Positions 1-64,000 of a stretch of DNA of 64,000 nucleotides are shown one piece after another. The DNA lies in the NCBI RefSeq assembly GCF_026151205.1, contig NC_087080.1, positions 8,955,720 through 9,019,719 on the forward strand, in the 5' to 3' direction. The position numbers and the translations under genes were made by a program. Under the pieces are notes generated by a model. That model was not told where the DNA came from and ran no database searches. It saw only the letters and a program-made list of their open reading frames with translations. The DNA comes from Bolinopsis microptera. Its lineage: Eukaryota > Ctenophora > Tentaculata > Lobata > Bolinopsidae. Positions within the stretch are counted from its first letter, which is position 1, and each line of letters opens with the position of its first letter.

Positions 1-1748
1 CACTCTTTCCCTGTCTTGAATCCTTTATTTTTCCACCGAATATTCTTTTATCTAGCTGATAATAAGACTAAGATAAAACTGTGTTTCTATTTTGGGCTCC
101 CACACGTTATAATGGTATTGCAAGTCGAACTGTTGAATACGAGTTTGTAAGCTTTAAATTTCCATCTTGAATTTCTGAGAAAAGGTCTGCGCTACTTCCT
201 GTTTTTTTAATTTTCACTGAAATTCACACGCGTAAGTTTTAGTTTTGTAATAAGAAGTGAACTGGAACACTCAGCTCGGTGGTTATTAAGTTTAGATAAA
301 CTGGTATTGTAGCAGATAAGCAGGTCTGTGGCTAGTAATTTTATTTTTTTCTATTTTGGATCTTCTGTGAAATACCCTAATGATAGAGGGTTTTATATTA
401 CAAGCTTTTCAGTGATTTTCCCGTTTGTTTCTGCGATTGTAACTTTAGTAATTTATTATATTACATCATGCCATAAATATCGTCTGAGTTTATTAATACA
501 TATTTTAATTTGTATTGAAGCATAACCGTGCCAGATCGTAATTTAAATTAAGTGCATGCTTTTATTTTGCAGTTAGTTATTTTGTAATGCAGTCGTATGT
601 TATTCTGAAAACGTTTAAATGTCGGATAACACTAACTCTTTGCTGACCTTCCTTAATGAAACGTCTTGCGTATTGTACTCGTATTGTACTCTTATTGTAC
701 TCGTATTGTACTCTTATTGTACTCGTATTGTTCTCGCATTGTACTCGTATTGTACTCGTATTGTACTCGTATTGTACTCGTATTGTACTCGTATTGTACT
801 CGACAAAATATAAACGTTTTTGGAATTATCAACGACAAATTTAAGGAGATTACCAAAGGTTATTTTAAGTCGTCGTGTCACTTAAATGTTTCCATGCAAA
901 TTTAAATGTCTAGTATTCTAGTATCTTCATGAACATTACAACGTAAAAGCTTCTGTAATAAGCTTTCAAGTTGAGCAAATATCATTTTAAAAATTTTTTA
1001 AGCCCCATCTTAAGTGCTATTGAGATTAATAATATCTGTCTGAATTTAATGTGATTAACTAGATTATAATGTAATTTGATACTCTTAGAGGTCAATAATT
1101 CTCTCAATAATTTCTCCTTTCATTTCTAATATGTCGCAGAACTGCTGTAGTTTTGTCACTTCTCACGTTACCTAAAACGTGTTATTATAAGTATAAACAG
1201 TCTAGAATAGTCTAGATTTCTAGAAGTAGAACCTTCCTTCATTCAGTTTGTGCGATTGTTACCTTGCTAAGCATATTCCGTCATGCTATAAATATCGTAT
1301 GAGTTATTAATACAGATTTTAATTTGTATTCGTACTGTTGTAGGTTCCATCATGTACTAAGTTTTATTAATAGTCTAGAAGTAGAAGTAGAATTTGCCAG
1401 AACTTCTTTATGACATAATTGACATGGTCTTAATCTGCGTCCTGCACTTACTATATAAGAGCCTCAGTATTGATCGTTACAATTTTGAGTTTGATCGGTT
1501 TTGTTTCGAAAGCTGTGGAAATGCTACCGTCGTTCGGAATTTTGAGCACTTCCTAATTATTCCATTCATGAAAATGTTTGATGCTACTCTTCAGATTTAA
1601 TTGTTGTTTTTCGAATTGTAATCGATGTATTGTTACTTATGTACAGCAATGTTAACATATTGTATTCGAGCTTTTCATTTAGAATTGAAATATGTGCATA
1701 TTTTAAATGTACTAATATGTTTTCTTTTTTGAAGCAATACCTGTTACT
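1..1748. other. Upstream flank of the RNF26-like gene, no gene seen
   Basis: AT-rich DNA with no convincing coding segment. It contains the 12-bp tandem array at 669-802. A roughly 90 bp diverged direct repeat (about 430-520 and 1245-1335) shares the phrase cataaatatcgt followed by taatttgtatt. The RNF26 promoter would be expected just upstream of 1749, but no clear core element is recognisable. Confidence 0.5.
669..802. repeat. 12-bp tandem repeat, unit cgtattgtactc, about 11 copies
   Basis: The unit cgtattgtactc recurs with minor changes (cttattgtactc, cgtattgttctc). All three forward frames stay open through it, giving short Tyr/Cys/Val-rich reading frames that are artefacts of the repeat. 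Confidence 0.95.
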
Positions 1749-4700
1749 ATGAAGTTTATTGGTGAGCAGCTTGGTGCCCATGAAGCCTCAACCTGGGGAT
1801 GTGAGTCCTTGTGTTCTGTAATTTGTAATTTGTAATTTGTAACTTGTAGTTTGTAATTTGTAATTTTGGTTGTGAAACATAATCATTAATCACGATCAGT
1901 TGTTGTTGATTATTTGTGGCGTTGTGATATCCTTCTCTGCTGAACATCACTTATAATATATATAATAAGGGTAGTCTCTTTTGTGATTCACGCTAAATTT
2001 AGTGTGGCGTGTATGTTGAGTGTTACAATGCTAGTACACTGTACGCTGTACACTGTATATTGTGTACTGTACAGTACAGCAGTGTACAAGATGGTTTATA
2101 TGAAACTACGAGCTAGACTAAGTGTTCTCTAAGTGCCCATGATTCCAACTATTACATTGTAATTACGTACAGTGTGTACGCGGCCTGGTGTACGCAGTAA
2201 TCATTATATTTCAGGGACTTCAAACCCAAAATAGAACATTTAATTTGAATGATATTGATCGTTATTTAATATTCAATATAGGAAGGTTTATTCCTTTTAT
2301 AGATTCATCATAAATATATTCTCATTGGATTCATTCGAATCTCTCCACGACCAATAGCTTACTGGGTTAAATTATGATCAGTTAAATTTTAATCGATTAA
2401 TTGTAACCATCTAAAAAGTATATTAGACAGTAAATGTAAGCACACAAACAATCACTCAATCTAAAACTGCTACTATTTCAGCTCATATAGTATCAAGTGC
2501 TGTACTAGTAATCCTACACAATGTCCTACTCCTACTTCTAACCCTACTCCACCTCATCGCTGGTTATGTATACATTACTCTGCAGTGGCTCTGTCTTTAC
2601 ACTCCTGTAGTTATTCAGGTAACTATTGCTACTTCTACTTCTGTGTACAATAAAATATCCCTTATGTATAACACGTACAATTGAGTGAGCTTATTAGTAA
2701 TTTATATAGTGTATATTATTGCCTTTACACTATAACTAGCTAACTAACTTGTGTATTATTTTCTTTACACTATAAATAGTGTATATTATTGTCTTTACAC
2801 TATAAATGTGTATATCATGGTGCGGAAGTTAAAACAAGAACTGTAAATACCAGGTTCCACATAGGATGGTGCTCATGTTAGTTGACAATGAGCCCCCCCC
2901 CCTCTCCTCCAATGTTGTAATGTTCTATTGTCCAAAAAGATAAGAATGTTGTGAACATAAGATTGGCAAAGTGCCAAGTTTCTGGCTGTGTCCTCTTGAT
3001 TTAGAAGTAGAACTTCAAGTTCTGGACCGTTTTAACTTTAACTGAAAATGTATTCACGTTATCCCTGAAAGGATATTATGGTCCCGCTATAATCAATATA
3101 TCATACGATAAATGGAATTTATCAGATCACAATATGGGAGCTGGTTGAGAGTTCAGTGTTTCACAGTAAATATCTAATTAGTTAATTATCCAATTAGTTA
3201 ATTAATCACTAACCTCGTATCTTTCAGGGTGTAGGATGGGTGTTTAGCTCCTTGTTCTCCGTCACCAGTCAAGCTGACGATGTGATATTATCTCTATCTG
3301 ACTCATTGTATCACGTGATAGATTCCTCCCTTGATACCCTCGCTACCTGGACTGTTGAACTACAGATACTGTTACCTTACTTTGTGGCAGTTCCTTTCCA
3401 GGTATGAGTTATAGGAGTTTAATTAATATTATGTTATTTAATGTATATTTTATTAACAGTTTTAATTAATTAGTATAACAGTTTATATACAGTTATTTAG
3501 ATAAACTTAATCACCTTAGAAGTATATTTTTATAAACATTAGGATTTTCACCCTTTGACTTTTACTGTGGCTTCTTTTTGCAGCGAATCACTTGCAGCCG
3601 CTGCAATGAATCGTGCTGCAAAGCCACGGAAAACATAATGTGGTAGTTATACTACCGTAGTAGTAGTAGTACTACCACTTATACCCATTAAAACATGTCT
3701 GACTAGTGACGAATTATAATGCATTGCAATATACAAATTAATAGAAAACCTTTACCGCATATTATGATGAAGTGTTATTTTCCGTTAATAAAATAATAAT
3801 AATAATAAAAGTGTCAGCCTTGTCCTCTTGACGTGGAACTTCAAGTTCTGAAAGGGATATGATTGGTCCGCTATAATCAATATATTATAAGATAAATGAC
3901 TGGAATATAATTAAATAGTGAAGAATTAATTATCTCTCCAACAAAACAACGTTACATAATTTCAGTAATATAGCAAGCTATATCCTCATGCTCTGTAGAC
4001 CCTGAAATATGTTTTATTGTCTCTTTAACCCTTAGTTTTCTTTGGAGCTCCAGACAAAATACTCCGCAATCATTTCTAAACTACATTCCAATGATGGTCA
4101 TCAGCCTAGAATGAATTATAGATATCTCATGTCAGGACGAATCACGTTTGACGTCTTGTTCGTGATTTTTCTTGTTCCCTCCCGGCCCAAATAGATGGAG
4201 TCCAGTGATTGCACTCTTTTCCTTTTCTCATTTGGTTTAAATCTCTTCTAAGCTTCCACATTCCAGCCTTAATTTCGGAAACTCGTTAAATTAGAAGTAG
4301 TATAGTTTAGTAGTATATTAGTATAGTATAGTGATTACAACTTAGCCAGTTTGTAACAGTAAATCTCTACATCGCTCTAGTATGTTCCGCATAGTGTAAC
4401 TCTAGTATTGTGTAACACTTATCAACTGTCTGTGTGTAATGTTCACGTTGATAGCATTGACACAGCATATTACTTTATGTTACTTCAAGGACGCCTTACA
4501 CAATTACATATTGCAGCACCTCGTCTCTCTATTAATATAACAGAACATATGTTCTAACGTTCTCTCAGTATTCAGGGCTTTTTAGAATATATTACAGTGG
4601 TGTAATGGCATAGTACGTGTTAAATAAAACACGACTTTTAGATTTCCGTTGTACCTTCCTTTTAATCTAATCAATATATGAGGTAAGGTAAAAAGAGTGG

Positions 4701-4903
4701 TTTGACCGGTTTGTGACTTCTAGTAACTTCTAGTACCGCTCACTTCAAAATTACATAATTACACTTCATAAGGGGGGGGGGGATCATGTTTTTTTGTCCG
4801 TTTTTGTCCGTTTGGCAGCTATATTTTCAAAACGGACAAAAAATAAAGCGGACAAAAACGGACAAAAACGGACAAAAAATAACAAAAATTGAAATAACAT
4901 TTA

Positions 4904-4935
<32 letters not shown>

Positions 4936-7900
4936 CTCCTCCTCCTCCTCCTCCTCCTCCTCCTCCTCCTCCTCCTCCTCCTCCTCCTCCTCCTCCTTCT
5001 CCTCCTCCTCCTCCTCCTTCTCCTCCTCCTCCTCCTCCTCCTCCTCGTCCTTAGTCCTCTTTATCAGTCCTCATCAGTCCTCATCAGTCCTCCTCCTCCC
5101 CAGTCCTCCTTTTGGGGCCTTTTCCTGGGTCCTCCTCCTCTTGGGTCCTCCTCCTCATCCTTCTCCTTAGTCCTCCTCCTCCTCAGTCCTCCTCTTGAGT
5201 CCTTCTTCTCCTCCTCCTCCTATTCATTCCTCCTCCTCAGTTCTCCTTCTCAGTCTCACTCCTCCTTCTCAGTCCTCCTCCTCCTCTTCTTCCTGGTTCC
5301 TCCTCTTGGGTCCTCCTTCTCCTCCTCAGTCCTCCTCCTCTTCCTCCTCTTCCTGGGTCCTCCTGATCCTCCTCAGTCTTCTTCCTCCTTCTACTCCTCA
5401 GTCCTCCTCCTGCTCAATCCTCCTCTTCCTCCTAAGTCCTCCCCTCCTCAGTCCTCCTAAGTCCTCCCCTTCTCAGTCCTCCTCCTCATCAGTCCTCTTC
5501 ACCAGTCCTCCTCCTCAGTCCTCTTTATCCTCATCCTTTATCTCCTTTCTCCTCCTCATCCTCCTCATACACCTCCTTCTCCTCATCAGTCCTCCTCCTC
5601 ACTCCTCAGTCCTTCTCCTCCTCCTCCTCCTCCTCGTCCTTAGTCCTCTTTATCAGTCCTCATCAGTCCTCATCGGTCCTCCTCCTCCCCAGTCCTCCTC
5701 ATGGGGCCTTTTCCTGGGTCCTCCTCCTCTTGGGTCCTCCTCCTCTTGAGTCCTTCTTCTCCTCCTCCTATTCATTCCTCCTCCTCAGTTCTCCTTCTCA
5801 GTCTCACTCCTCCTCAGCCCCCCTCCTCTCCCTCCTCAGTCCCCCTCCTCAGTCCCCCCTCCTCCTTTTCCTCTCTTTAATCTCTCAATAATTTGTTCAA
5901 TTTATAATTATTGTTGGTGTTATTGTTAACATAATTTATTGTTATATACTAAAATGTTTTTAAGCGCATTTGAGTCTGACTCAAAATGTGCTCAAGAATC
6001 TTTGTGTTTAACAAAGTTTTACTCTCCAGTAATAAAACTTTTCATCCCTTTTTATGTTATTAAAAAATGTGTAGACTATTCTTTGTGCCTAATTGAAGAT
6101 TAAAAGTTTGAGAAAGGACCATGGTCATTAACCGGGCTACCCATTTCTGCAGATAGCCTGTTACAAATTGTGGAGAAAATTTAAATCAAAAGTTACAATT
6201 TTTGTCCGTTTTTGTCCGTTTTTGTCCGTTTGGCAGCTATATTTTCAAAACGGACAAAAATTAACGGACAAAAACGGACAAAAACGGACAAAAAATAACA
6301 TGATCCCCCCCCCCCCTTCATAATCACATTATTATATATGTTCCCAGCATGGCCCCCACCCTATACTACAGAGTCTGGTTCAGCATTTTAGCTTGTTTCG
6401 TGTTGGATGAGAGTATGTCTTTGAATTTACTGTACCGCGATGAAATAGCCTACCAGGTAATAATTAAATAATAGTGATCAATAGTTAATAGTTATACATA
6501 TTTTGATGTACTATTACTAATTCCTTGAATAGTGTTTGTACTCTAGTAGCTGAGTGTATATTTTGTTTATTTGAAAACTTAAGCAGCTTAGTTCTCTCCT
6601 TTTAAATGATAAAGCCACATGTTATATCTGTAGTATACTGTTATCATAGTACTATATCCTGACAATAAATTCTCTTAGTACTATCTTATCTCCTATAAAA
6701 AAACTTTGACAATGCATCACAGCAAGATACTATGTCATCATAGTTGTTGAGTGCCAATGGATCTACCAAAATAGGTTTATATTATCTCTTACTATGTGAC
6801 ACTTCTTATCTGTCTCCGACTTATCAGATAGTAAGATATCTCTGACTGACCAGTGACCAATGATTATTGCCTTTAAAGGCTATTAATTTGTCGAGTCAAT
6901 ACCCACCGTTCTTAACTGAATAACTGTAGAGTTGTTAACTGAATAACTGGTCAGGAGATACTGACTACATTATGTAACGTCTGAAACCAAGGTCGGGTAG
7001 TAGGAGCAGCCCTTCAAATGTCATACTCCGCAAGCAACCCTTCATTTTGTAATATCGCCAGCATCAGTTTCATGTAGTCTCAGCTTGTTCGCCCTCATTG
7101 TATAGTTGTGTCAAACCAATCTAATAACTTTAATGTACATGGTGAGGTAATTGCTTATTGACTACACAAGACAACTTTTAATATTTTCATTCTTAACATT
7201 CTTCATACTTTATGCAGATGATGCAAATATCATTATTAAAGGTTCCAATGTCCAAGAACTAATGCTAAGGGTCAACCAATTAACGGAAACATTATCACGG
7301 TGGGTTAATAGCAACGGATTAGCACTAAATCTAAAAAAGACGTGTTATATGATTTTCTCTAAAAAGCGCATAGAACCATCATTGATTAAAGTACAAATAG
7401 AAAATACAGTATTAGAACGTAAAACTGAAGCCCGGTTTCTTGGTGTAATTGTAGATGAAAAGCTTAACTGGAGTAACCACATAAAAGCACTGAGGAGCAA
7501 GATGTCAAGATTTATTGGGGTGATGTACAGGATAAAACATAAATTGCCAATGAAGGCCCGTTTACAGATTTTCCAAAGTTTTGTTCAGTCCCATTTAAAC
7601 TTCTGCTCACTTGTATGGGGATTTGCTTCAAAATCTCTTATAGAATCTCTTTTTGCTAAACAAAAACGAGGTATGAGGGCAGTTATGGCTGGAAATGTGA
7701 ACTACTACTACAAGGACGGAAAACTGCCAGAGCACACAAAACTAGCATTTAAAGAACACGAGGTCTAAACCGTTCAAGGGGTTATCGTTAACAACGCACT
7801 TATTTTACTGCACAAAGTTCGAAATATGTCTAGTTTGTTACCTAAATCGATTTCAGAACTTTTCCCTCCTAACACACCCAAACAAGGAACGACACACGAA

Positions 7901-10900
7901 CAAAACTTAGACTGGTTATCAATTTACTCACAGACTGACCTGAGATCTAGCATCTTTTATAAAGGCCCAATGCTCGCTATTTCAGAGCATAACACTCGCA
8001 TTACATGCCCATCCAGTATATTTTCTATCAACATATATAAGAATTCGTCAAAAAAAGTACTACTAGACTTGCAAAGTGCTGGCTGCAACGACGAATGGCC
8101 ACCATTTTTACTCCACAACCTACCCGGATTACGTAAATCACAAAGAACATAGTCAATAATATTAATCACTCAAAACCAAACTCATACAGCTCAAATTAAA
8201 CAATCTGAATCAGGACAACATTTCAAACCACCTGCCATTCTAACAGCACATTCCTTATTTCACTGCCACATAGCGCATATCTACACTGATAACACACCTA
8301 ATTGCGGTGAGGCAGCATCATAAAGTTACTAATATCAAATATGTTTGCAGATCAGGGCCAGTCGACTCGACCAATAAAATTTTAATTGAATAGTTTTAAT
8401 AGATAACATCACAATTATAATCTGCGTGCCCCTCGGGGATGAATATTTAACTTATTTCAATTATATATTACTTTTGAGTAAACATTGGCTGGTACTACGG
8501 ACCAGTCCCCCAATCAATCAATAATCAATTTCCCTTTATTAATTTCCCCTATATTCCCTATCTCCCTAATTAATATTCCCACTCTATGTGTTACGTTATA
8601 CGTATTTAACAGTAATGTATCCCCTCTAGGTGTTTTGTATTTAACAGTAACGCATCCCTATTAGGTGTTACGTATTTAACATTAACGTATCCCTATTAGG
8701 TGTTACATATTTAACAGTAACATATCCCCTGTATGTGTTACGTATCTAACATTAACGTATCCCCTCTAGGTGTTACGTATTTAACAGTAACGTATCCCTA
8801 TTAGGTGTTACGTATTCTACTGGACTGGAGTAAGATAGTTGGCGGTGTGTTCACGTATCTTATACCAAGTGAATTCTACACAGCTCAAACAGTATCTTAT
8901 CTTATGGAACTAAAGTTTGCTTTTCTCGACCTCTCTGGTGTTTCTTGGGTAATTAATTTACTTGCTTTATTTTGAATTCTAATTTCTCTCATGTTATAAA
9001 TTATTCCACGTTTAACTCTAATTAATTTATTTTAATTAAAGTTTCTGTTTATGTGATGATTTACAGCACACGATAAACGTGTAGTGTAGATTATTGGTTA
9101 TTTACACCATTGTGAGCTCGTGTTTTAGATTGCGTATAAACTATAAGTGTATTAGTGTCTACGGTTAGTGGTTACTTGGGATTATTCAGCTACTCATTTG
9201 TGGTTTTAGCAATAACGGAGTTATTACCCGAATATTGTCAAATAAACTTGTACCTGTATTTTGAAATAAAGGGGATTATTAATTATTAATTTCAGATAAT
9301 ATTGAAGTCAGTGATGGAGCAAAGCAGTAACTTTATCTTCAATACGCTGATAAGCCTGATAACGTCTGCTAAGTACATCACCTACTTTATTATACGGGCT
9401 CTACAGATATCATGCTGCCAGGTAACTACTTTACATTTGTTTAATATGTTGACATGTGATTGATATTGATAAGCTTGCGTAAAAATTGGAGATTTGTACA
9501 CTGCAAGCTGTTAGGCGTTCTCGGCTGTATGGAAATTTCTACTGAAACTGACCAGAGTTTTAGAGAAATTTGAACAATATTTATTTCTTAATAAAGAGCT
9601 ATCATTGTCGGGCCATATCACGTCACTCAATCAGTGACGATTAATTGATGATGTGCTCCAGTAGATTGACTTATAAACTATTGAGTCCCTCGCTAGAGTA
9701 TAGTATAGTATACTATACATAGTATATAGTATACATATATACATAGTACATACTATGTATAGTATACTCGAGTAGTTCCGCGAAATAGACCCTGCTCCAC
9801 AGCACTTGCTGGCAAAGCTTCAAAATGTAATAACTTTGCTGTCCCCCCTTTGTTTGACAAGCTTGATCGATACTCGGTGGATCTGATTGGACCATGAATG
9901 AACATGAACAAATTGTATAGTCATTGGCAACAGGTATTGTTATATAGCTCTTGTTGGATGATTGCAGATCAGAGGAGACTTGAGGACAGCAGTTTTACAC
10001 AATTTTAACAAAAACTATAAGAACAATAGCCATCTTTAAAGCGCCAGCTAGAATTTCTTAGTCATAATGAGCGGCTTTAGCAGGCTTAGTGGGGCGTTAA
10101 ACTTATCAATAATAATATTCTCGATGATAATCTTCTCGATGTTGAATATTTCTTATGGTCTGGCAGCCTAAACCTCAAATGTCGGTGAGCTTCTAAATTC
10201 TGATTATTATCTTATATCGTAATGCATCGTAGTAATTTTGTAACATTTCAATTAGAATAGACTTATTAGCTTATTGCTAGACGTTTCGTCTGAGTTTGAG
10301 CCTGAACTGAAGGGAGTTAAATGTTAATAACAAATTAAGCATATTCAATATTCATGGCGAATCATAAACGGTGATGAATTGTACTACTGCAGTGTCAGGG
10401 AAAAGAGCTAAAATGTAACACGCTATATCTACTGATCTTGTACAAAGCACACAAATTACCATTGTGAGCACATTTACTGCGCGCCACGTTGACGAGCGTT
10501 TTGTTTTGACGCGCAAACGGACACGTCTCGCAGTCCCAAAATAGCAAGTACAAATAAATAAGTGGTCTTTAAATTTTGAATGATCCATTTACAATAGACG
10601 TATGTTTCAATTTGGAACGTTGGTAAATTGGTCAGGTAATTGGTACACTGAAGACTCTCATTTCGAAGAAAAAACATTGAGCTATGAACAGCTATATTCT
10701 GCCTATCGTATTGTAAACCAGACATCAAAATTAAAACTCAAAACTAATGTTACAATTTTCTGAAGTGTTCTTTTCAATTTTCTGAAGTGTGCTCTCCTCG
10801 GCCTACACTCACTTATCCTCATTTCGTAATATCAGATGGTTAATCCCTTAAATAAACAAGTTAAATAAAGTTCTGCTCAGCACCACAAAATACATCCAAT

Positions 10901-13900
10901 TCAATAGCAAACAGATAAAAGTAAAGCAGTCAATGTCACTCCAGCCGCTGGCACTTTGAACTTTAACAATTCGTCGACCCTGAAATTTTATTGGTTGTTG
11001 CTGACAATAAAATGTAAAATAAGTACATACCAAAACGCACCTTGTGAAAGTAGAAAATTACTCTGAAAGTTTTCGTACAGCTTACCATCGGCTGGCGGCG
11101 GTCGAAGCGATGCAATGCATCATAATAAACCCAAACTCCATTCGTTGCAACTCAGCTTTATCTTCTGCCCCGATGGGAATGATAGCGATAGCTTTGTTTT
11201 TCAGGGAGCATAGTTTCTGTACCGCCACACCGCCCATCCTAACCAGTAAGAATATTCAATCTAACAAAGTAACACACGTACACTACCACACAAATATAAC
11301 GTACAGCAAGATTAGAGGCAAGTCTACACAGGATATCAAACAATAAGGGTAAATCCCGTGATCAAAGAACTATTGGCATGAGAACAAAACCAAAACAACG
11401 ACCAGCGGCTAGATGGTTGTTTAATATTACCAACGTTACAAGCGTGACTCACAAACAAAAGCCATATAATGAGGGCTATTCAAACAACAAACTACCTCTG
11501 TATCAAGCAGTCTCTGTTTTAACTGGTACTACACAATCCAGAGTATAGTCATAATACAGCATATACATTCCAAGTGGTAAGGCACAGAAAATGTCATAAC
11601 AATCGTCTTCCTATATATTTGCTGGAATGTTGCGTACTACAGACAAACCTGATGTATGCAGATAATTTGTGACAGTTCACCGCAATAATAATATTATTGG
11701 CCTATCTGATTCAATAATCAAACTGTCAATTTACGGCTTAAGGGGGGGGACAATGGATATTTTTTTGTGAAACTTGATTTCGAGATAGCAGTTGACCAAC
11801 AAACTAGGACCAGTGACCGAACTTTTGAGGGGGTCCCGGACCCCAACCGCCAAACGGTGCCCGCGGGGCAGCCACGCCCATATTTGGTCCAAATAAGGCC
11901 CAATTTAGCCAAATACCCTAAACATGCCCAAAACCCAGATTTTAGGTGCTCTACTTGTAGCTAGTGGTCTCCTGAACTCGTATATGAAATTTCATCAAGA
12001 TTGGACAAAAAATGACTGAGTTATGGGCCAAAAACCATATGCCCATATTTGGGCATACGCACCAAATTTGGTAGATTTCGTCCCATAAATTGGGCAAATA
12101 TCAATATTTTTAAACGAAACTTACTTTATATGAAAGGTAAGCCTAAACTACATATTCTTTGTAAGTTATAGCTTTTTATCACGCTTTCGAGCCAAATTTA
12201 GCAGGAAAGCAGAATTGATATTACATGCCCCGATGGGGAGCACTGGCTCTCACCCGGGGGCATGAAATATCAATCAGTTACTCAGAGAGAGCCCGATATT
12301 CCCATAGGAACAAGGAGCCCACTCTCAACAACTGTTCTACTACTGCGAGGTACTGATTTAAATAAAGATTTAAATCGACAACCTGAAGTAGTCTATGACC
12401 GTTAATGCAATGATCAGGTAAGCTTTCCAGGATAAGGAAAAATTTAAATTTATACCTGGTTTTGAAAATATTTCCTTGTGTTTGAGATGCGTCAAGCAAA
12501 ATAAAATTTTTTGTTGTAAAACTTTTTCAAGCTGTTCCCTTTTTATTGCACTTTATAGTTCAAAGCCTAATTAGGCTTCGGATGATGAAACAAAGTAAAA
12601 ACTCCCTGGCTTGTACGAGCTTGAAGTGACTTAAGGTTATTGAAAACGAGATCAAAGTTTACAAGCAGACTTGAAAGTTTCACAAAGTTTTGGTACTTGT
12701 CAGCGATACAATCAATCAGGATGATTAATTTCCTTAATCGCTTACTCGAAATTAAAAAGGAAGTGTCAGAACAAACTACAGTCACCCTCACAAAAAATAG
12801 TAAACACTAGACGATGTTTGATTAATTCGAACGAAGAAAACACACAAAACAAAGCCAGATTTCAGACCTCAATTTTAACCCTAAGATGGCAAGTACGTAC
12901 GGTACGTACCTTTAAATTAGCTGTACGGTACGTACTTAATAAAGTAGGCTGAAAGGTACAAATCCAGTTGATAGCAATGGACAAGCGTAGATTAAGGTTG
13001 CGACCTGAGCTAGCTGAAAAGCTGGTGTTCGTATACTGCAACAAAAGGATGAAGCTTTGAGTTTAACGATAATTACAAGTAGTAGTAGTGCTTTGGTGAG
13101 ATTTATAACTAACGTTTGATCAAATTCTGCTTTCCAGGCCAAATTTGGCTCCAAATAATGGCAAATAATGGCAAGTAAAGATGTATACTGACTAAGAACT
13201 AAGCAGAATACTTGATAAGATTCTAAGTCAACGATTACAAGTTGCATTGATTAAATCATTCTGAAATAACAGACAATCAAGAATCAAGACGGACGATAAT
13301 ATTGTTGATGTAAATTAGGGTGTGCAGTGTATAATGTGGACTGATAAATAGACACTAATTATGACCCCACAGCTCTATTCAAATACAAGAACCAGGAAAT
13401 TCTTTCACCTTATCGCAGATACAGATTATACGATAAGGACTGTGATGTATAATCAACACTTAAACGGATGTTCTATACATTATACTGCATCTACAGTTTT
13501 AATGACTCTAAAAATATCTAATAGAAATAAAGTATTATAATCACCTCACATCAATTGATTTGCAGGATGTAATTACGTATCAAACGCGCTCGCGGCGGAA
13601 TATTCTAGACACATAAGTACAAGACCCATAGGCGGAAAACACATTAATATCGCATGCACTACGTATCAATAGAAAGCAAATTGGGCGCGGCATACAGCAT
13701 TCACTGTGTCATAAATGTGGGAACGTGAGATCCTAATTTTACGTATTGTATCTTCGATATCTGAAATACTAACTTATCGAGAGCTATATATAGCTTGGAC
13801 ATTATAAACATAAATAAGTTCGACATGTCTAGTTTTGCTTTGGTGAGATTTATAACTAACGTTTGATCAAATTCTGCTTTCCCGGCCAAATTTGGCTCCA

Positions 13901-16900
13901 AAGAAAGTGTGATAAAACATTAATCACATGCCTTCTCATGCGATATCAACATTTTCAAAACTCGGCAAGCCTCGTGATTGAAAATGTCGATATAACCCTC
14001 GGCAAGCCTCGGGAAATATCGAAACTTTCGCTAACTCGGCAAGCCTCGTGGGCGAAAGTTTTGATATCGCATGAGAAGGCATGTGATAAATGTATAATAT
14101 CTGTTTAAATGTGGATACTAAGGCGGAAAACCCACAAAAAATGAACTAAATTGCTCGTATCTTGGTTCGCGATATTCGCGGAATTGATCTCATTAAAATT
14201 GTAACAACTCAATCAGTTTTCAAAATTTTTCCATGAAATTTTCGGAATCGACTCGAAATCGCATTTCCACCTTATTTTGAGAACAGATTTTTGATTTAGG
14301 CCTCCAAAAAAATTTGGCGGCCAAATTCCAAAATTTTCCCGGAAAAATTCAGAATTTGGCCGCCAAATTTTTTTTGAGGCCTAAATCAAAAATCTGTTCT
14401 CAAAATAAGGTGGAAATGCGATTTCGAGTCGATTCCAAAAATTTCATGGAAAAATTTTGAAAACTGATTGAGTTGTTACAATTTTAATGAGATCAATTCC
14501 GCGAATATCGCGAACCAAGATACGAGCAATTTAGTTCATTTTTTGTGGGTTTTCCGCCTTAGTATCCACATTTAAACAGATATAAAGCTATACCTGATAG
14601 AGAATATGTAGTTTAGGCTTACCTTTCATATAAAGTAAGTTTCATTTAAAAATATTGATATTTGCCCAATTTATGGGACGAAATCTACCAAATTTGGTGC
14701 GTATGCCCAAATATGGGCATATGGTTTTTGGCCCATAACTCAGTCATTTTTTGTCCAATCTTGATGAAATTTCATATACGAGTTCAGGAGACCACTAGCT
14801 ACAAGTAGAGCACCTAAAATCTTGGTTTTGGGCATGTTCAGGGTATTTGGCTAAATTGGGCCTAATTTGGACCAAATATGGGCGTGGCTGCCCCGCGGGC
14901 ACCGTTTGGCGGTTGGGGTCCGGGACCCCCTCAAAAGTTCGGTCACTGGTCCTAGTTTGTTGGTCAACTGCTATCTCGAAATCAAGTTTCACAAAAAAAT
15001 ATCCATTGTCCCCCCCCCCTTAATAACCAGTCCAATAAAGCCTGGTATTGCAAATATATCTATCGTATTGTCACGCAAATGTAGCTGTACAACTATACAA
15101 TGTGCACAACATTGCGCTACTCCCATTACTCAATATCAACTGATGACGCAAACTGTTCATGTACATTGTACAGGAGAGGTGGAAGATGAAAGCGAAATCT
15201 AAAACCTACTCAACAGAACTAATCATCATAATATCAGTGCGCTTATATTCATCAGAATACGAGCCTGATTTTACGTAATAACGGTTACGGATGTACCAGT
15301 TCTTGGAACAGATGGATAAGCATGCTACATAAATATATCATACGATTGTTATCTGAATTATCAGATGATACTGGTGATTTGCGGTTATTTCGATTGAGGC
15401 TGTCATAATTAATGTGCGGCAAATCTTCTATTTTTAGAATATCAGTAATTTGAGAGCGGTTGAAACCGACTCGGGGGAGGTTATAATGAAACAACTGCTC
15501 GTGTAGACTACCACAAAGACAGAATATAACGGAACTAAAACAAAGGCCAACATTAAACAAGTTATTCCACTATATCACAATGCTGGCGAATGTGGATAAT
15601 AATAGTTACAAGGCACTCTAATAACACACAAACACAGACCACAACAACAGAATAGAGAGTAGAGGACTCTGGAAGCAACAGTTCCAGCACTCCAGCGGTC
15701 TTTAACTACCTAGAGTAACTAACACGATTATAAACTGGGCTCGGAGAAAGTGGTAGTTCAACTACCAGTCCACGAACAGTCAGTGTAAACAGATGGTGAC
15801 AATGAAATACTGAACTAGGAGTGATATAATGCATTTAAACATATTATGCTATGTAATATATATTAACATTTAAATCTATTATGTTGAGGAAGAGTTGTGG
15901 TGAGGGTTAGCTGACGTTTGATATGAAATCGACAGTAAGGGTTGGTATTCGGCCGCGGAGGAGAACTTAAAGTCTGCTCGTAAAATCACTAAGCTCTTCT
16001 TTTCATCTGCAAAATCAAGCAGATCGTATCTAAATTTAAAAGAAAGAGTATGTGGACTGCAATGATTTACATAACAAATCACTAAAAATAGAAGGAAACT
16101 TGTTGTCTGTATAATGTATAATGTGTTTATTAGACACTCTCTAAAATGTATGACTATTTCCTGTAACGCAAAATTCAATGGGGTTCTTGATTGTCTTATT
16201 TAAAGGCAGAATTCTATGTGATCCGAATGTAGAAATGTCTGGTCTAGCAAAGTGTACTCTGTGTAAACTGTAACAAAACTAAATCGCTTGAAATAAATAA
16301 AGAAGATCTTACTAATATATGGACAGGAGTGCGTAATGCTTTGCCAGGTTAATTGGCAATTAGCTAATTGGTCTACAATATGCTCACAGGACTGGATAAC
16401 ATTTACCCCATTAGCTCTCATTGATATAATAGCATGTAAAGCACTTGTAGACAATTGTAAGCGGTGTTTTCTCCGCTTATCATGTCTGATAAATAGCCAG
16501 GTTGTCCAGTACCAGGAAGAAGCTATTTAATTACCTTACTAAGGGGTCGTTCACATATCACGTATTATGTGAACGACGTAATATGTGAACGACCCCTAAC
16601 TACAGTATATTACATAGCAATGTATAAGACAGATATATAAGCACGCATATTTGAATACAGCCGTAACCAAGTCAAAATGTAAGCAAATCATATGAACAAG
16701 GGTACCCTATGAAAGTGGCGATATAACGAAGATTATCAAATAAAACGAAGATTTAAATATAGTCAAATTCCATTTATATTTGTTAATATTAATATAATTA
16801 TTATGGAGTGGGACGAGTTATAATATTATTATATTTATTATCTTGACAGTTACTGTTGTAACTTAAGATATGAAATTTGTATTCATTGTATTCCTTGTAT

Positions 16901-18646
16901 ATGATCATATTAGGTATGTGTCTCAATTCTTAAGCAGTGATGACTAAAATATGATTAATCAAATCATATGCAACCAGCTAGCTGGAGACGGATGGTGGAA
17001 TCTGTAGAATATGTAGAATATGCTGCATTGTTCCTAACCTTGTTAAACTTGGATAGTCAAAACTATTTTAGGAAATTACTGAAACCAATATATGAATTTA
17101 TCAAACTATCGGAGAAAAATAGTCGTTAGACACAATACTGAAACTTTTGGACCAACTATGTTGAAAAATGTGCAGACTTATTCAAATTGATCTATTTGGG
17201 GGGGGGGGGGGCGACAGCTTGCAGCAGTGGCGTTGTAGATTGTGTAATTATATTTACAAATAATCATGCGTATACCACCAACAATCCCGCCCCTCAATCA
17301 TGGTTTCAGTAGCTCTCAAATATATTAACTCTCCTTCTCCTCAGATCCTCCCGACTATGTTCGAGACAGTTTGTTCGAGTCTAATCCTGGTGCTCACGAA
17401 GCTCCTCAACGTTCCCTCTCAGATATTCTTCAACCTCTGTGTACTTGTGGAGTACTACGAGCTGGAGCTGGAGAACATTAAGGTTGCTTAAATGTGTTTA
17501 TAATAGTCTTAAGAGTCAGATCACTTAAATCTTCTGAACTAGACAGTTGTACGAAAATTAGTAATGAGTATAAAATTAGTCGTGGGTATATAAAAAGGAT
17601 CTAAGACTTGTGTAGATTTTCAAAATTGGCTGTAATAGTATAATTATAACATAGCAACCAAGTTCAGTTGTGTATTATTTGCGAGCTCTTACAATGGTTG
17701 TACTCTCCCAGTCAATAACAAACATGAAATTTCAGATGGTAATAGTACTGAGTGTTCAACTGATCGTGTCTCTGTTTTATCACGCTTACTTCTACACAGT
17801 TCAGCTATTTCTCCTGATCTTCCAGCCTATACTCTCTCTAATGGAGTTCACTATATACCTCCTTCACGCTACTTTTAGTGTACTTATACCTGGCGGCCTC
17901 GTCACTATACTGATAGGTTAGTGGGCTTACAGTGAAACTTGATGTTTTCTATTATTATTAATCTTTTTTTCTTTTTTTTCCCTTTTTTTTGTTATCGTTG
18001 TATGACTTATCTAACAGTATCACGCAAGCATAACATAATTATTATTAATCTTAACTTCGTCATGAGTCAATCTTTCTTTAGACTATGTATTTGACAGTCA
18101 ACAGATTAGGTTGTGGCGTGATGGTCCGCCGGTGTATTTCAAAGCTAGACGTCACATTTCTGTCATACTATGAATTGTTGATGTGTTGTTCTGTTACTTA
18201 GTAGGCTGGTTGTTAAGATGAGCTCTAATAAACCCAAGTCAGAGTCAGACCTCTCTGAACTACAGGCCTCACTACGCTTCCTGACCCACTTGATCTGTCT
18301 TACTAACCTCCTTCTCGCAGGTCTCATCACATTCTGGAAGTGGTACAACCCCACTCAACCCCACCCCAGCCCCACCTCCCCTCCTCCGCAGACTATCCAG
18401 TTCACCCCACCTGCCCCTCCCACCGAACCTCAGACACCAGAAGAAGAGCTCCAGGAGCAACTAAACACTGAGAGAGAAGAGAAACTGTGCGTAATATGTA
18501 CTGTTAACATGAAGTGTGCAGTGCTGCTGCCGTGTAGACACTGTTGCTTGTGTCTGGAGTGCAGTGAAAAGGTGAGGAATGTGGAACAACCCCAGTGCCC
18601 GCTCTGTAGGAGGAACATTGCTAATGTCATGCAGATATACTTGTGA
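1749..18646 (+). CDS. RNF26: RNF26-like multi-spanning membrane RING E3 ubiquitin ligase (spliced, about 9 exons)
   Basis: Proposed coding exons are 1749-1761, 2482-2618, 3228-3401, 6348-6456, 8835-8948, 9296-9421, 17345-17482, 17736-17916 and 18202-18646, nearly all bounded by AG and GT. The first exon encodes only MKFI plus one base, which completes an Ala codon across the junction, so this start fits exactly. Exons 2-8 encode long hydrophobic stretches. The last exon encodes one more membrane segment, a Pro-rich linker and a C-terminal C3HC4 RING whose end (CPLCRRNI...IYL) matches the RNF26 ending. Summed length is about 430 residues, as in the family. RNF26 is an ER membrane E3 ligase that positions endosomes around the nucleus and modifies STING; that role is inferred from the family. 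Most junction phases agree, but exon 3/4 and exon 8/9 do not join in frame as drawn, so a small exon or a shifted splice site is missing there. Confidence 0.8.
1815..1866. repeat. Short tandem repeat (tttgtaa)n in intron 1 of the RNF26-like gene
   Basis: About seven 7-9 bp units of the type taatttgtaa lie just after the first coding exon. Confidence 0.8.
4772..6316. mobile_element. Fold-back element with poly-G/poly-C ends and 7-bp target duplication
   Basis: The left end is an 11-G run followed by atcatg and a block of gtccgttttt repeats. The right end is the mirror image: the same block, catgat, then 12 Cs. Both flanks carry TTCATAA (4765-4771 and 6317-6323), a likely target-site duplication. 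The terminal arms are about 110 bp and themselves fold, because gtccgttttt and aaaaacggac copies face each other around ggcagctatattttcaaaac. The interior is mostly a (CCT)n microsatellite and its degenerate derivative, then about 320 bp of AT-rich sequence. No transposase is present, so this is non-autonomous. It sits in the RNF26 intron, its right duplication ending 24 bp before the exon 4 acceptor. Confidence 0.8.
4911..5880. repeat. (CCT)n microsatellite and degenerate pyrimidine-rich array
   Basis: A nearly pure ctc trinucleotide array (4911-5046) grades into irregular units such as cagtcctcctcctc up to about 5880. A sub-block near 5620-5730 repeats the one near 5030-5160. The purine/pyrimidine asymmetry is extreme. 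Long Leu/Ser/Pro frames across it are repeat artefacts. Confidence 0.95.
7190..8152 (+). pseudogene. Non-LTR reverse transcriptase remnant (C-terminal half, frameshifted)
   Basis: The frame opens at the catalytic YADD box (near 7210) and continues through the thumb-like FLGVIVDEKLNW motif and the conserved tail of CR1/jockey-like reverse transcriptases to about 7768. It then shifts frame and continues as TVQGVIVNNALILLHKVRN into the segment ending at 8152. Everything before motif C is missing, so this is a 5'-truncated, frameshifted insertion in the same orientation as the RNF26-like gene. The match to the RT family is clear from motifs; the exact clade is not assigned. Confidence 0.85.
8586..8816. 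repeat. Minisatellite, unit about 35 bp, six to seven copies
   Basis: Units read roughly gtgttacgtatttaacagta followed by acgtatcccctctag or acgtatccctattag. The array stops about 18 bp before the proposed exon 5 acceptor of the RNF26-like gene. Confidence 0.9.
13918..14094. repeat. Nested hairpin: outer 27-bp stem enclosing three hairpins with a shared apex
   Basis: An outer inverted repeat (atcacatgccttctcatgcg at the left, its complement at the right) encloses three small stem-loops. Their stems are cattttcaa/ttgaaaatg, cgatat/atatcg and aaactttcgc/gcgaaagttt. Each loop carries ctcggcaagcctcg, which can itself pair as ggc-aa-gcc. The single-strand fold is a cloverleaf of about 175 nt. No coding potential. 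Confidence 0.75.
14101..14579. mobile_element. 479-bp near-perfect palindrome (hairpin MITE) with ATAT flanks
   Basis: Termini are ctgtttaaatgtgg and its complement. The arms (about 235 bp each) match almost base for base around a centre near 14340 (ttcccggaaaaatt). ATAT flanks both sides, consistent with a short target duplication. It interrupts the right arm of the larger fold-back element, so it inserted later. Confidence 0.8.
16542..16597. mobile_element. Tiny MITE, inverted repeats aggggtcgttcacatat
   Basis: A 56-bp palindromic unit runs from aggggtcgttcacatatcac to atatgtgaacgacccct. Related ends occur at 60916-61083 and about 62889-62905, so this is a small dispersed family. Confidence 0.7.
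18202..18646 (+). CDS. RNF26: Terminal exon of the RNF26-like gene: last membrane segment, Pro-rich linker, RING finger
   Basis: From the Met at 18218 this exon encodes about 142 residues. A hydrophobic segment lies near residues 23-42, followed by a Pro/Thr-rich stretch, a charged Glu-rich helix, and the RING. The ligands fit C-x2-C, PCRH, C-x2-C and a final C-P-L-C, the C3HC4 pattern of the RNF26/MUL1/IAP type. A TAG-TAG run just upstream leaves the acceptor at 18201 or 18204. Either one needs two bases from the preceding exon, whereas the best donor at 17917 supplies one. A weaker donor at about 17922 would restore the phase. The RING would recruit an E2 at the cytosolic face of the ER. 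Confidence 0.85.
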
Positions 18647-20429
18647 GACTGGATACTGGTTAATGGTTACTGGTTACTGATTAGTTAGAGACTGGTTAGT
18701 TAGAGACTGGTTAGTTAGAGTAATAGTTCACAGTGCGGACTGGTTTCCGGAGAACAGATACAACTTACAGATGGCCTCTGTAGAGGTAGGATAGAGGATA
18801 TGTCCTGATATATTCCCAGCTGAGCTCATTATTTAGAAGAGTGTCAGGGGAATTGTACCGCGAGCGTAGAATATAATATCTGAGTGATCATGATTTTGGA
18901 ATGGGTTTACATTTTTAACGTAGCTAGAATTAGTGAGTGACAGTTCAGTTTATGATGAAATGGTGAAAAGTAGCAGAATAACACTATGGAGTATGACATG
19001 TAAAGTAAAGGTTAAAGCTGATGTTCGTTAAGACAGAGTTTTTGTAAAATATGGAATAAAATAAAAAACTGTATTTCTGTCGAAGAATGTTATTTAAGGA
19101 TGCTTTGCAGAGATGTTTGTCGACAATAGCCTGTCAGAAGTCCTTTTTTTATGTGTTCGAGCCCAAAAGAGATCCAATTTTTAGGGCTCTTGCAATTTTA
19201 GCTGAGTCCTGAAGCAAAGTCCCGTATTTAACCTTTTTCAAATGCATGCGTTTTTCAGATTTTAAAGATATTTCGTAAATTTGTATTTTATGACTAAACA
19301 AAATTGATGACGTTTATTATGCTTTATATATCAACGAATATTTGATTGCTGGATATGGTGTATTGTAATTTAAATTTATCGCATATGAAACGAACTATTT
19401 TGACCGATGGCCAATAAATTACATTTAGGCGAAGACCTTTGGAGATTTTTCATGTACGTCCTTTTTTGCGTACATTTAGAAATTTAATGACATTCATTTG
19501 AATTCAAACTCGTCTTTGCTGGGAGCCCACAACCCATATTTCTGGGAGCCCACGACCCATGTATAACTTCAGAAGTTTTGTGGAATGTATTTCAGCATGT
19601 TAAATATAATATCGATGTTTGGTAGAACGTTTAAATATTTTGAAAGAAATCTTTATTGTATCGCAAAGTATATATACGGAGAAGTTACGCAAGAAATTTA
19701 AATTTTTGAGTATATTATTAAGCAAATTTGTCCGATTTGATAATTTCCGAATGAACATGACAACTTGTGAGCAAATTAGTAATTGTATGTTTTTTATTTT
19801 CAAAGAATATTATCATTAGCAATTTGATGTAATCTTATGAATAAAATAATTAATCATTAATGCAACATAATTTTATTAGTTTAGTTTGTTATTTGTTCAG
19901 CTCTACTGCAAATCAATCGTTAATACTTGAAGTTTAAAGAATAATTTCCACCTCACTAGTAAGTAGCGTAAAAACACGAAGAAAACGTTCAGTTCCACGT
20001 AAATCTATTCAATTAACTAATTACATTGTATAATTTGACATTATATTTAGATTCGATCCTGCATATATGCGCGCGTATTACAAAATCAACGCGCGCTAAC
20101 AAAAATGTCGTGTGCGCGTTCCATAATGTACCAATTACCCACGGTATATACCAGATCAACGTCAGCATTAGTAACGGAAGATGCGACGGCTTATTGTACG
20201 CTAGTTATTATGCAACTAATCGCTAATTCTTGAGGCGGAAACTCGGGACCTTAATTGAAAATTTCAAAGCAAATCTCCAGCCATCTCTGTGGTGTACTAT
20301 AAATATGTGTATACATCTAGTATGTTTTAAACTAATTACAACACTACAAATCTATTACATTTATTGAGGTATGACCAAAATGACCAACATGACAACAATG
20401 TAATGTAATTGGAGGTATCAAATCTATTC
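18647..20429. other. 3' flank of the RNF26-like gene, no gene seen
   Basis: Contains the 3' UTR region of the RNF26-like gene, including gactggttagttaga repeats near 18690-18720, and then AT-rich sequence up to the 5' part of LINE A. Short frames at 19600-19820 on both strands overlap each other and look random. Confidence 0.5.
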
Positions 20430-20511
20430 AATCACTTCAATCAACTTCAATCAACTTCAATCGACTTCAATCAATCTATTTATCTACAACCAACTCAACC
20501 AACTCAACATC

Positions 20512-22248
20512 ATGAATGATTCATTGGAAACATTTTTCGGCAAATTATTGATGGAATGTGATACAAAATGTACAAACTGTTCAGATCTTAAAACTCGCGT
20601 GAAGTTTCTGGAGCGTAAAGTGTTCATTTTAGAGGAAATTGTTCAAACCTCACAAACAATAGCAGAGATTAATGAAACTATTTCGCCTCAAAGTGAAAAC
20701 CACTCAATTGCTCAATACAAGTGTTTCGATGTATCAGTGCAAACGGACTCCAGCAACAAGAACATTCAGTATGACAAGGAATGTGAGGTACCAGAATCAT
20801 TTTTGTTGATTGATGATGATGGCTATGTAGAAGCACCTCTATCAATTATTTCTAACAACATAGACATTTCAACCAGCGAGATTACAGACACTGGCTCAGT
20901 TATTCCAAGAAGCGGTGAATGTTATGCAGGATTAGATTTAACACCTGTGTCAAGTTCAGACCTTACTACAGACTATGAAATCCCTGATATCGCCATCACA
21001 CCTGTTGAACTTATTGAACAGGCACCATTCAGCAAATTTTCTATTGAAATCTTATTTGAGGAATTAAAGTTCAGCCACCACTTCCATAACAGGAAATCAG
21101 TCTACTTTGGGGAACATCCTTACGTGTACAGTGGAGGAATGCATGACCCAAAGAAGATCCCCCAGGGATCTTACATGGCAAGTATATGTTCCTTTCTAGA
21201 TGAGCTATTCCCAGAATACAACTACAACAGTGTTCTGGTCAATCTCTATGAATCTGGAGAGGAACATATGCCTGCTCATAGTGACAATGAAGAATTTATT
21301 GAAGAAAATTCGTACATTGTAACAGTGTCCCTTGGTGCTTCCAGGATGATGCAGTTGACTGAAATCAAAACAGGACAAGTGGTGACTTCCCTAATTTTAG
21401 AACATGGAGATGTATGTCTTATGTCCAAAAAGTCCCAACATCAATTCAACCATGAACTATGTCCCGATCCACTATGCACAGACAAAAGGATCAGTTTAAC
21501 TTTTAGACTTATCAAACCAGTTGTCTGCAGTCAACCAAGAAAATCACCTTCTACAGCTAGTGGATATGTACCCTATAACGAAAGTGAATTTGAAGTCCAC
21601 CATTCCAAAGTTAAGAGTTCAGCCAAGTCAACTGCAGCGCCTCCTTCACCTGAACAGACCCCAAGTGACCTGCCAACTGATACCATCTACATCAGTAGCA
21701 GTATGTTCAGGGACCTCAACGGAACTTTACTAAGTTCGAGGAAACAGAAAGCTAAGGTGTTCTTCTACCCTGGAGCGAACTCTTCTCAAATGTTAAATAG
21801 GCTTTTACATGATGAGGAGTTCAAAAAACTGGACAAAAAGGGTGTAAAGCGTGTTTTCATACTAACAGGCACAAACTACGTAGATTCTGTCTGTAACAAT
21901 TATATTTCTATGAAAAATGCAACAGAAGGAATTGATCAAATACTTAGTATACTTTGGGGAATGTTTATTGGAGCAAGAATTTCAGTTATAAATATTTTAC
22001 CTAGGAACAGTTATAACAAAAATGAAGTTATCGACGAATTAAATAGGTTTATTTCTAACACCTGCTCTAGTCATGGGTTAAATTATATAGATTTAGAACG
22101 TACCAATAGACTATTTACCAGCCGAGTTACTGGAGTAAGGAAACAGGTATTTTTCAAAAAAGGAATAGATAATGTTCACCTTAATATCAAGGGAATCGCC
22201 AGGTTGGCGAAACATTTAAAATATTTATCCCACAATGAGCAAACTTAG
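20512..22248 (+). CDS. LINE A ORF1 protein: AlkB-like 2OG-Fe(II) dioxygenase plus SGNH-like domain
   Basis: 578 residues. N-terminus: a Cys pair region (CDTKCTNC) and a short coiled coil (about 24-50), then an acidic low-complexity linker. Residues about 170-340 form an AlkB-type domain: NLYESG, the metal-binding H256-x-D258, a strand ending VSLGASR, LEHGDV, distal H314, and R326/R332 within RISLTFR, the positions that bind iron and 2-oxoglutarate in AlkB enzymes. After a Ser/Pro linker, residues about 390-570 resemble the SGNH hydrolase domain of CR1 ORF1. Block I reads S395-S396-S397 where GDS is expected, N455 sits in GTN, and D553-x-x-H556 is present. Likely role: RNA-binding partner of ORF2 with oxidative demethylase activity. 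This activity is inferred from motifs. The frame has no stops. Confidence 0.85.
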   Translation: MNDSLETFFGKLLMECDTKCTNCSDLKTRVKFLERKVFILEEIVQTSQTIAEINETISPQSENHSIAQYKCFDVSVQTDSSNKNIQYDKECEVPESFLLIDDDGYVEAPLSIISNNIDISTSEITDTGSVIPRSGECYAGLDLTPVSSSDLTTDYEIPDIAITPVELIEQAPFSKFSIEILFEELKFSHHFHNRKSVYFGEHPYVYSGGMHDPKKIPQGSYMASICSFLDELFPEYNYNSVLVNLYESGEEHMPAHSDNEEFIEENSYIVTVSLGASRMMQLTEIKTGQVVTSLILEHGDVCLMSKKSQHQFNHELCPDPLCTDKRISLTFRLIKPVVCSQPRKSPSTASGYVPYNESEFEVHHSKVKSSAKSTAAPPSPEQTPSDLPTDTIYISSSMFRDLNGTLLSSRKQKAKVFFYPGANSSQMLNRLLHDEEFKKLDKKGVKRVFILTGTNYVDSVCNNYISMKNATEGIDQILSILWGMFIGARISVINILPRNSYNKNEVIDELNRFISNTCSSHGLNYIDLERTNRLFTSRVTGVRKQVFFKKGIDNVHLNIKGIARLAKHLKYLSHNEQT

Positions 22249-22425
22249 TCTCTCCATTCAGATTGTAGAAAGTTCTTTAGTTAAATGAGTATTTGATACT
22301 TTTATCAAAGAATCACATTTTAAATTATTAAGTCACAAATAAATCAGCATGACATAAAACTAAATGTCATGAATTTTATTTAAATTGCTTGAAGAAGAAA
22401 CGTATAGATTTGTCCTCCTTTTAAC

Positions 22426-24746
22426 TTTATTATTACCACATTCGTACCTCAATAAACGATAATCTCTCTCTTGGTCTATGTAATATACAGGGTGGCCTGA
22501 CTAATCTGGCAAAAACTCTCGAACTACAGGAGTTAATATTTCGCGAAAAGCTTGACATAATTGGAATTAATGAGACAAACCTTAAATCTGATATAGACAC
22601 TAGTACACTTAACTTCCCCTTAAACTTTGATTTTATAAGGTGTGATAGACCTAACGATAGAGGAAGAGGAGGGTGTGGTATATTGATCAACCAAAATGTA
22701 AACCACAAATTACTCAATTTAGATATAACTTACTCTGATATTTCTAAAATCGAAGCTATATGGATACAACTCAAGGATGCCAATCTTTACATTTGCTGCT
22801 TCTACAGATCACAAAACTTTTGTCACCTAGATACTTTCCTTGATTATATGACTGAATGTATGATGAAACTTCAAGGTAAGAAAGTAATATGGATTGGCGA
22901 TGTTAATGTTAACCAAAACTCTTTATCTGATCTAGATTATAAAAAGTTAGATATAACAATGAAGCTCTTTGGAATGATACAGACTGTTACAGGAATTACT
23001 AGAGTTGCAAACTTAGATGGTAGGATAACGCAGAGCACAATAGATGTTGTCATGACTAACTGTTACTCTAATTTCATAGAGTGTAAAGTACTTGATGATA
23101 GAATAGGAGATCACCAAGCTCTCAAATGTGTTCTCGACTTTAAAGTAAGTAAAGCTAGTAAATTCCAGAAGGTTCTTATCAGAGACCACTCCTTAAACAA
23201 TCTGAAAGCCTTAAGCTATTTTCTTGGATCCTGCAGTAACTACAGTAATATTTTAAGCTGTACTAATGTAGACCATGCCCTAGATGGACTTAATCATCAC
23301 ATCCAGGAATCGTATGATAATTACTGTCCACCTAAACAGATAAAATGTAATAGTAACTTTCTCTGTAATCCCTCTAAAGAACTGTTGGCGGAAATACGGA
23401 AGAAGAAGATGCTTTTCAGAAAGTATAAAAAGTGTTTAGGACAATTAAACAAATTCAAGTGTAATTGTATTAATGGAATATGTAAATGCAGAAAAAGTGA
23501 ACTACATAAGAAATGCTCTACTTCGTGGGATAACTATCGTCCCCAAAGAAACTATGTGACAAAATTATCCAAAGAATCACAGAAGAAACCTGCAATTGTA
23601 TTCTTAGATATCAAAAAGGCCTTTGACACAGTAAGCCATAATATTTTATTAAAAAAACTTAAGTATTATGGAGTTGATGGCTTTGTCATAAAGTGGTTCA
23701 AAAGCTACCTTGGGGACAGAAAGCAACACACCAAAATACGTGGTAATGTAAGCACATCACTCCCTGTTAAAACAGGTGTGCCACAGGGTAGCATATTAGG
23801 ACCAATTCTATTTAGTTTATTTATAAATGATCTCAGTAGAAATTGCACACAATCTACTGTTTACTTATTTGCAGATGATAGTGCACTATATTTTGATAAC
23901 ATTTCCCGAGGCATATATGAGAATGTAATTAAGGATATGAAAATTGTGTATGAATGGCTTAGAATCAACAAGCTGAGACTAAATGCTTCAAAATCTTCAT
24001 TCATTGTATTTGATAGATCACCTAATCTGGACACGTTGTCAATCCCTCTGGATTTGGAAAAAGAATGCCTATTTATAGAAGAAACTAAATCTCAAAAATA
24101 TTTAGGTCTCATGATAGACAATTTATTGAACTTTCAAGACCATATTGATTATGTGAAATCAAAAATTGCTAAAAGAATAGGGGCATTATACAGGTCGAAA
24201 AATCTTCTTCCACTGAAATATAGAAAAATGTTTGTAAATGCTCTTATGCTCCCCCAATTTGACTACCTGGATATAATATGGTGTAGGGCTGCCAAAACCA
24301 AACTTAATTCTCTTGATATATTATACAAGAAAGTAGCAAAAATTGCTCTGGATGTTCATTGGCAGGAACCATCAGTAAATGTATATCGAAATATGAAGTG
24401 GTTACCCTTACACTTAAGAAGACAACTCCATCTATCAACGTATATGTATAAAATTCTTAATGAGGCTGCACCATCATCATTCACAGATAAATTTTCTTAT
24501 GTATCCGGAGGATCACGTGATGCTGAGAGGTGCAACCTTTATATTCACAAATCCAGAACACACAAAACCTTTACATATTTAGGTGCAAAATGTTGGAATA
24601 CAATTCCAGAGAACATAAGGACTATAGAATGTAGTGTAAAATTCTCACAATGTATGAAATCTAAATTTATGTCAGATGTAATTCAAGGAGTCTCATCCTA
24701 TGAAATAAACAATAGTTTCGACTATTTCTACACTCTAGCTATGTGA
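22426..24746 (+). CDS. LINE A ORF2: APE-type endonuclease and reverse transcriptase with internal in-frame deletion
   Basis: The frame is open from a stop near 22423, with no ATG before the endonuclease. APE-like endonuclease motifs follow: CNIQG, INETN, RGGCGI, GDVNV, STIDVVMTN and GDHQAL. A Cys-rich linker (CNCINGICKC) leads to YRPQRNYV, which jumps directly to RT motif A (FLDIKKAFDT). Motif B (GVPQGSILGP), motif C (FADDS) and a CR1/L2-type C-terminal region then follow. The RT fingers that normally lie between NYRP and motif A, about 100 residues or more, are absent without loss of frame. The protein should therefore be catalytically dead as an RT, yet the frame remains open, which suggests a young deletion. 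Confidence 0.85.
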
Positions 24747-25171
24747 CAACTGAAACAAATTTTATGGTGCTGGAGTTTTTGTCGGTTGGAAAGGCCCCCT
24801 GCGTTATATATGACCTAGGTATTTCCAGAAGTATAGAACTTTAATCATCTCCTTTATTCGTTCCCATTTGTTATCATTGCCAATCTATTATTGTTCTATA
24901 CTTCTCTGTATATAACTGTAAATAACATTACTAACGTAATCCCAAAGTGGGCATCTATGTAATCTTAATTGTTACCTTCATGCCCACAGTTCACTGTTAA
25001 ATCATATCTTATTTTATCACTCATTAATTTATTACTCATTATGTTTTACATACTATATCCTTATGTCCCTAGAAGGGTGTTCTGCTAACAGTTTTCGACT
25101 GACTTGAATGTCCTGCACAGCAGATTGAAGCTTCTTAAATTATTTTTATTCTTATTGTATTGCTGTGTAAA

Positions 25172-25200
25172 TTTGATTCTAATTCTAATTCTAATTCTAA
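25172..25200 (+). repeat. Hexamer tail of LINE A, (attcta)n
   Basis: Five copies of attcta/ttctaa end the element, the expected 3' terminus of a CR1/L2-like LINE. Confidence 0.8.
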
Positions 25201-27891
25201 TGTTTATTATACATGTATATTGTACATTGACCGTGACCAATGCTTTAAACCCAAACCCCTGAAATGCTTATCTGCCAGTGTACGTGAGAAATGGGAATCA
25301 ATACAATCTGATGATGTACAGTAATTACGTAGTATTTGTTTCCTATCAGTGATGTTACATTCTAAACTACATTCTAAAATCTACGTGTTTGCAGTGAGAT
25401 TGTCATCATATTAAATGAGGACAATAAAACCTTACACTGTATAGTTACAAGCCGCATCGTTTACGTTTACAAGCGCCATTATTTACACCATTGTTTACAC
25501 TATACAGTCCACGTGGCGGAATGAGAACACAATCTCACAACAGTTGCTGCAGGACACAGCTGGACAATACGTGTCAAACCAGCGCAGAATCTGAACCGGT
25601 TTTATATTTCACTGAACAGTGACCATACCGGGGTTATGTGTGAAAGAAAGGAGTCTCTTTATTGGAATATCGGCCCGTTAATTAACAGGACCAGCTGGTG
25701 AACAATAAAACGTGGGAGTCTGGATATTTTAAACATTATTTAGATACATAATAGTTACTTTATTAAAACAATATGTTCGTTTAAGGATGGCTTTTAGACC
25801 GCAAGTAGAACCTTATTACTGAGGACCGAAAACTATTATTATCAGCAACGTGATTTCTCTTGCACAGTATTATTCTACTAAAATACAGAATATCAAGCAG
25901 AATATCGTTCACCCCAGAATGGAATAATCTACAACAGTAACCAGTGGTTTACACCGACACCTTCATTATTAACCTAATTAAAGTTACTAGATTATTACAT
26001 ATTTAATTACCTACAGTGGGAGATGAGTAATGTACACATTCATTTAAATTTCATTACTTGAACCTACTAGAAGTAAAAGAAGATATATAGAACTTTAATA
26101 CTTTCAACACTACCATATAACAAATAATTTGAGGAAACGATGTAACAGAGTCGATATATTTTAATGTTGTCATGGGTGGGAAGTCCCCATGCATCGTGGT
26201 CCGGCAGTTTCATTGCGTCTTAATATATATTATATGTATGAAATTTGATTGGAACGTTAAAAGAAGAAAAATAAATCAATCAATTATAAGATACGCGCTC
26301 ATACCGTCATTATACTAATCACATTACGCAATCTGTGCACTGTTAAAATCATGGTATGTACACTGAGTTGCACAACATCCAGTACTGCAGCTGGTGCACT
26401 GTGTGTCACACCGTTTCATACTTCATTACACGATTAGTAGTTTACCTATCACAGTACTTTACCTATTACATGTATTGCATGTGTGTGTGTATTTTATAAT
26501 TGGGTGCATAAGGGCTGATTATTACGTGTTACCGGCTATTAGGCTATTGTGTATTATGTAATTAGACACGGCACTTAGTAAAGTTTATAATTTGTAGATC
26601 TCGGGCAATGTCTCCTTATTTGAGCATCACGTGACACAGCAAGATCTTTTGTCTATATTTGGTCTAACAAGCTGCTAATCACAGGAAAGATTTGTGTGTA
26701 GAATCTTCACTGTACATAGAACAGACTAGAACAGTCTAGAACACACTGGTATTATTGCGACATAACCACAGAAATACAAGGGCACGCCTTTATAATCCAT
26801 TATCCCTTACTTGTAAGTTGTACGTGTAGCAATAAGAAACTCATTATTATATTTATTAATATTATCAACGCTATATGAATAATGAATAATACGACGGCCC
26901 AGAACGATTATGGAGTGACATGAAAGATGTCCACGATTCATAAGCCCAAATAAGTCTAAATTGATACAGACACGGTAGAGAACTAATGTATACTAGTGGT
27001 ACTGCACTACAAAACGAAAGCTGGGCTCTATTTGAGAAATGTGTAAGAATTCAGGAACATTAAATTCCGGTGTAATTTTACATGTATAGCTACATAAATA
27101 TGTCAATATATTTTATCAGGCGTAATGGTTTAAATACTGAGCCTGCAATAAAGGAACGAAAGTAATGAGGAGTATTAAATTGTACGCAAGTTGTCTGGAT
27201 TGACGTCAGCAAGCTGTGTGGCAAGCTGTGTGGCAATAACACTGGCAGGCACTCAATATTACACAACTATCAGGTAGATCGGAGGGCGTGCTAGAGAGAG
27301 CACGTGTTGCTCACTGGATTGTGAAATTTCATCTTCATCACTTACGTTTACATCTTTTTAGTTCAAGTAAAATCTGGAATGAAGTAAATTCCAGAAATTA
27401 TTATATTTAAAAGCTTGGGGAAGTATTTTCGCTATCCAATTTTGGGCTTTTTGTGAAACTAATAAAAATATTAACAAATCTGAAAAACATATCAGAATTT
27501 GTTCGCAAATGTTTCCGCTATTTCATTAATGGCGTAATCGAAATTATCCGGATTAAAAGAAGAATGCCAAATTATAGAGCGAATCGAGGTTACTGAGGAA
27601 CAGGGAGTTTTTAAATATTACAGTTAAGCCAATAACAACTCAAATATAAACGAGAAAGTATGTTGAAATTTGTAATAATATACAATTGAAAGAATTCTAT
27701 AACATATGTATTATACTTAATCTGTGTAATACTCTCAACATAATACAGACCATTTACCACGAGGCTACCTCTTTATTAGAATATAGATTCCTTTAACTTT
27801 AACTGGGGATTATAAGTTGCTGTTTAAATAATATAATATTTATCTGGAGAAGTCTGTAGACTGAGGTACATGAAAGTGGGTTGTATTGATA

Positions 27892-27943
27892 TGTAGATTA
27901 GAGATGTAGATTAGAAATGTAGATTAGAAATGTAGATTAGAGT
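27892..27943. repeat. Tandem repeat, unit atgtagattaga(g/a)
   Basis: Four copies of a 13-bp unit around atgtagattaga. Confidence 0.85.
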
Positions 27944-29085
27944 GCCCTCAACCAGTCAACCTACTACAAATGGTACACATTGTACATGCTAAATGCTAAT
28001 TACTGTAAAGAATGGTCTGATTCCTCATTCCTGGGTATTGCAACACTTATAACGATTTGATGGATTATGTTACATGATCGCTACTCCGTGTACATTGTAC
28101 ATTATGTAGTGTGATACACGAACGTTAAGAAACTTAAGAATTTACAAACAGCACCCACTCTCAGACTCAAGGGCTCTATACAACAATAAATATACATTAT
28201 AAGGGGGGGGGGGGGCTGCCTTTTGTTGTACAGTCAAATTAGATCAAAGTGAGACCCCTTGGAACATTTAAATGTATATTCTTTGTGTAGAGTTACCACG
28301 AGACTACAAGATGTGTATTTAGCACCTGGACATTAGACACTAGACAGTTTCTCACTTAGTCGCTAGATGGGGGGTACATTTAGGGGCCGTTAGCAGTTAG
28401 GGTACAGCGAGTGAGCTGTTTATCTGACGGATAAGCAGTAGTATAACTCATATCGTTGGAATGTGATCAGGGTGAGTTTTATTCTTGGTGGTTTTATCCG
28501 TGAACCCGTACTACTACAGGGACCTGTACAGGAACCTACAGGAACCTACTATTTCAGGAACCTACTCCTCAGATTAATAATAAAGATAGCCTTGTCTTAT
28601 AACTCGTTCCAGTGGTTAACATCACCAAAACATCTGTAATAATAGCGTCTGTGGTGTATTATACACTGCTATAAGGTAGGGTGCAGTGATGTGCGATGTT
28701 TACAGTAGAGTGTGTAGACACAGTAATTACACAAACATAAACAACACTTTACACATGACTTACCTTATGTGAATTAAATGTAAGTGCATCTATATTCTAT
28801 AATCGGCCTGATATTATTATAAATACAATCCCAGAAATCGACTTGATTTCCGAGGATCAAACTTATCAGGATCTTAAATTATTTGTTTCTCAGGTCCGGA
28901 AGCAACCGTGAGAAAATCTGCACTACATAACATGAGTTAGCTGAGTATGAACTAGGCAATTAGTACTAGCCACTTTGTAGGTTTTCTTCAATTAAAGGTT
29001 GAGAAAGTGCTTGGCTAGTTAATGAGGGTAAGGAACAGACTGCTTGAAAACCAATACAAGTGTTATTCTCTACATTACAATGCGA

Positions 29086-29166
29086 GAGTAGTGAGTAGTG
29101 AGTAGTAGTGAGTAGTGGTGGTGAGTAGTGGTGAGTAGTGGTGAGTAGTGGTGAGTAGTGGTAAGT
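29086..29166. repeat. Tandem repeat gtgagtagtg
   Basis: About eight units of gagtagtg/gtgagtagtg. The reverse-strand His/Tyr/Ser/Thr-rich frame across it is an artefact. Confidence 0.9.
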
Positions 29167-29501
29167 GGTGATGTTGAGGGCAGGATTCAAAGTTTGAAAT
29201 TCTGATAATCTACATGACGCTTCATTAAACTTACAGTTGGTTATTTAAATCCATATTCTTATTGTGACAAAATTTAAAACCATCAAAAATCTTAAAAAGC
29301 TCCATTCAAATACCTTTAAAATATTAGTCGACAGACCAGTAGCTGCTCATGAAATTAGAATTTAAATTATTTAACCCCCGAAATTGTCCAGCAACAATTA
29401 ATAGAAATCCCTGCTAATTAGCGATAATCATTACTAATTAGCGATAATTAGCAGTAAGTAATAGCAGGAAATGAGATCCTCATCGTCAGGAGTTTTTCTC
29501 T

Positions 29502-36607
<7,106 letters not shown>

Positions 36608-37509
36608 GTTTACTCTACTAGTAAAGTGTATATTTTTAGTAGGAGCATTAGGTATACAAATTTTGTTACAAAGTATACCGAAAAGGATATTTGTCACAAT
36701 AATATCAAGAAACAAAGGATGAGAGCAATGACTTTATAATTTGAATTGTTATAATTCACTATTTCATAACTCGTTCACATTTATAGACCACATTTAATTT
36801 ATTACTTATTATACTTAGTATTTATTTTTGGTGACTGTATCACCCAGTTTTAACATTTGATAATTGTACAGTTTATTGACGACACATTGACTGAATGTTA
36901 TTTTATATTCTAATTTATATTCTAGATATTTTATTTATTTTTCAACAGACGACAACTTCCTGTTTTTTCTTCTATATTAGTTACTCATATCTCTTGTACA
37001 GACTGTTTTACAAGGACATTGACAGATGATACTCACATTAGGCATTCATTATTGCATCTAAATTATTTCACTTGCATTAGGTTTAGAAATTTATTCTCTG
37101 GTTAACAGATTCAAATGTTTAATTAATTTGTAGTATGACAGTAAGGTATCGTATATAAGAAGTTATTTAATTTTGCTTGGGCTATTATATTGACTATTGA
37201 GGTTTAATGATGATATGGAATTTGAATATTATATAAATTTACACTATGTAGTTGGGGCATTTTGCATAGTAAATATGGTTACTACTCCTCTATATGATAT
37301 TATTTGATTGGTATTCGATTTCTGATTATTTTCCTAGGAATATGATTATTATATCTCAATTTGGCTTTAGGTAGGGTGCCCCGCTAAAAGAACTGGATTC
37401 TTCCAGGAAGCATCCCGTGCACAGAGCTTGATCTACATATATAATATTAAATTATTAACCATTCATTCTGTATGTGCACAAAAATTTATTTCAATCAATT
37501 TCTTTTATT
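36608..37509. other. 5' flank of SURF4, no gene seen
   Basis: AT-rich. It should contain the SURF4 promoter (minus strand); no clear core element can be named. Confidence 0.5.
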
Positions 37510-40397
37510 AGTACAGGGAAATCCGTCTAAAAAAATCGATCTGCTGACACACGAAGCTTTCAGAGGATTTTTGACGTTTTTGAGTCCCATTAGGTGCCCT
37601 TTATGGCTGACCAACTTTTCCAAACTTTTCCACGTGGCTTAAGGCCACTTTTTGCCACTTTACCACTTTTTACCACCTTTCTTGTTTGTCGAATATCTTT
37701 AGTTGTGAACATCGTAAAAGGTTGCGAATCAATCGAGTGTGTTCATATTATCAGGAAGAAAAACTTTTGTTCTAACAATTTTTACGTCAGATAATAAATT
37801 AATTGGATAATTATCAATTAACCAATTAGCAAAATTCTAAAAATTTTTTATTGGCTAAAAATGATCGGAATAGCTTGAAACACGGAGAAAAGTAGTTTTT
37901 AGAAAAAATTTGAAAATTTTTCACTTACATTTTTTTTCGAGACTTCGAAAAATTTCGAAAATTCAAAATATTTTTTCCCGCCAAAAGTGATCAAATTGCA
38001 TGAAACGCGGAGAAAAATGATTTTCAAAAAAAACTTAGTCAATTTTTCGTTTCAAGAATACTTAAATCACCAATATTTGTAGTTGGAGTTTAGTAAATCT
38101 CGGCAGATTTTAGTAATAATCAGGAATTACTAACTCTAAGTGGAAAGGTCTGAAACTGAAAAACGTTAAGTTTAACCATACGATCGTGATATAAGAGTTT
38201 CATAACTAATTACAATACAGCCTTATCGATTTTCACAGAAACTGCACCAATGGCACAGTCAAGATCGAAACGATAGCCTGCTGTACTGTCATTTTATTGA
38301 TTTCAATGATGAATCAGTGGGGTTAAGATTTGTAATAAATAAAACCTCTCTGTACCGTCAATTGTGCTAATCTAAACCGGCCTACCTGTATTACCAGACC
38401 TCTTCTTTTCCTCAACAATCAAACCGAGTTGTTCATATCGCATTTGGTGGGTGATGTAAACTAAGTAGTAATACATATCGAGCTATATTCAATCACAATA
38501 CGACACAATGCAACACGTGTATATTATATTATGGCCCTTAATGAGGTATATAAAATGTTCTATACCGTACACTTCTCGTTTCTCCCGTGAGAGGCCCGAT
38601 ATGGAGAGGTTTTACATTTTATCACGAAAATGTCTACTTGGTCTCATGGCTCTTTGACAGCTCAAAGAAGGCAAGAAAAGACCAAAAAGCTTAGAATGTC
38701 AACTCGCAAGAGCGGGCTACCGGACAACTGAACCCAATTTAGACATTTAGATTAACCCTAACTCTAACCCTAACCCTAACCCTAACCCTAACCAATTAAG
38801 CTGATTGGTTAGTGGGAACTAGGTTCAATTGGGTTCAGTTGTCAGTCTTCGATCTGTCCCACATTAATCCCGAGCTGATCATCATGGGCCCCGAATATCC
38901 TGCGGGAAGAACCTGTATTTTTACTTCACGACGTCCGGATTTCAAATCAACATCCTCAATAACATTAACAATCCTTCCTGATCAGGATCTGTCTCTATTA
39001 GCAATTTCCAAAATATCCTGACTCTCGTGGAACATTTCACTGAATAAATTATTACCGGTTATTTACTACCCCTTGCCCGACACTGTACTCGTATCTAAAT
39101 CTTACCCTTTCCCGTATGTTACCCTTGTTGATTTTACTTTTAGCCGACCCTGACATATGGGGGTGATTTGAGGTATCCCGCAAATGAAGCGGTATGCAGT
39201 ACAATACAAAACAGTTACAGTAGATGTTGGAAGGTGTATTTACACTTGCTTCCTGGACCTGGCTGTTCCTCAGTTTCCCTGATCTGTTCTTGCCCTTCTT
39301 CGAACTGTAAATGGGCCATGAGACCAAGTAGACGTTTTCGTGATAAACTGTAAAACCTCTCTATACCGGGTTTCTCACGGTATAAAGCGTTTCATAAACC
39401 TCATTAAGAGCCATATAATATACACGTACTGTGTCGTATTGTGATTGAATATAGCTCGATATGTATTACTACTTAGTTTACATCACCCACCAAATGCGAT
39501 ATGAACAACTCGGTTTGATTGTTGAGGAAAAGAAGAGGTCTGGTAATACAGGTAGGCCGGTTTAGATTAGCACAATTGACGGTACAGAGAGGTTTTATTT
39601 ATTACAAATGTGATTATCTTAACCCCACTGATTCATCATTGAAATCAATAAAATGACAGTACAGCAGGCTATCGTTTCGATCTTGACTGTGCCATTGGTG
39701 CAGTTTCTGTGAAAATCGATAAGGCTGTATTGTAATTAGTTATGAAACTCTTATATCACGATCGTATGGTTAAACTTAACGTTTTTCAGTTTCAGACCTT
39801 TCCACTTAGAGTTAGTAATTCCTGATTATTACTAAAATCTGCCGAGATTTACTAAACTCCAACTACAAATATTGGTGATTTAAGTATTCTTGAAACGAAA
39901 AATTGACTAAGTTTTTTTTGAAAATCATTTTTCTCCGCGTTTCATGCAATTTGATCACTTTTGGCTCGAAAAAAAAATGTAAGTGAAAAATTTTCAAATT
40001 TTTTCTAAAAACTACTTTTCTCCGTGTTTTAAGCTATTCCGATCATTTTTAGCCAATAAAAAATTTTTAGAATTTTGCTAATTGGTTAATTGATAATTAT
40101 CCAATTAATTTATTATCTGACGTAAAAATTGTTAGAACAAAAGTTTTTCTTCCTGATAATATGAACACACTCGATTGATTCGCAACCTTTTACGATGTTC
40201 ACAACTAAAGATATTCGACAAACAAGAAAGGTGGTAAAAAGTGGTAAAGTGGCAAAAAGTGGCCTTAAGCCACGTGGAAAAGTTTGGAAAAGTTGGTCAG
40301 CCATAAAGGGCACCTAATGGGACTCAAAAACGTCAAAAATCCTCTGAAAGCTTCGTGTGTCAGCAGATCGATTTTTTCAGACGGATTTCCCTGTACT
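37510..40397. mobile_element. 2.9 kb fold-back element with about 1.1 kb inverted arms
   Basis: Ends agtacagggaaatccgtct and its complement. Arms pair over roughly 37510-38650 and 39310-40397 with few differences. A 66-codon frame is identical in both arms, which shows how similar they are rather than marking a gene. The element is bounded by TA next to cagggaaatccg on both sides, as expected for a Tc1/mariner-type insertion. The roughly 660 bp centre holds a nested 121-bp inverted-repeat unit with telomere-like repeats. No transposase is visible. Confidence 0.8.
38723..38843. repeat. Nested inverted-repeat unit with telomere-like (CCCTAA)n
   Basis: gacaactgaacccaatt (38723-38739) is perfectly inverted at 38827-38843. 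Between them are about six ccctaa units (38753-38793, one mutated to ctctaa) and an accaatt/aattggt-like hairpin. Confidence 0.85.
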
Positions 40398-41307
40398 ATA
40401 TATTAATATCAATTTGTCGAACCATGATGGTAAAATGTATCCTGAAAAGACAAGTTTCATCCATTATTATATAACTAGAAACCCTGTGGTCCCAAGGAGG
40501 ATACTGATATTATTCTTTGAAAGCCTTCACACCTGAAGATATAGCCAATTTAAATGTAACTTGATTAAAACATCGCTCCAAAATCTTTGCACATGATTAT
40601 GATGTGAATTTTCACCCTCGTTACTATGCAACTTTCTAATTTGCACATCGCGGTGGTTGTACTTAGAAGGAACCGTTCGGATTTTAAGAGAGATATACGA
40701 TAGATATGAAACTTCAAGAAAATACTGATATGATTGTTCTTAGTATAGATGTGTACTTGCATGCCACATAATTTATGAACATGTATAAACCAATCAAATC
40801 AAATCAAATCAAATAATAATGACACAAACACCATCACACGCCATTACAATCGTTTAAAGTTTTTACAAAAATCAATAAATTAAACTACAGGGGCAACAGG
40901 ATCCTTGACTGAGTAGTTATAGCGAAGCCGACACCACCAGTACCTCCCCTATGTGTGTGCGGGGGCAGCACCTAAGCAGCGGCGTGATTTTAGAGTAAAA
41001 GTTTTAAGAAAGTGTTTTTCTGGAGCAAATCAGCTATCTAGCATTTAAATCATAACAGTTAAAAAGATATAATACCCATGTAATGCGAACAATATAATTT
41101 TCATTAAAATTCTTGTCTCTCAAAACATTTGTAAGAGAAACAAATTTTTGTTTGATTGTGCAAGACTATTAATTAGAATATGCGTTACAACAAAATCATT
41201 AAATTGAGCATATATATCAATATATGGTATATATAGTGAGGTATATGGTATATAGCTAGTGAGGTATATGGTATATAGTGAGTCCGGACTGCATATATAG
41301 TATAAAT

Positions 41308-41406
41308 GTACCAGTCCCATGAAAATGAGAAAAACGGTGTTACAATGCAAGGGTTCTTGAAATAGAGAAAGGAAGCTTCACGCCGTTAGTTTTCTCAACG
41401 TCTAGT
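41308..41406. repeat. Dispersed 100-bp repeat, copy 1
   Basis: From atgtaccagtcccatgaaaa to aacgtctagtg. A second copy lies at 57675-57775 in the same orientation and differs at only a few positions. Confidence 0.9.
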
Positions 41407-41589
41407 GGAATGGGTGGTGAAGCTGAAAGACTGGTGAAGAAGCTGGCTAGTCAGATGGAATATAACACAGGTCAAAGATATTCAGACGCTGCTGGATAAG
41501 AACAACAGTGATTTCTCTCCGGGAACACAGAGGTGCGAGATAGAACTATGTTAATATAAATAGTTTAGATTTGAGAACATTGCAAGTAT

Positions 41590-42464
41590 ACATGGGTGCT
41601 GTATTCATTTGTATGCTGATGACACCCAGCTGTATTTCACTCTTGATTCTGATGACCCATCACAGCTAGAGCACAATATGGAACACTGTATGTCTGATAT
41701 CAAGAAATGGATGACAACAAATTTCCTTCAACTGAATTCTTCTAAGACTGAAGTCATCGTTATATCCTCTAAATTTGACTCAAAAAATATTCCAGCCTCT
41801 CTACAGATTGTTAAGGATCAAGAGCCACATGTTGTTAGTGGAACTGTGAAGAGTCTTGGGCTGTATTTGGACAGTTATCTTTCAATGAGTGATCAGATTA
41901 CGTCAGTGGTTCAAGCATGTAATATTCAGATCAGAAATTTGTGGTTTATTGCATCAAAACTGTCTTTTAACCTTAAGATTCAGCTTGTTCATGCTCTAGT
42001 ACTCTCTAGAATTGATTATTGCAACAGCGTATATTTTGGACTGAGCTCATATGATTTAAGTCGTTTACAGAAGGTGCAAAATTCTGCTGTAAGATTTATT
42101 TTCGGGAGAGGAAGAAAGGCACACACTACTCCACTACTTAAGAAAGTTCATTTTCTACCAGTTAGATTTAGAATAGATTTTAAGATTGCCCTACTTGCCT
42201 ACAAGTGTTTAAATAATATAGCTCCTCCTTACTTAAAAGAGTTGATATCTCCTAGGCAGCAAAGTTTTAAAAATGTACGTCTTGATAATGATTATTTTTA
42301 CCAGTTTTCCGCCCTCTCCTAACTATGTAAACACAGAGAAAGCTTTTAGTCACTGTGCAGTTAAAGTATTTAATTCCTTGCCATACGACATAAGATCAGC
42401 TGAGTCAGTTACATCTTTCAAGACCAAACTTAAAACATACTTCTTTTCTCTAGCATTTGATTGA
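41590..42464 (+). pseudogene. LINE RT C-terminal fragment (L2/CR1-like), one frameshift
   Basis: Starts at CIHLYADDTQLYF (motif C). It continues with DIKKWMTTNFLQLN, KTEVIVI, SLGLYLDSYLSM, SRIDYCNSVYFGL, LQKVQNSAVRFI, HFLPVRFRIDFKI and then, after a frame change near 42290, FSHCAVKVFNSLPYDIRS and FKTKLKTYFF. This is the classic L2-type RT C-terminus. It is followed by a ttatta microsatellite tail near 42622-42640. 5'-truncated copy. Confidence 0.9.
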
Positions 42465-44690
42465 TTTTGCATTTACATAGGTAAAATGAACTTGTCATGT
42501 CTAATTTTCAATTAAACTAAGCTCAGTTAATGTAAGAGCCGCTTTAGAAAGCACTGGAGTTTATCTCCAGGATTAAATTATATCGAGTTATATGATTTAG
42601 CTATAAGGCGGTTTATAAATGTTGTATTTATTATTATTATTATTTGGAGCCACAAGGCCAAGGGTGATTTTCAAATATTTCTCCCAATATTTGAGATAGG
42701 GAATATATTGATTTAATGAAGGGTCGTTTTTACATATATAATAGGGTCATTGTGACAATTTTTGTACCACAGTCCACACACCATACTCCACAGATGATAT
42801 ATATATATATATATACACACAAACACACTAGTACCGAACAATTGCACTGCAAAACATGCTCACGATACACTCAAAATTGGAAATATTCAACGGCTCGTAT
42901 ATGAAACTAAGCGACTTACACTCAGTGTACACCCAGTATTAACCAGTATTACACACTAGTAAATTCTACGTAACGCGCGAAAACAATAATTCTGTAGCGT
43001 TTTCATTGTCACATCTCACGTCGACGGGATTAAACGCGCGCGCGCGTAACAACTTATCTTACTGCTAACTCAGCGACTAAACACACAACGACTTTGACAA
43101 TTGACAGACGGTTAAACAATTGTGAGTTATGACGGACTTAACTGTATGGGTCAACTACTGAAACTGTATTGTTTACTATCTTATTCATTATACTGGACAT
43201 GAGATGACGAAGTATCTTAAGCAGCACTTTATACCCCCCACTTAGAACTTGATTAGTCACGAACAATAGAATCATCAAAAACCAATACAATAAAACATCT
43301 TGATCAATAAATGCCTAGCAGCACCAGACAGCAGCCGTGTACCTTTTTCGACTCCGTGGAGTTCCTGATGGACTTTTGTTTACTTTTGTTAATAATCGGA
43401 TCAACCTTTCTTTATCGAAACATGTATCCTATTGTATTTCATTATTGTATTAAAATGTAAAGATATACTAGATATTACAACGAAATAGCGGTATACCAAA
43501 TTGGCCCTTGATATTAACTATAACCGTGTTGATGGTTTTAAATTTTGTATGTTGTAAGTATTATATTTTAGTTTGTGAAGCGTTTACTCCTCCCCCTCAG
43601 CAAGACAGTTAGATTGTAGATTAATGATAATAATTGTCAAATGACGTTATATATTATATAACAGTTATAAATGTTCAATAGTTGTAGAGCGATTTCAAGA
43701 GTAGTGGTCCACAGGGGTCCGAAAAAGCCGTACAGGCACTTGGGTCCTTATCCTTGTCACTAATCTCAATTGGATTCGGTTTACACAAAACATGAACATT
43801 TAGACGTACACATTGACACGATATTTATTAGAAAGCAAAAAGTATAAAATAATACGTGCGTGCGCGGCTTGAGCCGCGCCGCATAAGAACGGATGCGTGC
43901 AGGGGCTGGAGTACGCTTGTATGTAGATTAATGAAATGTTGCATTGTAAATATTGAGAATTGACGATATATTATGATCTAATGGTAAATTTTACAAAGCT
44001 GGCTTTGGATTTAGGTAAGATTATAATTCATTAAAAAAAACCACGGATAGTTTAAATTTATTTCTATTTGTCGTATATTCATAAACAATTTAATCCTGTT
44101 TTCAAGAATGCGCGGCTTTGGCGGCCAATTATTGACTTATACATTAAATTGGATTTTAAATAGAAATGTGAATATATTAAAATTTAAAACTTTCAGAACG
44201 GAGGCTTATAAATATTATTATATTATGATTGTAAAATAAAGGATAAAATTTTAAATTTGTTTCACTAAAAATTTGTTTCACTAATTGTTTGAATAAATAA
44301 TATTTTAAAAATAAAGAAAAAACATAACAATTATTTTTGGTTTCATCACATGCCTTGTCATGTGGCAAACAATCGTTTCATATATCTTTATTCCACTGGA
44401 AAGAAAATATGAAATAGTATAATGTTTTCAATAATTTTTTAAATATATTGTATTCGATAAATTAATGTTGGTGGGGAAATATTTTTATATATTTTTCACA
44501 TAGTGCAATGCAAATGTGTTGATTCACTATGTCAATCCTTCCTAGTTCGGCGAGGCCCAGTGGTGCATCTCGCCGATCTAAGTAGTTGCGAGAATATGCA
44601 CGGCGCGGCCCAGTAGTGCATCGCGCTACAATGCAATGTGCAATGATATTTTTAAACATGTGTGATTGATGTGATGATGTGATGTCATAA
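42465..44690. other. Repeat-rich intergenic stretch, no gene seen
   Basis: Contains a dinucleotide at run at 42800-42820 and a cgcgcgcg patch at 43035. No supported coding region. Confidence 0.5.
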
Positions 44691-45175
44691 TATTTATTTT
44701 ACTTTACTTTACTTTACTTTACTTTACTTTACTTTACTTTACTTTACTTTACTTTACTTTACTTTACTTTACTTTACTTTACTTTACTTTACTTTACTTT
44801 ACTTTACTTTACTTTACTTTACTTTACTTTACTTTACTTTACTTTACTTTACTTTACTTTACTTTACTTTACTTTACTTTACTTTACTTTACTTTACTTT
44901 ACTTTCCTTTACTTTACTTTACTTTACTTTACTTTACTTTATGCGAATTGATTCACGATCAGGATGTTGATCTTTCGCAGCTCGGTAAGGCCCAGTAGTG
45001 CATTTCGTGTTACTGGGCGGCCGCGGCGCTCAGCCTGTCATTCCCGATTCCGCCGAATCTTCATGAACATAATAGCCTGGGGTCCCCAGGTAAATCTCGT
45101 GTTGTTGTTGCGAGAAGAATTATTTGATGCACGGCGCAGCCCAGTAGTGCATCGCGCTACAACGATGCGAAGCAA
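44513..45175. repeat. Duplicated hairpin module with gcccagtagtgcat loops flanking the pentamer array
   Basis: gcccagt(a/g)gtgcat occurs near 44568, 44605, 44991 and 45140. The first two sit in GC stems (cggcgag/ctcgccg and gcgcg/cgcgc). The two halves lie on either side of the (actttt-type) pentamer array, each beginning with ttgattcac. Confidence 0.7.
44693..44940. repeat. Pentamer microsatellite (actttt-type, unit tttac), about 49 copies
   Basis: An almost pure tttac array of about 245 bp with one interruption (ttcct) near 44905. Confidence 0.97.
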
Positions 45176-45339
45176 TCGCGAAGCAAGAATGCTAGTTTGC
45201 GCGGCGCGTCGAAGCGGCGAAGTCTTTCAAACATTGTTAATGTACATGTGGTGAGAGTTTTAAATAATATTCCGAAAATAATAATTATGTACATGTAAAT
45301 TGCTGTGTAAATTCCGAGTAAGATCATTTAAACATATAA

Positions 45340-45676
45340 TGAAGATCATTTAAACATACAGTCAATTACATGATAAGCAACAAAGCATTGTATGAAAGGT
45401 GCAAATGCAAAGTTGAAAAGTTATCCAAGCGTATAACACCGCAGCGGTGGAAAATGTTTGGACACATTCTTAGGAGTATGGAGAACACCCCAGCCCAAAC
45501 GGCTCTCTCATTTGCTATTGAATCAGATAATTAATTCATTGGAAGATTTAAGAAGTGATTTAAATAGTAAAAGTTTGCAAATGGACAACTTGTATGAATT
45601 GAACGAAATTAAAGATATAGCTGCATGCAACAGAAGTTGGGAAAATCTTTTTCAAGGGTACAGTTTACCGCATTAA
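45340..45676 (+). pseudogene. RTE-like LINE C-terminal remnant
   Basis: SNKALYERCKCKVEKLSKRI, TPQRWKMFGHILRSMENTPA and QTALSFAIES match the conserved end of RTE-type RT proteins (RW-x-FGHILR ... PAQ-x-A). The frame then breaks, with the continuation in another frame (INSLEDLRSDL). Degraded. Confidence 0.7.
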
Positions 45677-45899
45677 GGTATTTTTAAGAATCATTTTGTC
45701 GGTAAGATCTTGACCATTGTTAATGATCTGGCCCGGCGCGCGCTACTTCGTAGCACTTGCCGTCGGGCAAGAAGAAAGCGGCGCGCGCTACTTCGAAGAA
45801 ATTTAGACGAGTAACATCCGTCAAGGTAAGATCCTGTTTTACAATTAATCTGTTATTCAATGATATTTGCAATTTGGGAGAGTTAGGGTAACGAGAGTA

Positions 45900-46150
45900 C
45901 TAAGAAAGAAAAAAAGAAAGTCATATTTTTATTTACCACAAAACAGTCAATATATAACGCAAATGAAGCTCAAATTTGAATTTCAACCATTTATGATATA
46001 TACAGCCCGCCGCGCACACAGCCACACATTTTTGAGCAATCCTTAGGTGCGACTGTAAACGCCGCGTGCAGGATTTATTCAATTGTTAACTTACAATTAC
46101 ATGTCACATTTATTCATTTTTAGAGCCAACATTTTAGAAGCAGACTAAAT
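45900..46150. repeat. Diverged dispersed repeat, copy 1
   Basis: Shares tttttatttaccacaaaaca, cgccgcgcacacagccacaa and acaattacatgtcacatt with 47785-48050. It is followed by a tandemly duplicated unit (cttgggataaaaggtgttaa at about 46160 and 46460). Confidence 0.75.
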
Positions 46151-47344
46151 AAAACACTTGGGATAAAAGGTGTTAATAAGCAAATAGGTTAAATAACAAC
46201 CACTCTACAGATTCTTCAACTCTAGATAGAAACACTCAGTCATATGTGTAACAACTATGGGTGCATGATGCTTTGTGGCGATTGTGCAAGCTTTTTGCCA
46301 TGCATGCGAACCCGCATTTTCCAGTCTGAGAATACTGTTGCTTCTCTTAGCATGCTGGTACTTTATCGTTCCCCACTTTGGATCTTTTCTTCTTTTGCTA
46401 CCATTGTTATTACCTGATATTCGAGAGAATTAGGACAACGAGAGTACTAATTAAAACGCTTGGGATAAAAGGTGTTAATAAGAAAATAGATTAAATAACA
46501 ACTTCTCTACAGTCTCTACAACTCTAGAAACTCTCACAGATGTTAAGTATTGTGTGAGTGTTTACTGTTGATATTTGTGGGTACTTTAAATCTATATCAA
46601 TCAATAAACTTGTGTCACTTCCTTTACAAATAATATAATCTACACCAATACCGTAACTGATCCCGATGTGATGTGGTAAGTTCCTGAACTTTCTAAGATC
46701 TCGTTGAGGGTGTGGAAATGTCGAGACTCGTGAGTATTCGCAATAGTACTTCGCTCTCTCAGAGCTAATCTAGGTAAACTATAGGTAAAAATATAATATT
46801 AATCATAAGCTAAAATGTACTAATCTTTGTATTCTAAATGGGGAAAAGAAGAAACATTGTCAGTCAGTCGAGAAAATTGTCAGTCAGGCTATATGGCAGC
46901 TTTATAGATGTTGTGACAATGCTAGTAGTGGTCCCAGGCTTGCGACTGGAATTGCGGTGTTAAATCGATTTAACGGTATACCAACGATCCACCTCCCACT
47001 TGTTGTTTGGTACTTAGCATTAATAGTGTTAGCTGTAACGGAACAAACAATTAATTAAAATATTTACAGGAGCATAAGTTATTGTAATTAAAAGCTTCAA
47101 TAATAAATCACTGACTAAAACATCTAATTAAAATGACACTTGGTACGCTCGCCCATTTTCACTGGTCAGTCTGAACTTCGGTTTAGCACGTTGTACACTT
47201 ATTCACCTAAGTTTCAGAATTTTTTCAGTTTAGCAGAGTTAGTACCCGTGTTTCAATAAAATCAAAAGATATCAGGGGAGTTCTTTGATAATGTTATGGT
47301 CATCTAGAATACCGAACTTCCTGAAAACGTTATTATATTTCCTC

Positions 47345-47762
47345 AGACAAATCTCTTAAACTTAAGAATCATGTTCTAGGAATATTCATTGACTTAAGCA
47401 AAGCCTTTGACACTATCGACCATTCAACACTACTTATAAAATTAGAGGGCTGTGGAATTAGAGGAGTAGCAAATAGCCTTATAAAAAGCTACTTAACAAA
47501 TAGATTACAATACACCGAAGTTGTGGGAGAAAAATCAGACACCCTATCTATTCAATTTGGTGTCCCGCAGGGTTCAATACTTGGACCTCTCCTATTTCTC
47601 CTCTACATGAACGACATCTCAAACAGTTCTTAACTAGGATCATTTGTTACATTTGCTGATGATACCAATATATTTGTTGTAGGAAAAACAAAACGTGAGG
47701 CCTATGAACGTGGAAATAAGCTTTTTTCATCATTGCAGTCTTACATGCGAGCAAATAAGTTT
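47345..47762 (+). pseudogene. LINE RT palm fragment with in-frame stop
   Basis: Motif A FIDLSKAFDTIDH, motif B FGVPQGSILGPLLFLLYMND, a TAA, then motif C FADDTNIFV. Closest to the LINE B type RT. Both ends are missing and the fragment runs into repeat copy 2 at 47785. Confidence 0.85.
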
Positions 47763-47784
47763 TTTGAAAGAAAAATTTTTTTTG

Positions 47785-48050
47785 AAAGAAAAATTTTTAT
47801 TTACCACAAAACAATCAATACATAATGTTATATTCATAAATAAATTCAAATTTCAATTTCAAACACATAATATACAGTACGCCGCGCACACAGCCACAAT
47901 TTAAAATTGTTCAGAAATTCGTAGGTCAGCTGTAGGCGCCGCGCACATGATCTATTTAATTGTTATCTTACAATACATGTCAATACATATCTTACAATTA
48001 CATGTCACATTTCTTAATTTCTAGAGCCAAAATTTCAGAAGCAAAATAAT
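47785..48050. repeat. Diverged dispersed repeat, copy 2
   Basis: Same phrases as 45900-46150, with insertions; see that entry. Confidence 0.75.
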
Positions 48051-49628
48051 TTAAAAGATATTTCTGTCGTTCACGCAGTACAGGCCGTGAACACTGCGAC
48101 CTAATTAATATAATAATGGAGAGATTCCAAAAAACCGCGCGCTCGTTATTTGTGATTAAATTGAGTGCGCGCCACTGTCAACCGCAGTACCGCTCAAGCA
48201 TGAAGTACTAAGCGGTACGCAGTTTTGCGTGAGGCGTAGACATTTGTCATGTAGCACACGTTTCATTCAACTAATCCATTATGTGACATGTAATTATATT
48301 AAAGCAAAAAGAATATTAATTTTAGTAATAATTGACGTAAACATATGTGTTTAAATAACATCTATAATCTAGCGAGTTACTAATACCATTTGTTTGTATT
48401 AATGATTATATATGTTTACACTAGCCTATATTATGATGGAGATATACATTGCATTATAATATAATTGCTCCAATATTCAACACTGCTAAACAACAAATAC
48501 CTACTCGCCCATCGATGAAGCAGTCGCCAAAACAAAGCTCAAAGTTAATATATCCTCGTACTTCGTTTTGGAAACTGTAGAATTCCAATAAATAATTAGT
48601 GTTTCAATTGTGTATTCGATGGGCAAGCACTCGCCACTCGAGGCCAAGACAAACGGCACCAGCTCCGCCCTGCAACCATGAAGTAATGTAAGCAGTAAGG
48701 CGGGGCGGTGGTGTGCGCCGTTTATACGGCCCACAGCACGAGACATTTTGAGCTCCAAGACTTTAGACTATAAACGTCCCGAATTAAACATAGCGACTTA
48801 CCATCGTCAGCCGTCAAAAATTTAGAATTTGTATGTTATAAACTCTACACCTGCTATCAGTATAACATGTAATTTAGTTTGTTATTGGCTAAATTTTCAA
48901 CTCGATTAAGCGATGCAGACGGATGAACTAGGCTTCTCCTCCGTCAAAAACACAATGAGAGGGGGTTGTGGAAGGACACGAACACTATTCGTTAACTCGT
49001 ACCCCGGGTACCCCCTAGAACCGTGTCCCATCAGAGAGAGCCCATCACCCGTCAGATCGAAAACAGTGTTTTAGTTTTGATATATGCTGTACCAATTACA
49101 ATAAATGGTAAGCCAAGGCTGACGTTGGTAGCAAAATATAAAGTGACACGTCACAACAAAATAACCACTACACACTACACACTATATATACGCTATAACT
49201 ATTGTACACAGTACACAGTATAACTTAAATATAAAATATAAACAAGTTACAAGAGACAAAAGAGTTTACAGAAGAGTTTTACATCGGCTCAGCACCGCCA
49301 GGACATTGGCTATACACGTGGGTCAATTAGTTTGATTTGGTATGGCTCGACCGGGAAAGTGGTCGAAATTAGTGCTCTTAATGAGTCATCACTGTCGTCT
49401 GAATATTAGAGCGGGAACTTCCCAAGTTTCGGCCGACAACGCGCACAGCATCGGCGCGCAATGCTATGCGCGTGCCCATATTACTGTGTCATTCGGCGGT
49501 TGCGCTCAGCGTAACTGGGAATGAGTTGTATGTTGTTTACCTAAATTCAAGCATGGTATTCATAGATAAGCTTGTCAGTCAGTAAGTGCTTAAGTGGGAA
49601 TAACGGGCAAATGAATATCACTTCATAA
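48051..49628. other. Intergenic stretch before LINE B, no gene seen
   Basis: GC content is locally higher (48600-49000 and 49400-49500). Short frames only, none with a recognisable domain. It includes the 3' end of LINE B, for which no clear tail repeat was found. Confidence 0.5.
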
Positions 49629-52600
49629 TCAGAATTCAGTGAAATTTCTGTCACACCACTCAGTTCCATACCGGTTTTGAGCTCTTAGAAGTGACTGTTT
49701 AAGTAAATTCTTGACAGATCCGCATGTGGAGGTGAAATTTAACGGGCCAACTTTACGGAATTCGTTCCAAAGCCATGCAGATTTATAAATAAATTGATTA
49801 GCTGGAGAGGGTGTAATGAACAGATTATCTTTCCTATTTGATATGTTGAATAAGTAGTATAACGAAATTGGTACTCGTGACTTAATGATCTTGAAAAGTT
49901 CCATTAAACAACGGTATCGGTACAGGTTCTCTGTAACAAGTAATTCATGTTTTGTGAATAGAGGCTTAGTGGACTCTTTAACATAGAATTCAGATCCTAG
50001 ACGTTGAGAATTAATTGGTCTTGCTCTAGCACATGTCTTGAATTTGTCTACATAAGCTTCATAGTCTCCAAATAGAATCCTGATACACTTCTTTTGAGTA
50101 ATAAATAGCGGTTTTAACTGATTATTGGGAATACCTCCCCAGACAGAAATAGCATAACCTAGGTGTGATTCAAAGAGGGAATGATATATTTGCTTATATA
50201 GTGATTCTGGTAAGCATTTCTTAATACGGTAGATACGTCCACAAGCACTTCTTAGTTTCTTGTTGAGGGATGATATATGTGGTTTCCAGCTCAATTTATC
50301 GTCCATGATTACTCCGAGAAATTTTGTCTGACTTACACGTTTAATTATTTTGTTATTAATGGACAAGTTTTGGCTATCTATATCGGCATCTAATTCGTTA
50401 TTATTACGTTTAGAGGGAGAAAAATACATGTAACAACACTTCTTTACATTAATGTGCAGTAGGTTAACTCCCATATACTTGTTTACGGCCTGTAGTACTT
50501 CATTAGCCAATTCGTATACTTTATTTCTCGAATCGGCAGCGACAAATATATTAGTATCGTCTGCAAATAAGACAAATTTACCCTTTTTAGTTATATTGCA
50601 TATGTCATTGATGTACAGTAGGAAAAGTAGAGGTCCTAATACACTACCCTGAGGGACCCCGAATTCAACCGGTAATTCATCAGATTTGGTATCCAAAACG
50701 TTTACAAATTGTTTCCTATTAGACAAATAACTAGAGATAAGATTCAGAGCATTTCCTCTTATGCCATAGTTGTTTAACTTTGTAGTTAGTTTACAGTGGT
50801 CTAGAGTGTCAAAGGCTTTTGAGAGATCGATAAAGACCCCTAGGACATGTTGCTTTTTACTAATTAACGATTCTATATGTTCTACAGAGTAGTTCAGTGC
50901 ATGGCTGGTGGAGTGTCCTTTTCTAAAGCCGAACTGGTTTTCATGTATTATACCCTTGGAAGTAAGGAAACTATATAGCCGCTTATATATTAACTTTTCT
51001 AGAATTTTCCCGAATACAGGTAGAGTTGATACTGGTCTATAGTTTTCTAAAAGCTGTTCATCTTCTTTTTTGTAAATGGGGCTGATTCTCCCAGTTTTTA
51101 ATTCATCGGGAAAGTGGCCTTCTTGCATGCATTTATTAAAGTATCTAGCTAAGTACGGTGCAGTAATTTGACACGACTTCTTGATCACATGAATAGGTAT
51201 GTCACTAGATTTCCCGTTTTTTAGTTCGTTTATGATCTCTTTAATCTCAATACAGTCACAATCACAAAGAAAAATACTGGACGTAACTGATGTGGGCAGG
51301 TAATCAGTAAATGACGGCAGGGAATTTATTCTTAAGAAGTCACCAGAGTAAGCTTCGTTCAAGTTAGCTGCAATAGAGGCAAAGTATTTATTGAACTCAT
51401 TTGCAATTACACGCCGATTAATCACACGCTCGTTATTTATCACAAAGTTAGGTTTAATCTCACGTCTCTTCTTACCACGCAGTTCATTAATTATCTGCCA
51501 AGTTTTCTTACTATCTCCAGCGCATTCTGTAATCTTAACACCATGATACTTACGTTTTGCAGAATTAATAAGGTGGTTTAATAACTTCCGGTGTGCCTTA
51601 AATTCTTCATGACGTGTTACTTTATTTGTACAATTAAAACAAAGGGTAAGACAGTCTGCATGGTTGGTTGAAGAGGCGTTGAGGCATTTCTTCTTAACTG
51701 CCTTTTTATACAGGTCATAAAGCTCATGTTTTCTATTTATAGAGGCAATCAGGCCTGATGTAATCCATGGATTATTCTTAGCAGTACGTTTAGAACACTT
51801 AGGCTGGTTTAGTTTACATGCACTGTCTAGTTGATGATTAAATACAGTGAAAAAATTACTGAAGTCTTCTGGTGGATCACTAGTTAATTCATTGTCTAGT
51901 ACTTCCACAAATTTGTCCACATTTTTTGCACAGTAGTCATAGTACTGGAAATAGTTTTGTTCATGAACCTCAGTACTGACTAGGGGTGAGTTGAATATGT
52001 TAAATACAGCATGGTGGTGACTGATGCAGGTACTAATTGTTCCAGAGCAGATAGAGTTCTCTATGTTGTTGGTGAGTATGTTGTCAATGCATGATTCGTT
52101 ACATCCTGGTTTATGATGCGTGGAAGTAGAAATAAGTGGTGATAAACCTAGACCTAGAATAAGGTTTTCAAAGTCTTGAACAAGTTTACTGTTTTCATCA
52201 TGGAGATTAATGTTAAAGTCACCTAGTATGTAAACATTCTTTTTTGGGCATGATTCAATAATTTTTCTAAGTTCATTTAGTGCCTCTGAGGAGTCCCCAC
52301 TAGGAGGACGGTACAGTACTCCTACATGTACAGGTTCATCATGTTGAATAGTAATAAATAGGGTTTCAAGATTTTTGGTTACCCATGATAATTCTTCGTT
52401 TACAACTCCGTTAAGTTCGTCCTTTAAGTACAATGCTACTCCACTTCCCTTTGCTTTGTTGATATGTTTGTCCTGATAGAAACAATTGTACCCCTCTAGA
52501 TGGTAGACAGTGCTTTCCTCTATTCCAATATTGGTTTCAGCAAGTCCAATAATTTTAAATTTTTCGGCTAATCGGTTTAGTTCCATGCTAAAGGCATCAA

Positions 52601-52973
52601 AATTTGTTTTATTACCATCTATGTTCTGGAAAATCGTGGAGCAGTTGCTTGCAAAACACGGTTTGATATGTGTGTTAAAGTCCTTAATTGTATAGGATCT
52701 ACAGTTTTCCAAAGCATCGGACATCTTTTGGATACATGGGTCACAGTCATTAACTTCAGGATCGGTCATTACTTTAAAAGGATTATATTTTTTAGATATG
52801 GAATGTTTACACTCGTTGCAGTAAAAGTTGTCATTGATAACTTGCGCTTTGGAAGGATTAAAACATTTGGCATGGAGAATACTATTGCAGTTAAAACATT
52901 CAAAGTGGGGAAGCCCTAATCCAATATTCTTCAGACAGTGACTACAAATTTCCTTTTGAACACGATTAACCAT
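49629..52973 (-). CDS. LINE B ORF2: PHD finger, APE endonuclease, reverse transcriptase (1114 residues)
   Basis: Residues 10-55 form a PHD-type finger, ligands C10, C13, C26, C29, H34, C37, C52, C55 (C4HC3). About 110-345 is an APE endonuclease with FQNIDG, LAETN, GSGVALY, LGDFNINL, CIDNILTNN and SHHHAV. A linker with further Cys residues follows. The RT spans about 600-850: NYRPVSTLPVFGKILE, FGFRKGHST, motif A FIDLSKAFDT, motif B FGVPQGSVLGP and motif C FADD (803-806). A CR1-type C-terminal domain ends the protein. The protein nicks target DNA and reverse-transcribes the element RNA. PHD fingers read histone tails, so this one may guide target choice (inference). No stops or frameshifts. Confidence 0.93.
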   Translation of the reverse strand: MVNRVQKEICSHCLKNIGLGLPHFECFNCNSILHAKCFNPSKAQVINDNFYCNECKHSISKKYNPFKVMTDPEVNDCDPCIQKMSDALENCRSYTIKDFNTHIKPCFASNCSTIFQNIDGNKTNFDAFSMELNRLAEKFKIIGLAETNIGIEESTVYHLEGYNCFYQDKHINKAKGSGVALYLKDELNGVVNEELSWVTKNLETLFITIQHDEPVHVGVLYRPPSGDSSEALNELRKIIESCPKKNVYILGDFNINLHDENSKLVQDFENLILGLGLSPLISTSTHHKPGCNESCIDNILTNNIENSICSGTISTCISHHHAVFNIFNSPLVSTEVHEQNYFQYYDYCAKNVDKFVEVLDNELTSDPPEDFSNFFTVFNHQLDSACKLNQPKCSKRTAKNNPWITSGLIASINRKHELYDLYKKAVKKKCLNASSTNHADCLTLCFNCTNKVTRHEEFKAHRKLLNHLINSAKRKYHGVKITECAGDSKKTWQIINELRGKKRREIKPNFVINNERVINRRVIANEFNKYFASIAANLNEAYSGDFLRINSLPSFTDYLPTSVTSSIFLCDCDCIEIKEIINELKNGKSSDIPIHVIKKSCQITAPYLARYFNKCMQEGHFPDELKTGRISPIYKKEDEQLLENYRPVSTLPVFGKILEKLIYKRLYSFLTSKGIIHENQFGFRKGHSTSHALNYSVEHIESLISKKQHVLGVFIDLSKAFDTLDHCKLTTKLNNYGIRGNALNLISSYLSNRKQFVNVLDTKSDELPVEFGVPQGSVLGPLLFLLYINDICNITKKGKFVLFADDTNIFVAADSRNKVYELANEVLQAVNKYMGVNLLHINVKKCCYMYFSPSKRNNNELDADIDSQNLSINNKIIKRVSQTKFLGVIMDDKLSWKPHISSLNKKLRSACGRIYRIKKCLPESLYKQIYHSLFESHLGYAISVWGGIPNNQLKPLFITQKKCIRILFGDYEAYVDKFKTCARARPINSQRLGSEFYVKESTKPLFTKHELLVTENLYRYRCLMELFKIIKSRVPISLYYLFNISNRKDNLFITPSPANQFIYKSAWLWNEFRKVGPLNFTSTCGSVKNLLKQSLLRAQNRYGTEWCDRNFTEF

Positions 52974-52978
52974 ACCTG

Positions 52979-54649
52979 TTAACCGTTCCGTCCCCTCCGC
53001 TGCAGTGCAGGCGGGCCACTAGCCACGTTGCTGTATAGCCGTCCATTGACTTTGCCGATGTGTTTTCTTCTGTCTTCTCCGCCATTTAACCTAATAAATA
53101 CAGATTGTTTAATGAGTCCAGCAAGGACTCTTGCCCCTAACTTGTTAAGATGAAGTGTATCAAGTCGACCATGTCTGTCGAATTGTTTCGACAGTTCGTC
53201 CGCAAGACCATAGTTGCTGGCAAACTGTTCGAAACCGTTAACACATACGACATCCTTACATGTAGGGAGCAGGTCGAAATGAATAAGTCTATTAAATACA
53301 TTAACTTTTACATTCAGCTCTAAGTCCTTAGTAGGCAGCAGTTTACAAACAAAAACAGCTCTAGTGCTGGGGCTAAGATTCTTAATTTGTTTAATTTTCA
53401 GCTTGAGTTTATTATAACAATCAGCAACATCATTCTCACAACTAATATCCGGCTGTCTCACGTCATTGATCCCACAGTGGAGCACCACATTGGCGTAACC
53501 CATGCAGGACACAGGGTTGATATCTTCAATTCTGGGAGCCCAGAACTTTTGACCTGGCATGAGTTCGCCAAAGGTACCCCTCTTGTCAGACCCAAAACGC
53601 AAGAAGCCTGTGTTTGAATCACCATGTAAGCTTGTGCAATTTTTATTTGTCCAGCTAACAGCACGAAAGGTCAGCGAGTACCTAATACCATCTGATATTG
53701 AGCCACGCTCAATCATATGACTGTAAACTTCTTGTGATCTACGGCTCATTATGTACAGGGAGCGATCATGACATTCAAGAGAGGATTCAGTTCTAGAGTC
53801 ACATTCAGTGAACTTGATTTTGCAGATCTGGCCGAGAGACAAAGTAAGTATTGATGATTCTGGATGGATGGTCACTTCACGGTCTGAATGGTTAGGCAGG
53901 TGACTATCAGAGCCATCATACTTGTTGATGAGACATGAATTGATAACCGGGGCCGTCAGGTGGGGCTGATCCGGGTAGCTCTTGTTAAAAAGTTCAGTTT
54001 GTACTTTGTTCATTTCATCAAATAATGGTTTGAGTTCCTCAGGAATTGGTGGCACATTTTCTGAAGATTTAGAACCCATGTAGTGGTAGGGGGTGCCAAA
54101 TGAAGTGACGGAGTGACCGTTCTCTTGTTTGAAAGAACATGACTGAAGAAAGGCAATAATTTTCTCAGATTCAGTAGTCAGAATGAAATCTGGCCTGGTT
54201 TCAGTTACTGGCACCTGATCATGTGGTAAGTGAGGGGTAGGTTGGTCAGGTTGTAGGGGAGAGGAGAGGAGAGGAGCCTGCACTGGAGGAGAGGGGTACT
54301 GGGCTACAGGTGGTGCTTTAGATTGAGGAGATGCTTTAGAATCCTGTATTTGACTGCTTAAGTTGTTAAGTTGAGTGGAATGCTCACTCAGTTCTTGTGA
54401 GACTCTCTCAAGTAGCTCATGAGTGGCAGTGCAAGCAGGTGTTTCAGATGCTGCAGTTTGATGCGACTGAAGCTGTGCAAGTTGCTGGTTCAGCTGATCG
54501 ATGCTGTTGGCTAGAGGGTCTGTGGCAGAGCTGGATGATGAGGACAGTGCTGCTTCTAACTTTTTCATTTGAGCCTGATGGGACTTCAACCCGTCTTCTT
54601 TAATCAGGAGATGTTGCAGGTGGAGATCAAAAGTCTGAAGACGTTCCAT
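52979..54649 (-). CDS. LINE B ORF1 protein: coiled coil, AlkB-like dioxygenase, SGNH esterase (556 residues)
   Basis: An N-terminal coiled coil and Gln/Ser-rich region (about 1-115) and a Pro-rich linker lead into an AlkB-type domain at about 165-335. It has NKYDGSDS, H254-x-D256, LTLSLG, SRRSQ, distal H311, and R323/R329 in RYSLTFR. An SGNH hydrolase follows at about 338-515 with GDS (S345), GIND (N395) and the D497-x-x-H500 dyad, all intact. A basic tail ends the protein. CR1 ORF1 esterases are known, whereas the dioxygenase is unexpected. It would be predicted to need Fe(II) and 2-oxoglutarate and to oxidise N-methyl groups on RNA or DNA; that substrate is inference. The first Met is used by default, because the frame is open for about 28 further codons upstream. 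Confidence 0.88.
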   Translation of the reverse strand: MERLQTFDLHLQHLLIKEDGLKSHQAQMKKLEAALSSSSSSATDPLANSIDQLNQQLAQLQSHQTAASETPACTATHELLERVSQELSEHSTQLNNLSSQIQDSKASPQSKAPPVAQYPSPPVQAPLLSSPLQPDQPTPHLPHDQVPVTETRPDFILTTESEKIIAFLQSCSFKQENGHSVTSFGTPYHYMGSKSSENVPPIPEELKPLFDEMNKVQTELFNKSYPDQPHLTAPVINSCLINKYDGSDSHLPNHSDREVTIHPESSILTLSLGQICKIKFTECDSRTESSLECHDRSLYIMSRRSQEVYSHMIERGSISDGIRYSLTFRAVSWTNKNCTSLHGDSNTGFLRFGSDKRGTFGELMPGQKFWAPRIEDINPVSCMGYANVVLHCGINDVRQPDISCENDVADCYNKLKLKIKQIKNLSPSTRAVFVCKLLPTKDLELNVKVNVFNRLIHFDLLPTCKDVVCVNGFEQFASNYGLADELSKQFDRHGRLDTLHLNKLGARVLAGLIKQSVFIRLNGGEDRRKHIGKVNGRLYSNVASGPPALQRRGRNG

Positions 54650-54744
54650 GTTGCTGTTGAGACTGGCTATTTGCTCGCAGAGTTTCTCACTGTCTACCGA
54701 GGCAAGCGATGCTGAGATTAGGCCTATGTTATTAAGATATAAAT

Positions 54745-55635
54745 ATGTCCAAGTGCTGCTACATACACTTCAAGCCTCCCATGAAAGGTTCTAAGTCAGA
54801 GACTCTATCAGATGATGAAGTAGGACTTACTATAGACAACTTTCCGATAAAAAAAGTTTCATCCACTAAATTCCTTGGAGTTATAATTGATGAAAACCTT
54901 TCATGGGAAGAACACATTAAAGCCCTTAAGCGAAATCTAAATCATTCCACTTCCACCTTATGTCGACTTCGCTGCTCCCTTCCAGAATTTTTACATCAAC
55001 AACTATACTATACCTTGTTTGAATCCCATCTCTCTTACTGTATATCTGTCTGGGGTGGGGCAGCGAAGCATCGTATAAGCTCTCTGTTTACCGCCCAGAA
55101 GTACTGTCTTAGGGTTATGTTCGGTGATAGGGAGGCTTTCCTTGATAAGTTTAAGACCTGTGCACGTACCAGACCAATAGGGCACCAAAGACTTAACAAC
55201 AAGTTTTTCATAAAAGAACATACTAAACCGCTATTCAAACATAATAATATCCTAGCTATCCAAAATCTCTATACATACCACTGTTACCTCGAGCTCTACA
55301 AGATAATGAAATTTCGTGCTCCAATATCCTTACATGAAGGCTACACATGCTCGACAAGGAAGCCGACCCTACTTATTTGTCAGGCTGACCCACCTGATAA
55401 CCATAATACAAGATCAACCAAAATTTTTAACATGATTACTCCAAAAATTAGAATGGATGACTTTACCATGAGTGTGATGTGTTTGCGGGGAAAGCTTAAA
55501 CGTGCACTATTAAATAATCAACACAGCCACGCCCCGCTTGATTGGACAATCAAAGATTTTGACTGCAACAATATTGTCTTCGAAAGATCACTACTTGCTG
55601 GTCACACACATGTCAGCGAAATTCCCCTAGTCTAG
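54745..55635 (+). pseudogene. 5'-truncated LINE RT C-terminal region, head-to-head with LINE B
   Basis: An intact 296-residue frame begins SKCCYIHFKPP and contains KFLGVIIDENLSW, ESHLSYCISVWGG, AQKYCLRVMFGD, FKTCARTRPI and a C-terminal tail. It aligns with LINE B ORF2 from just after motif C, but is clearly diverged, so it is a related family rather than the same copy. An aataaaataaaatga stretch follows at about 55687. Confidence 0.85.
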
Positions 55636-55639
55636 TGTT

Positions 55640-56300
55640 TTCCAAGTCTTGTTCTGTGAGTAAAGTATGTGTGAGAAAGTCTTTAATAAAATAAAATGAA
55701 TGTATATTTTTGAATTTTTAACATTTAATTTGATAATGCAGTATAAAGAAATTTTTAATTAGCACTGTATAGTTTAAGATATTTATATTAGCTTATTATA
55801 ACCATTGATACAACGACCATAATTTTTCAACAGCTCTCCAATATCCATCTTAAAGTTGCATCTTATATCCTCAAACTACACAATTTAAACTTAGGCATAT
55901 ATATAGTGTAGACTTTCTGTCACAACAAGACTGTAACCCATAGTAACAAACACAAACAGAACCCCTTACGTCTGCTAACAACTTTTTTCTGATCCTCATA
56001 TGAGCCCTGTCTCTAAAAACTCAACTGAACTAGCGTTTTGGTGTGTGCAAAAGCTTTCAGGCACGCACATTCCCTGCCCCGTTAGTTGCCTGTCCCTTCA
56101 AAATCAAACTAACAGTCTAACAGTCGCAACAACCGGGATAAAGATAATTTTACCCAGAATACATTACAACAATGCGACTCATAAATAATACTCCAATCCG
56201 GATTTTACATAACAGTCAAGGACAGAAAGTCATACACCAAATGAGCATTATATTTTTATAAATTGTTTTACAACTCTTTACTCTGTAAAATGTGCTAAAA
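55640..56300. other. Spacer between LINE fragment and Penelope-like element
   Basis: AT-rich, no gene seen. Confidence 0.5.
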
Positions 56301-56315
56301 ATTAAATTTCTTGTT

Positions 56316-57497
56316 TCATTGAAAAATTTCTTGTTTCATTGAACGTTTAATACTTTTATTCAGTCTATCACGGCTATATCCTCTATCAATTAGAATTTTG
56401 GATATCTTGTGAAGATGGGAGGTAAAGATATCCAATCTAGTGCAAACATTACCATATCTAAGAACTTGACTTGAAAAAACGTTGTAGCCAACCTCGGTTG
56501 GGATGTTACTGTGAGGAAATGTAAGGGATACAACATGAAAATTAAAATCATCAGTTTTGTTATACACTGATATTTCTAGTCCTTCTGTGGAAATATTAAT
56601 ACTTAAATCAAGGTAGTTAATGATTTTATTATTAGAACCAGCTCGCTCCATTTCCAATGAATTAGGATAAATGTCTTTAATCAATTTATGAAAGTAAAGG
56701 TAGTTAATAATAGATAAATCGTCAACATATCGTTTATTATTGGATAATATCTTTGCTAATCCCATTTTCTTTTCCTGAAGTAAACGTTTCATATAATTAA
56801 ATTCCTTTTTGCCAACAGTTAGATCAGCTATAGGGGAACTTGAATTTCCACCCATAGGAATACCCTTGGTTTGTATGAATACAATCCCACCGAAGACAAC
56901 ATAAGTGTTATAAATAATAAATTTAACAGCTTCTTTTAGGTCATCTTGACTAAAGCAGGCATGAGAATCATATGTTTTATTGGAAAAGAAACATGTATTA
57001 CTATCTCTTTTAGAAATACAAATATATCTATTACGGTCTGAAAATATTAAATCAACAACTTCATTAATCATATTCTCTACTTCAATCAAGTCTAATCTGG
57101 TATAAAGAGTAGTAAAATCATATACTTGTATATTATAAACATCGCTATTTTTGATAGCTTCAAGGAATTCACTTGAGGAATTTATGCTCCAAAACATGTT
57201 AATACCGCTGTTGTTGTAGATTGCCTCGCAGTATTTCTTGAAGTATTTCCTCAAAAGTTTCAGACAACAGTTAACTTGGACGTTCAGTTGTTTCGTTACG
57301 CAAAAACGGGCACCTGCAATGAACCTCGCCTTGTAAGGGTTCTTATGAAGCTTAGGGTTCCAGAAGATGCGTGCTAGTCGCAAGTTTTTATCTTCAACTT
57401 GTACATTAAATCTCTCCTTTAGACTCTCAGATATTTTATTGACATAATGAGTCTCGTCTTCGCTACAGGGTGACAAGAAGTCCCTACTGCTACGTTA
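56316..57497 (-). CDS. Penelope-like element reverse transcriptase, 5'-truncated, no GIY-YIG domain
   Basis: Motifs on the minus strand: PKLHKNPYKARFI (RT2-type), YDFTTLYT (motif A Asp), GIPMGGNSSSPIADL (motif B), RYVDDLSI (motif C) and NYLDLSI (motif E). The typical PLE post-RT block DRGYSRDRLNKSIKR closes the protein. The frame then stops, so the GIY-YIG endonuclease of canonical Penelope elements is absent. At the 5' side the frame is open only to a TAA near 57498, so the N-terminus is lost. A 20-bp direct duplication (ttcttgtttcattgaa twice, 56304-56343) created the present stop, adding three residues to the original end. The first codon with start potential (57476) is a TTG, not an ATG. 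Confidence 0.88.
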
Positions 57498-58330
57498 GCA
57501 GGCTCGGCTCATACTCAAACAACCTGAGGTAAAACACTATTAATCTCTATGGAAAACATCCTCTCAGGAAGTTAACAATGAAACATTTCTGCAAGATCGA
57601 TTTGGAATGCATTTTTTGATGTAAGGGTATTCCATGCCCCAGCCCCCTCCAATGCAAGCAAATCGATCCCAACAATGTACCAGTCCCATGAAAATGAGAA
57701 AAACGGTGTTACAATGCAAGGGTCCTGGAAGTAGAGAAAGGAAGCTTCACGCCGTTAGTTTTCTGAACGTCTGGTGTGACATTTTGTGTATACTGTTTGC
57801 AACAATTTATAGTAAACAATGAAATCACGAAACCAACAACAAACATACTATCGTACTTACCGGCTTCTCCTCAAACACTCTCATTGCTCGTGCGTTGTCC
57901 CCAGCCGGTTGTTGTTTCTGTTATGTACAATGTATTTACATGCTACATGATAACATCTGTCAGTTAATCGACATAATCCTCCTAGAAATGGGAGAATAAT
58001 TCCCTCAAGCAAACAACTTTGTTTTCAAGAAGAAGTGAAAAAATGAAAGCAATTGTTGCAAGAACAAAAGCTCATCGCTATCTTGTGATGCCTAGTTAAA
58101 GTAAAATGCTCCTAAGGGAGGTACGAGTATAATATTATTTTCTTTAGCGACTTCCTGCTTGCTTTGTTATATAAAGATGAAACTTTTAAATAACTGCTTC
58201 AAAAGATAGCTCTAATGTCGAAATTTAAACATTTATATTTTTCAAAATATTCACCACTATTCTTTTTATATTCATCACTATTCTTCTAAAGCTATTTTCT
58301 AAGAGACAATACTTCCGAATACCTCCTTCA
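57498..58330. other. Spacer, contains copy 2 of a dispersed repeat
   Basis: No coding region supported. Holds the 100-bp repeat at 57675-57775. Confidence 0.5.
57675..57775. repeat. Dispersed 100-bp repeat, copy 2
   Basis: Nearly identical to 41308-41406; flanks differ, so the repeat unit is well defined at both ends. Confidence 0.9.
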
Positions 58331-58339
58331 TATAAGTCA

Positions 58340-58828
58340 TTGGTATTGAATGTTTTACTTGGAAGGCTATTGAAAAACACCACTATAAGGTCTCTAGAGA
58401 TTATAGGTTTAGACATGTGTCACAGCTGGGACAGGGACTACGCAGGTCAATATTTACATGCACATGTATATCCTCTTGAAATTTACTCCCGCAATCTTCG
58501 ACACCTCAGAATTGTACAAGATGCGTTTTGTTACATCAGCAAGATTGTATGTCCAGAACTGCTGGAGTTCAAATATGTTGATTTTGGTGCAGAAGATTTG
58601 GAATGTCTTGTCCTTAACAAGATGTTTAAAATAGAATTTGATAATTGTGTTGATTTACGGTCGATGGTTTACAGTTGTTCAAAACTAGAGCGGATTAATG
58701 AAATTGATTTCAAAGCAGTCAGGAGTCGTTTGTTGAATCAATATTGTTACGACGAGTGGATTGATTATTTTATGGAAATCTGCCCCTGTAAAACAGCTGA
58801 TGATGAAGATGACGAAGATGAGTCCTAA
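58340..58828 (+). pseudogene. C-terminal half of an F-box-family paralogue
   Basis: Reads LLGRLLKNTTIRSLEI, LRHLRIVQDAF, CPELLEFKYVDF, KLERINEIDF and MEICPCK, ending in an acidic Asp/Glu tail. These parallel the C-terminal third of the intact gene at 59202-60440 (LLARLLKNTSIRSLEI, LRYLRIEQDGF, CPQLLEFKHLDL, VIERINSIDV, LKEVCPC). The F-box and the middle of the protein are missing upstream, and no ATG starts the preserved frame. It is probably a truncated paralogue, unless an upstream exon exists that I cannot see. Confidence 0.75.
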
Positions 58829-59201
58829 CACAATAAAACTTGTCATACAGTTATACATTTTTAACTGATACCACTGTCGTGCATGCGCTTGAATATTAAG
58901 GTAAAATATTTTTCTTATTTTCTAGCATGATGCATGATTATTTGCTTTCGTCTCATTAGGAACCGGCTCGAAATGTATTGCCAATCCTTGATTACCAATT
59001 ATTTTGTTACCTGATAATACCATAAAAAGGTTTAAAAGTTTAAAAACTCATTTGTTCTCCAAATTCCAAATTGTTTTCATTTAATGCTATTCTTTTTAAA
59101 TTTTTGTTATATATAAAAGATTACATTCTCATAGGTTTATGAAGGTATTAAATCAAGATAGCTGATTGCACTGTACTCAATTCAAACCAATACATGTTAT
59201 A

Positions 59202-60440
59202 ATGGGAAAAGACAAGAGGAACAGAAAAATGAAGCACCATGCAAAGGTGGGAGAGTGGGTAAGATTTGAAAAGAGGCTTGAACGTCTCGTTGACATAAGG
59301 GAAGAATTCATAAAGCAACATCAGGTCACTCCCAAAGATCTGACTTATGAAACTAAACATCACCAAACTGCATACTATTCTGGTGTTCCTGAAGAGGTGA
59401 TGATGATGATTTTTGAATATTTGTCCTATTCGGATATTGTAACCATGTCAACAACATGTCGAACCATGGCCGAGCTTGTATACAGAAACTTTCTACCTTC
59501 AATTGTGCTTCCTCTTTCACCTTGCAATCTCACAAAACTTGGCTGGAGACGTATCTTGTCTCTGGTATCTACTTTCAACATCATGATCCTCGATCAGTGC
59601 AGAAATGGTGAATATTTAGCAAATATCAAAGAATTGAATCTCAGTAAACTACAGAAACTTGTTTTTGTTTTGTTTGAGTACAGCCCCGAGCACATATACC
59701 CTTATGTTCATATTCTTCCACCTCTGTATAAAGATGTCTTGAGCTATTATCTGTCCCAATCAAAACTGCTGACTCATCTTCATATTTCAATAGATAGATC
59801 TAGAAAAACGTTTGACATAATAGACATTATCGCTGATTCCTTGCCTTGTCTTTATAAAATTGTTCTTCAAGCAACTAATAACACAGATAATGCCTTTTGC
59901 AGCCCCATCGAGTGCCAACTTTCCGAGGAAATGAGAGAAGAATCCAGACAGTTAGAGAGTGACAAATCTTTCTTTACATTTAACAATTTGCTAGCGAGGC
60001 TACTCAAAAACACATCCATACGATCTCTCGAAATCATTAATCTGAAATTATATCAGAGATGGGAAAAGCGAAATCTATGTAATTACATTGAAATTGAATC
60101 AGCTAGCCTGCGATATCTTAGAATTGAACAAGATGGTTTCGGTAAAATTCTTGATATGGACTGTCCACAACTTCTGGAATTCAAGCATTTGGACCTGAAT
60201 TTTGGCAGGGAATTCACCTGTCTTTTACACGAAACCGAAGATGTGTTTGTCGGAGCTGGAGGTTACAATGTAATGCTACAGTGGTGTCCCGTTATCGAGC
60301 GTATCAACAGCATTGATGTAGCTTCACTACGGAATGGATTTAATGAAAGAAAGGAATACGAGTTAAGAGATATCAACGAATCTTGGGGGGATTTACTTAA
60401 GGAAGTCTGTCCTTGTGAACCTAATTCAGAATCAGAATAA
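59202..60440 (+). CDS. F-box protein with leucine-rich C-terminal region (412 residues, single exon)
   Basis: A basic N-terminus (GKDKRNRKMKHH) leads to an F-box at about 61-100 (GVPEEVMMMIFEYLSYSDIV ... TTCRTMAELV). A long helical/strand-rich region follows with LRR-like phrases (LKELNLSKLQKLVF, SLEIINLKL, LRYLRIEQDGF), ending in CPCEP and an acidic tail. F-box proteins link substrates to SKP1-CUL1 ubiquitin ligases, with the C-terminal region as the likely substrate reader. The ATG at 59202 is chosen as the first Met; a two-codon uORF (ATG TTA TAA at 59194) precedes it. No introns are seen, which fits a lineage-expanded or retro-derived family. The substrate is unknown. Confidence 0.8.
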   Translation: MGKDKRNRKMKHHAKVGEWVRFEKRLERLVDIREEFIKQHQVTPKDLTYETKHHQTAYYSGVPEEVMMMIFEYLSYSDIVTMSTTCRTMAELVYRNFLPSIVLPLSPCNLTKLGWRRILSLVSTFNIMILDQCRNGEYLANIKELNLSKLQKLVFVLFEYSPEHIYPYVHILPPLYKDVLSYYLSQSKLLTHLHISIDRSRKTFDIIDIIADSLPCLYKIVLQATNNTDNAFCSPIECQLSEEMREESRQLESDKSFFTFNNLLARLLKNTSIRSLEIINLKLYQRWEKRNLCNYIEIESASLRYLRIEQDGFGKILDMDCPQLLEFKHLDLNFGREFTCLLHETEDVFVGAGGYNVMLQWCPVIERINSIDVASLRNGFNERKEYELRDINESWGDLLKEVCPCEPNSESE

Positions 60441-60915
60441 AAAGAAACGTTAATAGGGTGACACTATAATATTATTGTGCATGATTCAGTATACTAATAC
60501 GTAACTTACTTTGTATTATTACTTAGCATTATAAGAGTGACTTAACTAGTACTAAATACATTATAGTAAGACGTTAAACTGTTCATACCATTAAACTTAA
60601 TATCCTAGTGGTAACAAGAGAGTATTATACTACAGATTTCTTCAGAATTTATTGCCATACAAAATGAAGTCTCCATATCAAATTGTAGCGATACTTAAAA
60701 GCAACGTGTTCATTGTGTTTTAATTATACTGAGCCTTGAAGTACGAAACTGGAAATTTTAGCTGGTAATAATTCATTTTTATTTAGATTGGTCGAAATGA
60801 TTTTTTATTTGATAGATTATTTTAAATTCCATACTGTTGGGAATGTTCAATTTTATTCTATTTTTCCAGATTTACACCCATTCATACAGATCAATGCGAA
60901 TACATTTTGACTTTT

Positions 60916-61083
60916 AGGGGCGTTCATATATTACATTAATCAGCCGAGGTGGGAATGGGGTTTCCAAATGATTAAGCTAGTATAATTTTGACACAATAGC
61001 TATGTGTAAAACTGATTACGGAGGGGGAGGGGGGTTAAAAATTGGCCATATAGTGATTACGTAATATCATGTGAACGGTCCCT
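60916..61083. mobile_element. MITE, ends aggggcgttcatatattac / gtaatatcatgtgaacggtccct
   Basis: Imperfect terminal inverted repeats matching those of the unit at 16542-16597, with a 120-bp non-coding interior containing a G-rich run (61020-61035). Confidence 0.7.
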
Positions 61084-61289
61084 TACCTGAAAAAATCAAG
61101 GTAACTTAATCCTTTTGATATTTCCTAACAAGTATCTTGTAATCAACAATAGATAGTGTTATTCTGTGGTGTTTATGTAACTATGAGTACGTCTATATTA
61201 GTATAATAATAATAAAAGGATTCTATTTTGATTTCATATAATGTACTTTTTAACATGTTTAACTCAATATCAATTTTGTTTTTAAAACT

Positions 61290-61871
61290 TTTTTAAGACT
61301 ACTTAAGAGAACATGTCATTTCACTACTGATAAACGGCAGAAAAGATCGTTCTATTTAGCGTTAATTAGGTCTATATTTGAACATTGTTCTGTCATATGG
61401 TCCCCTCAATCTGCAACTCTTCAACAGTTTGTTGCTATCCAAAAGAGGGCTATAAAATGGATCAATGGTGAACCTTACTCCAGTTATAATGACGATAAAC
61501 TTGCTACAGAGCAAAAGAAACTAGATATTCTCCCTGTTAAACAGAAGTTTATTTATAACGATCTTATGACCTTCTATAAAATAGTGAATAGCATAATTCC
61601 AGTTTCGCTCCCTACATATATAGTCCTATGCCGTCCAGAGGGCACCCGATACACTAGGCACAATGCTCAAATAATTGATATGTCGGATACTTCAACTTAC
61701 ATGAGTACCACTGTGCCCTGCTCGGATGCCTTCCGAAATAGCTTTTTTCATAGATCTATGCTGAAATGGAATAGTCTACCAGTATGTATCCGGCAGTCAG
61801 AGCGGATTTCTACTTTTAAGGCCAAACTGATCAAGTACCTCTGGGCTGCCGATACAGTCTGGCCAGATTAG
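61290..61871 (+). pseudogene. LINE RT C-terminal fragment (CR1/jockey-like)
   Basis: One open frame runs from RTCHFTTDKRQKRSFYLALI through FEHCSVIWSPQS, AIQKRAIKWING, LDILPVKQKFIYNDL, FYKIVNSIIPV, RNSFFHRSMLKWNSLPVCI and TFKAKLIKYLW to a stop. It is a standard C-terminus after the RT palm. 5'-truncated. Confidence 0.85.
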
Positions 61872-62644
61872 CTCATCAGTCTTATGAGTCTCAGAAATTT
61901 GTTTTTGTTGGTTACAATTCTGTCCGTCCAATTTCCTATCTGCTTGTCCTTTTCTTTTTTCGTTATCAGTTGTGACGGAATTGTAATGAACAAAATCCTT
62001 ATAATTATTTATGATATGTTTGATTTCTTGTTAATGTTTGTCATTCAAATTTGGTAGACGGCCCCAACGTTAATGTGGCTCTTGCTATGTGTTGGTTCAG
62101 CCGAATTAATTATTATATAATCAAGTTTATTTTTCTCGTTAGTTGTCATCCGGCCAAACATTAAGCAACTTATATTGCAGTACCATTTATCATTTATTAT
62201 ATCAAAATATGTCATTGTAATTTTGCATGGCTGAAATGTAACGCTTGATTTATATATATAATGATTAATTGAATTTTCAAATAAAAAAAATGACAAATGA
62301 GATTATGAAATATTATTTTTAATTATCATATTAGGGCTACTGTAAGTACATTATTTTTACTATTTCAGCTTTTTTCATAAAGTTAAGTTTATAATACCAT
62401 TTCTAATAACATGATATTAGCGATAATGTCTTATATTGCAATCACGGAATTCGGTTAATTCTAATTTTTGATACCTTAAACCGCTATTTGTCAATTTATG
62501 AGCCTATGTTATAAAGAAAATTTGGTACACACTATTTTCCATGCATTCGTTCGTTTCATTCCGACTCTTCAGTCTATGTCTCCTTATTAGTTTATTATTC
62601 TAATTCTAATTTTATTCTTTAGAATACCATATTTTATCTTATGA

Positions 62645-62885
62645 TCTTCAGATGATGAAGATAAAGAAGGTTAACTCTAACAGAATAAAACTTCTTATAA
62701 CTTTTGTTTTTTTAACTAATACCATTTTTGTGCATGCACTAACATAAAGCTTAAATATTTTTCGAGCACGATGCATGAATTCAAATTATTTTAATTATGT
62801 TTAATTGTTTGTTTTTTCCCCATAAGGAACCGGCTCAAAATGTATTGCCAATCCTTGATTACCAATTATTTTGTTCGACCTGATA
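62645..62885. pseudogene. 3'-end remnant of a third F-box paralogue
   Basis: gatgatgaagataaagaagg, the aataaaacttcttataac region and the long identical phrase aaaatgtattgccaatcctt...ttattttgtt match 58795-59010, the 3' end and downstream flank of the truncated paralogue. Only the acidic coding tail plus 3' flank remain; the rest of the gene was lost or not duplicated. Confidence 0.75.
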
Positions 62886-62888
62886 GTA

Positions 62889-62905
62889 AGGGGTCGTTCA
62901 CATAA
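62889..62905. mobile_element. MITE end fragment, aggggtcgttcacataa
   Basis: Matches the terminal repeat of the 16542 and 60916 units and is cut short where the mariner-type terminal repeat begins. Confidence 0.55.
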
Positions 62906-62907
62906 TA

Positions 62908-64000
62908 CAGGGTGGCCCATAAGTGACTACCCACACGCAACCTCTTAATAACTCACGTAATTCGTCTCCAAATTGCACCAAAATTTCAGAGATTATAGAT
63001 ATGAGTCAAACTTAGATTTCCTGAAAGTTTCGTAAGCCACGCCCAATTACAGTGGGCGTGGCGTGACACTCCCTCTTTTTCACTATTGTCTTCATAAAAT
63101 GAGAACGCTTTAAGCTAAGAACTCAAAATTTTGTGCACACATTTGGCTTGATAATTGAAAACTTTTCCAAAAGTTTCAAGTTCATTGGTTAAAATATGGC
63201 TGAGTTATGACCATTTTTAAATCCATCGGATATGTGATCCGAGCACTCAGTCAGTGATATTTGCACTCAATTAGTGATCTCGTCACCCAATCTGATCAAG
63301 AGTAAGGCGTTTGCGTGTATTAATGAGGTTCATTAGGCTTTGATTGGATACCGATGATGTCTTTGCTAGAAAGGAAAACACAAATTTTTAGGATAAATCA
63401 ATAAATGAAATCAACTAATAAAAATTCCCACACAAAAACAATTCAATAATTTCAATTAAGATGTTCAAGGAATGTGTTGGCGAAATCTATCCTCGATTGG
63501 AAATCACGGTCCAAAAGTTTGTGTTTCTTTGTGATTCGGTAGGCCCGGTTAGAAAGGTCTTGCTTTAGGATTCGCTGAAGGGTTGTTCTGCTGAGGTCTA
63601 AGGCAGGAGCTCGTTTCCGGGTGCCAATCTTAGGTGTGTCCATCACGTCACCAACAACCATCGTGATGTTTTCTACAGTCCTCGCAGTTCGTCTTCTGCC
63701 GACTCTTCGCCGATCGTGTGCAGAAAACGTAAACTTGATCTTGTGATGAATGTCAAAGCAGCTTTTCCGGCAAGGGGGTGGACGGTTGAATTTCATCTGA
63801 AATTGGCGTTTAATCTGAGGGTAGAACTCCCCATTTTCTTTCTTCAGGTAGACGAACAATCGTTGTTCTGCAGTAAAGGGAGGATAGTGAACCATTTTTA
63901 TTGATTGTAAGGAACCTGTGACTAGCAGGGCTAACAAGCCCTGAAATGGTGACACCACCATAAATTCGTGTGATAGCGTTTTAGGTGCTGTCAGCTGTAT
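62908..64000 (-). mobile_element. Tc1/mariner-type element, deleted, running off the window
   Basis: cagggtggcccataagtgac after a TA dinucleotide (62906-62907) is a mariner-type terminal inverted repeat. The transposase N-terminus lies at 63452-63895 on the minus strand, and the other end is beyond the window. The 540 bp between the ORF stop and the terminal repeat does not encode a DDE/D catalytic domain, so this copy is non-autonomous. Confidence 0.65.
63452..63895 (-). pseudogene. Mariner-type transposase N-terminal region (two helix-turn-helix motifs, no DDE domain)
   Basis: From Met at 63895 (MVHYPPFTAEQRLFVYL) the 148 residues contain a first HTH-like region with the CRKSC...IHHKIK segment, a basic GRRRTARTVENI linker, and a second HTH (LDLSRTTLQRILKQDL) followed by YRITKKHKLL and RIDFANTFLEHLN. 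This order is typical of mariner-family transposases with two DNA-binding HTHs. The frame stops exactly where the DDE domain should begin. An upstream in-frame Met at 63961 would add 22 residues. Confidence 0.75.

Follow-up and report, generated by a model that had tools for sequence, protein, structure and literature searches.

An AlkB-type dioxygenase joined to an SGNH esterase in the ORF1 protein of a ctenophore LINE

Background

Esterase-bearing ORF1 proteins of LINEs and AlkB-bearing plant retrotransposons and viruses have already been described, each on its own. In the excerpted text of two reports, type IV ORF1s of CR1/L2 LINEs, exemplified by zebrafish ZfL2-1, have an SGNH esterase placed after a coiled coil (PMC3905857, PMC4120745). 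CR1/L2 LINEs with such an ORF1 carry an ORF2 that joins an APE endonuclease to a reverse transcriptase (RT). In a set of 448 elements, Metcalfe and Casane found esterase ORF1s in two vertebrate groups only (PMC4120745), and the excerpted account of Schneider et al. names chordates, cnidarians and sponges as sources of transposon esterases (PMC3905857). The words 'AlkB', 'ctenophore' and 'Mnemiopsis' are absent from the text of the former paper, as is 'AlkB' from that of the latter.

AlkB domains are in turn known from other selfish genomes. The nearest precedent in the literature searched is a group of Ty3/Gypsy retrotransposons of Phalaenopsis orchids, which bear a 2-oxoglutarate AlkB with intact cofactor residues (PMC9289625). 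These differ from the element described here in being LTR elements whose AlkB sits in an additional ORF, is ALKBH5-like and demethylates m6A in vitro; an esterase fusion is not mentioned in that excerpt (PMC9289625). The AlkBs of plant RNA viruses and giant viruses likewise belong to selfish elements with RNA or DNA genomes and give good fold matches to the present domain, but an SGNH/PHD ORF1 context is absent from their structure titles.

Here we analyse a locus of the ctenophore Bolinopsis microptera in which both domains stand in one ORF1. Its esterase follows a coiled coil, as in type IV ORF1s, and yet it fits no subtype in the excerpted CR1/L2 literature because AlkB and a PHD finger are extra to type IV; in the same excerpts, AlkB is found in none of the described ORF1 types and PHD occurs in other subtypes. 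An AlkB-SGNH LINE ORF1 was not described in the literature searched, which did not extend to Iyer et al. 2016 (BioEssays), where an earlier account is likeliest, nor to Kapitonov and Jurka 2003. An AlkB LINE is not described in the excerpted text of PMC5408684, PMC8141815, PMC12859917, PMC9921365 or PMC11294593, and excerpts of papers on Hydra, a tubeworm and krill treat AlkB as host genes or in passing only. Within this literature, there appears to be no description of an animal LINE whose RNA-packaging protein includes an AlkB.

A truncated copy of a dispersed LINE family

The window, meaning the whole 64,000-nucleotide stretch analysed, holds a 6973-bp LINE copy at 47766–54738 on the minus strand, as delimited by blastn against family copies. 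The copy is 5′-truncated at 54738: its alignment with L023 and L024 spans 54738 to 47766, and six other copies (L021–L026) run on past 54738 in the blastn comparison. Owing to this truncation, the PHD-bearing N terminus of the ~730-aa ORF1 is absent, and the window copy is probably a dead-on-arrival insert. ORF1, which the initial annotation had placed at 52979–54649, is a real reading frame there, lying on the minus strand and coding for 556 aa from an ATG. Compared with the 730-aa ORF1 of L021, it lacks about 179 N-terminal residues; stops interrupt the plus strand across the same interval. It comprises a predicted helical or coiled-coil region (residues 2–104; 54338–54646, minus), taken at lower confidence from the secondary structure of an AF2 model, followed by an AlkB dioxygenase domain (residues 141–333; 53651–54229, minus) and an SGNH esterase domain (residues 335–521; 53087–53647, minus). 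ORF2 (49629–52973, minus; 1114 aa) starts 5 nt past the ORF1 stop. At its N terminus lies a PHD/C1-like zinc finger (52809–52958, minus; Pfam C1_1 E 9e-4 and PHD E 0.015, both below cut-off), followed by an APE-type endonuclease (52005–52625, minus; PF14529 E 3e-8, PF03372 E 2.8e-5) and a reverse transcriptase (50307–51071, minus; PF00078 (RVT_1) E 2.3e-38). The 3′ terminus is a tandem repeat of two ~18-nt units without poly(A) (47753–47788, minus), inside which, at 47766, the alignment to the copies stops.

With an ORF1 followed by an endonuclease–RT ORF2, no LTR, variable 5′ truncation and a short-repeat 3′ end, the element is a non-LTR retrotransposon (LINE). Membership of the CR1/L2 clade (Jockey superfamily) is no more than suggested, by the esterase, the PHD fingers, the APE endonuclease and the tandem repeat at the 3′ end. 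Clear target-site duplications were not found in 15 copies, which shared only flanking words of 6–8 nt, mostly A/T-rich, or in 3 of the 15 no word at all; for L022–L024 the 3′ bound in this comparison was the end of the alignment, not of the element.

A search of the genome (264.65 Mb in 232 contigs) returned 78 scored matches, dispersed and, in 74 cases, without an internal stop. Among 20 loci hand-picked from this list for reading, every one has an ORF2 downstream of ORF1, whether whole, shortened or broken, and 13 combine an ORF1 of 672–746 aa with an ORF2 of more than 1000 aa. The C4HC3 pattern of a PHD finger occurs in 14 of the 18 loci admitted by the motif filter of our script, and together with an ORF2 of more than 1000 aa in 12 of those 18. 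L036 and L037 fell outside that filter for this count, L037 also outside the motif filter of a second script, and L037 is the thirteenth locus with long ORF1 and ORF2, the other 12 all showing the pattern. P0002, a relative with a full-length ORF1, likewise has a Cys4-His-Cys3 PHD-like region added (Pfam PHD E 0.0036, below cut-off). The domain order of the full-length, Gag-like ORF1 is PHD-like finger, coiled coil, AlkB dioxygenase and SGNH esterase, ahead of the endonuclease and reverse transcriptase of ORF2.

Identity of the AlkB and SGNH domains

The initial annotation had identified ORF1 as an AlkB–SGNH fusion from a set of catalytic residues, and H254, D256, H311, R323, R329, S345, N395, D497 and H500 are found exactly as it numbered them. 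A database search with ORF1 gave 118 matches, for which precomputed annotations place PF13532 in 112 and PF13472 in 10; an organism name is attached to 11 of the 118, in all 11 cases Mnemiopsis leidyi. We aligned the window ORF1 with 77 of these matches, hand-picked with fragments mostly omitted. Mean column identity across the 78 proteins is 27%, and H254, D256, E258, H311, S325, T327, R329, S345, N346, G361 and N395 are invariant in all 78, with R323 kept in 77. Counting rows with a residue at the site, D497 is conserved in 76 of 76 and H500 in 77 of 77. Of the N-x-Y residues for 2-oxoglutarate, N242 is kept in 76 of 78 rows and Y244 in 68, with nine Phe and one Leu in the others. The HxD...H iron triad, the RxxxxxR motif and the N-x-Y residues of AlkB are therefore all in place, and the Ser, Gly, Asn and Asp-x-x-His blocks of SGNH hydrolases are accompanied by an SGNH fold.

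Pfam scans, performed one protein at a time on 17 relatives and window proteins, gave no AlkB match for the single window ORF1 and a sub-threshold GDSL match (E 0.12), and a single-sequence PDB comparison gave a hint of ALKBH2 (E 0.028). Because the single sequence has no Pfam AlkB match, the AlkB assignment rests on the relatives (PF13532), the family profile and the predicted fold. Among the 60 of 82 matches listed for the 78-protein profile are ALKBH2 (E 4.9e-14), ALKBH3 (E 1e-11) and ALKBH8 (E 8.8e-10), several SGNH-type proteins (from E 1.4e-4) and PHD-finger proteins (from E 0.0025). Also among the listed matches is a weak one (E 0.034) to 4c1b, an ORF1-encoded protein that we take to be the ZfL2-1 LINE ORF1 esterase; unrelated coiled coils appear in the same table at E values between 6e-4 and 0.04. 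There is no row for ALKBH5 or FTO among those 60 of 82, a list in which the absence of other AlkB families is no ground for excluding them. The predicted fold is an AlkB-type double-stranded beta-helix, and profile and fold comparison both put ALKBH2 and ALKBH3 nearest among solved structures. A profile and fold check of AlkB, as the initial annotation had proposed, therefore bears out the domain at the level of the family and the fold, but not in a Pfam match of the single sequence. We regard the identity of both domains as near certain.

Purifying selection and exchange between families

To gauge selection we estimated dN/dS by NG86 in nine pairs of copies, with AlkB dS saturated in five of the nine. 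AlkB dN/dS is 0.09 for L021/L022, a pair of little divergence, 0.19 for L021/L027, 0.08 for L036/L037 and a rough 0.11 for L038/L040, where dS is 1.4. The SGNH values for these pairs, in the same order, are 0.27, 0.31, 0.10 and 0.11, and RT values in the three of them that have ORF2 are 0.00, 0.06 and 0.05. AlkB and SGNH of ORF1 are under purifying selection. The fusion that was claimed from a single copy holds for the family, with its catalytic residues kept and its frame open in many copies.

Synonymous divergence jumps within the ORFs of two pairs. From mid ORF1 onward, ORF2 included, L021 and L027 share 92% identity, and upstream of mid ORF1 they have no blastn match and a saturated N-terminal dS. 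For L038/L040, dS is 0.05 in the PHD region, 0.64 in the coiled coil, 1.40 in AlkB, 0.60 in SGNH, 0.15 in the endonuclease and 0.56 in the RT. These jumps point to exchange between LINE families, which may have come about by recombination or template switching. Such exchange agrees with the excerpted text of PMC4120745, in which ORF1 evolution is described as reticulate.

AlkB in a second LINE and in a Helitron

A second, diverged AlkB-SGNH LINE lies in the same window. Its ORF1 (20512–22248, plus strand; 578 aa) has an AlkB domain at residues 195–332 (PF13532 E 7.4e-21) and an SGNH domain at residues 419–561 (PF13472 E 2.6e-5; 25.2 bits, below the 32.9 cut-off), followed by an ORF2 part with an endonuclease remnant and RT (22683–24746, plus; PF00078 E 3.6e-30, PF14529 E 0.005 below cut-off). 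The two elements are 34% identical over 96 aa of AlkB and 33% over 254 aa of RT, and L047 is 97% identical to the second ORF1. By eye, block I of SGNH in this element (20512–24746, plus) reads SSS rather than GDS, and its RT ORF seems internally shortened.

Searching the same genome with PF13532 gave at least 151 matches, with 150 of 587 candidates scored. A further five small stretches yielded an additional four AlkB-SGNH proteins and a single AlkB lacking a visible SGNH, SGNH being judged there by eye and by alignment. In L046 the AlkB belongs to a long ORF where SGNH could not be seen by eye; this is probably a separate capture, maybe by another element. In L041 (2883–9500), a long open frame contains SGNH (E 8.3e-6, below cut-off) and then AlkB (E 4.6e-21), both upstream of Helitron_like_N (E 3.2e-22; all Pfam). 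The SGNH-AlkB part recurs in six loci including L041, with open frames of 2300–3388 aa and 38–100% identity per matched piece; one of these pieces bears a stop, and among the six the Helitron domain was read in L041 only. A 2A-like GDVETNPGP peptide occurs just upstream in L041, in a segment set off by a stop. A second LINE group has the same iron and 2-oxoglutarate residues and the acid at His+4, as does a Helitron. All stretches read from the PF13532 list lie in element-like ORFs except three host genes; L042, L043 and L044 are likely a host ALKBH2 and two ALKBH3-like genes. Annotators should therefore treat PF13532 matches in this genome with caution, as those read are mostly element-like.

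Placement and origin of the element AlkBs

Our tree covers 62 AlkB domains. Elements supply 27 of them, 32 were picked from the 120 listed of 1816 database matches, and three belong to host genes. LINE and Helitron AlkBs share one branch (98/97), the Helitron branch being long, together with P0204, a supposed cellular row that reads as a LINE fragment from its sequence. The AlkB of L046, which has no SGNH, groups with P0209, the two sharing a long branch of their own outside the LINE branch. With L041, L046 and P0209 left out and P0204 counted as a LINE, the LINE AlkBs form one side of a branch with SH-aLRT 100 in a quick tree. Although closest to ALKBH2 and ALKBH3 in fold and profile among the matches listed, and sharing their HxDxE motif, the element AlkBs occupy a branch of their own in the best tree, apart from the three host ALKBH2/3 genes.

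Recent capture from the single host ALKBH2 gene was rejected as a joint placement (AU p 0.0035), but the test is weak, since it separates ALKBH2 from its orthologues. Joint clades with the ALKBH2 group (6 rows; p 0.318) or the ALKBH3 group (3 rows; p 0.411) were not rejected, so the LINE AlkBs may have an old origin in either; all tested groups were named after the first tree had been seen. The simplest reading of the grouped element AlkBs would be a single capture followed by spread. More tentatively, and at less than an even chance, AlkB and SGNH may be a travelling accessory pair of ctenophore selfish DNA, in which one ancient AlkB capture, perhaps of ALKBH2/3 type, spread through LINE lineages and into Helitrons and was kept because it shields single-stranded intermediates, namely the RNA of LINEs and the single-stranded DNA of Helitrons, from alkylation, or because it reverses a host defence against transposons based on nucleic-acid methylation.

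Possible roles in retrotransposition

Judged by its residues and relatives, the AlkB domain is most likely an ALKBH2/ALKBH3-like dealkylase that depends on Fe(II) and 2-oxoglutarate. Target-primed reverse transcription by ORF2p is established for LINEs generally. The modified bases m1A and m3C block base pairing, so an AlkB carried by the protein that coats the RNA could free the template of them ahead of that reaction. In such a scheme ORF1p would multimerise on the element RNA, as suggested by its coiled coil and by what ORF1p is known to do in LINEs; AlkB would then strip pairing-blocking, RT-stopping m1A and m3C from this RNA and perhaps from single-stranded cDNA; and, with the RNP at the genome, ORF2p would carry out target-primed reverse transcription on the cleaned template. 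The SGNH domain, by analogy with the ZfL2-1 esterase, probably targets membranes or removes acyl groups. We give a template-cleaning role of AlkB about an even chance. The domain suggests that these elements bring their own tool for template repair or against silencing; if so, modifications on the template could be repaired or erased in the course of retrotransposition itself, and the family would offer a testable animal case of an arms race over RNA and DNA modification between transposons and host.

The initial annotation had offered two roles, a shield against host methylation and repair of alkylated RNA. Repair of the m1A/m3C type is favoured because ALKBH2/3 are closest and E258 of the HxDxE motif is invariant, and removal of m1A and m3C would be likelier than m6A evasion, which is correspondingly lowered. 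E258, at His+4, aligns with the HxDDE of ALKBH2. An AlkB mutant solved bound to m6A DNA (4nig) carries, according to its title, D135I/E136H, and D135 is presumably the position of E258. Against this invariant acid, and against closest profiles of ALKBH2, ALKBH3 and ALKBH8 with ALKBH5 and FTO absent from the 60 of 82 matches listed, an eraser that strips m6A from element RNA, so that YTH readers could not destabilise or sequester it, seems unlikely; it draws plausibility from the MT-A70 and YTH domains encoded in this genome and, in the excerpted report, from the in vitro m6A activity of the orchid Gypsy AlkB (PMC9289625). Slightly more doubtful is a role on the DNA side, in which AlkB would act on DNA instead of RNA, repairing or demethylating cDNA or single-stranded target DNA, or 6mA where the element inserts. 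ALKBH2/3 relatives act on DNA according to structure titles, and AlkB also occurs in a Helitron of the same genome, a class of element with no RNA intermediate; the LINE AlkB, however, is part of ORF1p, the RNA-packaging protein, and not of ORF2p.

The near-invariance of the iron and 2-oxoglutarate residues in proteins of 27% mean column identity indicates that catalysis is probably retained. It makes improbable the reading that AlkB persists only as a nucleic-acid-binding fold, for which one may cite that RepBase esterase-type ORF1 proteins, in the excerpted text, have no structural RNA-binding domains (PMC3905857). A cellular AlkB gene adjoining a LINE, or a chance ORF, has the missing single-sequence Pfam match as the one observation found in its favour, and is already contradicted and scarcely credible. 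A host gene is ruled out by the 78 dispersed matches with ORF2 downstream in the 20 loci read and by a position in the best tree that is distinct from the three host ALKBH2/3 genes, and a chance ORF by catalytic residues conserved across the 78 aligned proteins; PF13532 in 112 of 118 relatives tells against both. Removal of m1A and m3C from the template is thus the reading we prefer.

Other features of the window

Several further ORFs of the window were read by eye. An RT or RT-tail ORF of another LINE (54745–55635, plus) adjoins the site at which the main element is cut short at its 5′ end, and more such ORFs of other LINEs lie at 30182–31210 (minus) and 31722–34736 (plus). The RT-like ORF at 56316–57476 (minus) presumably resembles a Penelope-like element. 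Two ORFs of 162 and 424 aa at 58340–60440 (plus) appear to encode related F-box/LRR-type proteins. Positions 4001–6000 show strong strand asymmetry (GC skew -0.475, AT skew -0.316), with a C/T-rich plus strand.
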